64,000 bases of DNA, from contig NZ_CP040602.1 in the NCBI RefSeq assembly GCF_005885815.1, positions 821,630-885,629 of the forward strand. Direction: 5' to 3'. A model generated the notes under the pieces. It ran no database searches and had not been told where the DNA came from. It worked only from the letters and a program-made list of their open reading frames with translations. The position numbers were made by a program, and so were the translations under genes. Source of the DNA: Thiomicrorhabdus sediminis (GTDB lineage Bacteria > Pseudomonadota > Gammaproteobacteria > Thiomicrospirales > Thiomicrospiraceae). Below are positions 1 through 64,000 of this stretch, piece after piece. Position 1 is the stretch's first letter, and every line of letters starts with the position of its first letter.

Positions 1-1281
1 TCCGATAAGGCGATTTATCCCCCTATGAGTACTCAGCTCGAACAGGCCGGTATTGCCGTTGATGATGACCAGTCTATTGCGTTTTTGAATCAATCACCCG
101 ATTCGGTGGTCATCGGTAATGCGATGAGCCGGGGTCATACTCAGGTTGAAGCCACTTTGAACGCACAGCAGGTCTATACCTCTGGACCACAGTGGTTGGC
201 GGAAAATATTCTTAAAGACCGCTGGGTAATTGCGGTCGCAGGAACTCACGGTAAAACTTCCACCGCTTCCATGGTGGCGTGGATTCTTCAATATGCGGAT
301 TTAAATCCCGGCTTTCTGATCGGCGGTGTGCCGGAAAACTTCGGTGTCTCGGCACGCTTGGGGGATTCACCGTTTTTTGTTGTCGAGGCCGATGAATATG
401 ACACGGCGTTTTTTGATAAGCGCTCCAAATTTGTCCACTACCACCCTCGGACCTGCGTCTTGAATAATCTGGAATTTGACCATGCCGATATCTTTGACTC
501 CCTAGCGGATATTCAAAAACAGTTCCATCATCTTGTTAGAACGGTACCGGGTAATGGCTTGATTGTCATGCCCGACAACCAGTCCGCTTTGGATGAGGTT
601 ATCGCTAAGGGGTGTTGGACACCGGTCGAAAAACAAGGTCAGGAACACGCCGATAATGCATGGCATTATGAATTGATTACTGACGACGGTTCGGCGTTTA
701 GCGTGTTTTATCAAAATGAAAAACTGGGCGATGTGCGTTGGCAGATGTCCGGTTTGCATAGCGTCAGCAATGCCCTTAGTGCCATTGCCGCCGCAGTGCA
801 TTGTGGGGTGCCGCCCAAGATGGCCGTGGAATCTTTAAGTGATTTTAAAGGGATTCGCCGTCGTATGACATTAGTGGGTGAGGTCAATGACATCAAGATC
901 TATGATGATTTTGCCCATCATCCGACGGCAATCGCCACCACCTTGCAGGGGGCGCGTAAACAGCTCAATAATAGTAAACGAAGCGGGCGTCTGATTGCGG
1001 TTTTTGAACCGCGTTCCAATACCATGCGTATGGGAATTCATAAAGCCACCTTGCCGAAGTCGTTTATTGACGCCGATGCGGTGTACGCTTTTATTGATCC
1101 AGAGTGGAATTGGCAATTAGCGCAAGAACAGTTTGAAATGCCGGTTTTTGTGCAGCACAGTTATGACGATTTACTTGAAAAGCTGACAGCAGAATTACAG
1201 CCGGGTGACAATGTGGTGATTATGAGCAACGGCAGTTTTGGCGGTATTCACCAAAAACTGCTGGCCAGTTTGCAAAATTAG
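1..1281 (+). CDS. mpl: Mpl, UDP-N-acetylmuramate:L-Ala-gamma-D-Glu-meso-DAP ligase (5' truncated by window)
   Basis: Cytoplasmic murein-recycling ligase that joins the recovered tripeptide L-Ala-D-Glu-mesoDAP to UDP-MurNAc, using ATP. The open frame runs into the window from base 1, where SDKAIYPPMSTQLEQAGI matches the N-terminal region of Mpl after its nucleotide-binding start. The first ATG at 25 is therefore internal, and roughly 30 residues are missing. Visible Mur-ligase marks are the ATP loop AGTHGKTSTAS, the metal/carbamate region VVEADEYDTAFFDKRSKFVHY, the LEFDHADIF stretch typical of Mpl, HSVSNALSAIAAA, and the C-terminal domain motif YDDFAHHPTAI. The HHP form separates Mpl from MurC and MurE. 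It stands alone on the plus strand ahead of a convergent diguanylate cyclase gene. Confidence 0.95.
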   Translation, partial: SDKAIYPPMSTQLEQAGIAVDDDQSIAFLNQSPDSVVIGNAMSRGHTQVEATLNAQQVYTSGPQWLAENILKDRWVIAVAGTHGKTSTASMVAWILQYADLNPGFLIGGVPENFGVSARLGDSPFFVVEADEYDTAFFDKRSKFVHYHPRTCVLNNLEFDHADIFDSLADIQKQFHHLVRTVPGNGLIVMPDNQSALDEVIAKGCWTPVEKQGQEHADNAWHYELITDDGSAFSVFYQNEKLGDVRWQMSGLHSVSNALSAIAAAVHCGVPPKMAVESLSDFKGIRRRMTLVGEVNDIKIYDDFAHHPTAIATTLQGARKQLNNSKRSGRLIAVFEPRSNTMRMGIHKATLPKSFIDADAVYAFIDPEWNWQLAQEQFEMPVFVQHSYDDLLEKLTAELQPGDNVVIMSNGSFGGIHQKLLASLQN

Positions 1282-1292
1282 TCAGGGCTTGT

Positions 1293-1376
1293 ATGTGGGC
1301 ATTTGTTGAAATCGTCGTGCTCATCATTCTCGTTGGCGGGATCCTTTGGATGATTAAACCGCCGAAACCTAAATGA
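1293..1376 (+). CDS. possible 27-residue membrane peptide
   Basis: A short frame starting 11 bases after the mpl stop. It begins MWAFVEIVVLIILVGGILWM and ends IKPPKPK: one strongly hydrophobic helix of about 18 residues followed by a basic, proline-rich tail. That is the usual shape of small inner-membrane proteins. There is no strong ribosome binding site (only AGGG about 7 bases before the ATG), so translation may depend on coupling to mpl. No family is recognised. Chance hydrophobic frames of this size are common, so this is only a candidate. Confidence 0.35.
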   Translation: MWAFVEIVVLIILVGGILWMIKPPKPK

Positions 1377-1501
1377 ATCGATGATATCGGTCTGCTGAAT
1401 CGGGGGGCAAGCCTGGCCATTTAATCTCTGTAATGAAACGGCATCCGATCTGAGATTTTTACCACCAAGTCAATCGCTAGGTAAAAGTGTTCTCAGCCGA
1501 G

Positions 1502-3247
1502 CTATGATTTTCCTACTGGCGACTCGCACAGGTGGGTTTGATTTCGTCCAGCTTGCTTCGCTTTATAAAGTGCTGAGTCAGCACAACGCATGATCTCATT
1601 GACATTAAGTTGTACGTCTTTGGATAAGACTTCAGCAATACCACAGCTCAAGGTATGTTTAATTTGTTGATTGCAGTAGTATGTCGGGTTGTTGGCAAAC
1701 TGCAAACGAATCCGTTCTGCCAGTTCCCAGGCTTCCTCGATCGAGTTGAGTGCGACTAATATCGCAAACTCCTCTCCTCCAAACCTGATGGCGACATCTT
1801 CTGCACCACAGTTCTGTTTGATCAAGCAACCGAGTTCTTTCAAAACAACATCCCCGCCATCATGACCATAGTTGTCATTGATCTCCTTGAATGAATCCAG
1901 ATCGATAACCAACATAAACAAAGGCAAGGAGCGGTCGTTGAGGTTGTTGTAATAGTCGGTATATCGCGATTGCAGTAATCTTCGATTGCCAAGTTCGGTT
2001 AACGGGTCCTGATGAGCCAGAGTTATCGCTTTTTTGTGCTCCGAATTTAGTTCAATGATCCAGCTCGATACCGCGACCATCAGAAAAATCGATTCGAGTA
2101 ATGTCGCCATTTGTAGCCAGTCCAATGGCGAATTTCCCCAATTGAGGTTGGCTATGGTTGTGCTCATCAATGTGAGGATTAGCCCGGTTGAATAAATCAG
2201 CCAAGCGGCCATAAACCAAACGGCATAAGAGATGCGTTTGCGCCAGGCAATGAAGCCGACAACAGGCATTAATAAAGCGGTAGTGGCTAAAGCAGAATGA
2301 GATATATACAGGATGACGTTTTCCAGATAGCCAAACAGATAGGCAATCAATATCAGGCTGTAGAGTAATTGAATGGCGATAAACAGACGGTTGACCTTAG
2401 GAAGGGTTTGGCTTAGAAACAAAAATGACCGGCCAAATTGTAAGGCGGTGAAGCCGAATATCAAATAGGCGATATGGAAGCCTTGATTATGCCATTCTGG
2501 CGAATGTGGCCATAGATATTGAAAACCCAAACCGTTAACCATTAGCCAGCACAGGATGCTCGAAATCAGGAAAGCCGCATAAAACAAAGCCTTGATTTGC
2601 CTAAGTATGGCGGCTGCCATCAGGCTCAATAAAACCAACAATAGCATTGCACCATAAAACAGTCCGTATAACAGGTTTTCGCGTTGACTTAAGCGGTTGA
2701 AATCATCGCTGGTGTATAGGCTAAAGCGCAGATTCATCGTGTCATTGCCGATAAAGTAGGCTTTGAGAATGACCTCGGTTTTTGTATGAGCCGGAGTAGA
2801 TAATCCGGCACTCAGGGTTCGATAGTTTATTTGCCGTTGTTGAAAGTCATGCCAGTCTGAATAGGTTTCATGCTGAAAAGTGCCCGAATCATTGCGGTAA
2901 TAGATTTCCAGGTAATCTAAAAAACTGGTTTCTCCGCGAATCACCCAGTGAATGGCCTGATCTGTCGGATTGGTGGCGGTGAAGCGAAGCCAGTGTGCTT
3001 GATTTGTGATGCCTTGAAGGATGTCAGCTTGTTGAAAGGGCCTCCAACGGTTTTCTGGTAGCTTTGCCAGCTCCATATTGACTTGTGTACGTTGATAATC
3101 GGCTTCCAGCAGAACAGTGCCACCTAATTTTGATAGATTGATTTCGGTATTTTGAGAAGCGAACGCGGGTTGGAGCAAAACAAGAGAAAGAAACAGATAA
3201 AAATGACACAATAAAATGGACTTTACAGTGAGTTTTTTGCGAGGCAT
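1502..3247 (-). CDS. 7TMR-DISM diguanylate cyclase (GGDEF)
   Basis: Predicted membrane sensor that makes cyclic di-GMP from two GTP. In order: a signal peptide (about 1-30, ending in PAFASQ); a periplasmic beta-sandwich of the 7TMR-DISMED2 type (about 35-185); seven transmembrane helices (about 190-395); and a GGDEF domain (about 410-575). The GGDEF domain carries DPLTELGNRR, DLDSFKEINDNYGHDGGD and the active-site loop RFGGEEF. GGEEF is a functional variant of GGDEF. The inhibitory I-site RxxD, expected just upstream of the loop, reads GAED here, so product feedback through that site is probably lost. The gene is transcribed alone, convergent to mpl. The signal it senses cannot be read; DISM domains in general bind carbohydrates or other small molecules. 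Confidence 0.9.
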   Translation of the reverse strand: MPRKKLTVKSILLCHFYLFLSLVLLQPAFASQNTEINLSKLGGTVLLEADYQRTQVNMELAKLPENRWRPFQQADILQGITNQAHWLRFTATNPTDQAIHWVIRGETSFLDYLEIYYRNDSGTFQHETYSDWHDFQQRQINYRTLSAGLSTPAHTKTEVILKAYFIGNDTMNLRFSLYTSDDFNRLSQRENLLYGLFYGAMLLLVLLSLMAAAILRQIKALFYAAFLISSILCWLMVNGLGFQYLWPHSPEWHNQGFHIAYLIFGFTALQFGRSFLFLSQTLPKVNRLFIAIQLLYSLILIAYLFGYLENVILYISHSALATTALLMPVVGFIAWRKRISYAVWFMAAWLIYSTGLILTLMSTTIANLNWGNSPLDWLQMATLLESIFLMVAVSSWIIELNSEHKKAITLAHQDPLTELGNRRLLQSRYTDYYNNLNDRSLPLFMLVIDLDSFKEINDNYGHDGGDVVLKELGCLIKQNCGAEDVAIRFGGEEFAILVALNSIEEAWELAERIRLQFANNPTYYCNQQIKHTLSCGIAEVLSKDVQLNVNEIMRCADSALYKAKQAGRNQTHLCESPVGKS

Positions 3248-3533
3248 TAATCAAGCGTTCCTTAATACATATAGTCATTATTCATAGGATGTTTGGTGAT
3301 TAACATCAACGGAACCGTGACGACAATCGATGTTACTAATGTAATACAAATGTGGGCGCTTGAGTAAATTTTTACAAATCAAGAGAATTGTAGACAAAGG
3401 CAATGTCCGGTTATGCGGGGATTAGGCTGTTTTACTGATGGCCGCCACTTTGCGCTCCCGTGGGGCAAGCAAGTAGTTTACGCGGCAAGTGATAAAAGCC
3501 TTTTGCTTGTCATAGGATCGCTTCTGTAAACGA

Positions 3534-3860
3534 CTAAAATTTCAAAATCAGGTCACCAAACCCCCAGATCAATGTACCAATGATAAGAGTGATATGGGTA
3601 ACCCAGACTTTTTTCTGATGCCATTTTGAAGGCGTTAAATCTTCAACTTCTTTTAAGCTGTTGTGGTCTTCTAAACGGTCATAAAGACGATTCAGTTCGC
3701 CATGCAGCAAGCTGTATTCGCTCATGGCGGCAAACAGCACAACCAAACTGCCGAACCGGGCAAACCAAAGAGGGTCCAATGTCAGTCCCAGAAAGGCGCC
3801 AAAAGCGCCGCTTATCCAGGCCAATAATATAAACAGGCTGTTTTTCTTTTCTAAAATCAT
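3534..3860 (-). CDS. small membrane protein, unknown function
   Basis: A 108-residue protein with three apparent membrane helices: about 8-28, 30-48 (running into AMSEYSLLHGEL) and a C-terminal one near 86-106 (THITLIIGTLIWGFGDLIL). Between them lies a charged cytoplasmic-looking stretch, NRLYDRLEDHNSLKEVEDL. I do not recognise the family. It lies between the diguanylate cyclase and the patatin gene, all on the minus strand, with gaps of roughly 100 and 290 bases, so it may be its own transcription unit. The frame is clean and the codon use resembles its neighbours, so it is probably a real gene. No function is proposed. Confidence 0.7.
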   Translation of the reverse strand: MILEKKNSLFILLAWISGAFGAFLGLTLDPLWFARFGSLVVLFAAMSEYSLLHGELNRLYDRLEDHNSLKEVEDLTPSKWHQKKVWVTHITLIIGTLIWGFGDLILKF

Positions 3861-3962
3861 AGGTGTTAATCTTACATGTATTGGTCAGCGTATTGGTGTT
3901 ACCTTGGTCGCATCAACTCATGCTTATAGCAGTATTGAACAATGAAAGTCATTTGAGTCTTG

Positions 3963-4841
3963 TTAAAGTTGTCCTGATAAGCTTTTCTCGGCCATATTGT
4001 AACCCAGCTCAATCATTTCATCTGTGCGGTCGAACTCCAATATGCCGCAAGCGTCTCGAGAGACTTGGATCAAGTGGTCGGCAGGGTAGGCGGCAAGTTT
4101 TTGTCTGGCAATAGCGCTTTGCATTGAATCAAATGCCAGATTGGCAATTTCGTAGGCAGCCCATTCCGTTTGCACGGTATTGCTACGGTTTGACGCAGCA
4201 CCTTGAAAAAAGTTGCGAAATTTTTGCAGGAAATCGACAGATTCTTGTTTGTCATTTGCGCTGATCTTAGTCGTTTTCTGGCTAGCTTTTCCCCCTAAAT
4301 TGACGGCAATCGTCAAGTCGGTAGCATCCTGAAAGGTTGGTGCGATCGGTACAGGGTTAAGTACACCACCATCAATCAAATAGTTGCCGTGATATTGAAA
4401 CGGGGTGAAAAATAGCGGTAATGAGATTGACGCACGTATGGCATCGAACAAATTCCCCGAGTTAAGCCAAACCTCTTTTTCCTCTTCGATATTGGTCGCG
4501 ACGGCAGTGAAGTTAACTTCCAGGTCTTCGATATTGAGATCGCCGACCAGTTGTTTCAACGAATCAATCAGTTTATCGCCTTTGACCAAACCTCCTTTTT
4601 TCCAAGACAAATCAAGCAAACGCAGGATTTCAACCTTGCTGATATTGCGAGCCCATTGTTCAAATTCACTTAATTGACCGGCGGCATATACACCACCCAC
4701 TAAGGCGCCTATCGAAGCGCCGGAAACCGATTTAATAGTGAACTGGTGCTCTTCCAGCCAGTGAATGACTCCGATATGGGCTAACCCTCTAGCGCCACCA
4801 CTGCCTAGTACCAGTGAAACAGTTTTTTCTGAGTTGGGCAT
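3963..4841 (-). CDS. patatin-like phospholipase/esterase, RssA type
   Basis: A 292-residue lipid acyl hydrolase of the bacterial patatin family, close in size to E. coli RssA (about 300). The oxyanion-hole loop is GSGGARGLAHIGV (residues 13-25), the nucleophile elbow GASIG places the catalytic serine at 43, and the second member of the dyad is Asp157 in DGGVLNPVP. These are all the residues needed for a Ser-Asp dyad. No signal peptide is visible, so the enzyme is probably cytoplasmic or peripheral to the inner membrane. Its C-terminal third contains a polar region rich in Lys and Gln. The substrate is unknown; lysophospholipid or fatty-acyl ester hydrolysis is the family expectation. It is followed on the same strand by the small membrane protein gene. 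Confidence 0.88.
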   Translation of the reverse strand: MPNSEKTVSLVLGSGGARGLAHIGVIHWLEEHQFTIKSVSGASIGALVGGVYAAGQLSEFEQWARNISKVEILRLLDLSWKKGGLVKGDKLIDSLKQLVGDLNIEDLEVNFTAVATNIEEEKEVWLNSGNLFDAIRASISLPLFFTPFQYHGNYLIDGGVLNPVPIAPTFQDATDLTIAVNLGGKASQKTTKISANDKQESVDFLQKFRNFFQGAASNRSNTVQTEWAAYEIANLAFDSMQSAIARQKLAAYPADHLIQVSRDACGILEFDRTDEMIELGYNMAEKSLSGQL

Positions 4842-4940
4842 AACAACCTTTTCGTTATTGTGTTTCCGAGAGTTATAACAACTGGCTACCGTTGCTGTCG
4901 AATGTTTTTTGAATTGTTTTCATGCCAAAGGTGCGCGCAG

Positions 4941-5969
4941 TCATTGAGCACCAATGAAAATCAAACTTATCGAGATAAAGTAGATGCCCAGAATAAAAGC
5001 ACTTTCAAAACCGATTTTGCCAATGCCATAGGTTTCTCGGCGGACCATGCCGACAAGTAAGGTGGCTGTCATCAGAATGCTGATTAGCCCCCAAGTCATT
5101 TGCACCGGATCCATGTCATGGTAGATCGAACCTTCTCGATAACCGATGTCGGCTGCGGCGACCACCAGTATATTAAAGCAGTTAGTGCCAAATATATTGC
5201 TTACCGCCAGTGTCAAAGCGCCAATGCGTATGGCGGCGATAGTGGTGACCAACTCGGGGGTGGACGTCGCCAGCGCGGTCAGGATACCCCCAATCAGCGT
5301 TTCTGACATTCCTGTCAGATCGGCGATGTTTTTTGCCGCCTCCATCAACACCCAGCCAGCAATCCCTGTCAAAATAGCCAGAATTGTAAAAGCGATCCAA
5401 ACCCTGGTTAGGTTGCCATGCTGATGTTGCTCGGGCTCGTCTGCAACGGTCTGATGGGTTTGTCTTGGAAACCACATCGGTTTGGTTTGAGCGCGATGTA
5501 CCTGATGCAAACCGAACAGATAAGCCAACACGATGATCGGGGTAATCGGGTGTATGGTAAAAAAAGTGCTATCAGGGGTAAACACGCTTATTAATGGCAG
5601 GCTCAGTAAAACTATAAGCAGTCCTGCCAACATGAGGTTCACCGGAGATGCCGCGGCATGTTCGAGATTGGCTTTACGATAAAAAATATCGGCAATCCCC
5701 AAAAATACCAGGTTGATCGCCATACTTCCCATCACATTGCTCATTGCCAAATCGGCACGAGAATCGACGGCAGCGCTCAAGGTGGCGGCAAAGTCGGGTA
5801 AGGAGGTCACTCCAGCGAGCAGTAAAACGCCAAATAAGGCTTCGCCTAATCCGGTTTGGTCGGCTAAAGCATCGGCCAAGCGCGTCAACTTGATGCCAAC
5901 AATAATAATCAGCAATGTCGCTATGGTAAAAATCATAATGCTGAGATGTAACGAGTCGAACATAGTCAC
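4941..5969 (-). CDS. sodium/calcium exchanger family protein (CaCA)
   Basis: A 342-residue inner-membrane cation antiporter with about ten hydrophobic helices in two inverted halves. Each half carries an alpha-repeat: the first contains GVTSLPDFAATLSAAV followed by SNVMGSMAINLVFLG, the second ATSTPELVTTIAAIRIG followed by SNIFGTNCFNILVV. The second repeat has the classic TSTPE acidic site. In the first, the glutamate is replaced by aspartate (TSLPD), a conservative change. A polar loop near the middle (HRAQTKPMWFPRQTHQTV and on) separates the halves. By family it exchanges Ca2+ for Na+ or H+, but the exact ions cannot be read. It is the gene upstream of the patatin gene on the same strand, with a gap of about 100 bases. 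Confidence 0.88.
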   Translation of the reverse strand: MTMFDSLHLSIMIFTIATLLIIIVGIKLTRLADALADQTGLGEALFGVLLLAGVTSLPDFAATLSAAVDSRADLAMSNVMGSMAINLVFLGIADIFYRKANLEHAAASPVNLMLAGLLIVLLSLPLISVFTPDSTFFTIHPITPIIVLAYLFGLHQVHRAQTKPMWFPRQTHQTVADEPEQHQHGNLTRVWIAFTILAILTGIAGWVLMEAAKNIADLTGMSETLIGGILTALATSTPELVTTIAAIRIGALTLAVSNIFGTNCFNILVVAAADIGYREGSIYHDMDPVQMTWGLISILMTATLLVGMVRRETYGIGKIGFESAFILGIYFISISLIFIGAQ

Positions 5970-6085
5970 CCTGCATATATAGACTGAAGAACTTTTTAGA
6001 ACCTAACAAGCGTCATTTTGAGTCTAACACTAATTGTCGACTTTGCCAGCTAATTCAATCGCCAGTTTATGGTTGACCAGCGGTT

Positions 6086-6628
6086 TTAGAGTAGAAAGTC
6101 TTGTATTGATAGGCGGTAATTGCGTTGATAATGGTTGATCAAAGCCTCAGACCATTGTTGTGCATTTTTAGGCATGCCTTTGCTTAGGTAGTGATGGACT
6201 TGCGCTAAAACGGCTTGTTTAAAGCTTGTGCTTGGCTGATTATCGAGCGCGAGATTATCGGCGCTAAAATGGAATTGGTAACCCGCAGAGACAGAAAATA
6301 TCCATTCCAGTGCCTGAGGTTTCACCTCGACTTTCTCAAATTCGGCTTGGCGTTCTGCCGAACGGCCGTCCGGTTCATACCAGTAACCGAAGTCCTCTAA
6401 CAGACGACGTTGTTTGCCGGCAACACACCAATGGGCGATTTCATGCAAGGCACTGGCGAAAAAACCGTGGGCAAAGATAATGCGATGATGTGGATATTCA
6501 TCATTGGCAGGCAGATAGACAGGTTCATCCTGACAGCAGACTAGCTCGGTATTTTCGCTGTCGATAAAGGTTTGGTTGAACAATTTGACCAGTTGGTCTG
6601 GTGTATGAGAAGTATTGGTTTGAGTCAT
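6086..6628 (-). CDS. epmC: EpmC, elongation factor P hydroxylase
   Basis: A 180-residue protein of the YfcM family, which hydroxylates the beta-lysylated lysine of elongation factor P. The metal motif HEIAHW is at residues 62-67 within ALHEIAHWCVAGKQRR, followed by the family stretch DFGYWYEPDGRSAERQAEFE. Length and order agree with E. coli EpmC. Its presence implies that EF-P is modified by the EpmA/EpmB route in this organism, though neither gene is in the window. It lies 45 bases upstream of hemL on the same strand, and its end is well separated from the exchanger gene. No signal peptide; cytoplasmic. Confidence 0.92.
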   Translation of the reverse strand: MTQTNTSHTPDQLVKLFNQTFIDSENTELVCCQDEPVYLPANDEYPHHRIIFAHGFFASALHEIAHWCVAGKQRRLLEDFGYWYEPDGRSAERQAEFEKVEVKPQALEWIFSVSAGYQFHFSADNLALDNQPSTSFKQAVLAQVHHYLSKGMPKNAQQWSEALINHYQRNYRLSIQDFLL

Positions 6629-6673
6629 CAGAGAAATCGCCTCCCAAGGTTGGGAGGCTGAAATGAGATTTGT

Positions 6674-7954
6674 TTATAAGGTTGCCATGACTTTACGTGC
6701 TGCGGCAATCGTATTTTCGATATCTTCGTCGGTGTGCTGAGAAGAGACAAAACCGGCTTCAAAAGCTGACGGCGCTAAATAAACGCCTTCATCGAGCATA
6801 CCGTGGTAGAACTTTTTAAAGCGTTCCATATCGCCTTTTGCCACCTGGGCAAAACGGCTGATGTTTTTTTCCTCACTAAAGAAGAAACCGAACATGCCGC
6901 CAACCTGGTTGGTGGTGAATGGGATCTTGGCATCATCGGCTGCCGCTTGCAGGCCTTCGACCAGCTTTGTGGTTTTGGCGCTCAAGTTGTCAAAGAAACC
7001 GTCTTCACTGATCAGTTTCAAGGTGGTTAGGCCAGCAGCCATTGCCAAAGGATTACCCGATAGAGTTCCTGCCTGATAAACTGGACCTAAAGGCGCAATA
7101 TGAGACATGATCTCTTTTTTGCCGCCAAAGGCACCCACCGGCATACCTCCACCGATAACTTTACCGTAAGTTGTCAAATCAGGGGTGATATTGTAAACGC
7201 CTTGCGCACCTTGCAGGCCGACACGGAAGCCGCACATGACCTCATCAAAAATCAATACCGCACCGGATTCGTCACAGACCTCACGCAGTGTCTGTAAAAA
7301 ACCGTCTTCCGGTGGAATGCAGTTCATATTCCCTGCAACCGGTTCAACGATGATACAGGCAATTTGATCACCGATTTCGGCAAATACTTTACGCACTTCG
7401 TCAGAGTCATTGTGTGTTAGCGTCAGAGTTTCTTCTGCCAAAGCGGCTGGAACACCCGGTGAAGACGGTACACCTAAAGTCAAAGCGCCTGAACCGGCTT
7501 TAACCAATAGCGAATCGGAGTGACCGTGATAGCATCCTTCAAACTTAACAATCTTGTCACGACCGGTATAACCGCGAGCCAGACGAATCGCGGTCATGGT
7601 CGCTTCGGTTCCCGAGCTGACCATTCGTACCATATCCATAGAGGGAATCAGGTCACAAACCAAATCCGCCATGGTGGTTTCGATTTGAGTTGGCGCACCA
7701 AAGCTCAAACCGCGTTCAGCCTGTTCTTGAACGACCTTAACCACTTCTGGATGGGCGTGCCCTAAAATAGCCGGTCCCCATGAAGCCACGTAATCGATGT
7801 ATTGCTTATCGTCGGCATCGGTCAAATATGCGCCTTTGGCAGATTTAAAAAATACCGGGTCACCGCCAACACCTTTAAAGGCACGAACAGGGGAGTTCAC
7901 CCCACCAGGGATGTGTTTTTGGGCGGCGGCAAATAGATCATGTGACTGGCTCAT
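6674..7954 (-). CDS. hemL: HemL, glutamate-1-semialdehyde 2,1-aminomutase
   Basis: PLP enzyme that converts glutamate-1-semialdehyde to 5-aminolevulinate, the C5-route entry into haem and other tetrapyrroles. At 426 residues it is full length. Marks seen are the N-terminal [18 protein letters not shown], the PLP phosphate loop [23 protein letters not shown], the cofactor aspartate region [12 protein letters not shown], and the Schiff-base lysine in [17 protein letters not shown] (near 265). The start has a strong ribosome binding site (GAGGA, 6 bases before the ATG). A likely promoter lies at 8022-8050. The C5 route, as opposed to ALA synthase, is normal for Gammaproteobacteria. Confidence 0.97.
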
Positions 7955-8021
7955 GAAAAGTCCTCTAGGGTTGAAATGGCAATGACCATTCGGTGTTAAG
8001 TATGGAAAAAAATCGCTCGCT

Positions 8022-8050
8022 ATTATAGCGTGAATGGCCGCTGAATTTAA
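8022..8050 (-). promoter_or_regulatory. candidate sigma-70 promoter for hemL
   Basis: Read on the minus strand: TTAAAT (8045-8050), a 17-base spacer, then a perfect TATAAT (8022-8027), 68 bases before the hemL start. The -35 is weak. The -35 region overlaps a 7-bp inverted repeat (GGCCGCT/AGCGGCC, 8036-8056) just after the stop of the thioredoxin-like gene. Confidence 0.5.
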
Positions 8051-8072
8051 GCGGCCGTTGAATGAGATGGGA

Positions 8073-8576
8073 TTATAACTGCGGACTCATCTTTTTTATG
8101 CGTTCGGTGACATCGGCAAAATGCACTTCACCAATCTGCTTGTAGACGATCTTACCATTAGGTGCAATCAAGAAGCTCGTCGGTGTTAAAAGGATATCGC
8201 CGAAAGCTTTGGCGATTTTGCCGTCTGTATCCATGACAAATGTGAATGGGTATGGGTTGGCGGCGATAAATTTCTCTACCTGTTCAACCGGATCGTAATC
8301 CATGGATACGGTCACCAGTTCAAAGCGGTCCCCAAGTGCCTGTTTCATTTTTGCCAAATCGGGCATCTCTTTGATGCAACTTGGGCAAGATGTCGCCCAG
8401 AAGTTAACCAAAACGGGTTTCATTGGTTTATTCAATTCGATGGTTTCACCCTGTTTGGTGGTGATGCTGATTTTGGGTGCCTGCCCCAAGCCATCAGAAA
8501 ATACCGTTAAATAAAGGAGAGTGCCCAGCAGGCCAATTACGAAAAGGCCGAAAACTTTGCTGCCGATGTTTTGCAT
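8073..8576 (-). CDS. TlpA-family thiol:disulfide protein, membrane anchored
   Basis: A 167-residue thioredoxin-fold protein with an N-terminal hydrophobic anchor (about 8-26) and no clear cleavage site, so it probably stays tethered facing the periplasm. The redox centre is CPSC (Cys64, Cys67) in [17 protein letters not shown]. The TlpA-type cis-proline region is [11 protein letters not shown]. TlpA/ResA relatives reduce cysteines of apocytochrome c or copper-site proteins. It is followed on the same strand by hemL about 120 bases on, so a haem or cytochrome connection is possible but inferred only from proximity. A terminator separates it from rpiA upstream. Confidence 0.88.
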
Positions 8577-8628
8577 TGTATTTCTCTTATTTTGTTTTAT
8601 TTAATGGTTGATATTATGCCATGAGAAT

Positions 8629-8658
8629 AAAAAAGGGTCATATCGCTATGACCCTTTT
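8629..8658 (-). terminator. rho-independent terminator after rpiA
   Basis: Near-perfect hairpin AAAAGGGTCATA / TATGACCCTTTT with a 4-base loop. On the minus strand the second arm ends in a run of T, 66 bases after the rpiA stop. The symmetry means it may also work from the plus strand. Confidence 0.85.
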
Positions 8659-8723
8659 CAGCTGTTTTCAAGACTTGCTCAATAATCTTACAAATCGCAA
8701 ACCTTGATAAGCTAACGATGTGC

Positions 8724-9389
8724 TTATTTAGCCGTTAAAGTTTCCACGCCATTGGCTGTTCCGCAAAGGAAAATATCCGCAGGACGATTGGCAAACAAGC
8801 CGTTTGTTACTACACCGACAATGCTGTTTAGTTCAGTTTCCATTGCCTTTGGATCTGTAATCTCAAGGCCGTGGATATCAAGGATGACATTACCGTTGTC
8901 TGTGGTAAAACCATCACGCAATACCGGCTCACCACCGAAACGCTTAACGATTTCACGCGCCACATAGCTGCGAGACATTGGAATGACTTCAACCGGAAGC
9001 GGGAACTTACCTAAAACATCAACCTTTTTACTGTCATCAGCAATGCAGACAAATTTATCGGCGACCGCTAAAACGATTTTTTCACGTGTCAAAGCACCGC
9101 CGCCGCCTTTGATCAGGTTTAGACCGGCATCGGCTTCATCGGCACCATCGATATAAACCGACATCTCGGCAACACTGTTTAAATCCAAAACCGGAATGCC
9201 GTGAGATTTCAGGCGCTCGGCGGTTGCTTCGGAACTGGCAACGGCACCTTCGATCTGTCCCTTGATTTTAGCAAGCTCATCAATAAAGAAGTTTGCTGTA
9301 GAACCTGTACCCACACCGATAATTGTGTCTGGAACTACATATTCGATTGCGGCTTGTGCCACTTTTTGTTTCAGTTCATCTTGTGTCAT
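8724..9389 (-). CDS. rpiA: RpiA, ribose-5-phosphate isomerase A
   Basis: A 221-residue cytosolic enzyme interconverting ribose-5-phosphate and ribulose-5-phosphate in the pentose phosphate pathway, and in the Calvin cycle if the cell is autotrophic. Clear family motifs are the phosphate loop [28 protein letters not shown] with the catalytic acids, [11 protein letters not shown] with the catalytic lysine, and DNGNVILDI. Length equals E. coli RpiA (219). It is a single-gene unit: a terminator lies downstream at 8629-8658, and the hairpin at 9543-9580 closes the unit on the other side. Confidence 0.97.
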
Positions 9390-9542
9390 CGAATGACCCC
9401 TTATTGTTATATTGAATTTGGTGTACTTATTATATTTCTAATGAGTTTTTTTAAGCTAACCGCCGATTTTAATCAATTAACATGGAATTGTATAGCCATA
9501 TTTAATGTTGCCGAGCTGACGGTTTCTGCTTGAATATGCATA

Positions 9543-9580
9543 GAAAAACGCCCTCAGACCGAAAAGGTGATGAGGGCGTC
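9543..9580 (-). terminator. rho-independent terminator of the SCO1-PCu(A)C operon
   Basis: Hairpin with arms GACGCCCTCA and TGAGGGCGTT around a 14-base loop. On the minus strand it is followed by T5. It sits 23 bases after the stop of the secreted protein gene that ends the copper operon. Confidence 0.85.
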
Positions 9581-9602
9581 AAACAAATAAAATCAAGCGA
9601 CT

Positions 9603-10103
9603 TTATTTTTTCAATGTCGGCGATTCCGCAACCTCTGGTTTCTCAGGGTAAAGCGTTGGAGGCAATACGCCTTCTTTGCGCTCATAAGCGTCAACCAGCA
9701 TACCTGATTGGGAAACATAGTACATGTCCGGGTAAACATGTACCGTTTTGAATGTCATTGGACGAATCTGGCGCGAGCTTTCCTGTAGCGGTTTGCCCAG
9801 TGCCATATACATGCCACAGCGTGTCATGTTTGGCTGTACCTTGCCTTGCAAAGCATATTTGTGGTCGACTTCACTGAGTTGCGAGCGAAGATCCAGTTCT
9901 TTAATGTATTCCTGTTTTTCCGCATCGCTTTTCAAGGTGCTGTAGTCAACACAAAGTTGAATGGTCGGCACCTTGGTCAAAGGCCCTGAACGGTCGATCG
10001 CCATTTTTCCAGCCGGAGTTGAGGTGCCAAAAGCCTGAGCTTGGCCAAGTGTCACTAGGCTGAAGCCGATAACGGTAAAAGTCGATTTTAGTAGTTGTTT
10101 CAT
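9603..10103 (-). CDS. secreted Met/Cys-containing protein, third gene of the copper operon
   Basis: I do not recognise the family. The chosen ATG at 10103 has GGA 10 bases upstream and gives 166 residues with a clear signal peptide (MKQLLKSTFTVIGFSLVTLG, cut after QAQA). An ATG at 10118 is the alternative. The mature part is soluble. It has two cysteines, one in PTIQLCVDYS and one inside the octet MTRCGMYM (9804-9827), a Met/Cys cluster of the kind that can hold copper. The gene is 68 bases after pcuC, which is 21 bases after sco1, all on one strand and closed by a terminator. Co-transcription with copper-delivery genes is likely; a copper role is inference. Confidence 0.7.
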   Translation of the reverse strand: MKQLLKSTFTVIGFSLVTLGQAQAFGTSTPAGKMAIDRSGPLTKVPTIQLCVDYSTLKSDAEKQEYIKELDLRSQLSEVDHKYALQGKVQPNMTRCGMYMALGKPLQESSRQIRPMTFKTVHVYPDMYYVSQSGMLVDAYERKEGVLPPTLYPEKPEVAESPTLKK

Positions 10104-10171
10104 AAGCTTTTGATCCATAGCTGTCAAATTAATGGCCGACAATTCTATCAATTTTTGCCAGCCAACGCACC

Positions 10172-10678
10172 TTAATGATGGTGATGTTCCATAGTGTGGT
10201 CATGGTCGTGATGATTTTGATTGTTCATCATCGCTTGCATCGTTTTAACCGGTATTTGCATCGATTGTTTCTCGCCATTGGAAAACTGCAGCGTTAAGTT
10301 GATGTGATTGCCGGCTTTAAAAGCGGTCTTAGGGTTGATCAACATAATATGGAAACCGCCAGGCTGTAATAAAACCGTGCCATGACTTGGAATGTTGATA
10401 TCGCTGACTTTGCGCATACGCATCACGCCATTGTCATTACTGTGAGTGTGCAGCTCGACCAGTTCAGCGGCATCCGATTCGGCACCAATCAACTTGACGG
10501 CACTTGCATTGTGGTTGCTGATTTGCATAAATGCGGCACTTGCCGGGGCTTGTGGCGGCATTTCACGAGCATAAGCGTTTTCGATTTGAATGCCTGCGGC
10601 CATGGCAATATTTTGTAGGCCTGAAAGTGTTAGCAGGGCGGCGGTTGAAAACGCTGTAAATAGTCCACGGATTTTCAT
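10172..10678 (-). CDS. PCu(A)C periplasmic copper chaperone
   Basis: A 168-residue periplasmic protein that carries Cu(I) to the CuA or CuB site of cytochrome oxidase, alone or with SCO1. The signal peptide ends near AMAAG. The family motif H-x10-M-x21-H-x-M is met exactly by His77, Met88, His110 and Met112. The C-terminus is an added His-rich tail (NNQNHHDHDHTMEHHHH), seen in some family members and likely to bind more metal. The gene lies 21 bases downstream of sco1 on the same strand, the classic partner arrangement. Confidence 0.93.
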   Translation of the reverse strand: MKIRGLFTAFSTAALLTLSGLQNIAMAAGIQIENAYAREMPPQAPASAAFMQISNHNASAVKLIGAESDAAELVELHTHSNDNGVMRMRKVSDINIPSHGTVLLQPGGFHIMLINPKTAFKAGNHINLTLQFSNGEKQSMQIPVKTMQAMMNNQNHHDHDHTMEHHHH

Positions 10679-10699
10679 AGGGGCTCCTTTAAAAGTGGA

Positions 10700-11335
10700 T
10701 CAATCAATAGGGGTGTTTGGGGTAGTGTTGATGGCATCAAGCATCGCTTGTTTAAACTCTGCCGGTGGGGTCGCATGCGCTAATTGATGTGACAACTTAC
10801 CTTGCTTATCAATCAAATACGTAAAGGCGCTGTGGTCAACCGAGTAACGTTGTGGATTTTCCGGATTAGCCACTTTTGCATAGACCACGCCATAGTTCAG
10901 GGCAATCTTTTGCAAGTCATCGTTTTTGCCGGTAATGCCAATAATATCGGCATCAAAATAATCGACATATTCCTGTAGACGTTTAACGCTGTCGCGTTCC
11001 GGATCAACCGAGATAAACAGGATTTGAACCTGTTGTTTTTGTTCATCCGTAAGGGTTTGATAGGCCGAAGCCAGGCTGCTCAAATTGGTCGGGCAGACAT
11101 CCGGACAAAAGGTATAGCCAAAATAGAGCATCACAACCTGATCTTTAAAGTCGCTCAGCTTAACCGGTCCTTGTTCGCTGTTGAGGCTAAAGTCACCGCC
11201 CTTGGGGGCGTCGCTGTCGATTAGCTTGGCGTTGTTGTCTGCACTGCAAAACAGTGGGCTAAATGGCTGAAAAAGCCATAAGCTGCCGAGCAGGATTCCA
11301 AGGCTAATCACCAGAATAATTACTTTAGCGTTCAT
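10700..11335 (-). CDS. SCO1/SenC copper chaperone for cytochrome oxidase
   Basis: A 211-residue membrane-tethered thioredoxin-fold protein that helps build the copper centre of haem-copper oxidase. An N-terminal helix (about 4-22) anchors it, with the body in the periplasm. Copper ligands are Cys77 and Cys81 in FGYTFCPDVCPTNL and the histidine in SVDHSAFTYLID, so all three family ligands are kept. VKLSDFKDQVVMLYFGY and FISVDPERD are further family marks. It is the first gene of a probable sco1-pcuC-secreted protein operon with a candidate promoter at 11424-11452. The upstream OprC-like gene ends before a terminator at 11468-11495. Confidence 0.95.
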   Translation of the reverse strand: MNAKVIILVISLGILLGSLWLFQPFSPLFCSADNNAKLIDSDAPKGGDFSLNSEQGPVKLSDFKDQVVMLYFGYTFCPDVCPTNLSSLASAYQTLTDEQKQQVQILFISVDPERDSVKRLQEYVDYFDADIIGITGKNDDLQKIALNYGVVYAKVANPENPQRYSVDHSAFTYLIDKQGKLSHQLAHATPPAEFKQAMLDAINTTPNTPID

Positions 11336-11423
11336 CTTTGTGTCCGTTGGCTGGATTTATTCAGTAAAGGTTTTTTTACCAGTCAGTGAGTTTGAATAGG
11401 CTGAGTGTTAAAAAGTAGATGTT

Positions 11424-11452
11424 ATTGTAGCGGTTTAATAGTACTTTGCGAA
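11424..11452 (-). promoter_or_regulatory. candidate promoter of the SCO1 operon
   Basis: Read on the minus strand: TTCGCA (11447-11452), a 17-base spacer, TACAAT (11424-11429), 88 bases before the sco1 start. Four of six and five of six matches to the sigma-70 boxes. Confidence 0.45.
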
Positions 11453-11467
11453 TGCCATATTATGAAG

Positions 11468-11495
11468 AAAATATGGCCTTGACGGCCATATTTTT
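11468..11495 (-). terminator. terminator after the OprC-like receptor gene
   Basis: Perfect hairpin AAAATATGGCC / GGCCATATTTT with a 5-base loop, 18 bases after the receptor stop codon. T-runs occur on both strands (4 on minus, 5 on plus), so it can act both ways. Confidence 0.75.
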
Positions 11496-11512
11496 AGACA
11501 GGACTCTTGAGC

Positions 11513-13528
11513 TTAGAATTTAGCAGAAAGTTTCGCCCAGATATTTCTACCCGGTTCATAAACCTTATAGTCTGCACCGGTGGTGGCATCGGTACGGTTC
11601 AGATAGTTCTCATAAGCATGGTCAAACAGATTGTCCACACCAGCGCTTAAGCTCACCCTTTTATTGATCTGATAGTTAGCAAACAGGTCAAGCGTATTCC
11701 AGCCGGCGGTTTCCAATTCGTTGTATAGTTCGTTCACTTCAGTCTGATCCGCAGCAAAAGTCCAGCGCATACCGGCATTCCATTTTGCTTTGCTGTAGGT
11801 TGCGCTAACCGAACCGTTGACCGGTGCGATATTGCTCAGGTTACGGTTATCGGTATCGTTGCTACCACGTGTGAAACTAATGTTTGCTTCGATATTCAAG
11901 TTTTGATTGGCTTGCCAATTAGCGGAGGTTTCAATTCCGTAAAGGGTGGCATCCTTGTTGAAGTAACCGGTGCTCTCGCCAGTAAAGTTGTAATCGGCTT
12001 GTTCAGTGCCTAAATCTCTTAAGATATAGTCGTTGACCGAATCGTAGTAAGCGGAAACAGACCAGCTATAATTAGTCAAAAATCGGCTGATGCCAATATC
12101 CAATTGGTTATGCTGTTCAGGTTTTAGATCTGGGTTACCTACCCAGCTTTTAGTGTTACCCATTGAGCCTTTTGCGATAAACAGTTCTGTTGCATCACCG
12201 GCACGGTAAGTTTGACTTAGACCGATATAGCTTTGGTAACCACTGTCGTGCTTGTTATTTAAACGTAATACGCTATTTAAATAGGTCTGATCGTTTTCGG
12301 TTGCACCCGAATAAGTATTGTATGCGTTGTTGTAAAGTTGAACAGCGCTCATAGCACCAGCAGCGACATTGGCCAAATTGGCCTTGCTATTGGCGTTTTC
12401 ATAACGCAAGCCAAAAGTGACTTTTTGTGTGGCATTTAATGCGTGTTTCGCTTCGGCAAAAACAGCTCGGGTTTCGCTTTCAACGCCAGGCCACATGTAC
12501 CACTGGCTAACACCTGCATTAGTCAGGTCGGAGAATTTATCAATACCTTCCAGTTGCAGGCCATAATCGAACTGGGTTTGCCCCGCTACAGAGGTCAATT
12601 GCAATTTAGCGCCGCGAGTGGTCGCTTCCGTGGTATTGACCATCGCCGGATTGGTTTTTCCGACCATGATGTGATCGACATGTGATAGATAAATATCGGC
12701 CTCGACTTCGTCAATTGAATTGTTTAATTTATAACCGTTGTAGCTTAAACGAGTTGTATCGCCATCAGATAAAGGCGAGTTCATGCTCGCACCTTCATAT
12801 AAAGCGTTATCGGTACGACTGTTTTCATAAGAGAGTTTCAGTTCATGCTGATCTGATGGGGTTAACCCGACATCAATGCGTGCCTGGTTTGTGTCGTAGC
12901 TGGATTCGATCTCGTTGCCATCGCCGTCAAAATAGTTATCTGCCGCTTTTTGTGATGCCTGCAGCACGATATAGCCATCATTGCCGCCAGCAGCTATTTC
13001 GCCATTAAGCTCGCGTTTTAAGCCGTTGCTGCCGGTACCCATCTCTATTTTTCCTTGATAGGCTTTATCATCACTGAATGTTGGTGTTGAGCGTTCAAGT
13101 AAAACCGTACCGCCGGTTCCGCCTGAACCATAAAGTACCGATTCAACGCCTTTTACCACGGTAATGTTATCAAAGCTGCTCAGCTCAGCATAAGACGTTG
13201 GGGGATCCATGCGGTTAGGGCAGGCGCCTTCGATTTTCGCGCCGTCTAGAATGACGTTTAACTGGCTCGCCGATTGACCACGAATAAATAGATCAACGCC
13301 ATGACCACCCATGCGCGATGCTTCAATACCCGGCAATTGACGCAGTGTGCTACCGGTTTCGCTATTGCCGCCCGTTAGCGCTTCGGTGCTTTGATTGATC
13401 GTTTGTTCATCGGTTGCGGTTGAAGAAATCTCAACGGTAGAGAGTGCTGTGGCTTCGGCATGAACGGTTAAAGGGGATAGGGCAAGACTGCTTAATATCG
13501 CTAGGGTCAAAGGTTTTGGCTGGAACAT
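11513..13528 (-). CDS. OprC/NosA-like TonB-dependent copper receptor
   Basis: A 671-residue outer-membrane receptor with a signal peptide (to VHAEA), a plug domain (about 28-150: TGSTLRQLPGIEASRMGG, LFIRGQSASQLNVILDGA, ITVVKGVESVLYGSGGTGGT) and a 22-strand-type barrel ending in an aromatic residue (LSAKF). The stretch GACPNRMDPPTSYAE is the OprC signature. P. aeruginosa OprC binds copper through a CxxxM pair plus an HxM pair. Here Cys103 and Met107 form CPNRM, and His286-Ile-Met288 forms a candidate HxM. The family gives copper import across the outer membrane; the HxM match is my own placement. The gene sits next to SCO1 and PCu(A)C, which fits copper supply for respiration. Confidence 0.92.
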   Translation of the reverse strand: MFQPKPLTLAILSSLALSPLTVHAEATALSTVEISSTATDEQTINQSTEALTGGNSETGSTLRQLPGIEASRMGGHGVDLFIRGQSASQLNVILDGAKIEGACPNRMDPPTSYAELSSFDNITVVKGVESVLYGSGGTGGTVLLERSTPTFSDDKAYQGKIEMGTGSNGLKRELNGEIAAGGNDGYIVLQASQKAADNYFDGDGNEIESSYDTNQARIDVGLTPSDQHELKLSYENSRTDNALYEGASMNSPLSDGDTTRLSYNGYKLNNSIDEVEADIYLSHVDHIMVGKTNPAMVNTTEATTRGAKLQLTSVAGQTQFDYGLQLEGIDKFSDLTNAGVSQWYMWPGVESETRAVFAEAKHALNATQKVTFGLRYENANSKANLANVAAGAMSAVQLYNNAYNTYSGATENDQTYLNSVLRLNNKHDSGYQSYIGLSQTYRAGDATELFIAKGSMGNTKSWVGNPDLKPEQHNQLDIGISRFLTNYSWSVSAYYDSVNDYILRDLGTEQADYNFTGESTGYFNKDATLYGIETSANWQANQNLNIEANISFTRGSNDTDNRNLSNIAPVNGSVSATYSKAKWNAGMRWTFAADQTEVNELYNELETAGWNTLDLFANYQINKRVSLSAGVDNLFDHAYENYLNRTDATTGADYKVYEPGRNIWAKLSAKF

Positions 13529-13676
13529 TTGTTTCTCTTTTGTTTTTTAATATAAGTAATTGCTAATTTTGCGATATTGTATGGAGTTTTATTGACGAGA
13601 AAATGAAGACAAGTGTAACAATGCGGGGTGTAGCTTGTATGAATACTGAGGAAAAGATTGAGGAAGTTTTGATTAG

Positions 13677-13690
13677 ATGATGTACATCAA
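13677..13690. promoter_or_regulatory. FNR/CRP-type palindrome
   Basis: ATGAT-GTAC-ATCAA matches the FNR consensus TTGAT-N4-ATCAA at nine of ten positions. Its centre is 155 bases before the receptor start and 150 before ilvA. Either gene could be its target. The copper receptor is the better guess, because OprC/NosA receptors are known to be raised in low oxygen. Confidence 0.45.
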
Positions 13691-13737
13691 TTTTATGGCG
13701 TTGACTTGCTTTGTTCGGTGATAAAGCAAGGCGGTGC

Positions 13738-13743
13738 TATAAT
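13738..13743 (+). promoter_or_regulatory. -10 box for ilvA
   Basis: Perfect TATAAT 91 bases before the ilvA start. The only good -35-like hexamer (TTGACT, 13701-13706) is 31 bases upstream, too far, so the promoter may need an activator or use a poor -35 such as TTCGGT. Confidence 0.4.
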
Positions 13744-13833
13744 GGCGAAAATTTTTAGTTTATGGTCTAGGAATTGTCAGGTTTGGCTGTTAAGGTGTGC
13801 CGATAATTTCAGTGAGATTGAGTAGGAAAAGGA

Positions 13834-15366
13834 ATGCCTGAAGAAATATTGCGCAGAGTGTTAACCGTACCTGTGTACGACGTAGCCGTTGAAACGCCGT
13901 TAGAGGTGGCGCCGTTACTTTCAAAACGCATGCAGAACCAAGTCTGGTTTAAGCGTGAAGATTTGCAGCCTGTGTTTTCTTTTAAGTTGCGCGGTGCCTA
14001 TAACCGTATGCGCAACCTGACTGATGAACAAAAAGCCGCTGGTGTGATTGCCGCTTCTGCAGGAAACCATGCTCAAGGAGTGGCTTTGGCCGCCTCTAAA
14101 ATGGGCATTGAAGCGACCATTGTTATGCCTAAAACCACACCGCCTATTAAGGTGAACGCGGTGATTCGTCTCGGTGGCAAGGTAGATTTGCAAGGTGATT
14201 CTTTTGATGAAGCCTCTATTTACGCAAAAAAACTCGCTGAAGATAAAAGTCTGACATTTATTCATCCTTATGATGATTTGGATGTGATTGCCGGACAAGG
14301 CACGATTGCTTTGGAGATGTTACGCCAGAAAAGTAAGCCGTTTGATGTGATATTCGTTTGTGTTGGCGGCGGCGGTTTGATCGCCGGTATTGCTGCGGTC
14401 ATTAAACAAGTTAGCCCACATACCAGAATTATCGGTGTGGAAGCTGAAGAAGCAGCATGTTTAACCGAGGCTTTAAAGGCCGGTGAGCGTGTTAAGTTGG
14501 CTCAGGTAGGTCTGTTTGCCGATGGTGCGGCGGTAGCTCAGGTTGGTGAAGAACCTTTCAGAATCGCGCAGACTTGTGTCGATGAAATGGTCACGGTCAG
14601 TACCGATGAAATCTGCGCGGCGATTAAGGATATTTTTGAAGATACGCGCGCCATTGCCGAGCCGGCTGGGGCTTTGTCGGTTGCCGGTATGAAAAAGTTT
14701 GTTGAACAGTATGGCCTGACCGGTAAAGAAATGGCTTGTATTGTCAGTGGCGCGAATATGAACTTTGATCGTTTGCGTCATATTTCCGAAAGAACCGAGC
14801 TCGGTGAAAAACGTGAGGCCATTTTTGCGGTCACCATTGATGAAACGCCGGGAAGTTTCAAACAGTTCTGTGAATTGTTAGGTTCGCGTCGCGCCATTAC
14901 CGAATTCAATTATCGCTATTCGGATGACCGCGATGCGGTTGTCTTTGTTGGGGTTCGTACCGAAGCCGGAAAGGCGGAAAAAGAAGCCATCATCAATGAG
15001 TTGCATAAGCACGACTATGCGGTGCAGGACATGAGCGAAAACGAGATGGCGAAATTGCACTTGCGTCATATGGTGGGTGGTCATGCTAATGGTATTGAAA
15101 ACGAGCTGCTGTATCGTTTTGAATTTCCGGAAAGACCCGGCGCTTTGCTGAATTTCTTAATGCGTATGAGTAAAGAGTGGAATATCAGCCTGTTCCATTA
15201 CCGTAATCATGGTGCGGCTTATGGGCGTGTTTTGGTCGGTGTTCAAGTGCCGCCTGAACAGCATGGCGATTTCCAGGATTATCTGAAAGGTTTGGGCTAT
15301 CCGTATTTCAATGAGCAGGATAACCCGGGTTACAAACTATTCTTAAAACCTCAGGCTAAGAAATAA
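13834..15366 (+). CDS. ilvA: IlvA, biosynthetic threonine dehydratase
   Basis: PLP enzyme that deaminates threonine to 2-oxobutanoate, the first committed step to isoleucine. At 510 residues it matches the long biosynthetic form. The catalytic domain has the Schiff-base lysine Lys51 in VFSFKLRGAYN, SAGNHAQGVA, and the cofactor loop VGGGGLIAG. It is followed by two ACT-like regulatory regions (about 325-400 and 420-500: FAVTIDETPGSFKQF, FEFPERPGALLNF), which give isoleucine/valine control in this family. It is transcribed alone, with a terminator at 15394-15432. The start is set by AGGAAAAGGA just upstream. Confidence 0.97.
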   Translation: MPEEILRRVLTVPVYDVAVETPLEVAPLLSKRMQNQVWFKREDLQPVFSFKLRGAYNRMRNLTDEQKAAGVIAASAGNHAQGVALAASKMGIEATIVMPKTTPPIKVNAVIRLGGKVDLQGDSFDEASIYAKKLAEDKSLTFIHPYDDLDVIAGQGTIALEMLRQKSKPFDVIFVCVGGGGLIAGIAAVIKQVSPHTRIIGVEAEEAACLTEALKAGERVKLAQVGLFADGAAVAQVGEEPFRIAQTCVDEMVTVSTDEICAAIKDIFEDTRAIAEPAGALSVAGMKKFVEQYGLTGKEMACIVSGANMNFDRLRHISERTELGEKREAIFAVTIDETPGSFKQFCELLGSRRAITEFNYRYSDDRDAVVFVGVRTEAGKAEKEAIINELHKHDYAVQDMSENEMAKLHLRHMVGGHANGIENELLYRFEFPERPGALLNFLMRMSKEWNISLFHYRNHGAAYGRVLVGVQVPPEQHGDFQDYLKGLGYPYFNEQDNPGYKLFLKPQAKK

Positions 15367-15393
15367 GCTCAAGTCTTTCTAGTTTGAGCGCAT

Positions 15394-15432
15394 AAAAAGC
15401 CATTGTAAGAAAATTTCTTCAGTGGCTTTTTT
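15394..15432 (+). terminator. terminator between ilvA and the DUF4395-like gene
   Basis: Arms AAAAAGCCATTG and CAGTGGCTTTTTT with one G-T pair, enclosing an AT-rich loop that can itself fold. The A-run before and T-run after make it usable by both convergent genes. A second small hairpin (GCTCAA/TTGAGC) lies just before it. Confidence 0.8.
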
Positions 15433-15458
15433 ATTATCTTTTGTAATATCTGTATCGC

Positions 15459-16217
15459 TTACGCCGGTTTTTGGTCATCGCTGCTTTGTTGTTGCTGGCG
15501 TTCTTGATGTTTACGTGCGATTTCATCCCAGTCGATATTGCCGCAAGCTTCACAAGGTTCGTCCAAGATTCTTAACTTAACCAGTAGCGCATGAATCTGG
15601 CAGCCGACACAGAAACCAAGAATTGCTTCCAGCCACATAAAACCGATACACACCCATACCAAGGTCATGGGTATCCAAAAAGGCATATAGTTGACGGTTT
15701 CCGGAAGTAGAGTCGAGCCATAGATGGCGTTGACCCAGCTAGCGAACACCTCAGGGTTGAAAAATACCAGACAGACGCTGATTAAAATGGCACCGATGGT
15801 CCAAGCAAAACGTTTTGGTAACAAAGGTTTCCAAACGGCAGGCTTATTGTACGCTAAAAAGGCCGAAATCCAGATGGTAGGGGACAGCCATGAAGTGGTC
15901 TTGAACATGCTGACAATCATTTCAAACAAAGCATAGAACAGCACAATGGTTTGCAATGAGTATTCATAGGTGCGCTTGATAGCTTCGACCTGGTAGATAA
16001 TATTGCCGTCCCAATCGGTGTCATAGCTGTCTACTGCGGTATTACCGTCGACTAGCCAGGAGCTGGTAAAGCCGACATCGAATAGAGTTAATCCCATATA
16101 AAGCGGAATCAACAATAACATTCCGGCACGAATACGCACAGCCGTTTCGTTGATAAAAGGGGTAGCCTCGTTAATATCTCTAAACCAGAGATTTTTGAAT
16201 ATTTCGCGCATGTTCAC
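15459..16217 (-). CDS. DUF4395-like membrane protein with CxGC and CxxC
   Basis: A 252-residue membrane protein with four to five helices (about 28-48, 90-115, 140-160, 180-215). The segment from LSPTIWISAFLAYNKPAVWK through LPKRFAWTIGAILISVCLVF to EAILGFCVGCQIHALLV follows the DUF4395 pattern, in which PKRFA and a late CxGC motif are the hallmarks. It carries a longer N-terminal part than usual, with a probable periplasmic loop (DGNTAVDSYDTDWDGNIIYQ), and adds a C-terminal CEACG motif and a Gln-rich tail. The four cysteines suggest redox or metal chemistry at the membrane, but no function is known to me. It is a single-gene unit. Confidence 0.65.
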   Translation of the reverse strand: MNMREIFKNLWFRDINEATPFINETAVRIRAGMLLLIPLYMGLTLFDVGFTSSWLVDGNTAVDSYDTDWDGNIIYQVEAIKRTYEYSLQTIVLFYALFEMIVSMFKTTSWLSPTIWISAFLAYNKPAVWKPLLPKRFAWTIGAILISVCLVFFNPEVFASWVNAIYGSTLLPETVNYMPFWIPMTLVWVCIGFMWLEAILGFCVGCQIHALLVKLRILDEPCEACGNIDWDEIARKHQERQQQQSSDDQKPA

Positions 16218-16380
16218 TCCTGGAAGTTCTATCGCTTATTTATAGTAAAGACCGGCAGAGTATGGTATTTGTTTCGTATCGGGTCAATTCAGAATAATTG
16301 ATTGCCCAATATAAATTAGTTTTATCTAATATAAGAGGTGCCTGTTATAAGGCTTTAAAATGAGAGGGTTTTTCGAGTTG

Positions 16381-16403
16381 ACCCGCAACGAGAAGCTGCG
16401 GGT
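16381..16403. repeat. hairpin downstream of dcd
   Basis: Perfect 7-bp arms ACCCGCA/TGCGGGT with a 9-base loop. It lies 17 bases beyond the dcd stop. The T-run (TTTTATT) is on the plus-strand side, where no gene arrives, so on the dcd strand it would be a 3'-end stabilising hairpin rather than a classic terminator. Confidence 0.4.
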
Positions 16404-16419
16404 TTTATTAAGAAGTGTC

Positions 16420-17043
16420 TTATTGTGCGTTAAGCAGGTCTAATTGACGCTCTTGAAGTTTTTGATCTTCGTTGATGCGGCTTGCGGTAGGGCCAGATTG
16501 GTTTTTATATTTTGCATCGGCACGCTTGTTATAAGGTTTCTCTGCGGCGCTGGATAAGGTTTCAAAATTGATTGCACAGATATCCATTCCCGGGCGCAAT
16601 GCCAATGGCAATTTGCCGCTATTGAAGATCTCCAATACGATTTGTCCCTGCCAGCCTGGATCAATACGGTGAGCGGTAACGTGTACCATCAAGCCCAAAC
16701 GAGCCAGACTGGAACGGCCATCAAGCCAACCTACCAAATCATCAGGAATCGTCACAGACTCCATGGTCGCTGCTAAGGCGAGTTCGCCCGGGTGTAAAAA
16801 GAAGGCGTCATTTTCACCGATATGGATCTCATCACCCATCACCGTGTCCATTATGCGCTGCATCTCTTCCTTTTCACCGCTCAGGTCAATATAGGGTGCC
16901 GTGTGGTCATTGAATACACGAAAACGATTATCCAGACGTAAATCTACGCTGATACCTTTAATTTTGTCTTCTGATGGTTGTGGGTGAATCCCAATTTTGC
17001 CAACTTTTAGGTATTGGACAATGTCTTTATCGCTCAGTTTCAT
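16420..17043 (-). CDS. dcd: Dcd, dCTP deaminase
   Basis: Turns dCTP into dUTP, the main route to dTMP in Gammaproteobacteria. At 207 residues it is slightly longer than E. coli Dcd (193), the excess being a polar C-terminal tail ([18 protein letters not shown]). Conserved blocks are [34 protein letters not shown], the nucleotide/catalytic segment [20 protein letters not shown] with [20 protein letters not shown] (catalytic Glu in VLE), and [15 protein letters not shown]. Its ATG overlaps the stop of the DUF3108 gene by 4 bases, so the two are translationally coupled. Confidence 0.96.
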
Positions 17044-17807
17044 AGTGGTTTCGGAGGCTCCGCTAATGATAGGGTAAGGGTTTTGTTTTCCTGGTTTTTT
17101 ATACGAACTTTACCGGGAAAATAGTTAAATTCGGGTAGTAACCAAAGTTCAATATCTGCTTTCGGGCTGACAAAATGGTATTTTACGGCATCCATATTAT
17201 CTTCGCCAAAATCTAATGCAATCCTTGCGTTATTGTTTTTCGACTGCAGCTTCAGTTCGGTCTGAAAATTAGGGTCAATTAAAACAAAGTGATCCAGTGA
17301 TTGTCGGTTGAGTTTGGCATGCCAGACGGCATAGCCAATTGATAGGGCATCGAACATCTTTTCTTTGACAGGCCATTGTTTGTTTTTTTGTGGGCAAACA
17401 ACTGTGTCCTGATTGAGTTTCAGTTCGGTGATTTTTTGGGTTTTTGTGCCGTTTTTTTCGCTAAAACCGACTTTGCGATAACCTTGCCAAAGCAGCTGCT
17501 TTTCACTTTGTTTAAAGCTGACGGTTTCCAATGAAGAGTCAGTAAAAAACAAAGCGGCCAATCCTGATGGCTTGGCATCGCTGATTAAAAAGCAGTTCTC
17601 TTGCTTGCATTGCCATTGATGTTTGGCAATACCCAAATTCATGCCCATCGCTTCAACATGGAACTTGGCTTGAAAATCCTGGATGCTTTGCGCTGCGGCT
17701 TGATGTTGAAACAGCATCAGCGCGCTGAAAAGCAAACCGGGCATAAGGTTGCTGATGCTTGGTCGGATATTTGAGTGATGTGTTCTTGCCGAGGTGAATA
17801 AATCCAT
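17040..17807 (-). CDS. DUF3108 exported protein
   Basis: A 255-residue protein of the DUF3108 family, known mainly from Proteobacteria and of unsettled function. The start at 17807 is preferred because GGAG stands 6 bases before it. A longer frame from 17852 has no such site. The N-terminus is a long signal region (hydrophobic core [12 protein letters not shown], cut near HQAAAQS). The body is beta-rich: [32 protein letters not shown], and a late [21 protein letters not shown] that is typical of the family. Two cysteines at WQCKQENCF may form a disulfide. It sits between purN and dcd, overlapping dcd by 4 bases; DUF3108 genes next to purN/purM are common in Gammaproteobacteria. Confidence 0.82.
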
Positions 17808-17855
17808 TACAGACTCCGTTGAACTGAAACCTTTGTTATTCACTATCAGCATAAC

Positions 17856-18533
17856 TTAAATATCGGCGTTAAACTCGACAGGAGTCTGAAGACAGTTTTG
17901 ATCGAGCCAAGCATGGTTATCCTTGAGGCTTAAGCGATCTTCAACAAACCACTGTACTACCTGAGGATAGGCGAGATGCTCCAGGCGATGTACTTTTTCG
18001 GCAAGACTGTCGGCGCTGTCATCGGCTCCGATTTCAAGCTTGGCCTGCAAAATCACCGGGCCGCCATCAAGTTCCGGGGTGACAAAATGAATACTTAAAC
18101 CATGTTCTTTGTCGCCGGCTTCAATCGCTCTGGTATGGGTGTTGAGTCCGGTATATTTAGGCAGTAATGATGGGTGGATATTCAACATTCTGCCCAGGTA
18201 ATGACGGGTAAAGTCCTGAGTCAGAATACGCATAAAACCAGCCAGTACAACCAAGTCAATTTGATGGCTGTCGATCAGTTTTTGCAGTTCTGCATCAAAG
18301 GCTTCACGGCTATCAAATTCGGTGTGGTCAATAACCTTTTGCTCGATATGGGCATCGGCGGCGCGTTTTAAACCGAACGCTTGCGGACGATTGCTGATAA
18401 CGATGGCTATCTCGTACAGTTCGGCATGCTGTTGCTGATGATCAATAATCGCTTGAAGATTAGAACCGTTACCGGAAATCAAAACGGCGATACGTTTTTT
18501 ACGATAGTCTGAAGAAGAGGATAATGTTGGCAT
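17856..18533 (-). CDS. purN: PurN, phosphoribosylglycinamide formyltransferase
   Basis: Transfers formyl from 10-formyl-THF to GAR in purine synthesis. A 225-residue, single-domain enzyme. Seen are the N-terminal SGNGSNLQAIIDHQQ, the isoleucine-to-leucine core VVLAGFMRILTQDF, the catalytic HPSLLPKYTGLNTH (Asn and His of the active site) and the Asp region FVTPELDGGPVILQA. The gene follows purM on the same strand with a gap of 68 bases that contains a hairpin. The usual gammaproteobacterial purMN pair is thus kept, with DUF3108 and dcd continuing the run. Confidence 0.96.
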   Translation of the reverse strand: MPTLSSSSDYRKKRIAVLISGNGSNLQAIIDHQQQHAELYEIAIVISNRPQAFGLKRAADAHIEQKVIDHTEFDSREAFDAELQKLIDSHQIDLVVLAGFMRILTQDFTRHYLGRMLNIHPSLLPKYTGLNTHTRAIEAGDKEHGLSIHFVTPELDGGPVILQAKLEIGADDSADSLAEKVHRLEHLAYPQVVQWFVEDRLSLKDNHAWLDQNCLQTPVEFNADI

Positions 18534-18561
18534 AGTAAAACTAATAAACGCTAAATTAAAT

Positions 18562-18594
18562 GTAAAAGGGCTTGCAGGTTATGGCCTGCAAGCC
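18562..18594 (-). terminator. hairpin/terminator between purM and purN
   Basis: Perfect 10-bp stem GGCTTGCAGG/CCTGCAAGCC with a 6-base loop. On the minus strand it is followed by CCTTTTACATTT, a modest T-run. It could end or attenuate transcripts from purM into purN. Confidence 0.6.
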
Positions 18595-18601
18595 TATCAA
18601 A

Positions 18602-19651
18602 TTAAGCTTGAACCAGTTTTACAGATGGTTTTTCTTGGTCAGACGATTCAATTTGACCAATGACTGATACCTGTTCACCAGCAGCCGTTAATAACTCGAT
18701 GGCTGTATCCTTGTCGGCTTCATCGACAACGATGACCATTCCGATACCGCAGTTTAGGGTACGGTGCATTTCTTCATATTCGACATTACCTTGCTCCTGT
18801 AGCCAGTCGAATACCGCAGGGCGCTGCCAGCTATTGGTATTGATGGTTGCCGAGGTATTGTTTGGCATAACGCGCGGCAGGTTTTCCAACAGGCCGCCGC
18901 CGGTAATGTGTGACAAGGCGTGAATATCGATTTGCTTCATCAGCTCTAGCAGCGGCTTGACATAGATTTTTGTCGGGGCCATCAGGGCGTCGATCAAAGG
19001 TTGTCCATCCATGTCCATATTTAAGTCGGCATTGCTGACTTCAAGGATTTTACGAATCAAAGAGTAACCGTTAGAGTGAGGTCCTGTTGAAGAAAGCCCC
19101 AGCATAATATCGCCGGCTTTGACTTTAGTCCCGTCAATCAAGTCAGACTTTTCCACAATTCCGACACAGAAACCGGCTAGGTCATAATCGCCTTGTGGAT
19201 ACATACCAGGCATTTCAGCTGTTTCACCACCAATCAATGCACAACCTGATTGCAGGCACCCCTCACCGATTCCTTTGACCACATCGGTAGCGACATTCAA
19301 GTCCAGTTTACCGGTTGCATAGTAATCTAGGAAAAACAGTGGCTCAGCACCCTGTACGATTAGGTCGTTAACACACATTGCCACCAAGTCGATACCTACC
19401 TGATCGTGTTTACCACTATCAATCGCTAAGCGTAACTTGGTTCCAACGCCGTCAGTACCCGAAACCAAAAGCGGGTTTTTGTATTTGCCCATATCCAATT
19501 CGAACAAGGCACCAAAACCACCCAGGGACGCAGGCACTTCAGGACGAGTTGTCGCTTTGGCAATAGGTTTGATGGCATCGACAAGGGCATTACCGGCATC
19601 GATATCAACGCCAGCATCTTTATAGCTAATAGATTGTGTATTGGTTGTCAT
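18602..19651 (-). CDS. purM: PurM, phosphoribosylformylglycinamidine cyclo-ligase
   Basis: AIR synthetase: closes FGAM to AIR with ATP, the fifth step of purine synthesis. The start at 19651 ([20 protein letters not shown]) gives 349 residues, as in other species; an upstream ATG at 19723 would add 24 residues unlike any PurM. Family marks are [85 protein letters not shown] and [13 protein letters not shown]. It is divergent from the DUF2066 gene, with a 223-base control region between. purN follows on the same strand. Confidence 0.97.
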
Positions 19652-19874
19652 AATCTCTAAATTCTGTACAGGTTTAAGATAAGGGAGTCGGTCAGAGAGA
19701 ACTATCCATTTTGTAGAAAACACAAAATTTTTGATAGAGGTTCAACTTTAGGGTATGGTCTGACTCCGTTCAGGTTGAATGAAACCTTGAAAAAAGCTGA
19801 CCTTTTACGCAAAAGTCTACACTGACTTAAACAAAAAATATTATGATATTGTAACGAAATTTTAAGAGCCTTAT

Positions 19875-21005
19875 ATGAGAAGTTTTCAGCTATTCAGTGT
19901 AATTTTGTCATTCTTTCTGCTTGTACCCAGTTCACAAGCCAATTCTGCCGTGATTCCCACCGAATTTTTCACCGTTACTCTGCCTTATGGTGATAGTGTC
20001 GATACCGCGGCGAAAGTGCCTTTAGACGGCTATGCGCAGAAAGCCATGCCGGTTTTGCTGATGCGTTTGACCGGACGCAGTGAGTTGTTGGACTCCAAGC
20101 TAGGGCAAACCTACATTAATCAGGCTAAAAAATGGTTGGCGAGTTATTACATTAAGCCACGTCTAGAAGATGGTGTTGTGGTTGGGCAGAATATCGCATT
20201 ACGTTTTGATGCCAATCGCTTAAAACAGGCTTTTCAGCAGCAGCATATCAAGTTGCTGAGCGCGGCGCAACGTCCGCCAACTTTGGTGATGGGGGCGTTT
20301 ATCCAGCAAGGACGTCTACAAAAGTTAACCGAAGAAACCTTGCGTTATCGTATTGATGTCGATTTCAGGGATTATCCACAGGCTTTGAAACTGCCGATTA
20401 AGGTGCCGGATTCGGCCAACCATTGGATCTATCCAGTCGATGCCAGTAATAACTTGAGCAAGGTTCAAGAAGCGATGATTCGTGAGAGTCAGCAAAACCT
20501 GTTAAGTTTCAAGTTGCAAAGTAGCAATGGTCAATATCAATTGGACTGGCGTTTATTCGCCTTAAATGGCGATACCCTGAGTTCCGGGTCAAGCAAGGGA
20601 GCGGAAAGAAGCGTTCTTTATCAAATCATGTTTAATGATGCGATGCAGCAGTATGCCAAAATCACTGCGGTTGAAACCTTACAGAAAAACCATATCTGGT
20701 TGCAGGTCAATCAAATCGGTTTCGGAGAACAGCTCAAAATGCTGGAAAAAGACCTGTTGGCGCAACAGCCGTTAATCACTCATGTTATGTTAAAACAGGT
20801 GTCCGCAGGACAGCTGAATTTTGATATCGAGTATCAGGGTGAATACCAGTCGTTAATCAACTGGTTGCAAAGCTGGAGTAAAGTTGAAATCATCAATAGT
20901 GATCCGGCGGCGCAAAAAATCGAAGTGAACGCCAAGGTCGCCGCTTTTATTGAAGAGCCCGAAACCTCTCTGTCGATTGAACAAGACAGCGCCTCTCAGC
21001 AGTAG
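19875..21005 (+). CDS. DUF2066 exported protein
   Basis: A 376-residue protein with a signal peptide (LILSFFLLVPSSQANS type, cut near residue 24) and the DUF2066 pattern: an N-terminal TVTLPYGDSVDTAAKVPLDG, then ALPVLLMRLTGRSELL-like text (here AMPVLLMRLTGRSELLDSK) and YYIKPRLEDG. Function is unknown; the family is periplasmic in Gammaproteobacteria. DUF2066 genes commonly stand directly before hda, as here (49 bases), so they may be co-transcribed. The C-terminus ends in a polar, Ser/Gln-rich tail. An AT-rich region with several possible -10 boxes precedes it; I cannot choose one. Confidence 0.82.
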   Translation: MRSFQLFSVILSFFLLVPSSQANSAVIPTEFFTVTLPYGDSVDTAAKVPLDGYAQKAMPVLLMRLTGRSELLDSKLGQTYINQAKKWLASYYIKPRLEDGVVVGQNIALRFDANRLKQAFQQQHIKLLSAAQRPPTLVMGAFIQQGRLQKLTEETLRYRIDVDFRDYPQALKLPIKVPDSANHWIYPVDASNNLSKVQEAMIRESQQNLLSFKLQSSNGQYQLDWRLFALNGDTLSSGSSKGAERSVLYQIMFNDAMQQYAKITAVETLQKNHIWLQVNQIGFGEQLKMLEKDLLAQQPLITHVMLKQVSAGQLNFDIEYQGEYQSLINWLQSWSKVEIINSDPAAQKIEVNAKVAAFIEEPETSLSIEQDSASQQ

Positions 21006-21054
21006 TCGTAGGTTTATCAAATTCGCGTAAATTATCACGCTTTAAGGAAATTAC

Positions 21055-21762
21055 ATGTTTGTGCAGATGCCTTTAAAAATTGGACTTCGTTCGGAAGCCT
21101 GTTTCGCCACCTTTGTTACGGAGCAGGAGTCGGTAGCGTTTGCATTGAATAACCTGCAGAAAAGTCTTAAAAGCGGGGGCGGCTCCTTTTATATGTTCGG
21201 CAATAGCGGCGTGGGTAAAACCCATTTATTGCAAGCGGCTTGTCGATTCATTACCGAGCACGATAAAACCAGCGTCTATTTACCTCTGAGCGATGATTCC
21301 TTGCCACTGATTCCCGATGTGTTGATCGGCTTGGAGCAGACCCCGCTGGTTTGTTTGGACGATGTCGATACCATTATCGGTAACAGTAAATGGGAGTTGG
21401 CTTTGGCTAACCTATTGGTCAAATCAAGCGTGCAAGGCCATAGCGTGATCCTCTCTGGTAAAAAATCGATCAGTGAGTGGTCTATAGCCACTCAGGAATT
21501 GATGAAAGCCCTGATTAATGTGCTACCGATTGAGATTGCACCTTTGACCGATAAGGATGAATTAATCAGTGCTTTAACGCGCCATAGTTCAAGGTTGGGA
21601 TTCGAACTGACCAAAGAGGTGGGCAACTATTTGATCAAACAGTTCTCCAATGATTTGCAAGAGTTATTGGCTGTGCTGAAAATGCTTGAACAGGCCAGTC
21701 TGGTGGAAAAACACCGGCTGACCTTGCCATTTGTGAAAAAAATCCTCAACCAGAACGGCTGA
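21055..21762 (+). CDS. hda: Hda, DnaA regulatory inactivator (arginine finger replaced)
   Basis: AAA+ protein of the DnaA family that, bound to the sliding clamp, makes DnaA hydrolyse ATP and so prevents over-initiation. 235 residues, like E. coli Hda (233). An N-terminal clamp-binding motif is seen as QMPLKI (residues 4-9). Walker A is GNSGVGKTH (49-57), Walker B VCLDDVD (99-105). The C-terminal part, DKDELISAL through RLGFELTKEVG to TLPFVKKIL, aligns well with E. coli. In box VII, E. coli has DLASRL with the essential Arg153; here the ungapped counterpart is ELMKAL, so alanine (residue 152, bases 21508-21510) stands where the finger should be. Confidence 0.9.
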   Translation: MFVQMPLKIGLRSEACFATFVTEQESVAFALNNLQKSLKSGGGSFYMFGNSGVGKTHLLQAACRFITEHDKTSVYLPLSDDSLPLIPDVLIGLEQTPLVCLDDVDTIIGNSKWELALANLLVKSSVQGHSVILSGKKSISEWSIATQELMKALINVLPIEIAPLTDKDELISALTRHSSRLGFELTKEVGNYLIKQFSNDLQELLAVLKMLEQASLVEKHRLTLPFVKKILNQNG

Positions 21763-21865
21763 CAGAAAAACGCCGATTTTAGGTCTATAGCGAATAATCG
21801 AAAAAAATAAACAAACAATTAATAGCTGAAAGGCTTTGTGATTGATGAAAAGAAAGGGAAACGAA

Positions 21866-22381
21866 ATGACTAAGCAAACTACATCAGATGTCCTGTCGAA
21901 TTTACGAACACTTGTGTTGAGCGTTTTGTTGTTACTGGCTTTTGGAGCTCAGGCGGCGGATGAAGACATTAAATTTGTCGATTTACAAGGCAATGAAAGT
22001 ACTCTGGCCGACTATAAAGGTAAGTGGGTAATTGTTAATCTTTGGGCAACCTGGTGTCCGCCTTGTCTGGTTGAGATTCCTGATTTGGTGATGTTTCAGG
22101 AAGAGAACAAAGAGCGTGCTGTGGTGTTGGGCGTAAACTACGAAAACATCGAAGCCGATAAGGTAAAAACCTTCGCTGAATCACAAATGATCAATTACCC
22201 GGTTGTTAAGTTCCCGGGGCGCGTAGACGGCCGTACTTCTCCATTTGGCGATGTTCGCGGACTGCCAACTACCTATATGGTAACGCCTGAAGGTAAGGTT
22301 GTTGCCGCGCGTACCGGAATGGTCGATCAAAAAATGCTGGAAGATTTTATTAGTAAGTTTGCGCAAATGACGGCAAAATAG
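21866..22381 (+). CDS. exported TlpA/thioredoxin-like protein
   Basis: A 171-residue periplasmic thioredoxin-fold protein. The ATG at 21866 is chosen because AGGG lies 7 bases upstream; a TTG-started frame from 21842 would hide the site. The signal peptide ends in FGAQAAD. The redox motif is WCPPC (Cys64, Cys67) in IVNLWATWCPPCLVEIPDL, and the cis-proline region is GLPTTYMVTPEG. Insertions resemble TlpA/ResA reductases. It is first in a plus-strand cluster: 45 bases to a second thioredoxin-like gene, then a TolC-like gene and an adaptor gene. It may keep partner cysteines reduced in the envelope. Confidence 0.88.
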   Translation: MTKQTTSDVLSNLRTLVLSVLLLLAFGAQAADEDIKFVDLQGNESTLADYKGKWVIVNLWATWCPPCLVEIPDLVMFQEENKERAVVLGVNYENIEADKVKTFAESQMINYPVVKFPGRVDGRTSPFGDVRGLPTTYMVTPEGKVVAARTGMVDQKMLEDFISKFAQMTAK

Positions 22382-22426
22382 TAAAGGTCGATTAACTGAA
22401 AAACTTGAGTTCATTAGGAGTGATGA

Positions 22427-22966
22427 ATGAGTAAAAACCTAAATCCAATCAAAGCGATCAGTTTGAGTTGTTTGATGGCGCTAAGTGCTTTTCTGACGAC
22501 CAACACCATGGCGGCCGAAAGTTTCTTTATGGAAACTTTTGGTAACTACCAGGAAGAGTTGGAGGTTGCTAAAGAGGACGGTAAGAAAGGGGTTTTTGTT
22601 TTTTATCATATGGACGAATGTCCGTTTTGCCATCGTATGAAAACGACGATTATGACCGAACCGGATGTGATCAAGCTTTTCCGTGATAACTTTCTGACCC
22701 TGCAACATGATATTGAAGGCAGTAATGAGATTACCGACTTCGATGGTCAAGTCGCCACCGCCCAAGAATTGGCGGAAAAGAAATACCGCGTTCGCGCCAC
22801 ACCGGTCATGATGATTTTCGGTTTGGATGGCAAGCCTGTATTGCGTTATACCGGGCCAACGCGCACTAAAGAAGAGTTTAAATGGTTAGCCGAATATGTG
22901 ATTGATGGCAGTTATCAAACCATGTCATTCACCAAATACAAGCGCCAGCGTAAGCAAGCCAAATAA
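22427..22966 (+). CDS. exported thioredoxin-fold protein, SoxW-like
   Basis: A 179-residue periplasmic protein with a signal peptide (cut near TMAAES) and a CPFC redox centre (Cys65, Cys68) in FVFYHMDECPFCHRMKTTIM, followed by a conserved-looking TEPDVIKLFRDNFLTLQHDI and the cis-proline segment VRATPVMMIFGLDG. This is the thioredoxin_2/SoxW-like layout, in which the first helix is followed by an inserted region. The C-terminus is very basic (YKRQRKQAK). It follows the first thioredoxin-like gene and its stop overlaps a possible start of the TolC-like gene (TAATG). SoxW proteins serve thiosulfate oxidation in some species, but no sox gene is present here. Confidence 0.85.
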   Translation: MSKNLNPIKAISLSCLMALSAFLTTNTMAAESFFMETFGNYQEELEVAKEDGKKGVFVFYHMDECPFCHRMKTTIMTEPDVIKLFRDNFLTLQHDIEGSNEITDFDGQVATAQELAEKKYRVRATPVMMIFGLDGKPVLRYTGPTRTKEEFKWLAEYVIDGSYQTMSFTKYKRQRKQAK

Positions 22967-22992
22967 TGCCTTTAAAATCAAGAGAGTCACTG

Positions 22993-24384
22993 ATGCTAAA
23001 CGGTTTTCAACGCCCATCTCTAAAGACGACCATCTTATTGTGCGCCGGTTTATTTAATTCACCTCTGCTTTTGGCGCAAAACGCTAGCGCTCCGGCCGAA
23101 GGTGAGATAGTTCAGGCAGCACAGCAATCCGCTCCGGTTTCATTACCTGTTTCATTACCTAACCCCTTAAGTCTAGAGGCCTTATTAGCTGACTATGCTC
23201 AGCTTTCGCCAAATATCAGGGCGCAACAGGCGATGCTAGAGATTAGCGAAGCTAACGGAAGCCTCAATGAATCGGTTAACAATTGGCAATTGGCGCTACA
23301 AGGACGTCTGGGGTATCGCGAGTTTAAAGAGCGCAGTGAGCCCAATCATCGTTTGGTATTGCATGTCGGTAAGGTGTTCTATGATTTTGGTCGTTTTGCG
23401 GCACAGGCACAAAGTGATGCCCTGATTTTGTCGCAACGCCAGCTTGAGTTACAACAGGTTGAGAATCTGCAGAAGTTGCAAGTGATTAAAGCTTATTTCA
23501 ATGCGTTGTTATCCGATTTCCAATACCGCGTCGATAACGAGGCCATGGCCATCGAATATGTCGGTTTTGATAAGTTAAAAGAGCGTCATGCCATTGGTCA
23601 GGCCTCAGACGTCGACTTATTGGCCGGTGAGCAGCTTTATCAAAAAGCTTTGGTGAAACGTATGCAGTCGGAGCAGGCTCAGCTTAAAACCCGTGTCGAG
23701 TTGGCCAATACCATCGGTTTGCCGCAAGCGCGTCCGGATGAGCTGGTCTTTCCTAAACTTGACGCTTTCAAACAACGTCAGCTGGGCGATATGAGTCTAG
23801 CTGCTCTACAGCAACAGGTTTTAGAAAAGAATCCACAAATGCAAGCGTTGCAACAGGCCTACCAGGCTTTGCAGTTTGATTTGCAAAAGGCTCAAAACCT
23901 GGACTCGCCAACCTTGCGTGGCGATGCATGGGCGGGGCAGTTAGACAGTTATCCTCAGTTAAGAGAAGGCAGCTGGAAAGCACAGATCAGTATTGATGTG
24001 CCTTTGTATGATGGTGGTAATAGTCGTGCCGGGCAGAAGTTGATTCAGGCAAAAATGAATCAGATGCAAGCCAATATGCAACTGCTCGCTCAGCAACTGC
24101 GTGCCGAGGTTGCGGATGTTTATTTTCAAATCAAATTATTGGATGCGGAGCAGAAACAACATAAGTTATTTGGCGACTATGCCGATCTTTATCTCGATTT
24201 CAGTCGCGCTCTCTATGAAAACGAGTCGGCAACCGACTTAGGGGACTCTATGGTGCGTCTTTCAGAAGCTAATTACAATATGGTTGAATGGCAGTTCAAA
24301 CAGGCTCTTTTATGGCTTGAACTGGATTATTTAGCCGGTAAAGCTCCAAATTTAAATTCAGCCGAAGTGATTGCGGCTCAATAG
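22993..24384 (+). CDS. TolC-family outer-membrane factor
   Basis: An outer-membrane channel/tunnel protein of about 463 residues. The start at 22993 (MLNGFQRPSLK) has AGAGAG 6 bases upstream; an ATG at 22966, overlapping the previous stop, is the alternative. The signal peptide ends near LLLAQNAS. Two OEP repeats of long helices with heptad-like Gln/Ala/Leu content follow (about 60-250 and 270-455), including LSPNIRAQQAMLEISEAN, VGKVFYDFGRFAAQAQSDAL and the mirror segment VPLYDGGNSRAGQKLIQAKM. These YDFG/YDGG turns are typical of TolC halves. TolC members need an adaptor and an inner-membrane pump; an adaptor gene follows, but no pump gene is nearby. Confidence 0.88.
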   Translation: MLNGFQRPSLKTTILLCAGLFNSPLLLAQNASAPAEGEIVQAAQQSAPVSLPVSLPNPLSLEALLADYAQLSPNIRAQQAMLEISEANGSLNESVNNWQLALQGRLGYREFKERSEPNHRLVLHVGKVFYDFGRFAAQAQSDALILSQRQLELQQVENLQKLQVIKAYFNALLSDFQYRVDNEAMAIEYVGFDKLKERHAIGQASDVDLLAGEQLYQKALVKRMQSEQAQLKTRVELANTIGLPQARPDELVFPKLDAFKQRQLGDMSLAALQQQVLEKNPQMQALQQAYQALQFDLQKAQNLDSPTLRGDAWAGQLDSYPQLREGSWKAQISIDVPLYDGGNSRAGQKLIQAKMNQMQANMQLLAQQLRAEVADVYFQIKLLDAEQKQHKLFGDYADLYLDFSRALYENESATDLGDSMVRLSEANYNMVEWQFKQALLWLELDYLAGKAPNLNSAEVIAAQ

Positions 24385-24406
24385 TTGTATGGGTAAAGGA
24401 ACTGCT

Positions 24407-24943
24407 ATGCAAAACTCTTCACAGCAAAACACATTGAATTATAGGCTTTCTTTTTTGGCGCTATCGGCACTGTTGCTCAGCAGTGTTTGGCAAACCGCCA
24501 GTGCCAATAACACGGTACGCATCGGCGCATTGGTAAGTGGACAGGTAAGTAAACTTTACGTTGATAACGGCCAGCAAGTCAAAAAAGGCGACAAGCTTGT
24601 CGATATCGACGCGCAACGTTATCAGGCAAAAAAGGCTTTATTGCAATCGCAGCTGAAAGTGGCTCAACTGCAATTTGACGATGCGCAGATCGAATATGAT
24701 CAAGCGCTCGACCTGTATGACCGTACCGTGACTTCAAAACGTTCTTTCGATGCCGCCAAACTTCAATACGAATTAGCCAAGGCCGGCCTAGAAAAGGCTA
24801 AAGCGGAGTTACAGCACCATCTGGCTTGGCAGAAGTACGTTTATATCAAAGCGCCGATTGACGGCACTGTCACCAAGGTTTTTATTGCCCCGGGCACAAC
24901 GGTATTTAAAGAAAATGAACCGTTAATTGAGTTGAAACCGTAA
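24407..24943 (+). CDS. minimal HlyD/AcrA-type periplasmic adaptor
   Basis: Only 178 residues, against 350-400 for usual membrane-fusion proteins. The ATG at 24407 is chosen for AAAGGA 6 bases upstream. After a signal peptide (cut near TASANN) come the first lipoyl half (RIGALVSGQVSKLYVDNGQQ, VKKGDKLVDIDAQRY), a coiled alpha-hairpin (about 75-145) and the second lipoyl half (YIKAPIDGTVTKVFIAPGTT). The protein then stops, so the beta-barrel and membrane-proximal domains are absent. There is no frameshift: the frame closes cleanly after ELKP. It directly follows the TolC-like gene (22 bases), making a pump-less pair. It may work with a distant pump or bind the TolC-like protein alone. Confidence 0.85.
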   Translation: MQNSSQQNTLNYRLSFLALSALLLSSVWQTASANNTVRIGALVSGQVSKLYVDNGQQVKKGDKLVDIDAQRYQAKKALLQSQLKVAQLQFDDAQIEYDQALDLYDRTVTSKRSFDAAKLQYELAKAGLEKAKAELQHHLAWQKYVYIKAPIDGTVTKVFIAPGTTVFKENEPLIELKP

Positions 24944-25047
24944 ACTCGATTGCGAGGAGTGTTAGCGCTAATTTTTGATTTCGCTACAAATAGAGCTAAA
25001 ATAATTAAAGACTTTCAGTTTTTACAGGATAACCTTAAGGGACAAGC

Positions 25048-25317
25048 ATGTTAGCAACCCGCATCAAATATGCAATGAAATACTGGCGTTTGGCCATTCA
25101 TCTGCTATTTAAAACCAAGCATTTCGGTGTCAATAACCTATGGTGGGCGCAACAGCCTTCAGCTATCGGCTGGCATTGGTATCAGATTTTATGGGGGGTA
25201 TTGACCATCTTGCCTATCTTGCGCAATTACCAGTCTTTAAAGGTGCGCAGCTGCTTGGGTTGGTTACCGGAAGCGGATTGTCTGGCATTAGGTTTTAAAG
25301 GGAAAACGTCACCTTAA
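25048..25317 (+). CDS. small protein of unknown function
   Basis: An 89-residue frame, preceded at 6 bases by GGGACA, which is a fair ribosome binding site. It is rich in Trp (six) and aromatic residues: YWRLAIHLLFKTKHFGVNN, LWWAQQPSAIGWHWYQILWG, VLTILPILRNYQ. One short hydrophobic segment (about 47-60) could be an amphipathic or membrane helix, and the N-terminus is basic. I do not recognise it. It lies 27 bases before the PilZ gene, so the two may be co-transcribed. Confidence 0.6.
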   Translation: MLATRIKYAMKYWRLAIHLLFKTKHFGVNNLWWAQQPSAIGWHWYQILWGVLTILPILRNYQSLKVRSCLGWLPEADCLALGFKGKTSP

Positions 25318-25344
25318 TTCAGCGGCTGTAAAGGAGCAATAATA

Positions 25345-26175
25345 ATGATTCAAATGGATTTAGAACAACGCCAATCGGCACGTTTTTCACGCCCGTTTGA
25401 AGTCACTAATAATGAAGATATTGCCTTTTCAGATCCGTTCGAAGGTAATGATGTCAATCTTACCGGTTTGAGTTTTTGGGTTGATGATGCCGATTTCTTC
25501 TTGCCAGGTCAGATTGTCAGTTTGCGTATCAAAAACAGTGATTCTGAGGAAATCTATTGCCTCGAAGGGGTTGAGGTTGTCCATCAGCGTCAGGTAGATA
25601 ACCGCGTTCTTTGCGGTTGTCATATTACTCAGGTTACCAGCGATCAGCTACTTGCCCATCACCGTATTGTCATGACCGACCAAAACACCGCGTTGATTTC
25701 CATGCAAGCAACGGATTTAAGCGAATTTGATTTCCTTGAGGACGGTTCGCAAATGTCTTCTGATGAGGCCGATTACCAAGAAGCGAGTATGGCTTTGAAT
25801 CTGGCGGTATCACAGCTTAAATCTAGCCGTCATTGGGGCTCTGAGCTTTTAAAAGATATCGAGGATACATTGCATTGCGCACAGAATTCTATGGTGGATG
25901 CCAGTGAAATCGAGCGTTTGCTGCAGCAGTTTTCCCACTATTATCAACATATGAGCGATACCACTATCGCACTGGGAATGCTAGCCAAGCTGTTAGCCCA
26001 TACTCCGAATAATCCGGATGACAAGCAAGCCTGGCAACGTTTAATAGCGGATTTTGAATCACGTTTTTTAACCGAACAGCAACAAATTGCCTATGACTTC
26101 ATGCATCAAGGTATGAGTGCTGAAGAGGCCTTACAGCTGGCCGAACGTTATTTGAATGAATCTTTTCAGCAGTAA
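25345..26175 (+). CDS. PilZ-domain protein with long C-terminal extension
   Basis: A 276-residue cytoplasmic protein. Residues about 5-105 form a PilZ domain, the cyclic-di-GMP receptor fold: RQSARF supplies the RxxxR motif (Arg9, Arg13), and DVNLTG matches DxSxxG with Asn for Ser. Beta-strand text follows (SFWVDDADFFLPGQIVSLRI, DNRVLCGCHITQV). Residues about 115-276 are acidic and mostly helical, with no family I recognise; they contain a cluster of Gln and Leu (ERLLQQFSHYYQHM). It could be a c-di-GMP-sensing switch linked to the diguanylate cyclase at 1502-3247, but that is inference. It is convergent with rlmJ. Confidence 0.75.
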   Translation: MIQMDLEQRQSARFSRPFEVTNNEDIAFSDPFEGNDVNLTGLSFWVDDADFFLPGQIVSLRIKNSDSEEIYCLEGVEVVHQRQVDNRVLCGCHITQVTSDQLLAHHRIVMTDQNTALISMQATDLSEFDFLEDGSQMSSDEADYQEASMALNLAVSQLKSSRHWGSELLKDIEDTLHCAQNSMVDASEIERLLQQFSHYYQHMSDTTIALGMLAKLLAHTPNNPDDKQAWQRLIADFESRFLTEQQQIAYDFMHQGMSAEEALQLAERYLNESFQQ

Positions 26176-26195
26176 GTCTGCGCGATCATCTTAAA

Positions 26196-27053
26196 TCACT
26201 CTTCGACAAGCTGTTCACAGCGATAAAAACCTTCTTTACCGGCTAGTTGAGTGCTCAGCCAGGGAAGTGCCTGCTGTGCAGCTTTCATCAAGGTCCAAGG
26301 CGGGTTAATAACAATCATTCCGCTTGAATTCATGCCTTTATCTTCGTCTTTGCCGATACCCAGTTCAAAAAGCTGAATGTTTTTTACGCCGCTATCCTTA
26401 AACTGTTGTTCAAGCAAGTCGATCTGTTTGCGATTGACGACCGGATACCATAGCGCATAGGTGCCAGTACTGAATTTTTTATGAGCTTTGATAAAAGCAT
26501 CCAGTGCGGTTTGGTAATCGGTTTTCACTTCATAGGGCGGATCCATCAGGATATAACCTCGACGCTCCTTTGGAGGTAACTGGCTGTTACAGCCATGAAA
26601 CCCGTCTTTTTGAAAAACCTTAATCCGACGGTCGTTGGCAAAATTCTGACTTAGCGTCTTGAATTCTCGAGGATGCAGTTCAAATAAATTAAGACGATCA
26701 TGTTCGCGCAGCAGATGCTGGGCAAACCAAGGTGAGCCTGGGTAATGGCTGAGTTCATCACTATTATTGAATTGCTGGATCAATTCAAGATATTGCTGCA
26801 CCAGTTCAGGGGCTTGCTCGAATGCGTTGCGATCTTGGCTCAGGTGCCAAAGTTTGCCAATACCGTTTTGGTACTCTTTGTTTTTTTGCGCTTCGGAGGC
26901 AAATAAAGAAAAAGCGCCGACACCGCTATGGGTATCGAGATAAAACATCGGTTTGGGTTTGCTGGTTAGGTAATCAAGAATGTAAGCACTGATACTGTGT
27001 TTCAGCACATCGGCAAAATTACCGGCGTGAAATGAATGCAGGTAGCTGAGCAT
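26196..27053 (-). CDS. rlmJ: RlmJ, 23S rRNA m6A2030 methyltransferase
   Basis: SAM-dependent enzyme methylating adenine 2030 of 23S rRNA. The ATG at 27053 is chosen for GGGAG 5 bases upstream and because MLSYLHSFHAGNFADVLKH is the family N-terminus; 285 residues follow (E. coli 280). Motifs are YLDTHSGVGAFSL (SAM binding), LFELHPREFKTL, and the catalytic LMDPPYEVKTDY (the DPPY of N6-adenine methylases). YALWYPVVNR and NSSGMIVINPPWTL close the fold. It is convergent to the PilZ gene and about 90 bases downstream of the RbgA-like gene on the same strand. Confidence 0.95.
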   Translation of the reverse strand: MLSYLHSFHAGNFADVLKHSISAYILDYLTSKPKPMFYLDTHSGVGAFSLFASEAQKNKEYQNGIGKLWHLSQDRNAFEQAPELVQQYLELIQQFNNSDELSHYPGSPWFAQHLLREHDRLNLFELHPREFKTLSQNFANDRRIKVFQKDGFHGCNSQLPPKERRGYILMDPPYEVKTDYQTALDAFIKAHKKFSTGTYALWYPVVNRKQIDLLEQQFKDSGVKNIQLFELGIGKDEDKGMNSSGMIVINPPWTLMKAAQQALPWLSTQLAGKEGFYRCEQLVEE

Positions 27054-27141
27054 GGTTTCTCCCATCGAGACAGTTGGCAATGACCGATAGAGAGCAATGC
27101 GATTCGTAAAGCTCAGCTAAAGACAATGTTTGGCTGTAGTA

Positions 27142-28086
27142 TTAACGTTTATTCTTTTTGTGACGTTTACGGCGTGCTTTTTTCGCTTCTTCGCGGAGGC
27201 GTTTCTTTTCTTCTTTTTGTTCACGCTGTTTTTCTACAATCAGTAGTTCTTGTTGCATCATCTGCGGGGTTTCTAAAGTTAAGGCGCCCAGCGTATTATC
27301 ACGATACTCCATTACCAATAAGCGCGAGACTTTTTCCAAGTCGACCATGCCGCCAGAGCGTAGACAGCCACGTTTTCTACCAATCTCGTCAAGCAGTTCT
27401 ATGTCAGTTGCCGGTAGCTCATCGAGTTGAAAACGTTTTTTCAAGGCTTCAGGGTAGGCATGCAACAGGTATTCTGCGGCATAGCTGGCAATATCCGGCA
27501 ACTCAAAAGCGGTTTCTTTAATGCCGCCGGTAATCGCCAAACGGTAGCCGCTGTTTTCATTTTCGATATTCGGCCAGAGCATTCCCGGTGTATCAATCAG
27601 GGTGATGTTGTCTTCTAACTTGATGCGTTGTTGGTGTTTGGTGACCGCCGGTTCGTTACCGGTTTTGGCGATGGTCTTGCCGGTAATGTGGTTAATCAAA
27701 GTGGATTTACCGACATTGGGAATGCCGATGATCAGCGCATGAATGGTTTTTACCGTTCCGATTTTTTCAGCCGCTAAGGATTTGATTAAATCAATCAGCT
27801 GTTGGCGTTTGTCGGATTGACCGGCGCTAAAAGCCAGAGTCCTAACCGATGATTCGGCTTCTAAATAGGTTTGCCATTCGGCGGTTTTGTCAGCATCGGC
27901 CAGATCGCATTTACTGAGAATCTTAATGGTCGGCTTATCTTTGCGAATCTCTTCGATCAGCGGATTTGTACTGCTGTAGGGGATACGTGCATCAAGAACT
28001 TCGATAAAAACATCGACCTGATTGAAAATCTCGCGCACTTCTTTCTGAGCTTTGTGCATATGTCCCGGAAACCACTGAATTGCCAT
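27142..28086 (-). CDS. YlqF/RbgA-family ribosome biogenesis GTPase
   Basis: A 314-residue, circularly permuted GTPase that assists assembly of the large ribosomal subunit. The permuted order is visible: the N-terminal IQWFPGHMHKAQKEV, then G4 (LSKCDLAD, near 60), G1 (GIPNVGKSTLINHI, near 125), G2/G3 (ITLIDTPGMLWP) and a C-terminal ANTAR-like helical region (about 190-265: YAAEYLLHAYPEALKKRF, IGRKRGCLRSGGMVDLEKV). The last 40 residues are a very basic Lys/Arg tail (KKRLREEAKKARRKRHKKNK), suited to RNA binding. It is close to B. subtilis RbgA in layout, and upstream of rlmJ, another 50S factor. Confidence 0.9.
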   Translation of the reverse strand: MAIQWFPGHMHKAQKEVREIFNQVDVFIEVLDARIPYSSTNPLIEEIRKDKPTIKILSKCDLADADKTAEWQTYLEAESSVRTLAFSAGQSDKRQQLIDLIKSLAAEKIGTVKTIHALIIGIPNVGKSTLINHITGKTIAKTGNEPAVTKHQQRIKLEDNITLIDTPGMLWPNIENENSGYRLAITGGIKETAFELPDIASYAAEYLLHAYPEALKKRFQLDELPATDIELLDEIGRKRGCLRSGGMVDLEKVSRLLVMEYRDNTLGALTLETPQMMQQELLIVEKQREQKEEKKRLREEAKKARRKRHKKNKR

Positions 28087-28339
28087 TATTTGCCATTAAC
28101 CACTTTGTCAAAATCTTGTACGAGATTATAACTATTCAGAATAGAGTTTATCCATTTTTACGAGAAAATTTCCAAATTAACTATTGCTGTTTATGTGTTA
28201 GATGGCTCTGTTGTAAGGAAGGGTTATCCTGTCAAGATTGAGTGTTTGAGAGAGGGGAGAAGTATTGTACAAGTTTTGTATAAATATATTTATTAATATG
28301 TATAATATAATTTCGAAAAAAATATAAAAGGTTTAGATC
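28087..28339. other. AT-rich divergent control region, RbgA-like / chemoreceptor
   Basis: 253 bases between divergent genes. The 60 bases before the chemoreceptor ATG are almost entirely A and T and hold several possible -10 boxes, including TATAAT; a -35-like TTGTAC lies near 28267. No sigma-28 flagellar promoter is seen. AAAAGG precedes the ATG as a ribosome binding site. Confidence 0.4.
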
Positions 28340-30802
28340 ATGGGCAATATTTCAATTAAAAATAAAATGATGATGATTCCTGTGATGGTAATCATTTTAT
28401 TAATAGGGCTTTACTGGTTGGTTAACTCCGGTCTTAATAATTTAGATGATAGAACTTATAAAGCGAGTTCGGCAAACAGTGTCATCAAGCATCTTGCTGA
28501 AGCGAGAATTTCTGAAAAAAACTACATTCAGCGTAAAGATGAGAAATACTTAGAAGAGCTTGAAAGAAATATTCAAAAAGGTATTGATATTACTAGTGAG
28601 TTGGAAAAGCGTTTTGATGACCCAAGCAATCTTCAATTAACTGCTAACCTAAATGGTGCCTTAGTAAATTATCAGCAGGCCTTCGTTGAATATACTCATG
28701 TCCGAGAAAAATCTTTAGACGCTGAAAAGCAGATGACTATTTCAGCGCGAGAGGTTGAAAGTTTGGCAAATATTGCACGGGAGATCCAAAAACAGCAGCG
28801 TGAAGAGTTGATGCAGGCTGAACCAATTAACATGTCGGCACTGGCGGATAAAATAAACAAGGCTTCCCTTACTAACAGAATTATTAAGAACCTGAAAGAA
28901 ATTAGGATTAATGAGAAGAATTATATTCGTCGAAAAGATGAGAAATACATTGCTAATGTAAACCAGCGTTTAGCTGAGATTAACCAGATAATTGGTGATT
29001 TACGTAATGATTTTAAGCGAGCTGAAAATAAGGCAAAAATGGACAGGTTACAAAATGCGCTACAAAGCTATGCCTCCGAGTTTGTTAAGTTTACTGAGTT
29101 GCGTGAACAGTCTATTGTTTTGATGGCAGAGTTAACTGAACAAGCTCGTCAAGCAGAAGAGGTGGCGACAATAATCAGATCTGAGCAAAAACAACAGCAG
29201 TTGGAATTTTTTTCAAGTTTAGACAAAACCTTTTTAATCGCATTCTTTGTTATTGGTTTGATGGTTTTGGCATTAAGTACTTATATTAGTCGTGCGATTA
29301 TTAAACCTATTGTTCATTTAGCAGAGGTTATGCATGAAGTGGTGAACCGAGGTCAGTTTAATTTACGCAGCGAAATTGATCAACAGGACGAAATTGGTCA
29401 AATGTCTAAGGCTTTTGATGAACTCTTGAACTCTTCTCAGAAAGCCATAGATGAAGCAAATAGTGTTTTGGAAGCCGTTGCTGAGGGGGATTTTGAAAAA
29501 CGTATGCTGTTATCGTTAAACGGCGATTTACAAAAATTGCAAAAGGGTGTTAACACCAGTGCGGGCAAAGTCGGCTTTATGATGGATGAACTTGGAAAGG
29601 TGATGGATGCCCTATATAACGGTAATTTCAATATAGAAATGCACGAAGATGTTACCGGTGAGTTTAGAGATAAGACTGAGCAAGCACTGCATTCAATTAA
29701 TCATACAGTAAACGGCATTATTGACGTTATGAATGCAATGAAATCGGGTGATTTTGATCAACGAATTACGGTTGAAGCCCGTGGTGATCTTTTAAAGCTT
29801 AAAGATGGTGTAAATCAGTCGCTTACAGAACTTAACGGTGCGATTAAGGATATTAGCGCAATTATGGTGGCTCAGGCTAAAGGCGACTTAACCAAGAAAA
29901 TTGAAAATCACTATAGTGGAGATTTAGCCGTATTAAGTGATGCGATAAACCAGACAGCGACACAATTAGTGCGAGTAGTAGCGGATGCGGTAAATACCGC
30001 CAATACGGTTGCTCACTCCGCCCAAGAGGTGACTAACGGAGCATTAGATCTAAGTCAGCGCGTCCAAGAACAGGCTGCATCATTAGAAGAAACCTCCGCT
30101 GCCATGGAGGAGATGAGTGCTACTGTTCTGAATAACACCGAAAATGCCAATAAGGCTGCCGAGCTTTCTCAGCAAGTTGAGTCGAAAGCAAAAACCGGTG
30201 TGCAGGTCATGCAAAAAACCATCAATGCCATGGCGCAAATCCAGGAATCTAGCCATAAAATATCTGAAATCGTCACCTTGATTGACGGTATCGCTTTTCA
30301 AACAAATTTACTGGCCTTGAATGCAGCTGTGGAAGCCGCTAGAGCCGGTGAACATGGGAGAGGTTTTGCTGTTGTTGCAGGAGAAGTAAGGGCTTTGGCG
30401 CAAAAGTCTGCTGAAGCGGCGAAAGATATTAAAGCTTTAATTGAAGAGAGTGTATCCAGAATAGATGAAGGTACAGGTTTGGCCTCAGAATCAGGAGAAA
30501 TGTTGGATAACATTAATGCTTCTATTATTTCAGTATCAGACATGATTACACATATAGCGAGTGCTTCTGAACAACAGGCTGAAGGAATTGGTCAAGTGCA
30601 TAAAGCAATTGCAGATATTGATCAGGTAACTCAGCAAAACGCTGCTTTGGTCGAAGAAACATCGGCTGCCGCCGAAAGTATGACTGATAGTGCAGACAGT
30701 TTAAGTAAGGATATGTCCTTCTTTGAAACGGGCAGGCAAATTGAACTTCAAGCTGATACGCTGATGACAACACGGGCACAGCTTGAATATAAAGCAAACT
30801 GA
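28340..30802 (+). CDS. methyl-accepting chemotaxis protein, HBM-like sensor
   Basis: An 820-residue inner-membrane receptor that signals through CheA/CheW. Order: TM1 (about 11-30); a long helical periplasmic domain (about 31-300); TM2 (about 301-322); HAMP (about 323-375) and further HAMP-like segments (to about 540); and an MCP signalling domain (about 560-790) with the hairpin tip LIDGIAFQTNLLALNAAVEA. The periplasmic part holds two related blocks, ARISEKNYIQRKDEKYLEEL (near 54) and IRINEKNYIRRKDEKYI (near 190). This repeat fits a helical bimodular (HBM) sensor of two stacked bundles. There is no C-terminal CheR-binding pentapeptide (it ends LEYKAN). The gene is richer in A and T than its neighbours, most of all in the first half. 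Confidence 0.92.
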   Translation: MGNISIKNKMMMIPVMVIILLIGLYWLVNSGLNNLDDRTYKASSANSVIKHLAEARISEKNYIQRKDEKYLEELERNIQKGIDITSELEKRFDDPSNLQLTANLNGALVNYQQAFVEYTHVREKSLDAEKQMTISAREVESLANIAREIQKQQREELMQAEPINMSALADKINKASLTNRIIKNLKEIRINEKNYIRRKDEKYIANVNQRLAEINQIIGDLRNDFKRAENKAKMDRLQNALQSYASEFVKFTELREQSIVLMAELTEQARQAEEVATIIRSEQKQQQLEFFSSLDKTFLIAFFVIGLMVLALSTYISRAIIKPIVHLAEVMHEVVNRGQFNLRSEIDQQDEIGQMSKAFDELLNSSQKAIDEANSVLEAVAEGDFEKRMLLSLNGDLQKLQKGVNTSAGKVGFMMDELGKVMDALYNGNFNIEMHEDVTGEFRDKTEQALHSINHTVNGIIDVMNAMKSGDFDQRITVEARGDLLKLKDGVNQSLTELNGAIKDISAIMVAQAKGDLTKKIENHYSGDLAVLSDAINQTATQLVRVVADAVNTANTVAHSAQEVTNGALDLSQRVQEQAASLEETSAAMEEMSATVLNNTENANKAAELSQQVESKAKTGVQVMQKTINAMAQIQESSHKISEIVTLIDGIAFQTNLLALNAAVEAARAGEHGRGFAVVAGEVRALAQKSAEAAKDIKALIEESVSRIDEGTGLASESGEMLDNINASIISVSDMITHIASASEQQAEGIGQVHKAIADIDQVTQQNAALVEETSAAAESMTDSADSLSKDMSFFETGRQIELQADTLMTTRAQLEYKAN

Positions 30803-30809
30803 GTCAGTT

Positions 30810-30835
30810 AAAAAGCCGCTTTAAAGCGGCTTTTT
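30810..30835 (+). terminator. terminator after the chemoreceptor gene
   Basis: Perfect hairpin AAAAAGCCGCTT/AAGCGGCTTTTT, with almost no loop, 8 bases after the stop. Flanking A- and T-runs allow use from both strands, so it also serves the convergent secreted protein gene at 30845. Confidence 0.88.
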
Positions 30836-30844
30836 AATGGCATA

Positions 30845-31231
30845 TTAAGGCTTCCATTCCAATAACTTGGGGAATCTTTCAATCGCTTCTTTTACAAAAG
30901 GGGTATCGCATCCGGTTCTTATGATTTTCATATCGGTATTACCGGCAATAAAGGTGCTGCGTTTTTGCACCGCATTACTCAACGCCTGAGGTGATTTGTC
31001 CGGGTACATGCCTTTCAGTTCCAGTGCGGTCAATTGGTTGACGGCGGCGAAGTTTTCCAAGAATTGATTAAACTCCTGTTTCGATGGACTATGGCAGTGG
31101 TCGATAACCGCTCGGGCTACGGAAAACTCTTCATAGATCTTAAGAATATTGTCATTGGCTTGAGCCATAGGGCTTAGTATAGCTAGTGCTAACCCGGTGA
31201 TTAAGAATCGGTTTAATTTTGTTTGTATCAT
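30845..31231 (-). CDS. small secreted protein, unknown
   Basis: About 128 residues from the ATG at 31231 (a GTG at 31240 is the alternative). It has a clear signal peptide (KLNRFLITGLALAILSPMAQ, cut at AQAND). The mature part is about 105 residues, helical, with two cysteines (DHCHSPSKQEF and RTGCDTPFVKEA) that could pair. No family is recognised. It is 13 bases or so after the gene for a small membrane protein, so the two are likely co-transcribed. The gene ends at the shared terminator of the chemoreceptor gene. Confidence 0.68.
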   Translation of the reverse strand: MIQTKLNRFLITGLALAILSPMAQANDNILKIYEEFSVARAVIDHCHSPSKQEFNQFLENFAAVNQLTALELKGMYPDKSPQALSNAVQKRSTFIAGNTDMKIIRTGCDTPFVKEAIERFPKLLEWKP

Positions 31232-31252
31232 AAGATTCACAACTTAATTCAT

Positions 31253-31498
31253 TTAACGAAAAATACGTGTTAAAAAGCGTATAAATAGAAAAATCGCAAC
31301 GGCCATCCAGATATAGACAAACCAGCGAAACAGTTCATAGAAAGAACGGAATTGATCCTCTAAGTGTGACAGGCTTTCGACCGTCAATTGACCGTTTTCC
31401 GCATTAGATAGGGCGATTAAGGCAACCACTAAAAAGCAGGCGGCAAGCATCGCGCCGAGATAGAGAAATATCTTTTGAAAAATATCCATTAATGGCAT
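31253..31498 (-). CDS. small two-helix membrane protein, unknown
   Basis: 81 residues with two hydrophobic helices (about 8-28, LYLGAMLAACFLVVALIALS, and about 58-76, WFVYIWMAVAIFLFIRFL) joined by a polar loop of about 30 residues (NAENGQLTVESLSHLEDQFR). The C-terminus is basic (TRIFR). I do not recognise the family. It lies immediately upstream of the small secreted protein gene on the same strand. No function is proposed. Confidence 0.6.
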   Translation of the reverse strand: MPLMDIFQKIFLYLGAMLAACFLVVALIALSNAENGQLTVESLSHLEDQFRSFYELFRWFVYIWMAVAIFLFIRFLTRIFR

Positions 31499-31649
31499 TC
31501 CTCATTACTTGGAATCAATTGAACGTTTTACCTTAGTGTGAAAGGCTTTATTACTGGAGGACTATACTAACATTGTTATAGAAAACTGTCAGAGGGTAAC
31601 TATTGCAAAACCGTGAATAACGGTCTTGCAAAAAGAGTGGGGCTGGGGA

Positions 31650-31820
31650 TTATTTTAGTAGGCAGTGTTTGGCGTAGTCACCGGTTTCGTCCATGGTCCA
31701 TTCACCTTTTGGCTTTTCTTTCAGGTCGGCACACCATTCATCGCTGCCCACTTCTGCTCCACAAGCTGTTAAAAAAAGAGTAATTGCGCTGATGGCGAAT
31801 AAGGCTTTAAGTTGTTTCAT
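31650..31820 (-). CDS. DUF3012-family lipoprotein
   Basis: A 56-residue lipoprotein. The ATG at 31820 is chosen because GGAG stands 6 bases before it; an in-frame ATG 12 bases further up lacks this. The signal peptide ends in a lipobox (LTAC), leaving a mature chain of about 38 residues: CGAEVGSDEWCADLKEKPKG, then a stretch ending DYAKHCLLK. This matches the DUF3012 pattern, short lipoproteins with GSxxWC and a late AKHC, common in Gammaproteobacteria and without known function. The Cys pair is likely a disulfide. It is a single-gene unit. Confidence 0.8.
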   Translation of the reverse strand: MKQLKALFAISAITLFLTACGAEVGSDEWCADLKEKPKGEWTMDETGDYAKHCLLK

Positions 31821-31960
31821 GTTTTTCTCCATTGATTCATCACGGGCGTCACCGGCTTATGTTTGCATGAGGTTGCGCCGTCAGAATTCTATTTTATGCA
31901 AAATCAGTAAGCTTGCGTCATAAAGTTTTATAGAATTGATAAAAAGCCAAATTCCAGTTA

Positions 31961-31998
31961 ATAAAAAAGCGGCTAAGATCTCTATCTTGAGCCGCTTT
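31961..31998 (-). terminator. terminator after proS
   Basis: Arms AAAGCGGCT and AGCCGCTTT extend with AAGAT/ATCTT after a bulge. On the minus strand the hairpin is followed by TTTTTTATT, about 35 bases past the proS stop. Confidence 0.85.
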
Positions 31999-32031
31999 CA
32001 TTAGCAATGATAGCTTTCTATCTAGGCTGGA

Positions 32032-33744
32032 TTATGCCATTTTCGCTTTTAACCAATCGATAAAGCCTTCTTGTGCAATATCTTGCGGTTTTTCATCGCG
32101 ACGGTGCTTGTACTCAAACTCGCCTTTATCCAATCCACGTTCACCAATAACGATACGATGCGGAATCCCCATCAGCTCCATATCGTTAAACATAACCCCT
32201 GGACGTTCCTGGCGATCATCAAACAAGACTTCGATACCTGCAGTAGTCAGTTCGTTATAAAGCGCTTCGGCGGCTTCTTTGACGCGTGGAGATTTATGCA
32301 TTTGCATCGGTACGATACAAACGCTGAAAGGCGCGATCGCTTCCGGCCAGATAATACCTTTATCGTCATGGTTTTGTTCAATCGCTGCGGCAACCACGCG
32401 GGTTACCCCAATGCCGTAACAGCCCATTTCAAGCACTTGAGAGCGGCTGTTTTCGTTTTGTACATTGGCGTTTAGTGCTTTTGAGTATTTATTACCCAAT
32501 TGGAAAATATGACCGACTTCGATACCGCGGCGGATTTCGATTTTACCTTTACCGCATGGGCTTGGATCACCTTTAACGACATTGCGGATATCGGCAATTA
32601 GCGTTGCTTTGGCGTCACGGTCCCAGTTGGCGCCGGTGTAGTGAACCTGCTCGATATTGGCACCACAAACGAAGTCCGCCATATTCGCAGCGGTGCGGTC
32701 AACGATTACCGGGATATTTAAGCCAACCGGGCCAATTGAACCGGCTCCACATCCAGCGGTCGCTTTGATTTCTTCATCGCTCGCGAGTTCAAAAGGTTCG
32801 GCAACCAAGTCAAGTTTTTCGGCTTTGATTTCATTGAGTGTATGATCACCACGAATAACCAGCGCGACAATCGGTGCGTCTTCGGTCGCCCCTTTGACCA
32901 ATAGCGTTTTAGCAATGGTTTTCGCTTTTACCTGTAAGCAGTTGCTGACTTCTTCAATGCTGAAAGCTTTTGGTGTATCCACCTTGGTCAATTCGGCTGT
33001 GGCAGCAGGGCGTTCGCCTCTTGGTGCCAGCGCTTCGGCCAATTCGACGTTAGCGGCAAAATCACTTTCGGTTGAGAAGGCGATGTCATCTTCACCGGAA
33101 TCGGCCAATACGTGGAATTCGTGCGAACCGTCACCACCGATGGAACCTGTATCAGCCTGTACCGGACGGAAATCTAAGCCGATACGGCTGAAAATGCGGT
33201 TATAGGCATCGTACATTTCATCATAGGTTTGTTGCAGGCTGTCACGGTCCAGGTGGAAAGAGTAAGCGTCTTTCATAATGAATTCACGAGAACGCATAAC
33301 ACCAAAACGCGGACGAATTTCATCGCGGAACTTGGTTTGAATCTGATAGAAATTGATCGGCAGTTGCTTATAGCTGCGAATTTCATTGCGCACCAGATCT
33401 GTGATGATTTCTTCGTGGGTTGGCCCCAAGGCAAAACCGCGCTGATGACGGTCTTCAAAACGTAACAGTTCTGGACCATAATCTTGCAGACGCCCCGATT
33501 CTTGCCACAGTTCCAGCGGTTGAACTACCGGCATCAACACTTCTTGTGCGCCTGAGCGGTTCATCTCTTCACGCACAATTTGCTCAACCTTGCGCAATAC
33601 GCGCACACCAAGCGGTAACCAGTTGTAAAGACCGCCGGCAAGCGAGCGGATTAAACCGGCTCGTAGCATTAGCTGATGACTGATAACCACCGCATCGGCA
33701 GGGGTTTCACGGGTTGTAGCAATAAGTAGGTTTGAGGTTTTCAT
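32032..33744 (-). CDS. proS: ProS, prolyl-tRNA synthetase (bacterial type with editing domain)
   Basis: Charges tRNA-Pro. At 570 residues it is the long bacterial form. Class II motif 1 and 2 regions are read as [56 protein letters not shown] and [20 protein letters not shown]. The inserted editing (INS) domain lies between about 225 and 380 ([36 protein letters not shown]), motif 3 is [20 protein letters not shown], and the anticodon-binding domain follows ([14 protein letters not shown] onward). The gene is alone, with a terminator downstream at 31961-31998. Confidence 0.97.
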
Positions 33745-33883
33745 AATCTAAAAAGACCTTTAAAAATCGGAGCGAAACATTCGGCGTATTCTAGCACGTC
33801 TGTCTTGTGCTCAGGAAGGGGATTTAGCGGTTGATAAAAGGATTGGACAAGGATAAAGACAAACAACTGAATGCTTGCGCTGC

Positions 33884-35110
33884 CTAGATGAATGCCAGGA
33901 GCTCGTTGATACAGAAAAACAAGCTGAAAATTAGACCCAGAACCGGGATTGCCGTCGGCACGATTAAAATCCCCTCCGGTTTAGGTTGTTGCAACTTAAT
34001 ACGCACTAAGGCGCCATTAACCAAAGCGAAAACGACTAGCATGACTATGGAGGTGATTTGCGCTAAACCGGCTAAAGAGCCGCTGATTGCCATAAGCAAC
34101 GCAATACTCGAAGCTAGCAGTGTGGCGGTGACAGGTGTCTGGGTTTTAGGCGAGATATAGGCCAAAAATTGCGGCAGTTGTCGGTTGTTTGCCAAACCAT
34201 AGAGTACGCGAGCGGCCATTATCACTTGGATTAGCGCGCCGTTTAAGATGGAGACCATGCCGATAAAAAGAATGATGTTGTTATTGCTATTGGTTTGTTG
34301 GGCATAAAGTTCAGCCAGAGGCGCAGAGCTCTGTGAAAGGCCTTCTGGGGTCATCAGGTAGATGGCCGCTATCATGACCATGATATAAAGGATGCTGGTA
34401 ATCGTCAGGGTAAGAATAATCGCATTGGGCAGAGTGCGTTTGACGTCACGGGTTTCTTCGGCAACCACGACCATATCTTCAAAACCGATAAAGGTGTAAA
34501 AAGCCAATAAGGCGCCGGCATAAACCAGCCCCCAAGCCATAATGTCATTGGGGATTAACAGGCTCCAATCGGGGTTGATGGCAATCAGTTCGGGCACACT
34601 GACCCAAATCACCAATAAGAGGCCGAATACTTCGATAAGGGTAATCACCGCGGCCACTGTGACCGATTGGGCAATCCCCCAAGCTGCAAGCAAAGCAATG
34701 CAGAGCATTACCAATATCAGGGTCGGTAGACGTTCGACAGCAATAAAGAAATCCAAATAGTGATGAAACGCATTGATTAAAGCGGAGGTTGAGGTCAGTC
34801 CCGCCATAATTACCAATATGCCGACCGCTGTCGATAAGGACTTACTGTTGAAACCGTGAAAAACGTAGCTCGCGCTACCGGCTGCTTTAGGTATCCGCGC
34901 TGAGATTTCCGCAAAGGATAAGGCGGTGATAAAGGCGATTACCGCCGCCACTAGAAAAGAGGCGACTGAATAATAACCGGAAACTGCAGCCAATTCCCCA
35001 ATTAAAGCATAGATTCCAGCACCGATGGTGGTGCCCAAACCATACAGCAGTAATTGGGGCAATCCTAGAACGCGTTTTAGAGTTGTGGTCTGCTTCGGCT
35101 GTTCCGACAA
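33884..35110 (-). CDS. APC-superfamily amino acid permease
   Basis: A 408-residue inner-membrane transporter with about 12 helices. The N-terminal family motif is LLYGLGTTIGAGIYALIGELA (the G-rich unwound segment of TM1), followed by SFAEISARIPKAAGSASYV on TM2/TM3, FYTFIGFEDMVVVAEETRDV (the TM6 region and the family's conserved E in EET) and VKRTLPNAIILTL. This places it among amino acid/polyamine permeases, in the branch with cationic amino acid transporter-like proteins. The substrate cannot be read. Its neighbours, proS and a DUF2062 gene, do not tell. There are about 50 bases between it and the DUF2062 gene. Confidence 0.88.
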   Translation of the reverse strand: MSEQPKQTTTLKRVLGLPQLLLYGLGTTIGAGIYALIGELAAVSGYYSVASFLVAAVIAFITALSFAEISARIPKAAGSASYVFHGFNSKSLSTAVGILVIMAGLTSTSALINAFHHYLDFFIAVERLPTLILVMLCIALLAAWGIAQSVTVAAVITLIEVFGLLLVIWVSVPELIAINPDWSLLIPNDIMAWGLVYAGALLAFYTFIGFEDMVVVAEETRDVKRTLPNAIILTLTITSILYIMVMIAAIYLMTPEGLSQSSAPLAELYAQQTNSNNNIILFIGMVSILNGALIQVIMAARVLYGLANNRQLPQFLAYISPKTQTPVTATLLASSIALLMAISGSLAGLAQITSIVMLVVFALVNGALVRIKLQQPKPEGILIVPTAIPVLGLIFSLFFCINELLAFI

Positions 35111-35161
35111 GCTTCACTCCTTGCGAAGTATAGTTTATCAAGCTTTGTTACCAAGCCATAA

Positions 35162-35689
35162 TTAAGAGCGGTGGTTCGCGCTTGATCTGAAAAGGTCTTT
35201 GATCGTTTGCCAATGAAAATGGGCAATCAGGGTATAAAGTACCGTGCCGATAATCACGCCTAATAACATGTTTCCGAAATAGAAGGGTTTCCATATTAAT
35301 GGAAAGACTTCATCAAACCATTGTGGCGAACCGATAGCGATATGCGCGGATGCTTCGAAAAGATCCGGTGTGCCCAGTATCCAAGTTCCGAAAACGTAGC
35401 CACCGTACCAGATCGGCCACATGGTCAAAGGGTTGGTGATCCAAGCCAGTGCGGTCGCTAATGGGATATTGGAGCGCAAATAATAGGCGAGTACCGAACC
35501 CAGTACCATCTGAAACGGAACCGGTAGCATCATACAAAAAGAACCGATAAAGCCTGCGCGAGCGAAGGATTGGCGATCACCAGCCCAATAAACACGATCT
35601 TGAAAACGCGGAAAATAACGGTTCAAAAAGGTCGAGCGCTTGGTCGCTCTGCCGATTTGATGCATTTTTAGTTTAAGAAATCTAATCAT
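35162..35689 (-). CDS. DUF2062 membrane protein
   Basis: A 175-residue protein with the DUF2062 pattern: a basic N-terminus (RATKRSTFLNRYFPRFQDRV), then FARAGFIGSFCMMLPVPFQM and VLGSVLAYYLRSNIPLATAL, WITNPLTMWPIWYGGYVFG, and a final helix GNMLLGVIIGTVLYTLIAHF. Three to four membrane helices are seen. In the family, the FIGxxxxxxPxPxQM and NPxTxxP blocks are the main conservation; function is unknown. Its end lies 51 bases from the permease start on the same strand, so co-transcription is possible. Confidence 0.85.
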   Translation of the reverse strand: MIRFLKLKMHQIGRATKRSTFLNRYFPRFQDRVYWAGDRQSFARAGFIGSFCMMLPVPFQMVLGSVLAYYLRSNIPLATALAWITNPLTMWPIWYGGYVFGTWILGTPDLFEASAHIAIGSPQWFDEVFPLIWKPFYFGNMLLGVIIGTVLYTLIAHFHWQTIKDLFRSSANHRS

Positions 35690-35880
35690 CAGCTAATTAT
35701 AGCGCTTTTTGTCAATTTAATACTGACTAAAGACTGCGTAACTGGCTGTGATTGCAGATGAATTTTGCATTTAGGCGAAGCTGCTCAAATCATTCGCCGA
35801 TCAAGGCTGAAAAATTTAGTTTCGGGCATTAAGGTGCATGGCACTGTTATGCCCAAGACCGGTTATGGTGTTTGCAACGT

Positions 35881-38193
35881 TTAGAACTTGAACCCTTTGA
35901 ACAAATTTTCTTTGAGCTGTTTTTCCAAGTCTTTGACGACTTCTTCTTTTTTCTGCTCAATTTGTTGTTTGGTTTTCTGTTCAAGAATCGAGTTTAAATC
36001 CAGTGCGATTTTCGGACTGGTCAGATCCCCGTTCAGCTTGACCGGAATTGTCAGGCCGTTTAAGTCTTGTAAAGCTTCACCGCCTTGACCTTTATCAGAG
36101 CCGACAATTTTGGTTTTTACCAGGTAGTTTAGGGTTTGAGGTGGGATATTGATGGTTCCCGAACCTTCGATGCGCATAAACGGTGCAAGTGCCGAAAGCT
36201 GTTCAGTATTGACCACGCCGTTTTTAATGGTGAACTTACCGATAAGAGAGCTAAAGTCGGTTTGCTGCACCTCATTGGTTGCAGGTGCCGGTTGTCCGGA
36301 GATTTTCGCCTTGGCATTACGAATGCTTTGTGCCAGGTTAAAACCTTTGACAGCCCCATCTTTCAAATCCAAATCCAATGAACCATTGAGTGCTTTTTTA
36401 AAGTCATTAATCGAGTCACCCGAAGTCGTTAGGTTGGCGTTAACCGAACCTTTACCGGAAAGCTTGTCGGTATCGGCCACCGCGATCAATACCTCACCAA
36501 TAGGCAGATTGGCGGTATTTGTGGTGATTTGATATTTGGGTGTGTTGGTGCGCACATCCAATTGCGAACTGGCGTTGATCTGCGTATTAAATGCCTGCGC
36601 ACGAATCGGTTTGGCGGTGATCAAACCGTTTTTGGCTGCAGTTACCAGTACCACATCGGTGGCTTTGATCTTATCGTATTGCAGTTGTTTGACATTGAGT
36701 TCACCGGCGATGCTTAATGAACGCAACATTTCGGTCGGCAGTTCTATTTTTGCATTCGGGTCAGCCGTAGGAGTTTGTTTTTCTTGCTTGGTTTTTGGCG
36801 CTAAATAAGCATCAACGATAATTTTATCCAAACCGAGTTTGAAATTGATATCCGGTTTGGCAAAGTTAGCGACCGATAGCTGACCGTTTAAGGTGCTGTC
36901 ATCCAATTTAACTTGCAGTTTAGTAAGCTTAACGGATTGCGGTTTAGTTGAGTAATCCAGCGTCATTTGGCTGGCAAAACGAGTTAAACTGTTTTTGTTC
37001 TGCATGGTTGGTAAGCTGATGCCAAGCTGAGTCAGTAGGGTACGCAGATTGGTTTCAGCCAGATTGACATCGGCATGCACTGTGGGTTCTGAGGTTAATT
37101 GTGCGATCTTAATCTCGCCTGTGCCGTTTACTTGCATGGCTTGCAGCTTCAATTCACCGATTTTGGCGGTCTGTTTTTGCATGTCAATAGCGGCTTGGGC
37201 AGACAGGTTAAGGGGAGCCTTATCAAGCTTTTCACCGTTTAGGTTTGATTGCAGATTAAGTTTTTCAATCTTGAATTGCTGCGTTTTAAGATTGCCGTTT
37301 ACCGGGCCCATTGTCAGGGCACCGCTGGATTGAGTTATAGGCATTGTATTATCCAGTGAGATATCGTAGTCCAGTGTCGCTTTAGCGATAGACAGAGCAT
37401 CTTCTTTAAGGCTAAATTCAGGTAGTGCGGCTTTTAAAGTCAACTGCTGGATAATGAAATCTTTGCCTGACATCCGGTTTTCCAACTGTAAATTACGCAA
37501 GCCATATTCGCCGTTTTTGCCCAGCATTGCCTCAATGGAAGCGCTGAGTTGGTTATCGATTCGAGGCTGTTGGATTTTGCTGGTGACGGCAATATTGATA
37601 GTAAAGTATTCACCTAAGGTAATCGCGCCGGTATTAAGGCTTAAACCGGTCAGTTCAATTTTTTGCAGTGTTTGTCGGTCATCCCAGAGCAGGTAGCCGT
37701 CTTCGATATTAATGCCGCCAATATTAAGTTGGGCCAACGCCGAAAGAGGGTCCCCTTTTTGTTCATCGCTTGGTGAAACCTTCTCATCGTCTTTGGCAGC
37801 GATCAAATCGTCCCAATTGGTTTTTCCCTCTTTATTTTTTTGCAGGTTGATACGCAAGCCCTGTAGTGTCAGGGTGTCGACTTGTAGCGAGCTTGAAAGC
37901 AAGGGTAGTAAAGCGGCACCGACCTGAACCTTATCGACTTCGACAAAAGCCGTTTCAGAAAATCCTTCGGCATTGCTGAGTTTGGCTTGTTCCAAATCGA
38001 TACTCAGCTTAGGGAAAATCGACAAACTCATATTGGCGACACTGAAGTCGCGACCGGTTTGTTGTTTGACTGCATTGGTGATTTCATCGCGATAGTCATT
38101 CGGATCGACAAGGGTGATGATGGCGATAACGGTGATAATCAGTGCGGCAAATACGCCGGCAATAATTTTAAGAATCAGGCTAGCAGCATTCAT
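35881..38193 (-). CDS. AsmA-family envelope protein
   Basis: A 770-residue protein with one N-terminal membrane helix (LILKIIAGVFAALIITVIAI, about 6-28), the conserved AsmA start DPNDYRDEITNAVKQQTGRD, and a very long beta-rich periplasmic part, including TLQGLRINLQKNKEGKTNWD. The C-terminal AsmA_2 region has GSLDLDLKDGAVKGFNLAQS and PFMRIEGSGTINIPPQTLNY. AsmA-like proteins belong to the bridge-forming group with TamB and YhdP and are thought to help phospholipid passage to the outer membrane; the role of AsmA itself is less settled. The protein ends in a Lys/Glu/Gln-rich coiled tail (EQKTKQQIEQKKEEVVKDLE). It is a single-gene unit. Confidence 0.9.
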   Translation of the reverse strand: MNAASLILKIIAGVFAALIITVIAIITLVDPNDYRDEITNAVKQQTGRDFSVANMSLSIFPKLSIDLEQAKLSNAEGFSETAFVEVDKVQVGAALLPLLSSSLQVDTLTLQGLRINLQKNKEGKTNWDDLIAAKDDEKVSPSDEQKGDPLSALAQLNIGGINIEDGYLLWDDRQTLQKIELTGLSLNTGAITLGEYFTINIAVTSKIQQPRIDNQLSASIEAMLGKNGEYGLRNLQLENRMSGKDFIIQQLTLKAALPEFSLKEDALSIAKATLDYDISLDNTMPITQSSGALTMGPVNGNLKTQQFKIEKLNLQSNLNGEKLDKAPLNLSAQAAIDMQKQTAKIGELKLQAMQVNGTGEIKIAQLTSEPTVHADVNLAETNLRTLLTQLGISLPTMQNKNSLTRFASQMTLDYSTKPQSVKLTKLQVKLDDSTLNGQLSVANFAKPDINFKLGLDKIIVDAYLAPKTKQEKQTPTADPNAKIELPTEMLRSLSIAGELNVKQLQYDKIKATDVVLVTAAKNGLITAKPIRAQAFNTQINASSQLDVRTNTPKYQITTNTANLPIGEVLIAVADTDKLSGKGSVNANLTTSGDSINDFKKALNGSLDLDLKDGAVKGFNLAQSIRNAKAKISGQPAPATNEVQQTDFSSLIGKFTIKNGVVNTEQLSALAPFMRIEGSGTINIPPQTLNYLVKTKIVGSDKGQGGEALQDLNGLTIPVKLNGDLTSPKIALDLNSILEQKTKQQIEQKKEEVVKDLEKQLKENLFKGFKF

Positions 38194-38393
38194 GGTGTTT
38201 TCCCCGCTTTGTTATTTGGTGAGGCGTTTTGGTTTCCTATAGATGCATGATAAAGGGAGCTGTGCCATTAGGACAATAGGTGATGCCGAATTTCTTGGCG
38301 AGTTTGGCAGTAAATAGAGGGTGCTTGCTTATCAAGGCCGGTTTGTTAGGCGGCTCTACAGTGGATTCCCATAATAAAAGTTAACGGTATTTA

Positions 38394-38609
38394 TTAACGA
38401 TACTTTTCTTTACAGGCTGCGACCGCATCCCAGTAAGCTTTGTTTTTATGTGCTGGGTTTTGTGTGTTGTCCCACAAATAACTTTGTTTATCGATGCATT
38501 TTTTCAAATCCGATTTGAAGCAGCCGCTTAAAGCAATGCTGCTACTGAAAAGCAGCGATAAAATCAGAGTCGATTTAATCAAAGAGGTGAAAATCTGTTG
38601 AGTATGCAT
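38394..38609 (-). CDS. small lipoprotein, unknown
   Basis: 71 residues from the ATG at 38609 (GTG at 38615 is also possible). Signal peptide STLILSLLFSSSIALSGC with a lipobox LSGC; the mature chain of about 45 residues is charged, with Cys in KKCIDKQSYLW and AACKEKYR. No family is recognised. The gene has a very good promoter at 38645-38673, so it is expressed on its own. The region up to asmA's start (38194-38393, 200 bases) shows nothing else. Confidence 0.65.
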   Translation of the reverse strand: MHTQQIFTSLIKSTLILSLLFSSSIALSGCFKSDLKKCIDKQSYLWDNTQNPAHKNKAYWDAVAACKEKYR

Positions 38610-38644
38610 GGTCACAATAGGCTCATTTAATGGGCTTACTTGGC

Positions 38645-38673
38645 AATGTAAACGCTGATTAAAGGCTTGTCAA
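38645..38673 (-). promoter_or_regulatory. sigma-70 promoter of the small lipoprotein gene
   Basis: Read on the minus strand: TTGACA (perfect, 38668-38673), a 17-base spacer, TACATT (38645-38650). The start codon follows about 30-36 bases after the -10. Confidence 0.75.
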
Positions 38674-38926
38674 ATTCGGATTTATTATAGATGGCGGCTA
38701 ACGACACCATGAATAAGGCTCAATTATTTAGGCCGATTTTTTCTCGGTGAGATGGAATGAAAACCTGAAAATAGCGCATAACAAGATTAAATATTCCATA
38801 AATCAATGATCTAAATTAGGAATACTAAGGGCTTTTGAGTATCATAACGGCATATTTGATAAGGAATTATGCTTTGTGGGAAAACCACAAGGCAAATCAG
38901 TGCAAAGGGCGAGCTGGACTAGCGAT
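38674..38926. other. intergenic region before dgt
   Basis: Together with the lipoprotein promoter this makes about 310 bases without a gene between divergent starts. It is AT-rich from about 38760. I find no strong plus-strand promoter, hairpin or repeat for dgt, only scattered TA-rich boxes. Confidence 0.4.
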
Positions 38927-40291
38927 ATGGATAATCAACAATCTCAGATTTGGACACAGCGTTATACCGATTATTTACAAGACAAGGACTCCCGCCCGGC
39001 GCGCATCGTCTATCAAAGAGATCGTGCCAGAGTCATTCACTCGGCGTCTTTTAGACGTTTACAAGCAAAAACGCAGATTTTCGGTTTAAGTGAATCGGAT
39101 TTTTACCGTACCCGTTTAACGCACTCTATGGAAGTGGCTCAAATCGGTTCAGGCCTGGTCGAGCAGTTGATTACAGTCGGTATTGATGACAGTGGCAATG
39201 AAAAACCTTATGTCGAGTGGTTGCCGTCGTTTTATTTGATCGAGGCAATTTGTCTGGCTCATGATTTAGGTCATCCGCCTTATGGTCATGGTGGTGAGGT
39301 GGCTTTGAATTATATGATGCGCCATCATGGCGGCTTTGAAGGCAATGCGCAGACCTTAAGAATCCTCGCCAAGCTTGGCGAATATACCCCGGAACATGGT
39401 TTGGATCTGTCGCGCCGTACCGCTTTGGGGGTGATGAAATACCCGGCTATTTACAATAATGTCATCGCGGTGAATACCGATTATCAGGCTCAACTTAAAG
39501 AGATGCAGGTCGATGATTTCCGTACATTGAAAATGAATCGCTGGTCACCGCCAAAAAGCATTTATCTGGAAGAAAAACAGATTTTCGATTGGGTATTGCA
39601 GCCTTTTTCTGCGGCCGATCGCGAGCGTTTTACCCAGTTGGCGGAATGCCAGAGTTGCCATCAACAAACACAGTATAAGGCGCTGGATACGACAATTATG
39701 GAGTTGGCCGATGATATCGCCTATGGTATTCATGATCTGGAAGACGCGGTGGAAATGAAAATGGTTTCGCGAGACCTCTGGCAGGCCGAAGTGATGGAAG
39801 ATGCCGAGTTCCAGAAGTACCAGCTTTGGGATGATGAGATGACTGAGCGTTTGTTTAGTAATTCCTCCCGTGGCCGTAAACACGCGGTGAGTAAAATGGT
39901 TGGCATTATGGTCGAAGGCATTTATATGGATGAGAACGGTGAATTCGAGCATCCGCTGTTACGTTATCAGGCGCGCTTAAAAGAGGGCGAAGCAGCGGTA
40001 TTGGATCTATTGAAACGTTTTGTGTTTAAAAACGTCATCACCATTCCTGAAGTGAAGCAGATGGAATATAAAGGCCAATTGATTGTGCTTGAGTTGTTCA
40101 AGTCGCTTAGAGCCAACCCGAGTGCGCTACTGCCGACCAGTTCTTACAATAAATACCTGCAGGCGGAAACCGAACAGGCCCAGCAACGCGTGATTTCAGA
40201 TTATATTGCGGGGATGACCAACACCTATGCGTCACGTCTCTACGCCAAGCTATTCACTCCGACTCAGGGATCGATCTTCGACCGCTTATAA
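38927..40291 (+). CDS. dgt: Dgt-like dNTP triphosphohydrolase
   Basis: HD-domain enzyme that splits dGTP (and, in relatives, other dNTPs) to the nucleoside and triphosphate. The ATG at 38927 (MDNQQSQIWTQRYT) gives 454 residues; a GTG at 38876 would add 17 residues with no family likeness. Marks are RDRARVIHSASFRRLQAKTQ, RTRLTHSMEVAQIG, the metal motif CLAHDLGHPPYGHGGE, FEGNAQTLRIL, and the late DDIAYGIHDLEDAV. The ordering equals E. coli Dgt and its type-1 relatives. Single gene, convergent to queG with only 10 bases between. The exact substrate preference cannot be told. Confidence 0.93.
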   Translation: MDNQQSQIWTQRYTDYLQDKDSRPARIVYQRDRARVIHSASFRRLQAKTQIFGLSESDFYRTRLTHSMEVAQIGSGLVEQLITVGIDDSGNEKPYVEWLPSFYLIEAICLAHDLGHPPYGHGGEVALNYMMRHHGGFEGNAQTLRILAKLGEYTPEHGLDLSRRTALGVMKYPAIYNNVIAVNTDYQAQLKEMQVDDFRTLKMNRWSPPKSIYLEEKQIFDWVLQPFSAADRERFTQLAECQSCHQQTQYKALDTTIMELADDIAYGIHDLEDAVEMKMVSRDLWQAEVMEDAEFQKYQLWDDEMTERLFSNSSRGRKHAVSKMVGIMVEGIYMDENGEFEHPLLRYQARLKEGEAAVLDLLKRFVFKNVITIPEVKQMEYKGQLIVLELFKSLRANPSALLPTSSYNKYLQAETEQAQQRVISDYIAGMTNTYASRLYAKLFTPTQGSIFDRL

Positions 40292-40301
40292 GACGGGCAT
40301 T

Positions 40302-41528
40302 TTATTTATCAATATTGTCCGGCATTTTCGGCAGGTAATACTTTTTTGCCTTAAAAGGGCGAATGTTTTTCGGATCGATTGCAAAAATCTGCTTATGGGG
40401 TAAAGCGTGGTTTTCTGATTCTGGTGTTTTGCCTAAATGGCTAATTGCCCAATCGATATGTTCGTCAACCAGGTCATTAATGATTGTTTTTTTGCTTATT
40501 AAGGCTTGAATAATGGCGCTTTTTTCATGGTTAGACGCCTTGATATTGCCTAGCGCCACGGCCAGATTGCGGCACCACTGCGGATAACCGATACGGCGAA
40601 TGGGGGAGCCGGCGAAATTTTGCAAAAACTGATTTTCATCCCACTGCCACAACTCCAGTAGTGTGGCTTTATCCAATCGGTTTTGTTGGGCTCTAAAGAC
40701 ATCTTCGTTGGTATCGGCGGTGAACTTGTTCCATGGGCAAACCAACTGGCAGTCATCGCAGCCATAGATGCGATTACCCATCAATGCCCGTAACTCAAGC
40801 GGAATAGCGCCTTTATATTCAATCGTCAAGTAGGAAATACAGCGCCTTGAATCGACTATGCCGTTGTCGATAATGGCCTGAGTAGGACATTCGACAATAC
40901 AGGCATTACAAGGGCCGCATCCTTGCGGATGAGTCTTTTCGCTCAAATCGGTCGAGATTGTCAGATTGGTATAAAGTTCGCCAAGGAAAAACCATGAACC
41001 GGCTCGGGGATGGATGATCAGACTGTTTTTACCGATAAAACCCAGCCCGGCTTTATGGGCGATAGAGCGTTCTAAAACCGGCGCACTGTCACAAAAAGCA
41101 CGGTATTGGAATCCATTGAAATGTTGGCCGATTTTGTCAGCCAATTGCTGCAAACGTTTACGCATCAGTTTATGGTAGTCTTTTTGCAAAGCATAACGCG
41201 AGATATAGGCTTTATCGGTTTGCTGGATCTGGCGTGCGGCATGCTCGGCAGAGCAGTCAAAATAATTCAAACGCACACTGAGGATGCTGAGAGTGCCCGG
41301 TTCCAATTCCTCCGGGCGGGAGCGCTTAATCCCGTGACGAGACATATATTCCATGTCACCGTGATAATCCTGTGCAAGCCAGTCAAAATAGCCTTTTTCA
41401 TAGTCGGATAAATCAATGTCGCAGACACTGATATCAGCAAATCCCAGTTGCGCGGCCCAACCTTTGATTTGGGCAAACTGTTCACTGGATAAAACTAAGG
41501 TTGGTTGTGCTGAAACGGTATCGGTCAT
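40302..41528 (-). CDS. queG: QueG, epoxyqueuosine reductase
   Basis: Cobalamin- and Fe-S-dependent enzyme that reduces epoxyqueuosine to queuosine in tRNA. 408 residues. Seen are the N-terminal WAAQLGFADISVCDIDLSDY and YDYFDWLAQ-like text (here YFDWLAQDYHGDMEYM), DSAPVLERSIAHKAGLGFIG with KNSLIIHPRAGSWFFLGEL, the first 4Fe-4S ligand set GCGPCNACIVECPTQAI and the second CISYLTIEYKG...GCDDCQLVCPWN. The C-terminal HEAT-like part (RRIGYPQWCRNLAVALGN) is present. The -10 candidate and an inverted repeat lie in the short divergent region shared with tsaE. Confidence 0.96.
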   Translation of the reverse strand: MTDTVSAQPTLVLSSEQFAQIKGWAAQLGFADISVCDIDLSDYEKGYFDWLAQDYHGDMEYMSRHGIKRSRPEELEPGTLSILSVRLNYFDCSAEHAARQIQQTDKAYISRYALQKDYHKLMRKRLQQLADKIGQHFNGFQYRAFCDSAPVLERSIAHKAGLGFIGKNSLIIHPRAGSWFFLGELYTNLTISTDLSEKTHPQGCGPCNACIVECPTQAIIDNGIVDSRRCISYLTIEYKGAIPLELRALMGNRIYGCDDCQLVCPWNKFTADTNEDVFRAQQNRLDKATLLELWQWDENQFLQNFAGSPIRRIGYPQWCRNLAVALGNIKASNHEKSAIIQALISKKTIINDLVDEHIDWAISHLGKTPESENHALPHKQIFAIDPKNIRPFKAKKYYLPKMPDNIDK

Positions 41529-41566
41529 TTTCTATGCTAAATTATCGGTTTGACTGGTTTCATTGT

Positions 41567-41572
41567 ATTATA
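41567..41572 (-). promoter_or_regulatory. -10 box for queG
   Basis: Perfect TATAAT on the minus strand, 39 bases before the queG ATG. The -35 position (about 41589-41595) falls on one arm of the inverted repeat at 41589-41611, so a regulator binding there would cover the promoter. Confidence 0.45.
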
Positions 41573-41588
41573 AGCGCCGCCTTAAATA

Positions 41589-41611
41589 GCTAAACGATAA
41601 AATTGTTTAGC
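41589..41611. repeat. inverted repeat GCTAAAC-N9-GTTTAGC
   Basis: Perfect 7-bp arms with a 9-base AT-rich centre in the 119-base region between queG and tsaE. No T-run follows on either side, so it is more like an operator than a terminator. Confidence 0.45.
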
Positions 41612-41647
41612 GTGAAAAAAGCGGGAAACGGTTTTTTGGAGAACATA

Positions 41648-42154
41648 ATGTCAGTAATAAACGATGCCAAAGCATTTCAATTTGAACTAGCCGACGAGCT
41701 GGCAAGCATTGAATTTGCCGGGCAGCTGGCTGAGGCCTGTGAGCAGGGAGAAGCCTTTGCTGATGGGCTTGTGGTCTATCTTTACGGTGACTTGGGAGCC
41801 GGTAAGTCGTTCTTTTCACGAGCTTTTATCCAACACTTCATGCCTGGGCAAAAAGTCAAAAGTCCTACCTATACCCTTATTGAAAGTTATAATTTTTCTA
41901 CAAATAGTATACATCATCTTGATTTATATAGACTTTGCGATCCAGAAGAGTTAGAGTACTTAGCTGTTAGGGACTTGTTTAGCGAAAATTTCATCGCTTT
42001 GGTCGAATGGCCACAAAAAGGTGAGCCGCTTTTGCCTGCCGCAGACTTGGCTATTGAGTTGATCCATCAGGATCAAGGTCGTAAGGTGAAAATGCTTGCG
42101 CAAAGCCCTAAAGCAGAAGTATTGCTAGAATCAATCAAGGCTCGTTTGGCCTAG
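41648..42154 (+). CDS. tsaE: TsaE, tRNA t6A synthesis ATPase
   Basis: P-loop ATPase that works with TsaB and TsaD to place threonylcarbamoyl on A37 of ANN-reading tRNAs. The ATG at 41648 is chosen for GGAG 6 bases upstream; 168 residues. Walker A is LYGDLGAGKSFFSRAF, followed by the family motifs VKSPTYTLIESY, HHLDLYRL, and the EWPQKGEPLLP stretch. The gene stands 68 bases before the amidase gene on the same strand. A tsaE-amiB pair is the standard order in Gammaproteobacteria, often continuing to mutL, which is not here. Confidence 0.95.
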   Translation: MSVINDAKAFQFELADELASIEFAGQLAEACEQGEAFADGLVVYLYGDLGAGKSFFSRAFIQHFMPGQKVKSPTYTLIESYNFSTNSIHHLDLYRLCDPEELEYLAVRDLFSENFIALVEWPQKGEPLLPAADLAIELIHQDQGRKVKMLAQSPKAEVLLESIKARLA

Positions 42155-42222
42155 TTTTCGCTAGCCATAGTAGAGCAGAGCACAATCTTTTATGGGTTTG
42201 AATAATTGGGTGGCGGTCAGTT

Positions 42223-43977
42223 ATGAATCAATTCGGTAAGCACTTATCCAAGCTGGGTTTTACATTGTTTATATTGCTCTGGGCAGAAGTGGCTTTTGCC
42301 AGCGCTGAACTTTCCAGTATGCGTGTCGGCCAGACTGACGATAAAACCCGTGTCGTATTCGACCTGAAGGATTCCAAAGACTATAAAGTCTTTCAATTGA
42401 ATAACCCGTCTCGAATTGTTGTCGATTTTTTTGACACCGATAACGCCCTGAGTTTCAAAAACAAAATTCTTACCGATAAACGCCTGTTTAAAATTCGTGT
42501 CGCCGATAAAGAAAAACGCGTTCGAGTGGTACTCGATTTGCATAAAAACCCACACTATCAAGTGTTTATGTTGGCTGGTAACGAATCTAAAGGCCAGCGT
42601 TTGGTTGTCGATCTATTAGCCAAACCATTGGCTACAAAAATAGAAAAAGCGTCTCCAGCCAAAGCACAAGTTGCCAGCACAAACAAGGATTCAAATATCA
42701 GTCAGGCCAAAGCAAATCAGCGAGACAATAAAGTCGCTGACAAGCCTAAGCAGGCTAATAACGCACAGTTAGCGCAACAACCAACGAGTAAGCCCTCATC
42801 GGCAAATGCCGTTTCAGCACATAAATCAGCACAACTGGAAAAGATTATTCAGCAGGCGATGAGTGACAAAACCGAGCCGGCGCTGATTGTTGAATCGTTT
42901 GCCGACCAGATCGAAGTGAACAAAAAACCGGCGACGACCAAGACAGAACAGAAACCAACTCAAGCTCAGCATAGCCTATTGCCACAAGCCAATCATAAAC
43001 AGCCTCTTGTTGCCTTGGCTCCGAAAACATCCGAGAAAACTCTGCCGGCATCCAAAGCCACAGAAAGCCTTTTAGATCAAGAAAGTGCGGTTTTGCAAAA
43101 ACCGGCCGATTTGGTTATTGCGATTGATGCCGGCCACGGCGGTAAGGATACCGGTGCCATCGGCCATAATCGAGTGTATGAAAAGCATGCGACTTTGGCG
43201 ATGGCGAAGCAGTTAAAAGCCTATATTGATAAACAGCCGGGCATGAAAGCGATTTTGACTCGAGAAAAAGATGAGTTCATTCGCTTATCCGAGCGCGTTA
43301 AGATCGCCAAACAGAAACAAGCCGATATTTTCATCTCCATTCACGCCGATGCCTTTCATGACAGTTCGGTAAGAGGGGGGTCGGTTTATGTGCTTTCCGA
43401 GCGCGGTGCGAGCAGTACCATGGCGCGCTTATTGGCAAAAAGTGAAAACTCCGCTATTGACGATATCCACCTCAACGGCATGGACGATGATCTGGCCTTT
43501 GCCTTAAGTGATTTGTCGCGTGAAGCGAATATTCGTGCCAGTCATAAGTTGGCGAAGGTGGTGTTGGGTGAAATGCATAAAACCATCAAAATGCACAAGC
43601 ATTCGGTGCAATCGGCCGGTTTTGCGGTACTTAAATCGATTGATATGCCGTCTTTGCTAATCGAGACCGCGTTTATCTCCAACCCTCATGAGGCGCGTAA
43701 CCTGATGAGTAGAGGTTTCCAGCGTAAAATGGCGGCGTCAATTGTCGATGGTCTGGTGAAATACCGGGACGAGCTTTATCCGCAGCAGCGCTGGGGAGAC
43801 ACTTTATATGTGCATTACAAGGTGCAATATGGCGATACCTTATCGCAAATCGCGGCAAACTATAATGTCACCACCAAACAGCTTAAGCATGTCAATAATA
43901 TCAAGAATGCCAATCAGCTTTATGTCGGTAAAAAATTAAAGATTCCAGTCTCTAAAGAAGTGCTTGCGGGTCTCTAA
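42223..43977 (+). CDS. AmiB/AmiC-type N-acetylmuramoyl-L-alanine amidase with AMIN and LysM
   Basis: A 584-residue exported cell-division amidase that cuts the peptide from MurNAc to split daughter cells. After a signal peptide (cut near VAFASAEL) comes an AMIN domain (about 28-130), a Gln/Lys/Ala-rich linker of about 160 residues (130-290), a zinc amidase_3 domain (about 297-525) and one C-terminal LysM repeat (about 535-578: HYKVQYGDTLSQIAANYNVT). Zinc and catalytic residues are seen in IDAGHGGKDTGAIG, GHNRVYEKHA, ISIHADAFHD and LIETAFISNPHEARNL. LysM and the order tsaE-amidase point to AmiB. Such enzymes are activated by EnvC or NlpD. Confidence 0.94.
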   Translation: MNQFGKHLSKLGFTLFILLWAEVAFASAELSSMRVGQTDDKTRVVFDLKDSKDYKVFQLNNPSRIVVDFFDTDNALSFKNKILTDKRLFKIRVADKEKRVRVVLDLHKNPHYQVFMLAGNESKGQRLVVDLLAKPLATKIEKASPAKAQVASTNKDSNISQAKANQRDNKVADKPKQANNAQLAQQPTSKPSSANAVSAHKSAQLEKIIQQAMSDKTEPALIVESFADQIEVNKKPATTKTEQKPTQAQHSLLPQANHKQPLVALAPKTSEKTLPASKATESLLDQESAVLQKPADLVIAIDAGHGGKDTGAIGHNRVYEKHATLAMAKQLKAYIDKQPGMKAILTREKDEFIRLSERVKIAKQKQADIFISIHADAFHDSSVRGGSVYVLSERGASSTMARLLAKSENSAIDDIHLNGMDDDLAFALSDLSREANIRASHKLAKVVLGEMHKTIKMHKHSVQSAGFAVLKSIDMPSLLIETAFISNPHEARNLMSRGFQRKMAASIVDGLVKYRDELYPQQRWGDTLYVHYKVQYGDTLSQIAANYNVTTKQLKHVNNIKNANQLYVGKKLKIPVSKEVLAGL

Positions 43978-44001
43978 GAAAAGGTTCGCCGTTCTTTTGG
44001 G

Positions 44002-44616
44002 TTACTGTCGATGGAGTGAGAAATCGGTAAAACCTTGTTCGGTGATAATACCGTCTAAAGGTACATCCCAAGGTTCTTTCGGCAGCTGCTCTACCTGTTG
44101 AAAACTGTGCGCCCAGCCAATCAATTTGGTTTGATTCTCGCGGCTGTTTTGTAGTTTAAAGGCAAAGCTGCGGTCGTAATAACCACCACCCATGCCCATG
44201 CGGTTGCCTTGTTTGTCAAAGCCCACCAAAGGCATAAATACCCAATCCATCTGCTCACCATTCAGGTGTTCATTCAGAGCAACATCGGGTTCGGCAATAT
44301 CGAAACGGTTACGAACCATCTTGCTGTCTGGCTTGTAACGGGCAAAGCCCATATGCCAATCGGGCTGGGTTTCCAATACCGGTAAATAGATATGATGTTC
44401 GCTTTGTTGCCACAGATATTGAATCGCCGTATCCGTTTCCAGTTCACCATCCTGTGCCAGAAATAGGGCAATATTCTGCGGTGTTTGAAAGGCCGGGTTC
44501 TGACTGAGCAAGTCGCTTAGATGCTGTAAAGCCTGTTTAGCGTGGTGTTGCTGGATGCTTGAGGGTAATTGACGTCTTTGATCTCTTAGGGTCTTACGAA
44601 GCAGGCCTGAATTCAT
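44002..44616 (-). CDS. fau: Fau/YgfA, 5-formyltetrahydrofolate cyclo-ligase family
   Basis: Returns 5-formyl-THF to 5,10-methenyl-THF with ATP. 204 residues. Seen are RKTLRDQRRQL at the N-terminus, IALFLAQDGELETDTAIQYL, the substrate-binding HIYLPVL, and the late MPLVGFDKQGNRMGMGGGYYDR, which is the family's nucleotide/folate signature. It sits downstream of the 6S RNA gene on the same strand, as in E. coli (zapA-ssrS-fau), and ends 24 bases from the convergent amidase gene. Confidence 0.93.
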   Translation of the reverse strand: MNSGLLRKTLRDQRRQLPSSIQQHHAKQALQHLSDLLSQNPAFQTPQNIALFLAQDGELETDTAIQYLWQQSEHHIYLPVLETQPDWHMGFARYKPDSKMVRNRFDIAEPDVALNEHLNGEQMDWVFMPLVGFDKQGNRMGMGGGYYDRSFAFKLQNSRENQTKLIGWAHSFQQVEQLPKEPWDVPLDGIITEQGFTDFSLHRQ

Positions 44617-44741
44617 GAATTGACTCTTTGCTTAACGAATTAATGAATGCACTAAGATTATACGAAACCTGTATAACAAGTTGCGAATTAATCTAACTGT
44701 ATTTGGTGGGAAGGAGATCGATGATGCAACAATAAAGGAAA

Positions 44742-44915
44742 GAGAGCACAAAGCCGACGAACTAAAATCCCTGGAACCGTGAAGTCCAGGTGGCGGTCTT
44801 CTCAGGAACTTAGGCTTCTCGGGCTAGAAAACTAGCGAGATGCTCACCATTACAAGAGTCTGACCCCAATATTGTAATTATCGGAACGGGGTTTATGTCC
44901 GCCAACCTTGTGCCT
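44742..44915 (-). ncRNA. ssrS: 6S RNA (SsrS)
   Basis: Regulatory RNA that binds sigma-70 RNA polymerase. Evidence is structural and positional; ends are estimates. The closing stem pairs GCACAAGGTTGGCGGA (44898-44913, read on minus) with TCGTCGGCTTTGTGC (44746-44760). Inside are blocks like E. coli 6S: GGTGAGCATCTCGC, CCCGAGAAGCCTAAG, and the arm CACCTGGACTTCACGGTTCC that folds on CCAGGG. The first part holds an ACCCC/GGGGT hairpin. A perfect TATAAT lies just upstream at 44922-44927 (minus). It stands between zapA and fau, the known place of ssrS in Gammaproteobacteria. Confidence 0.9.
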
Positions 44916-44921
44916 GTGTGT

Positions 44922-44927
44922 ATTATA
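44922..44927 (-). promoter_or_regulatory. -10 box of the 6S RNA gene
   Basis: TATAAT on the minus strand, about 8 bases before the first base of the predicted closing stem. No good -35 is visible at 17 bases (CAGATT). Confidence 0.7.
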
Positions 44928-45118
44928 ACAAACTGGATAGTCAGAATCTGCCTTGAAACAGAACTTTTCTATCAGTTATTTTGATTTGTTGTTAAAAGTA
45001 AAATTAATCTTTAAAATCATTTGGTTATGATTGTTATAAGGTGCGAATAATTGCTTAAGAAAGATTTGAAAATAGCGCTGTATTTGTGTTTGCTGGAATG
45101 GTAGAAAATGGTGGTTTT

Positions 45119-45149
45119 GACTATCACCAATAGATTGACAGTGATAGTC
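45119..45149. repeat. hairpin between zapA and 6S RNA gene
   Basis: Perfect 9-bp arms GACTATCAC/GTGATAGTC with a 13-base loop, 53 bases beyond the zapA stop. It is followed by AAAA, not T, on the zapA strand, so it is not a classic terminator; it may protect or process the zapA transcript end. Confidence 0.5.
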
Positions 45150-45201
45150 GATTGAATTAACGGCGATTTTCGTTAAGCCTTTACAGGGAACTGAGGGGAT
45201 C

Positions 45202-45477
45202 TTAAGCGCTGTCTTTTTCCGATTCGCTGGCGACTTGCGTCATCATCTGCTGAATTTGCCCTTCAAGACGCTCGGTGTAGGCAAGAGTGTCTTCTTTTAG
45301 GGTCAAGTAATCAAAGCAGATGTTCAATGCCGTCATCAATACTTTGTTTTTATCTTTCATGGTCGGCAGTTGCTCGAGCTTGTCTTCAAGCATGGTAGCC
45401 GCTTCAATGAGTTTTTCGCGCTCATGGTCTTCACAATCGAATTCAAAAGTAGAGTCCATTAAAGTGAGTGTTAGCAC
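45202..45477 (-). CDS. zapA: ZapA, cell division protein
   Basis: A 91-residue FtsZ-ring stabiliser that bundles FtsZ filaments. The N-terminal part is a small globular head (about 1-45: LTLMDSTFEFDCEDHEREKL, IEAATMLEDKLEQL), the rest a coiled-coil tail (about 50-88) ending MTQVASESEKDSA. KVLMTALNICFDYLTLK matches the family's central helix. It is the first member of the zapA-6S-fau block, divergent from ygfB with 235 bases between. The order is the known gammaproteobacterial one, which supports the call despite the short length. Confidence 0.88.
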   Translation of the reverse strand: MLTLTLMDSTFEFDCEDHEREKLIEAATMLEDKLEQLPTMKDKNKVLMTALNICFDYLTLKEDTLAYTERLEGQIQQMMTQVASESEKDSA

Positions 45478-45712
45478 AGAGATACTCCTAGGTTATGCGC
45501 TTAAATAGGTTCTGCCTGTTTGTATTGAATTGTTTTTGTGACAAACATCAGATGACAGTTTCTGTAAATGGCTTAGAATTCTATTTGCCCGGCTGTTTAA
45601 CCGGTAAAACGAAGCTAACAAGGTCAGAATCTGCCTAGTGGATTGTGATATTATTCACCAATAAATAGGCTTACACAAGTCATAGTTTGACTTAGCGCAA
45701 AGAGAGTATTAA

Positions 45713-46300
45713 ATGAATTTTGAAAAGGTCAATGAGGCGGTTGCCCCATTTCCAGAATTAGAATCACCGGCGTTTATTCAAGGCATGTTGATCGGTTTAT
45801 TGTGTGGTGACAACGATATACAAGAATCGGTTTGGATTAAAAAACTGCTTGAAGAAGCGCAAGTCAAATCGGTTAAAGAATCGTTTTTAATGGTGCTTGA
45901 CGAGATGTTTCAGGATACCAATAAAGGTTTAAACGGTTCCGGCTTTGAATTGGAGCTTTGCATTCCTGACGATAACGAAGCCTTGGTGTTTCGTGCCGCC
46001 ATGCTTGGTCAACTTTGTGAAGGTGTGCTTTACGGTTTGGGATTAGTCGGCGCATTAAACGAAGCAGAAAATGAGATTCCGGAAAATGTTCGTGAGCTGG
46101 TCGATGATCTGGGGCAGATTGCCCGTATTGATGTGGCGTCATTAAATGAAATGAAATCGATCGGTGATAACGAAGAATCCGACTTTATGGAATTGATCGA
46201 ATTTGTCCGTATTGCGATTTTGACCATTAATGAAGAGTTAAACCCAACTCAGGCGGCGCCGATAATGGATGCCATGCCGGAAAACGATACATTGCATTAA
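45713..46300 (+). CDS. ygfB: YgfB/UPF0149 family protein
   Basis: A 195-residue acidic cytoplasmic protein of the UPF0149 family. Family marks are SPAFIQGMLIGLLCG, ALVFRAAMLGQLCEGVLYGL and the late SDFMELIEFVRIAILTINEE. It lacks the SEC-C metal motif at the C-terminus that YecA has, so it is of the YgfB type. In Pseudomonas aeruginosa, YgfB affects transcription of an amidase gene; its role elsewhere is open. It heads the run ygfB-pepP-ubiH-ubiI, with a 33-base gap to pepP. Confidence 0.9.
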   Translation: MNFEKVNEAVAPFPELESPAFIQGMLIGLLCGDNDIQESVWIKKLLEEAQVKSVKESFLMVLDEMFQDTNKGLNGSGFELELCIPDDNEALVFRAAMLGQLCEGVLYGLGLVGALNEAENEIPENVRELVDDLGQIARIDVASLNEMKSIGDNEESDFMELIEFVRIAILTINEELNPTQAAPIMDAMPENDTLH

Positions 46301-46333
46301 TGACACTAAATTCACTTCAATAAAGCCTAAACT

Positions 46334-47686
46334 ATGATGCCATCTAGCGAGTTTTATCAGCATAACCGACAACGTCTTATCGAATCGATGCCTGCCAATA
46401 GCGTGGCGATTGTCGCCTCCGGTGAAGAGCAGATTCGTAACCGTGATGTCGAATATGAATTTCGTGCCGAGAGTGATTTCTTTTATCTCACCGGTTTTAC
46501 CGAGCCCGATTCGGTTCTGTTTCTCGTAAAACAAGACAAGCAAGCGAAGGCCGTACTATTTTTGCGAGAAAAGGATAAGCAGCAGGAAATCTGGCAGGGA
46601 AGACGTTTGGGGGTTGAGCAGGCTTGCGAAACCCTTAAGGTGGACAGCGCTTATGGTATTGATGAGTTGGATGAGGAAGGCATGCCTTTGCTACAAGGTA
46701 AAACCAGCGTTTGGCTGAGTTTTTCTCATTTGGCGGGTTGGAACGATTGGCTCAATCAAGCCATCAGTGAGGCCAAGTCGAAGGTTCGACAGGGCATTGC
46801 CGCTCCGGGCTCAATTCAGGATCTGGACGCGTTACTGCATGAACAGCGTCTATTGAAGAGTGAGGAAGAGATCGAGCGCCTGCGTCAGGCTGCACAAATT
46901 TCTGTGCAGGGGCATTTGAGTGCGATGCAGTCGGTTTTAACGGCGGATTATGAGTACCAGGTACAAGCCGAATTAGAGGCGGCCTTTAAGCGCAACGGTT
47001 CGCCGCGAGTGGCGTTCAATTCAATTGTCGCCTCGGCCGATAATGCCTGCATTTTGCACTACACCGAAAATAGTGCCATCTTGGATAAAAAGGCATTGGT
47101 TTTGGTTGATGCCGGTGCCGAGTTTCAAGGCTATGCCGGTGATATCACCACGACCTTTCCTGCCAGTGGCGAATTTAGTAAGGCGCAAGCCGCTTTATAC
47201 TCTTTGGTATTGGCAGCGCAACAGGCGGCTATTGCAGTGATCGCTCCCGGAGTGAATTACGATGCGATGCACCAAGCCAGCGTTAAGGTGTTGACTAAAG
47301 GGTTGGTCGATTTAGGCATCTTAAAGGGGGATGTTGAAAAGCTTATTAAAGAAGAAGCCTATAAAGCCTTCTTTATGCATGGTACTGGTCATTGGCTCGG
47401 GCTTGATGTGCATGATGTCGGCCAATATAAAGTCGATGGCCAGTCGCGTAAGCTTGAACCAGGTATGGTGATCACCGTTGAACCGGGGTTGTATGTTTCT
47501 GATGAGCATGAGGATATTGATGCTAAATGGCATAATATCGGCATCCGTATCGAAGATGATGTGTTGGTGACGAAAAACGGCTATGAGGTCTTAACCGAAG
47601 GTTTGCCAAGAACGGTTGAAGAAATCGAAAGCTGGATGCAAAGCCATGCGATTATGCAAAATCATCAAGTCAATACACCGCTTTAA
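46334..47686 (+). CDS. pepP: PepP, Xaa-Pro aminopeptidase
   Basis: Dimanganese enzyme that removes the N-terminal residue before proline. 450 residues, near E. coli PepP (441). The N-terminal creatinase-like domain (about 1-170: EYEFRAESDFFYLTGFTEPD) is followed by a pita-bread domain with the five metal ligands in VLVDAGAEFQGYAGDITTTF (two Asp), FMHGTGHWLGLDVHDVG (His), VITVEPGLYVSDEH (Glu) and IGIRIEDDVLVT (Glu). Two ATG codons at 46334 and 46337 are both possible. It sits between ygfB and ubiH, the classic gammaproteobacterial position. Confidence 0.96.
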   Translation: MMPSSEFYQHNRQRLIESMPANSVAIVASGEEQIRNRDVEYEFRAESDFFYLTGFTEPDSVLFLVKQDKQAKAVLFLREKDKQQEIWQGRRLGVEQACETLKVDSAYGIDELDEEGMPLLQGKTSVWLSFSHLAGWNDWLNQAISEAKSKVRQGIAAPGSIQDLDALLHEQRLLKSEEEIERLRQAAQISVQGHLSAMQSVLTADYEYQVQAELEAAFKRNGSPRVAFNSIVASADNACILHYTENSAILDKKALVLVDAGAEFQGYAGDITTTFPASGEFSKAQAALYSLVLAAQQAAIAVIAPGVNYDAMHQASVKVLTKGLVDLGILKGDVEKLIKEEAYKAFFMHGTGHWLGLDVHDVGQYKVDGQSRKLEPGMVITVEPGLYVSDEHEDIDAKWHNIGIRIEDDVLVTKNGYEVLTEGLPRTVEEIESWMQSHAIMQNHQVNTPL

Positions 47687-47711
47687 AGGCAAGGTATCAA
47701 TAGACTGAATT

Positions 47712-49010
47712 ATGACGCAAAGCGACTCTTTTAATAACCCAACCGAATCGACTCAATCGGCACAACCGGCTGATCTGCGTGCTGATATCCATGCCGATAT
47801 TTTGGTTGTCGGCGGTGGACCGGTCGGTACGCTATTGTCGATTGCTCTGGCGCAACAAGACTATCAGGTTGTGATGGTCGAGCGTTTTTTGCCTGAGTTC
47901 GCCAAACAAGCCGGCAATGAAAAGGCCCAAACCGAGCCGCGTAACGCATTTGACGGACGTGTACTGGCTTTATCAAAAGGTTCCAGCGATTTTCTACAAC
48001 AAGTTTCGGTCTGGTCCGAACTAGAGCCTTTAACCACCGCGATCGAGCATGTTCATGTTTCCCAGCAGGGTTATATGGGGTTAACGACGTTGCATGCTGA
48101 CGATCTGTCGGTGCCAGCTCTTGGTTACAGTGTTCAGTCGCAAGATCTGGGCAAGGTACTATGGCAAAAGGCCGTTGCGCAAAAGAATCTGCAAATCATC
48201 AGTCCTGCCGAATTGGTGAGTTTCGTTGATGACGGCGATGCAATCAGTGCCAATATCCAACCCCTTGATGACTCGAATCAACTGCTTACGATCAGCGCTA
48301 AATTGATTATCGGGGCGGATGGCACCGAATCCAAAGTTCGCCAGCAGTTAGGCTTGCCAATGCAACAGAAGTCGTATCATGCCTATGCGGTGCTCGCGCA
48401 AATCGAAACCGAACAGCATCCAAACGGTTGGTCGTTTGAGCGTTTTACCGAGCAGGGTCCAGTGGCTTTATTGCCGATGTTTGGTCATGCTCATAAAGCG
48501 GTAATGGTTTGCCCGGAAGAGCAGCTTGCGGAAATTCAAGCGTTGGACGATCAACAGTATATCGAGCGTTTTGCCGAGAAAATGGGCGAGCGTCTTGGGT
48601 GTTTCACCAAAGTCAGTCCTCGTATCGCTTATCCTTTAACCGAATCCTATGCTCCGAGAATGACCAAAGGGCGCGCCTTATTGATGGGTAATGCTTCCCA
48701 TACCCAACATCCTGTCGCCGCACAAGGTTTGAATTTGGGGATTCGAGATATAGAACAATTTTTACAGGTGTTGCAAGGCAAGCAGATGACTCAAGACCCT
48801 GGTGATCTATCGCTATTGGCAAACTATGCCGCTTCGCGTGAGGACGATCATAAAAAAGTGATGGGCATGACCGATAGTCTGATTCAACTTTTTCAGCATG
48901 GCTCACCGCTGGTCGGGCATTTACGAGGCCTGGGTTTAATGGCACTGCAGGCGATGCCTGGATTGAAACGTCGTTTTGCCAAATTCTCTATGTACGGGAG
49001 ACGTAACTAG
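47712..49010 (+). CDS. ubiH: UbiH-type FAD monooxygenase of ubiquinone synthesis
   Basis: FAD hydroxylase of the ubiquinone pathway (4-hydroxylation of the ring in E. coli UbiH). 432 residues. The dinucleotide-binding start is DILVVGGGPVGTLLSIALAQ (about 30-48), with RVLALSKGSSDFL and ADGTESKVRQQLG in the middle, and LLMGNASHTQHPVAAQGLNL near the C-terminus. GNA with a QHP in this last block is the UbiH form, while UbiI has GDAAH; this supports the choice. The frame has a polar N-terminal leader of about 25 residues. Stop overlaps the GTG start of the next gene by one base. Confidence 0.9.
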   Translation: MTQSDSFNNPTESTQSAQPADLRADIHADILVVGGGPVGTLLSIALAQQDYQVVMVERFLPEFAKQAGNEKAQTEPRNAFDGRVLALSKGSSDFLQQVSVWSELEPLTTAIEHVHVSQQGYMGLTTLHADDLSVPALGYSVQSQDLGKVLWQKAVAQKNLQIISPAELVSFVDDGDAISANIQPLDDSNQLLTISAKLIIGADGTESKVRQQLGLPMQQKSYHAYAVLAQIETEQHPNGWSFERFTEQGPVALLPMFGHAHKAVMVCPEEQLAEIQALDDQQYIERFAEKMGERLGCFTKVSPRIAYPLTESYAPRMTKGRALLMGNASHTQHPVAAQGLNLGIRDIEQFLQVLQGKQMTQDPGDLSLLANYAASREDDHKKVMGMTDSLIQLFQHGSPLVGHLRGLGLMALQAMPGLKRRFAKFSMYGRRN

Positions 49011-50251
49011 TGGTTCATAAAGTGGTCAATAAGCTGAATGAAAATAATCGTTATGATGTGATTATTGTCGGCGGCGGCATGGTCGGAGCCGCAACCGCTT
49101 TAGGTTTGGCGCAAATGGGGTTTAATGTCCTGGTGGTTGAAAAAAATGTTCCATCAGTTGAATGGACTGAGCAACAACCCTATCAGTTACGTGTCAGCGC
49201 CTTAACGCGAGCCTCGGAAAATATTCTTAAAAATCTCGGAGCCTGGCAGGGGATTGCAAAGCGCCGTTATCATGCCTTTACCTCTATGCGCGTCTGGGAT
49301 GAAGTGAATCCTGGCGAGGTGATTTTCAGTGCCGCGGAAATGGATGAACCCAATCTTGGCTATACCGTGGAAAACGATGTGATTCAGGCGGCTTTATGGG
49401 AGCAGTTGCAAGCACATGACAAGATCAGTTTGTGTCTTAATGAGTCCTTAGCTGATGTTAAGCTTTATGCCGATTATGCGGAGGTGATAATCGGCGAGAC
49501 AACTTGGCAAACGCCATTATTGATTGGTGCCGACGGCGCCTTTTCCAAGGTTCGCGAACTTGCCGGTATTGCGGTCGAAGAGCACAGTTATCAGCAGTGT
49601 GCGGTGGTCGGTTGTGTGAAAACCGAACTTTCCCATGAAGATGCCTGTTGGCAACGCTATACCGCAAACGGTCCTTTTGCGTATTTGGCGATGTCGGACA
49701 ATGTCAGTTCTATCGCCTGGTATCTGCCGGAAGATAAAAAACAGTGGGCGTTAGAGTTGGATGACAAAGCATTCGCCAATGAGTTGGAAAAGGCGTCAGG
49801 TTTTCGCTTAGGTCAGGTGTTGGAAGTTTCACAGCGAGGTGCCTTTCCTCTAGTGCGTCGACATGCCAAACATTACGTCTTGCCCCATCTGGCTTTGGTG
49901 GGCGATGCCGCCCATACCATTCATCCACAGGCAGGTCAGGGAGTTAATTTAGGTCTGTTGGATGCTGCCGCGTTGGTGGAAACCTTAAGTCAAGCGCGTC
50001 AACAAGGTAAGTCGTGGGGGCGTCAGTCGGTATTGCGTAAATACGAACGTTGGCGTCGTGGCGACAATGCGATAGTACAACGTTCTATGGAAGGTTTTGA
50101 TTGGCTGTTTAAGCAAGACAGCGAAATCAAACAACAGATAAGAAAGCCTTTTTTATCCTTGGCAAACCGTATGACCTGGGTGAAGAACTGGTTGATGGGG
50201 CAGGCGTTGAATGGCCGCGAAGCCTTGCCGAACTTGGCGAAACGAGATTAA
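49010..50251 (+). CDS. ubiI: UbiI/VisC-type FAD monooxygenase of ubiquinone synthesis
   Basis: Second FAD hydroxylase of the pair (5-hydroxylation in E. coli UbiI). 413 residues. It starts with GTG at 49010, overlapping the ubiH stop, with GGGAG 9 bases upstream. Marks are DVIIVGGGMVGAATALGLAQ, YQLRVSALTRASENIL, ADGAFSKVRELAGI, and LALVGDAAHTIHPQAGQGVN with LGLLDAAALVE. The GDAAH block is the one seen in UbiI/UbiF. It could also be a UbiM- or UbiF-like enzyme; the exact ring position cannot be read. End of the ygfB-pepP-ubiH-ubiI run. Confidence 0.88.
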   Translation: MVHKVVNKLNENNRYDVIIVGGGMVGAATALGLAQMGFNVLVVEKNVPSVEWTEQQPYQLRVSALTRASENILKNLGAWQGIAKRRYHAFTSMRVWDEVNPGEVIFSAAEMDEPNLGYTVENDVIQAALWEQLQAHDKISLCLNESLADVKLYADYAEVIIGETTWQTPLLIGADGAFSKVRELAGIAVEEHSYQQCAVVGCVKTELSHEDACWQRYTANGPFAYLAMSDNVSSIAWYLPEDKKQWALELDDKAFANELEKASGFRLGQVLEVSQRGAFPLVRRHAKHYVLPHLALVGDAAHTIHPQAGQGVNLGLLDAAALVETLSQARQQGKSWGRQSVLRKYERWRRGDNAIVQRSMEGFDWLFKQDSEIKQQIRKPFLSLANRMTWVKNWLMGQALNGREALPNLAKRD

Positions 50252-50299
50252 AACATTTTCAGTTAAAGCTCTGAATATAACTATAGGGGAGACAGTTTG

Positions 50300-51130
50300 A
50301 TGAGAATCAATGCCTTATTGGGAGTGGCGGGGGTTAACCCGACAGAGAATCGTCAAGCGCGTCGAATCGGACGAGCGTTTGAATATCTTGTCCTGATAGC
50401 GTTGTTTGTTGTCTTTGCCCAACTATTGATGCTCTACAGTCATCAACTCGATGATGCCAATTGGCTGACCAATCTTGTCTGGCTGGTGTTTTTTCTTGAG
50501 CTGGTGGTCAACCTTTATTTTGTCAATAATCGTGTGCTCTATCTTAAGGAGAACTGGCTCAATATAGCGATTGTGGTTGCCGCATTTCCTTGGTGGGAGT
50601 GGGGCAGCGATTGGGCGACCATTATCCGTTCTTTGAGGTTAGTGTTGTTTATCCGTTTCTTTACCGGTTTCTTTAGCGATCTGGTACAGATCATGGGGCG
50701 CAACCGCTTCGGTCAGATATTGGTGGTGTTTGCCTTTATTATTATTGCAGCGGGTGGGCTCTTTGCATTTTTGGAAGACCGAACTTTCCATGAAGGTATC
50801 TGGTACGCCTTGGTAACCATTACCACCGTTGGTTATGGTGATGTGGTGCCGGTCAGTGACGAGGGGCGTATTTTCGGTATGGTGCTGATTTTATTCGGCG
50901 TCGTCTTTTTCTCGCTGGTCACGGCGAATATTTCCGCTTTTTTGATTGGTTCAGAACAGCGCCAGTTGGAGCGCGATATCCTTAATTATATGAAGCAGAC
51001 CGATCAGCGTTTGGCAGCACAACAAGAAAGAAATCAAAAGCATGTCGAGCATATCGTCAAACACATGAGTGATGAGATTTCAGAATTGAAAAAAGAGATT
51101 AAGGCTTTAAAGAACGATTTGAACCGTTAG
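50300..51130 (+). CDS. voltage-gated-type potassium channel with coiled-coil tail
   Basis: A 276-residue ion channel subunit. The ATG at 50300 has GGGGAG 8 bases upstream. An N-terminal set of helices (about 28-48, 58-75, 92-105 and an Arg-rich IIRSLRLVLFIRFF near 113) looks like a short voltage-sensor-type domain. Then come a pore with TM, pore helix and filter (TITTVGYGDVVPVS, near 175-185) and a last TM (IFGMVLILFGVVFFSLVTAN). TVGYGD is the K+ filter. The C-terminus from about 218 is a heptad-like coiled coil (VKHMSDEISELKKEIKALKN) that could form a tetramer. It stands alone; its role is not shown by context. Confidence 0.9.
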   Translation: MRINALLGVAGVNPTENRQARRIGRAFEYLVLIALFVVFAQLLMLYSHQLDDANWLTNLVWLVFFLELVVNLYFVNNRVLYLKENWLNIAIVVAAFPWWEWGSDWATIIRSLRLVLFIRFFTGFFSDLVQIMGRNRFGQILVVFAFIIIAAGGLFAFLEDRTFHEGIWYALVTITTVGYGDVVPVSDEGRIFGMVLILFGVVFFSLVTANISAFLIGSEQRQLERDILNYMKQTDQRLAAQQERNQKHVEHIVKHMSDEISELKKEIKALKNDLNR

Positions 51131-51285
51131 TGGGAGGTTGTCTTGAGCTGTTGATTTTGCCAATTAATCTCTGTTTGATGTTTGTCGTTGTCTTTTTATT
51201 GAGCAACCTCCAATGCTTAATCCACAAGGTTTTGTAGTCATTTTGAGCTATCGTCAAAAAAAAACCAATCGGTCCGCCAAGTTGT

Positions 51286-51314
51286 TTGACATTTCATAAG
51301 TAAACGCCTATATT
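51286..51314 (+). promoter_or_regulatory. sigma-70 promoter of the LysR gene
   Basis: TTGACA (perfect, 51286-51291), 17-base spacer, TATATT (51309-51314), 47 bases before the ATG. The strongest promoter match I found in this window. Confidence 0.8.
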
Positions 51315-51361
51315 CATAAACCATAATTAGAATTTATATTGATCTATAAAGGAAATAGCGG

Positions 51362-52321
51362 ATGGCAGACAGACGTCTTCAGGTATTCCATACTGTTGCT
51401 AAAGTAATGAGTTTTACCAAGGCTGCGGAAACGCTTCATATGACTCAGCCAGCGGTGACATTCCAAGTCAAGCAGCTTGAAGATTTCTTCAATACTCGTC
51501 TATTTGATCGTACCCATAACAAGATTACATTGACCGATGCGGGCAAGGTTGTTTACGACTATGCCGATCAGATTCTTGAACACTATGAGAAGATGAATAG
51601 TGAGGTACGAGAATTAACGGGTGAGGTAACAGGTTCTTTGGTAATCGGTGCGAGTACCACCATTGCCGAATATATGTTGCCTAGTCTGCTGGGCGCTTTC
51701 AAGAAACAGTTCGAAGACGTCAATATCCGTTTGCAGGTAGGTAATACTGAAGCAATCGTATCTATGGTCGAAAACAACATGATCGATTTGGGGCTTGTTG
51801 AAGCACCGGTGCAAAACAAAAACCTTGAGGTGGATGTTTGTCGTATTGATGAAATGCAGTTAATTTGTCCGTTGGATCACCCTTTGGCGAAACGCGATAA
51901 GGTAACGGTTGAAGAGTTCCGTAAGTACGCTTATATCTCACGTGAAGAGGGCTCCGGTTCTCGTCAGGTAATCGATGCTTATATTCGTGAGCAAGGTTTC
52001 AGCTATAGTGATTTGAATGTGGTTATGGAGTTAGGTAGTCCTGAAGCGGTTAAGATGGCGGTTGAATCCGATGTCGGTATCGCTGTGGTATCTCGTACCA
52101 CGCTTGCTAAAGAGTTGCGTTTGGGTACGCTCAAAGCAATTCCTCTGGATCCACCTATTTTACGTCCGTTCTCCCATGTTCGTCAGAAACACAAGTTCCG
52201 TCATCGTGCGGTAGGTGAGTTGCTTGATTTTGCAGTCGATTACTGTAAAGAGCGTGCCGTGGAACTTGGCTTTAGGTTACCGACTGACGATGAGCAATCT
52301 CTAGGTCGTAAAGCGAATTAA
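51362..52321 (+). CDS. LysR-family transcriptional regulator
   Basis: 319 residues. A winged helix-turn-helix (about 1-62: VFHTVAKVMSFTKAAETLHM, TQPAVTFQVKQLEDFFNTRL) is followed by a periplasmic-binding-like effector domain (about 88-300: GSLVIGASTTIAEYMLPSLL, GNTEAIVSMVENNMIDLGLV, MAVESDVGIAVVSRTTL). The likeness is closest, by eye, to the CbbR/CysL branch (the RLFDRTHNKITLTDAGKVVY start and EYMLP). Those control carbon or sulfur genes, but no target lies beside it, and it is not divergent from anything, unlike most LysR genes. AAGGAAATAGCGG before the ATG is the ribosome binding site. Effector unknown. Confidence 0.88.
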   Translation: MADRRLQVFHTVAKVMSFTKAAETLHMTQPAVTFQVKQLEDFFNTRLFDRTHNKITLTDAGKVVYDYADQILEHYEKMNSEVRELTGEVTGSLVIGASTTIAEYMLPSLLGAFKKQFEDVNIRLQVGNTEAIVSMVENNMIDLGLVEAPVQNKNLEVDVCRIDEMQLICPLDHPLAKRDKVTVEEFRKYAYISREEGSGSRQVIDAYIREQGFSYSDLNVVMELGSPEAVKMAVESDVGIAVVSRTTLAKELRLGTLKAIPLDPPILRPFSHVRQKHKFRHRAVGELLDFAVDYCKERAVELGFRLPTDDEQSLGRKAN

Positions 52322-52347
52322 ACCAACTGTTTGATCGGTTTCAGAAA

Positions 52348-52381
52348 AGGCGGGTAATCAATGGATTACTCGCCTTTTTTT
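52348..52381 (+). terminator. terminator after the LysR gene
   Basis: Stem AGGCGGGTAATC / GATTACTCGCCT with one G-T pair and a 4-base loop, then TTTTTT. 26 bases after the stop. Confidence 0.88.
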
Positions 52382-52410
52382 ATGCTCTATTATCGTAAAA
52401 TTTTAGACCA

Positions 52411-52447
52411 ATAAAAAAGCCGCTTGTCCTCATGGATCCAAGCGGCC
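52411..52447 (-). terminator. terminator after the FKBP gene
   Basis: Perfect arms GCCGCTTG/CAAGCGGC, loop of 12, and on the minus strand a T6 run after it; 23 bases past the FKBP stop. It stands back to back with the LysR terminator. Confidence 0.85.
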
Positions 52448-52469
52448 TAATCAGCTAAGGCTAGTGAGC

Positions 52470-53159
52470 TTAGCTGTTATCGCTGGTGAATTGAATCAAC
52501 TCAATGGTGAAACGCAGTGTTTGGTTTGGTCCAATTGCTTGACCGGCACCACGCTCGCCATAGGCCAGTTCAGATGGGATTACCACTTCCCATTTGTCAC
52601 CAGGTTTCATCATTTTCAGTACTTCGCCCCAGCCCTTGATGACATTGCCCATCTGGAACTTAAGCGGGGTACCGCGCTGGTACGAGCTATCGAATACCTT
52701 ACCGTCGATAAAGGTTCCTTCGTAGTGGGCGAAGATGGTATCGTTTTCAGTTGGTGATTCGCCTTTACCTGATTTGATGATCTTGTATTGAATGCCGTTA
52801 TCCAGCGTTTTTACGCCGTCTTGTTTGCCGTGCTCGGCCATAAATTGCTTACCGGCGGCAAGATTGGCTTCTGCTTGCTGTTTACGCATCGCTTCTTGCT
52901 TCTGCATCATGGTCTTTTTGACTTCGGCAATTGCTTTCATCATCTCTTCTTCGGATAGACGAGATGGTTTGTTACTCAATGCATCCTTTACACCCAGGCT
53001 AAATGCTTCGGCATCAATGGTCAGGCCTTGTTGAGTCAGATTTTTTGCCATGTCCGTACCCAGTGTATAGCTGGCTTTCTGCTCATTTGTTGTCAGTTCG
53101 GCAGCAAATGCATTTTGTGAGATTAATAAGCCAATAGCAAGAATCAGCGGCTTTTTCAT
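52470..53159 (-). CDS. FkpA/Mip-type FKBP peptidyl-prolyl isomerase
   Basis: A 229-residue periplasmic folding helper. Signal peptide (cut at AFAAEL), then an FKBP_N dimerisation domain of helices (about 25-115: QKASYTLGTDMAKNLTQQGL, RLSEEEMMKAIAEVKKTM) and an FKBP-type isomerase domain (about 120-228). Active-site text is HYEGTFIDGKVFDSSYQRGT, FQMGNVIKGWGEVLKMMKPG, and IPSELAYGERGAGQAIGPNQ. It resembles FkpA, Mip and FklB. The signal peptide makes the periplasmic FkpA/Mip type more likely. Single-gene unit with its own terminator. Confidence 0.92.
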   Translation of the reverse strand: MKKPLILAIGLLISQNAFAAELTTNEQKASYTLGTDMAKNLTQQGLTIDAEAFSLGVKDALSNKPSRLSEEEMMKAIAEVKKTMMQKQEAMRKQQAEANLAAGKQFMAEHGKQDGVKTLDNGIQYKIIKSGKGESPTENDTIFAHYEGTFIDGKVFDSSYQRGTPLKFQMGNVIKGWGEVLKMMKPGDKWEVVIPSELAYGERGAGQAIGPNQTLRFTIELIQFTSDNS

Positions 53160-53285
53160 AAAGTAACCTTCTTATTTTGTTTGGAGGGATTGATGCTAAC
53201 TCAATATCGAGTTATTTGAAATACTCAAACGTTAACCAAGTATGAAGACCATATCCTGCTTAACGTTTGATTATGGAAAAGGGCT

Positions 53286-54254
<969 letters not shown>

Positions 54255-54278
54255 CTATGTGATATTCAATTTCTGTGT

Positions 54279-54308
54279 ACTATAACAGAGAGGCAGTTGA
54301 GGTCTCAA
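54279..54308 (-). promoter_or_regulatory. candidate promoter of trxB
   Basis: Read on the minus strand: TTGAGA (54303-54308), 18-base spacer, TATAGT (54279-54284), 45 bases before the trxB start. Confidence 0.6.
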
Positions 54309-54368
54309 ACCCGTTTTACAGCCTGCTAAATGGCTTGGTGCTTATAGTCCAACTCTGTTTGTTAACTG

Positions 54369-54384
54369 TGCTAAAATTTTAGCA
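54369..54384. repeat. 16-bp perfect palindrome TGCTAAAATTTTAGCA
   Basis: Lies between trxB and ftsK, about 61 bases upstream of the trxB -35. One such palindrome would be expected by chance in a window of this size, so only its position in a control region makes it of note. Confidence 0.4.
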
Positions 54385-54606
54385 GTTTTGGAAATTTAAG
54401 TTCGCTTAAATTGTGGCGGCAATCGTGACTGATAGCTTGAGTTGAATTAACTCGCTATTCATTGCACAGATAAGTTGCGTTAAGCTATGCCTAATGCTGG
54501 TTTAGGGCTGTTTTTGCCTATAAACAATACTAATAGAGTTGCGATTTGATTTGATCAGATATCGCAGCATCTTTCAGATTTCAATAAAAGGGCTTCGTTG
54601 TAATCA

Positions 54607-57252
54607 ATGTCTTTTAAACCCAATCGTTCACAAAGCAATGCGATTAGTGCCGAGAGCAGTCAAGATGACAGCGGCGTATCAAAAATGAAACGTTGTGCTT
54701 GGATCATAAAAGACGGAGTCGTACTCAGCTGCATCGGCTTGGCCTTTTTCCTCTTTTTAGTTCTATTCAGTTATTCCAATACCGACCCTGGCTTTGATTC
54801 GGTCGGTGACGGCTATGCCATCAATAATTACGGCGGTAAAACCGGAGCCTGGTTGGCGTCAATGCTGCTGTATGTCTTCGGTGTATTCGGTTTTCTGATT
54901 CCATTCGGTATTTTATTGGCCGGTTGGATTACCTTAAAGCTGCGCAATGGTAATGAAACCGACTATTTACGTTTTGTCGTCAGTCTGCTCGGTTTATTGT
55001 TATTGATTTCTTCCGGTGCCGGTTTGGCAAACCTGTTTATGCAACCGGATGCACTGGTGCCTTTACCTTATTCAGCCGGTGGCGTTTTGGGGTATGAATT
55101 GAGTAATGGGCTAGTCGCTTCTATTGATCTGTTGGGCGCGACGCTTTTATTGTTGGTGTTGTTCGCGGTTTCCATCAGTATGTTAAGCAGTTGTTCTTGG
55201 TTAACGATTATTGAGTTTACCGGTGAGCAGGCTTATCGGTTCTGGAAGTTTGTCGAGCAAAAATTCAATGACGTTGTTGCCAACCGCAGCGACAGTGATG
55301 AAGAGAAGCCGCGAGTTCAGATCAACGATAAATTTGCCGCATCCGGCGATGGCGTTGCCGCACGCAACAAGTGGTTGCATAAAGCGTTAGCGGTGAAGCA
55401 GGGTTTGACTGATAAAGTCATGGCTAAAAGCCGACGTAATGTTTCGCCTGCTGATGAGCATATGGAAAAAACCATAGATAGTTCGGCATTTAAATTAGAA
55501 CCGGATAGCGCGCCGAAATTAACCGAAGAAAACGACACCGTTGCGCCACAATTGGCAAACCAGCCAATGACTGATGAACCAAGCAGCGACTCTTCTCAGT
55601 TGGCTGACAGTAATGAACCGGTTTCTTTGCAATCAAATATAGCCGCTGAAGACAGTGATATTGCCCCAGCAGTAGTCGCATTAGAGCCGCAATCTCAACC
55701 GGTGTCCCAAGTCAAAGTCGGTCAGAAACAGCAAGCCAGCAATGCGGTCATTCAGCAAAAAGCCGAGTTACCTAAACTGGAATTGCTTGATCCGCCGCCA
55801 TCTTATGATGAAGGTTTTTCCAAAGAGGAATTGACCCAGCTTTCCGGTTTATTGGAACAGCGTTTGATGGAATTCGGCGTTGCCGTACAAGTCGAGTCGG
55901 TGCAGCCGGGCCCTGTGGTCACGCGTTTTGAAATCTTACCGGCTCCAGGAGTTAAGGTCAGTCAAATCAATAACCTGGCCAAAGACTTGGCGCGAGTCTT
56001 GTCGGTCAAATCGGTACGTGTGGTTGATGTTATTCCCGGTAAGGCAGTAGTCGGCATCGAAATTCCGAACGAGCAGCGTGAAATCGTCAGTTTCCGAGAA
56101 GTACTCTCCTCGGAAGAGTTCCAGCAAGCTTCATCACCGCTTACCGTGGCTTTAGGTAAGGATATTTCCGGTAAACCGGTCGTCGCCGATATTGCCAAGA
56201 TGCCGCACCTGTTGGTGGCCGGTACCACCGGAGCCGGTAAATCGGTCGGGGTCAACAGTATGATCTTGAGCCTGCTCTATAAAAGCACTGCGGAACAAGT
56301 ACGCTTGATTATGGTCGACCCGAAGATGCTCGAATTATCGGTGTATGAAGACATTCCACACCTGTTGACCCCGGTGGTCACCGATATGAGTGATGCGGCC
56401 AATGCTTTACGCTGGTGTGTATTCGAGATGGATCGCCGTTATCAATTGATGGCGAAAATGGGTGTACGTAATATCGCCGGTTTCAACCAAAAAGTGCAAG
56501 CGGCCATAGATAAGGGACAGCCGATTATCGATCCGCTTTACCAGCAGAAAATGAGCTTTGCCGGTGAAATGGGCGAAATGCCACCAACGCTGGAGCCTTT
56601 ACCTTATATTGTTGTCGTGGTCGATGAGTTTGCCGACATGATTATGGTGGTCGGTAAAGAGGTGGAGCAGTTGATTGCCCGTATTGCGCAAAAAGCGCGT
56701 GCCGCAGGTATCCATTTGATTCTGGCAACACAGCGTCCGTCGGTGAATGTTATTACCGGCCTGATCAAGGCCAATATTCCAACTCGTATCTCGTTTATGG
56801 TAAATACCAAGATCGACTCGCGTACCATTCTCGATCAAGGCGGTGCCGAGCAGTTATTGGGGATGGGGGATATGCTCTTTATGCCGCCGGGTTCCGGTTC
56901 GCCTAAACGTGTTCACGGTGCCTTTATGACCGATGAAGAAGTGCATAGTGTTGCCGAATTCATCAAGCAGCAAGGGCAGCCACAATATCTTGAAGCGATT
57001 ACTCAGGCCAATCACGGCAATGATGGTGGTGCCGGTGGTTCGGATGACGCCGAGCAAGACGCGCTGTATGATGAAGCGGTCGAGTTTGTTGTCCAGGGGC
57101 GCCGTGTATCGATTTCATCGATTCAGCGTCGTTTCAAGATCGGTTATAACCGTGCCGCGCGTATTGTTGAGGCAATGGAATCCGCCGGTGTTGTCTCCAC
57201 TGCCGGAGCCAATGGTAACCGTGAAGTCTTGGCTCCTAAACCACAAGAATAA
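54607..57252 (+). CDS. ftsK: FtsK, DNA translocase and divisome protein
   Basis: 881 residues. Four to five N-terminal membrane helices (about 32-215) join the divisome; a linker of about 180 residues (about 230-410, rich in Pro, Gln, Ser, Asp) follows; then the RecA-like motor (about 410-800): Walker A AGTTGAGKSVGVNSMIL, Walker B IVVVVDEFADMIMVV, LATQRPSVNVITGLIKANIP. The C-terminal winged-helix gamma domain (about 815-878: VVQGRRVSISSIQRRFKIGY, NRAARIVEAMESAGVV) reads KOPS sites. The linker is shorter than in E. coli (about 600) as in most non-enteric species. It is followed by lolA, as in many Gammaproteobacteria. Confidence 0.97.
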   Translation: MSFKPNRSQSNAISAESSQDDSGVSKMKRCAWIIKDGVVLSCIGLAFFLFLVLFSYSNTDPGFDSVGDGYAINNYGGKTGAWLASMLLYVFGVFGFLIPFGILLAGWITLKLRNGNETDYLRFVVSLLGLLLLISSGAGLANLFMQPDALVPLPYSAGGVLGYELSNGLVASIDLLGATLLLLVLFAVSISMLSSCSWLTIIEFTGEQAYRFWKFVEQKFNDVVANRSDSDEEKPRVQINDKFAASGDGVAARNKWLHKALAVKQGLTDKVMAKSRRNVSPADEHMEKTIDSSAFKLEPDSAPKLTEENDTVAPQLANQPMTDEPSSDSSQLADSNEPVSLQSNIAAEDSDIAPAVVALEPQSQPVSQVKVGQKQQASNAVIQQKAELPKLELLDPPPSYDEGFSKEELTQLSGLLEQRLMEFGVAVQVESVQPGPVVTRFEILPAPGVKVSQINNLAKDLARVLSVKSVRVVDVIPGKAVVGIEIPNEQREIVSFREVLSSEEFQQASSPLTVALGKDISGKPVVADIAKMPHLLVAGTTGAGKSVGVNSMILSLLYKSTAEQVRLIMVDPKMLELSVYEDIPHLLTPVVTDMSDAANALRWCVFEMDRRYQLMAKMGVRNIAGFNQKVQAAIDKGQPIIDPLYQQKMSFAGEMGEMPPTLEPLPYIVVVVDEFADMIMVVGKEVEQLIARIAQKARAAGIHLILATQRPSVNVITGLIKANIPTRISFMVNTKIDSRTILDQGGAEQLLGMGDMLFMPPGSGSPKRVHGAFMTDEEVHSVAEFIKQQGQPQYLEAITQANHGNDGGAGGSDDAEQDALYDEAVEFVVQGRRVSISSIQRRFKIGYNRAARIVEAMESAGVVSTAGANGNREVLAPKPQE

Positions 57253-57277
57253 TGAAATGAATCTAAAGGAATTTTCA

Positions 57278-57937
57278 GTGCAGGTCGCGCTTTGCCCCTT
57301 ATCTATTTTGAATCGTATGTTCTCTAGTTACCGTTTGCTTTTTATTGTCTCGCTATTGCTGGTTGGCAATGCGCAGGCCGCCAAAGGCCAGTTATTACAG
57401 GATTACGTTAATAACTTGGTGACTTTTAAGGCCGACTTTATCCAGACTCAGCCGGATGAATCGACCTTTACCGAAAACCGCTCTCAAGGTCAGATGGAGT
57501 TGAGTCGTCCGGGGCGTTTGATTTGGCAGTATCAGCAACCGAGTGAACAGAAAATTGTTGTCGACAGCGAAAACCTTTGGGTTTATGACTTGGATCTAGA
57601 CCAGGTCTCGGTGCGCCCGATTAAAGATATCAAAAATGAGATTCCACTAAGTTGGTTGCTTTATAACGAGCCGATTGAGCAGAAGTACGACATTATCGAA
57701 TCGAGCAGCCGTAACGGTATGAACTGGTTCAATTTGACGCCAAAGTCGCCAACCTTTTTTCAGAGTATCGATGTCGGTATGAAAAACGGCGAGATGGTCG
57801 AGGTCTGGATGTATCAAGGCATCGATAATATCACCAAGGTGAAATTCAAAAATATCGAGTCCAATAAGGTCATTCCGTTGCAACGTTTTCAGTTTGAAGT
57901 GCCTGCTGGCATCGATTTGATTGGTCAGCCGAAATAG
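57278..57937 (+). CDS. lolA: LolA, periplasmic lipoprotein carrier
   Basis: Takes lipoproteins from LolCDE to LolB. The start is not certain: GTG at 57278 has AAAGGA 7 bases upstream and gives 219 residues; ATG at 57317 (MFSSYRLLFIVSLLLVGNAQ) has no such site but begins right at the signal peptide. Cleavage is near AQAAKG. The body follows the family: VNNLVTFKADFIQTQPDE, GQMELSRPGRLIWQYQQPSE, IVVDSENLWVYDLDLDQVSV, and FQFEVPAGIDLIGQ at the end. It lies between ftsK and rarA, as in E. coli, which settles the call. Confidence 0.94.
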   Translation: MQVALCPLSILNRMFSSYRLLFIVSLLLVGNAQAAKGQLLQDYVNNLVTFKADFIQTQPDESTFTENRSQGQMELSRPGRLIWQYQQPSEQKIVVDSENLWVYDLDLDQVSVRPIKDIKNEIPLSWLLYNEPIEQKYDIIESSSRNGMNWFNLTPKSPTFFQSIDVGMKNGEMVEVWMYQGIDNITKVKFKNIESNKVIPLQRFQFEVPAGIDLIGQPK

Positions 57938-57939
57938 TC

Positions 57940-59280
57940 ATGTCTGTTTATCAGCCCTTATCGGATCGGTTACGCCCGCAGACGCTTGAAGAGTATGTCG
58001 GCCAGACGCATCTGCTGGGAACGAATCGAGCCTTAAGTAAAATGCTGGCTTCGCAGCGTTTGCATTCGATGGTCTTTTGGGGGCCGCCGGGAGTCGGTAA
58101 AACCACGTTGGCGCGTTTGATTGCCAAACAGTCAGGTTTACAGTTTATCAGTTTGTCGGCAGTGCTCGATGGGGTCAAGGAAGTACGTGCCGCGGTCGAA
58201 CAGGCGAAACTGCATCGCCAGCAGTTTCAGCAGGGCACACTATTGTTTGTCGATGAAGTGCACCGTTTTAACAAGGCTCAGCAGGATGCGTTTTTACCGT
58301 TTGTCGAAGACGGCACCTTTATCTTTATCGGCGCCACCACCGAGAACCCGTCCTTTGAATTGAATAATGCGCTGTTATCCCGTGCCAAAGTCTATGTGCT
58401 GCGCATGCTTGATGAAGACGAGTTGGCACAGGTGTTACAGAGAGCGATTGTCCTGCTTGAGCAGGATTTAAGCAGCGGTACCGAGGTTAAGGTAGAGATC
58501 GATAACGCCGCTCAGCAGATGCTGATTGATGCCGCCGACGGTGACGCCAGACGCTTGCTGAACAGTCTTGAACAGGCGATGGATTTTGCCGAATACGAGG
58601 TGATCAGTGAAGAGCTAGGTCGAGTCATTTTGACGATGGAGCATTGCAAGGAAGTGCTTCATCAAGGTGTACGTCGATTCGACAAGGGCGGTGAAGCCTT
58701 TTATGATCAAATCTCCGCTTTGCATAAATCGATCCGCGGTTCCGATGCCAATGCCGCTTTATACTGGTTGGTGAGAATGCTTGATGGTGGTGCCGACCCG
58801 CGTTATCTGGCGCGCCGCCTGATTCGCATGGCGAGTGAAGAGATCGGTAATGCCGATCCGAAGGCTTTACAGGTTGCCGTCAATGCGGCCGAGGCTTACG
58901 AACGTCTCGGTTCGCCGGAAGGTGATTTGGCTTTGGCGCATGCCGCCAGCTATCTGGCGGTGGCACCCAAATCGAATGCGGTTTATATGGCTTATAAATC
59001 GGTATTGGCCGATATTCGCGAACACGGTTCGCATGAAGTGCCCTTGCACTTGCGCAATGCGCCGACCAAGCTGATGGCGGAGCTTAATTATGGTGAAGGT
59101 TATCGATATGCACACGATGAGCCGGAAGCCTTTGCCGCCGGTGAGTGTTACTTTCCCGAAGAGATGGCGGAAAAAGATTATTACCAGCCGAATGAGCGTG
59201 GTTTGGAAATTAAGATTGCCGCGAAAATGCGCCACTTGCAACAGTTAAATCAGCAAGCGATTTATAAAAGGCGTAAATAG
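57940..59280 (+). CDS. rarA: RarA/MgsA, replication-associated recombination protein
   Basis: 446-residue AAA+ ATPase of the clamp-loader type acting at stalled forks. Seen are [16 protein letters not shown], Walker [18 protein letters not shown] (about 45-60), Walker [21 protein letters not shown], sensor 1 [20 protein letters not shown], sensor 2 in [14 protein letters not shown], and the C-terminal tetramerisation domain with [20 protein letters not shown] and [18 protein letters not shown]. It follows lolA by 2 bases, so it is co-transcribed with it. Length equals E. coli RarA (447). Confidence 0.96.
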
Positions 59281-59350
59281 AACAGTTTAAAAGCTTTTAT
59301 TTGCCAGTTATCAATGGCATTAACTTGGATCAATAAAGGATAAGGAAACC

Positions 59351-59725
59351 ATGAATCTGTGGATTGCTATCGCTTTGGGTGGGGCTTTGGGGGCGACCGC
59401 GCGTTTTGCCATGTCGCATCAGGTTTATCAATGGTTGGGGCGTGATTTCGCCTGGGGTACCTTGTCGGTCAATGTGTTGGGTTCTTTTCTAATGGGGTTG
59501 CTCAGCGTGATTATTATCGATAAATTGGCGTTGACCACCGAATGGCGTTCATTTCTTCTGGTCGGCTTTCTTGGTGCCTTTACCACCTTCTCCACCTTTT
59601 CTTATGAGACCATGCAATACATTCAAGTGGGCGAGCTGAGCAAGGCGATGTTGAATATACTTGTCAGCGTTGTCGTTTGTCTGGTTGCGGTCTGGCTGGG
59701 GCTTTTGGCCGGAAAACAGTTTTAA
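59351..59725 (+). CDS. crcB: CrcB/Fluc fluoride channel
   Basis: A 124-residue dual-topology membrane protein with four helices that lets fluoride leave the cell. Family motifs are GGALGATARFAMSHQVY, GTLSVNVLGSFLMGLL, the break-containing third helix VGFLGAFTTFSTFSYETMQY and VCLVAVWLGLLAG. It lies 70 bases after rarA; the gap has no sign of the fluoride riboswitch (crcB motif) that often precedes this gene. AAGGAAACC before the ATG is the ribosome binding site. Confidence 0.93.
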   Translation: MNLWIAIALGGALGATARFAMSHQVYQWLGRDFAWGTLSVNVLGSFLMGLLSVIIIDKLALTTEWRSFLLVGFLGAFTTFSTFSYETMQYIQVGELSKAMLNILVSVVVCLVAVWLGLLAGKQF

Positions 59726-59772
59726 CGCAAAGTTTATTATTTTAAGCACTCACCGCTATTAAGGATGACGCC

Positions 59773-60894
59773 ATGACACAATCCGCTTTGTTACGCACAC
59801 CTTTATATGACCTGCATCAGGAACTGGGAGCAAAACTGGTTGAGTTCGCCGGTTATGAAATGCCAGTACAGTATCCTTTAGGGGTGAAAAAAGAGCATCT
59901 GCATACCCGTTCAGCGGCAGGCTTGTTCGATGTTTCACATATGGGGCAAGTCAAACTCAGCGGTGCCAAGGCCGCGCAGGCATTGGAAAAACTGGTACCG
60001 GTTGATATTGTCGATCTGCCGCAGATGCGTCAGCGTTATGCATTATTCACCAATGAAGAGGGCGGCGTGCTCGATGATTTGATGGTCACCAATGCGGGGG
60101 ATTTCCTGTTTTTAGTGGTCAATGCGGCCTGTAAAGAACAGGACATCGCGCATTTGCAAAACCACCTTGAAGACGAATGCAATATAGAAGTGCTTAGTGA
60201 TCGAGCTTTGTTGGCATTGCAAGGGCCGCAGGCGGCGCGCATTATGGCGCAATTGGCACCGGAGTCGGCGCAGATGGTGTTTATGACGGCTAAATGGCTG
60301 CAGCTTGATGGCATTGAATGTTTCGTCACCCGCTCCGGTTACAGTGGTGAGGACGGTTTTGAAATCTCGGTGCCTGCCAAACAGGCCGAACATCTAGCCA
60401 GAGTGTTGCTCACCGATGACGATGTGCAAATGATCGGTCTCGGGGCGCGTGATTCATTACGCTTGGAGGCCGGGTTATGCCTATATGGTCACGAGTTATC
60501 CACAGAAATCACACCGGTTGAGGCGAGCCTGAATTGGGCTTTATCGAAAGCGCGCCGTGCCGATGGCATTCGCCCGGGAGGTTATTTGGGCGATAAAACC
60601 ATTATGCAGCAACTGGCACAGGGAGTAAGTCGCAAAAGAGTCGGCATTCAAGCGCTGGGTAAAATGCCGGTACGTGACCCGGCGGAGTTGTTCGATGCCG
60701 GTAATAACCTTATCGGTTTTGTCAGTAGCGGTGGTTTCGGCCCGAGTGTCAATGCGCCGATTGCGATCGGGTTTGTCAGCACAGAGTTGGCCGTAAACGG
60801 TACCCGTTTATTTGCCAAGGTGCGCAATAAACTGGTCGAGGTAGAGGTGGTCGGTTTACCGTTTATTCAAGCCAATTATTATCGCGGCAACTAA
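59773..60894 (+). CDS. gcvT: GcvT, glycine cleavage system T protein
   Basis: Aminomethyltransferase that moves the C1 unit from the H-protein arm to THF, freeing ammonia. 373 residues. Seen are TPLYDLHQELGAKLVEFAGY, AGLFDVSHMGQVKLSG, the folate site DDLMVTNAGDFLFLVVNAAC, CFVTRSGYSGEDGFEISVP, the catalytic-region GARDSLRLEAGLCLYGHEL and FVSSGGFGPSVNAPIAIGFV. The next genes are gcvH and gcvP. Upstream (47 bases to crcB) there is no room for a glycine riboswitch and none is seen. Confidence 0.96.
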   Translation: MTQSALLRTPLYDLHQELGAKLVEFAGYEMPVQYPLGVKKEHLHTRSAAGLFDVSHMGQVKLSGAKAAQALEKLVPVDIVDLPQMRQRYALFTNEEGGVLDDLMVTNAGDFLFLVVNAACKEQDIAHLQNHLEDECNIEVLSDRALLALQGPQAARIMAQLAPESAQMVFMTAKWLQLDGIECFVTRSGYSGEDGFEISVPAKQAEHLARVLLTDDDVQMIGLGARDSLRLEAGLCLYGHELSTEITPVEASLNWALSKARRADGIRPGGYLGDKTIMQQLAQGVSRKRVGIQALGKMPVRDPAELFDAGNNLIGFVSSGGFGPSVNAPIAIGFVSTELAVNGTRLFAKVRNKLVEVEVVGLPFIQANYYRGN

Positions 60895-60906
60895 AAACAG
60901 AAAAAA

Positions 60907-60936
60907 TTACAAATGGCGTTAAAGCGCTTACAAATG
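60907..60936 (+). repeat. direct repeat TTACAAATG x2, phased, before gcvH
   Basis: TTACAAATG at 60907-60915 and again at 60928-60936, an offset of 21 bases, two helical turns. The second copy overlaps the candidate gcvH -35 box (TTACAA). Such spacing fits two sites for one regulator on the same face. Confidence 0.45.
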
Positions 60937-60957
60937 CCAATGCAATCGGTTTAAAAT
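60928..60957 (+). promoter_or_regulatory. candidate promoter of gcvH
   Basis: TTACAA (60928-60933), 18-base spacer, TAAAAT (60952-60957), 79 bases before the gcvH ATG. This would let gcvH-gcvP be made apart from gcvT. Confidence 0.45.
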
Positions 60958-60980
60958 AAGCAACATTACAGGGTGAGTAC

Positions 60981-60999
60981 TCATCATTTCAAATGATGA
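60981..60999. repeat. 19-bp palindrome in the gcvH leader
   Basis: TCATCATTT-C-AAATGATGA: perfect 9-bp arms about one central base, 38 bases before the gcvH start and about 24 after the candidate -10. As RNA the loop would be too tight for full pairing, so a DNA operator is the better reading. Confidence 0.5.
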
Positions 61000-61036
61000 C
61001 AAAACCATACAGATTGCGTTTAAGGAGAGCAACCTC

Positions 61037-61414
61037 ATGAGTCAGATTAAATACAGCGCAGAGCACGAATGGGTGCAGGACAATGGCGATGGCACCGTGC
61101 TAATCGGAATTACCGATTTCGCTCAACAGCAATTGGGTGATTTGGTGTTTGTTGAGTTACCGGAAGTCGGTGACAGCATCAGCAAAGGAGAGGAGATCTC
61201 CGTTATCGAATCGGTTAAGGCGGCGAGTGATTTATTTGCACCGGTTGACGGTACCATTGTCGAGGTCAATGAATCTCTCGATGACGAGCCCGAACTGATT
61301 AACGAAGATGCGATGGCCAACTGGATTATCAAAGTCGAGTTGTCCGATGCCAGTGATTTGGATGACTTGATGGACGAGGATGCTTATCAAGCTCTAACCG
61401 AAGAAGAAGCTTAA
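61037..61414 (+). CDS. gcvH: GcvH, glycine cleavage system H protein
   Basis: A 125-residue lipoyl carrier that shuttles the aminomethyl group between P, T and L proteins. The lipoylated lysine is Lys61 in SVIESVKAASDLFAPVDG. Other marks are YSAEHEWVQDNGDGTVLIGI, TDFAQQQLGDLVFVELPEVG and the acidic C-terminus. A strong ribosome binding site (AAGGAGAG) precedes the ATG. Its gene has a candidate promoter and palindrome of its own upstream and a terminator downstream at 61417-61455. Confidence 0.97.
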   Translation: MSQIKYSAEHEWVQDNGDGTVLIGITDFAQQQLGDLVFVELPEVGDSISKGEEISVIESVKAASDLFAPVDGTIVEVNESLDDEPELINEDAMANWIIKVELSDASDLDDLMDEDAYQALTEEEA

Positions 61415-61416
61415 AT

Positions 61417-61455
61417 AAAAAGGCGCTTGCAGGCAAAACCTCAAGCGCTTTTTTT
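61417..61455 (+). terminator. terminator between gcvH and gcvP
   Basis: Arms AGGCGCTTG and CAAGCGCTT with a 12-base loop, then T7. It begins 3 bases after the gcvH stop. It would cut or reduce read-through into gcvP, which then needs read-through or its own promoter in the 90 bases that follow. Confidence 0.85.
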
Positions 61456-61543
61456 GTATCCGGTTTTTATTAACTTGCGATCAGTCATAAAACAAGCCAA
61501 ATGACAACGCCGAAAATAAGATTCGACATTGCGGAGAATTTTT

Positions 61544-64000
61544 ATGCTATTTAATCTGTTTGAGTTAAATAACCAATCATTAAAGGAATTACAGCAGAGT
61601 GAGTCCTTTATCCAGCGCCATCTGGGGCCGGATGAAAGTGAGCAGCAAGCGATGCTGCAACAACTTGGCTATGATTCCATTGATGAAATGCTTGCAGCGA
61701 TCGTGCCGCGGGCGATTCGTCGTGAAGACGAGATGGCATTAGCGGCAGGGCTGACCGAACATCAGTCGCTGGCTGAACTCAAGCAGATTGCGGATAAAAA
61801 CCTTTGCTATAAGACCTATCTGGGCATGGGCTATTACAATACTTTGACCCCTCCTGTGATTCAACGCAATATCTTAGAAAACCCCGCTTGGTATACCGCC
61901 TATACGCCTTATCAGGCCGAGATTTCTCAAGGCCGCCTTGAGGCAATGCTCAATTTCCAGACCATGGTGTCAGATCTTACCGGGATGGAGCTTGCCAATG
62001 CTTCCATGCTTGATGAAGCGACCGCTTGCGCTGAAGCCATGACCTTGTGTCAGCGCATGAGCAAATCCAAAGGTAAGGTGTTTTTTGTCGCCGAAGACTG
62101 TCATCCGCAAAATATCGATGTTGTCAAAACTCGAGCCGAGCCGATGGGCATCGAAGTGGTCATCGGCAATCCGGCCGATGATATTGCTGACTATGATCTG
62201 TTCGGTATCTTATTGCAGTATCCGAATACCTATGGCGATGTCATTGATTACCGGGCGTTGATCGATCAGGTGCACGCTAAAAAAGCATTGGTGGTCATGG
62301 CGGCCGATCTATTGGCCTTGACCATTATGAAACCACCCGGCGAGATGGGCGCGGATGTCGCCGTCGGCAATACCCAACGTTTTGGAGTGCCTTTAGGTTA
62401 TGGTGGGCCACATGCCGCTTATATGGCGACCAAGGATCAATTCAAGCGTTCCATGCCGGGGCGTTTGATAGGCGTGTCGCTGGATAGCCGTGGTAAACCG
62501 GCATTACGTCTTGCTCTGCAAACGCGAGAACAGCATATTCGCCGTGAAAAGGCGACCAGTAATATCTGTACTGCCCAGGCGTTATTGGCGGTTATGGCGA
62601 GTATGTATGCGGTCTATCACGGCGCTGAAGGTTTGACTAAGATTGCCTATCGCGTCAATCGCTATACTCAGGTTCTGGTTAAAGGCTTGCAGAGTCTCGG
62701 TTTTGAAATCACCAACCCGTGTTATTTCGATACGGTGAAAATCCATACCCCGAATCAGGCGCAGGAAATTTATCAGCGCGCTTTAGATCATCAAATCAAT
62801 TTACGCATGATTGATAATGATCATCTCGGTTTATCGATTGATGAAAGCACTACGATTGAAGATATCGAATCGCTATGGCTGGTGTTTGTCGGCAGTGATG
62901 GCATCACCTTTCTTGCCGAAGATATTCTGCCGCAATGTGAAAGCTGCATTATCAATGGCGATTTGTACCGTAGCAGCGAATTCCTGCAACAGGATGTCTT
63001 TAAGCAGCACCGCTCGGAAACTGAGTTGATGCGTTATATGCGCAAGCTTGCCGATAAGGATTTAGCGCTTGATAGGGCAATGATTCCTCTAGGTTCCTGT
63101 ACTATGAAATTAAACGCCGCCGCCGAATTGATGCCGATTTCCTGGCCGCAGTTTGCCGGACTACACCCGTTTGTTCCATTAGAGCAAGCCAAGGGGTATC
63201 AACAGCTTTGCCAGGAATTGGAGCAGATGCTCTGCGCTGCCACCGGATATGATGAAGTCTCATTGCAGCCCAATTCCGGCGCGCAGGGTGAATATGCCGG
63301 TCTATTGGCGATACGCGCCTACCACCAATCCAAGGGGGAGCAGCGTAATATCTGCCTGATCCCGGCATCGGCACATGGCACCAATCCTGCCTCGGCACAG
63401 ATGGTAGGCATGGACGTCGTTGTCGTGAAAACCTCGGCTAAAGGAGAAATCGATCTTGAAGATCTACAAGCCAAGCTGGATAAGTATGCCGATCAGGTCG
63501 CCGCGATTATGATTACCTATCCGTCCACTCATGGCGTATTTGAACCTTCGGTGAAGACGGTTTGTGAGATGGTGCATCAAACCGGAGGACAGGTATATAT
63601 CGATGGCGCCAATATGAATGCGATGGTCGGCCTTGCCGCGCCGGGGCATTTTGGTGGAGATGTCTCCCATCTCAACCTTCATAAAACCTTTGCCATTCCA
63701 CATGGTGGGGGAGGACCGGGAGTAGGACCGATTGGTGTCAAAGCCCATCTGGCACCGTTCTTACCGGGCTATTCGGTTGTGCAGGACGATAGTGCGCCTC
63801 AGTATGTGGGCGCGGTATCTGCGGCGCCGTGGGGAAGTGCCGGGATTCTGCCGATCAGTTGGAGTTATATCCGCATGATGGGGCGAGAAGGTGTGTACCA
63901 AGCAACAGCAATTGCTATTTTAAATGCCAATTACATCGCCAGCCGTCTGGCCGATCACTATCCGATTTTATATAGCGATGACAATGGTCGTGTCGCTCAT
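61544..64000 (+). CDS. gcvP: GcvP, glycine decarboxylase P protein (3' cut by window)
   Basis: PLP enzyme that decarboxylates glycine and hands the aminomethyl group to GcvH. The ATG at 61544 has CGGAG 7 bases upstream; [20 protein letters not shown] leads into [17 protein letters not shown], the usual start of the single-chain (homodimer) form. 819 codons are present of about 950, with no stop. Marks are [60 protein letters not shown], the second-half [20 protein letters not shown], and the PLP-lysine block [21 protein letters not shown] typical gcvT-gcvH-gcvP order. Confidence 0.97.

Follow-up and report, generated by a model that had tools for sequence, protein, structure and literature searches.

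Gene organization of the locus

Four plus-strand genes form one tight run in the window, which is the whole 64,000-nucleotide stretch analyzed. Open reading frame (ORF) calls and profile searches identify a TlpA-like gene, a Thioredoxin_2 ("SoxW-like") gene, a TolC-family gene, and a gene for a short adaptor (Table 1). A first-pass annotation had described the same four genes. Profiles and an AlphaFold2 (AF2) model of the adaptor find all of them present as described, and its intergenic distances (45, 26, and 22 bases) are correct for starts at 21866, 22427, 22993, and 24407. A promoter and terminator scan returned 4 promoter-like sites, versus 5.8 (sd 2.7) in shuffles, and 6 terminator-like sites, versus 4.4 (sd 2.1).

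Table 1. Genes at the locus (window coordinates)
Feature	Position	Strand	Remarks
Hda	21055..21762	+	Conserved upstream neighbor; marks the usual site
TlpA/ResA-like exported thioredoxin-fold protein, WCPPC	21866..22381	+	PF00578; attached neighbor, separable from the proposed unit
SoxW/DsbH-like exported thioredoxin, CPFC	22427..22966	+	PF13098 (Thioredoxin_2), 56.9 bits; core of the proposed unit
TolC-family outer-membrane factor	22966 or 22993..24384	+	PF02321, 66.7 bits; core of the proposed unit
Short periplasmic adaptor, 178 aa, signal peptide-like N-terminus	24407..24943	+	TIGR01730; core of the proposed unit
c2, 89-aa family-specific orphan	25048..25317	+	Neighbor outside the proposed unit

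The TlpA-like protein belongs to the AhpC-TSA domain family (PF00578, 67.1 bits) and scores below the NCBIfam cut-offs for both TlpA (66.6 vs 230) and ResA (81.6 vs 170). The SoxW-like protein exceeds the Thioredoxin_2 cut-off of 27 bits and carries CPFC as its CxxC motif, which is kept in 118 of 122 loci. The name SoxW is the label of the first-pass annotation and denotes here a Thioredoxin_2 domain with CPFC. The nearest solved folds to its AF2 model (pLDDT 93) are 4fyc/4fyb of Helicobacter pylori and DsbD-gamma; 4fyc is presumably HP0377, a CcmG-like protein. The fold and the CxxC motif are shared with DsbD-gamma, 4fyc, DsbH, and SoxW-type periplasmic thioredoxins, and we know of none of these that is coupled to an outer-membrane channel gene. 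Some SoxW matches were listed with an in-frame stop. Selenocysteine was rejected for those covered, L252 to L256: in L252-L255 the CPFC motif is intact and the aligned part is free of stops, and in L256 the stop sits at the C-terminal end.

The TolC-family protein matches the OEP domain (PF02321) above its cut-off of 22 bits, in line with an outer-membrane factor of tripartite efflux, and scores 43.3 bits against the type I secretion subfamily TIGR01844, whose cut-off is 225.15. Of the seven other OEPs in the host genome, six fall apart from the group that it forms with the TolC proteins of other such loci.

The adaptor is of the RND/HlyD kind found in tripartite efflux, with an AcrA-type fold and a TIGR01730 (RND_mfp) score of 109.9 bits over a cut-off of 94.9, in a match covering only positions 21-164 of 322. 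Its AF2 model (mean pLDDT 88) consists of a lipoyl half, an alpha-hairpin (helices 76-112 and 114-146), and a second lipoyl half, where it stops; a beta-barrel and a membrane-proximal part were found neither in this model nor in the profile match. The model superposes on residues 61-208 of chain 9tg4_G of an AcrA-TolC complex (Z 15.9, 146 residues, rmsd 2.0), a chain in which the barrel presumably follows the superposed region. Adaptors at the 122 scorable loci are either 158-189 or 247-279 aa long, and this length class switches at least four times on the TolC tree. The claim that the barrel is missing therefore holds for the short form, 45 of the 122 by length, and fails for the other 77, which have a barrel-sized stretch. 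In none of the five adaptors scanned, three of the long and two of the short form, are the last ~78 of the 322 TIGR01730 positions matched. No adaptor found with these genes is long enough to contain the membrane-proximal region by which adaptors dock onto pumps.

A conserved SoxW-TolC-adaptor trio

Among 369 genomes of the host's class, 89 have both SoxW and TolC, 8 have only SoxW, 1 has only TolC, and 271 have neither. Weak matches were not counted: seven genomes that had no better SoxW match (E 1e-25 to 1e-29) are outside the 97 SoxW genomes, and four with TolC matches at E 1e-25 to 1e-30 are outside the 90 TolC genomes. Gene spacing was taken from the 124 non-redundant loci that were left after removal of TolC frames shorter than 400 aa and of loci nearly identical to others (95% identity; 154 to 146 to 124). 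Median gaps are 4 bp between SoxW and TolC and -4 bp between TolC and adaptor, and the gap is at most 150 bp in 118/122 and 122/123 cases, respectively. The gene overlaps within the trio suggest translational coupling.

The trio recurs in dozens of families. Of 29 loci fetched from the host's family, 27 hold TolC-adaptor and 26 hold SoxW-TolC-adaptor, well beyond what chance would give; L041 and L047 run into contig ends, and L063 does not. Forty of the 90 TolC genomes (L105-L144), hand-picked for spread, have the adaptor in every case and SoxW in 38. A further 80 loci (L165-L244) were fetched by SoxW, which is therefore present by construction; TolC is found in 78 of them, and in L218 and L230 the stretch stops just past SoxW. 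The trio also occurs in three genomes outside the host's class, in another gene context. Exceptions are few. TolC and adaptor lack SoxW in 1 of 90 genomes, plus two genomes with SoxW on another contig. In family f121 (G156, G270), TlpA, TolC, and adaptor lie together and SoxW is on another contig, and in G090 and G125 SoxW is 1-2.5 kb from TolC-adaptor.

Loss and movement define the unit. A six-genome clade of the host's genus (100/100 support) has lost SoxW-TolC-adaptor in a single clean event and kept hda-TlpA-c2; six of 39 loci were dropped from this gene-order comparison for too few flanking genes. In G036 the trio has been relocated. Since these three genes are lost and moved together while TlpA stays, the conserved unit is very probably the trio, with TlpA, attached in 80/124 loci, separable from it. 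The proposal that two redox proteins accompany the channel is thus borne out for SoxW, which outside f121 is almost always linked to TolC and adaptor, and fails for TlpA, which stays behind.

Neighboring genes

The orphan c2 has no Pfam or NCBIfam match. It is present in 36/37 genomes of the host's family and 0/21 outside it. A role as a necessary fifth component was ruled out because c2 is kept in six genomes without the trio and lies apart from the trio in G036. Hda relatives stand upstream of the trio in, e.g., L068, L106, and L145-L151, and the L106 copy has the Hda lid domain. Neighbor clusters, which are clouded by antisense frames in GC-rich genomes, are mostly housekeeping (Hda, ArsC, FMN_red/WrbA-like, acylphosphatase, class II tRNA synthetase), and the site is conserved in many carriers. 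A cluster of 40 neighborhoods read as LysM/DUF4398-like gave no Pfam match.

Conservation of this site would fit a reading in which the thioredoxins and TolC/adaptor are functionally unconnected neighbors held by gene order. This is partly right for TlpA. For SoxW, which the first-pass annotation had allowed to be an unrelated thioredoxin, it is barely credible: SoxW shares the losses and relocations of TolC and adaptor, which leave TlpA in place, its gap to TolC rarely exceeds 150 bp, and the three genes stay together in a different context outside the class.

Pumps and comparison with tripartite systems

In current understanding, a TolC channel is the duct through which a pump discharges. 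Profile searches found no RND gene in the window, and reading of the ORFs at 17000-31000 revealed no pump. The nearest RND gene, accompanied by an adaptor and an OEP of its own, is ~28 kb away from the trio on the upstream side. Of the 124 fetched stretches, which are of unequal length, 3 contain an RND pump and 121 showed none. The gene-neighborhood search proposed earlier thus finds the order recurring in many genera without a pump, as judged by RND genes. The order is not confined to one species, and relatives do not usually carry a full adaptor and pump beside it.

The trio shares a TolC-family factor and the lipoyl-hairpin adaptor fold (Z 14-16) with AcrAB-TolC, MexAB-OprM, MacAB-TolC, and type I secretion. 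Unlike tripartite efflux systems, it has no adjoining pump gene and has a thioredoxin gene locked into the operon. Its adaptor also differs from theirs: the short form is without the barrel and membrane-proximal parts, and the three scanned long forms are without the last quarter of the profile. BesA of Borrelia is reportedly also an adaptor without a canonical part (PMC3807786); BesA is without the hairpin and part of a multidrug efflux pump, whereas the trio adaptor has kept the hairpin and lost the pump side.

The alternative already raised by the first-pass annotation is that the TolC channel and its short adaptor work with a pump whose gene lies elsewhere, with the short adaptor as a helper beside that pump's own full adaptor. 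In TriABC-OpmH two adaptors serve the RND pump TriC, and the best PDB sequence match of the trio adaptor profile is an RND adaptor construct from this system (6vej). Two RND-adaptor pairs of the host genome, near 94.6 and 296.4 kb, are without an adjoining outer-membrane factor, and in G181 and G189 a second adaptor and an RND gene lie downstream of the trio. The reading is weakened because each of the six RND pumps of the host genome already has an adaptor-sized neighbor. Moreover, the two unpartnered pairs could rely on the OEP that stands alone at 1.30 Mb and is probably the general TolC, and RND genes are absent from nearly all fetched stretches of unequal length. We regard a pump elsewhere as rather unlikely.

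Proposed mechanism

A pump-less conduit, with pump absence judged by RND genes, is moderately probable. It is a serious possibility, though one of less than even confidence, that the truncated adaptor works with TolC and SoxW as a single machine without an inner-membrane pump, in which the thioredoxin serves a conduit from periplasm to outside. The adaptor hairpins would keep the TolC trimer open at its periplasmic end, giving a conduit that would start in the periplasm and end outside. SoxW, whose conserved cysteines are the CPFC pair, would be kept reduced by DsbD/CcdA. DsbD lies downstream of the adaptor in 10/124 non-redundant loci, sometimes after a CutA1-like gene, and a DsbD_2 gene lies beside the trio in L263. 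TlpA may assist in many species.

The strict linkage of SoxW to TolC could also mean that SoxW acts on the channel itself, as its disulfide chaperone or its redox gate. This is very improbable, since 98/124 TolCs and 102/123 adaptors have no cysteine after residue 30. For the same reason SoxW would more plausibly act on the cargo at the conduit mouth, by loading, unloading, or reductive solubilization.

The trio could instead belong to copper or cytochrome-oxidase maturation, with thioredoxins and conduit handling Cu(I) or haem-protein thiols and CcoI or DsbD as partner. Around carriers outside the host's class, the neighbors point to copper and cbb3 oxidase. In three genomes of family f204, SoxW-TolC-short adaptor lies near a CcoI-like ATPase (11 bp from the adaptor in L264, checked by Pfam; L262 and L263 by reading), with cbb3-type genes near L262 (COX1, FixP_N) and, by reading, L264. 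The closest solved fold of SoxW, 4fyc, and the CutA1-like genes found after the trio in six loci (one confirmed by Pfam) agree with this. Against it, no CcoI-like group was seen by reading the 60 largest neighbor clusters, TolC and adaptor are mostly without cysteine, and SoxW occurs without TolC in just 8/97 genomes, odd for a maturation factor. We judge it distinctly unlikely.

Sulfur oxidation and possible cargo

SoxB is found in 84/90 class carriers, a count that ignores ancestry, and in 67 genomes of the class without the trio. It is present in 29/30 carriers of the host's family and 4/4 further carriers; it was not detected in carrier G002 (83% complete) or in a seventh trio-less genome, G005 (82%). 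The host's own SoxB lies ~0.7 Mb from the SoxW-like gene. Six other trio-less genomes of the host's genus still have SoxB, which means that Sox oxidation does not depend on the trio. A link to rDsr or SoxCD, predicted for a role in sulfur globules, failed in a random sample of the SoxB genomes, 40 of the 84 with the trio and 40 of the 67 without it. dsrA was found in 27/40 and 23/40, respectively (p 0.49, each count including one partial match under the cut-off), and soxC in 10/40 of each over the cut-off (12 and 13 with weaker matches).

Because most carriers have a sulfur-oxidation gene, the cargo of the proposed conduit could be sulfur, zero-valent or sulfane, as polysulfide or persulfide chains moving to or from the outside. 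This is a guess, and a somewhat improbable one; some different thiol-reactive cargo would be an alternative. The fuller form of the sulfur reading is unlikely: an outer-membrane gate in which an adaptor-propped TolC and a DsbD-fed thioredoxin carrying sulfane sulfur would put out or take back zero-valent sulfur, with thiol redox chemistry driving transport in place of a pump. Excerpts of published reports describe close relatives that form extracellular S8 or sulfur globules (PMC10608990, PMC5733100), Chlorobaculum making and using outside globules by a mechanism called unknown (PMC12285230), and uptake of solid sulfur by purple sulfur bacteria, the means of which is termed still unknown (PMC11267869). 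Our literature search found no published description of the SoxW-TolC-adaptor system. If the proposal is true, a pump-less TolC-adaptor pair with a thioredoxin would be a new use of the TolC channel. The trio is a concrete gene set that may bear on the transit of insoluble sulfur across the outer membrane, and naturally trio-less relatives exist for comparison. Against the proposal, one carrier (L229) is labeled Thiomargarita, a genus known for internal sulfur.

The genes of the window and their products

A SoxW-like thioredoxin, a TolC-family channel and an adaptor (the trio) form a TolC-adaptor-thioredoxin cassette that is real and widespread and, by an RND search and reading of its neighbors, pump-less. 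No description of the SoxW-TolC-adaptor gene set was found in the literature searched, which takes in only a minority of subscription journals; within that literature, the pump-less cassette is undescribed.

The first-pass annotation placed four genes here, and their coordinates were borne out in the window. By family scans, the TlpA gene is AhpC-TSA/TlpA-ResA-like, the SoxW-like gene is a Thioredoxin_2 with an additional weak DsbH match, the third is an OEP/TolC, and the fourth is an RND-type adaptor. The SoxW-like model (pLDDT 93) has a thioredoxin fold, nearest to a Helicobacter pylori protein (4fyc) and DsbD-gamma. The adaptor is indeed 178 residues long, as first proposed, with its start at 24407 and an AAAGGAA stretch upstream. 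It exceeds the NCBI RND_mfp cut-off (109.9 vs 94.9 bits), with the match confined to positions 21-164 of 322. In its predicted structure (pLDDT 88), an alpha-hairpin splits one lipoyl domain and the chain ends after it; this model superposes on residues 61-208 of one adaptor chain from an AcrA-TolC complex (Z 15.9, rmsd 2.0, 146 residues).

Coordinates of the features discussed (positions in the window unless a locus or contig is named)
Feature	Position	Strand	Remark
hda	21055-21762	+	
TlpA/ResA-like gene	21866-22381	+	upstream of the trio
SoxW-like gene	22427-22966	+	trio
TolC-family gene	22966 or 22993 to 24384	+	trio
Short adaptor gene	24407-24943	+	trio
c2	25048-25317	+	orphan gene, 89 aa
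LysM/DUF4398-like gene	L133:11779-12489		upstream of the thioredoxins; one example of its cluster
RND-adaptor pair, L245	G000:C1 94642-97650		window's genome; no own outer-membrane factor
RND-adaptor pair, L246	G000:C1 296364-299381		window's genome; no own outer-membrane factor

Recurrence and unity of the trio

Of 37 genomes of the Thiomicrospiraceae, 30 match the short adaptor at E below 1e-27. TolC-adaptor is present in 27 and SoxW-TolC-adaptor in 26 of 29 fetched family loci, two of which (L041 and L047) are interrupted by contig ends. Named loci come from Thiomicrorhabdus, Thiomicrospira, Hydrogenovibrio and Sulfurivirga, and the commonest order is hda-TlpA-SoxW-TolC-adaptor-c2. In one genome (G034), the adaptor and c2 abut without TolC (L063) and TlpA-SoxW-TolC lies on another contig (L071), which is either a split operon or an assembly fault.

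The trio is strongly indicated to be a unit. Its genes are missing as a block in six TolC-less genomes of the genus that keep hda-TlpA-c2. Because these six form one clade (100/100) nested among carriers in a tree of four flanking proteins, the trio was lost once. In genome G036, the hda-TlpA-c2 site is the same as in the trio-less genomes, and SoxW-TolC-adaptor lies at another place (L064, L151). TlpA and c2 are therefore outside the inseparable core, as they stay where the trio is lost or elsewhere. The c2 gene has no Pfam or NCBIfam match; 36 of the 37 genomes in the family have it, as against 0 of 21 from elsewhere. It is strongly conserved, with a mean column identity of 78% vs 45% for TolC and 39% for the adaptor, whose alignments include three non-family loci. 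The tight trio has exceptions. In family f121 (G156 and G270; L142 and L143), TlpA-TolC-adaptor occurs together without an adjoining SoxW, and a more distant SoxW is on another contig; in G090 and G125, 1-2.5 kb separates SoxW from TolC.

Among 369 gammaproteobacterial genomes, 97 have SoxW (E up to 1e-38), 90 have TolC (E up to 1e-43) and 89 have both (Fisher p 8e-75, ancestry ignored). Carriers cover about 46 family codes, counted by hand. In 40 loci fetched via their TolC, SoxW adjoins in 38 and the adaptor in all 40. Across 124 non-redundant loci, SoxW is present in 122, the adaptor in 123 and TlpA in 80, with median gaps of 4 bp (SoxW-TolC), -4 bp (TolC-adaptor) and 29 bp (TlpA-SoxW). Since their genes overlap, TolC and the adaptor are probably translationally coupled. 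Among 349 genomes of the phylum, the only further matches at E up to 1e-35 are in G603 and, outside the class, in three members of family f204; all four have SoxW-TolC-adaptor. A lipoprotein-like LysM/DUF4398-like gene, so named by reading and without a Pfam match, lies upstream of the thioredoxins; its similarity cluster covers 40 of 111 neighborhoods, L133 for example.

A probable conduit without a pump

Three RND queries over 124 stretches of unequal length found an RND gene near the trio in three: L070, on the opposite strand, and L120 and L138, where a second adaptor accompanies it. No pump was recognized by reading the recurrent neighbor clusters, some of which were also Pfam-checked. 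The adaptor is 158-189 aa long in 45 and 247-279 aa in 77 of 122 scorable loci, with none in between. TIGR01730 matched to position 240-244 of 322 in three long adaptors scanned, and to 164-165 in the short adaptors (the window's and two more). By these scans and length, the long adaptors appear to keep a barrel-sized part and lack the last quarter, and the short ones to lack both. The length class switches at least four times on a quick TolC tree, its direction not settled, and this repeated change suggests that the pump-facing side of the adaptor is dispensable.

The trio's TolC and adaptor may instead work with a pump coded elsewhere, because two of the RND-adaptor pairs in the window's genome lack an outer-membrane factor and one OEP stands free. 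This genome encodes six RND pumps, each adjoined by an adaptor-sized gene (362-464 aa). Four of these adaptors were recognized from their position and by reading, and the remaining two by the adaptor search as well. The trio TolCs stand apart (98) from six of its seven other OEPs in a quick tree search with long branches. From gene content, a pump-less conduit is the likely reading.

Thiol chemistry and neighboring genes

The CPFC motif of SoxW is present in 118 of 122 loci. Disulfide work by SoxW on the channel itself is unlikely, as most TolCs (98 of 124) and adaptors (102 of 123) have no cysteine past residue 30; SoxW would more likely act on the cargo.

DsbD is the electron feed of periplasmic thioredoxins. 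Ten non-redundant loci, some of them from Ectothiorhodospira and Thioalkalivibrio, have a co-oriented DsbD gene 3' of the adaptor (L110, L124, L129, L139, L214, L215, L222, L223, L232 and L238; Pfam-checked in L232, the other nine by similarity to that copy). A CutA1-like frame lies between adaptor and DsbD, or overlaps, in six of the ten. These loci share one part of the TolC tree, so the linkage may be one event. At L160 (G356), a SoxW relative without TolC is followed by a DsbD-like gene. In f204 (L262-L264), a CcoI-like copper ATPase adjoins SoxW-TolC-short adaptor, with cbb3-type genes near the trio in L262 and L264 and a DsbD_2 gene between in L263 only.

Link to sulfur oxidation

SoxB is present in 84 of 90 TolC carriers vs 67 of 279 other genomes of the class (p 2e-33, ancestry ignored), in the four further carriers of the phylum sample, and in 29 of 30 family adaptor carriers, the exception being G002 (83% complete). 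Six of the seven family genomes without the adaptor keep SoxB, with none seen in G005 (82% complete), and a manual reading of the family codes shows several families in which some SoxB genomes have the trio and others lack it. Since nearly all carriers have SoxB and trio-less genomes have it too, the trio is, by gene content, nested within sulfur oxidizers and not needed by Sox. No link of the trio to dsrA or soxC was found.

Relatives of the window's organism deposit sulfur outside the cell, according to two papers. Thiomicrorhabdus lithotrophica forms extracellular alpha-S8 despite SoxCD (PMC10608990), and Hydrogenovibrio thermophilus S5 forms extracellular globules, for which the authors propose 'an unknown sulfur trafficking process' (PMC5733100). 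The terms soxW, thioredoxin and efflux are absent from the main text of both. Sulfur as the cargo is a guess, and a testable one. A Sulfurovum study shows increases on S0 for a TolC and for genes of the HlyD family, their locus tags being near-consecutive (PMC10045233).
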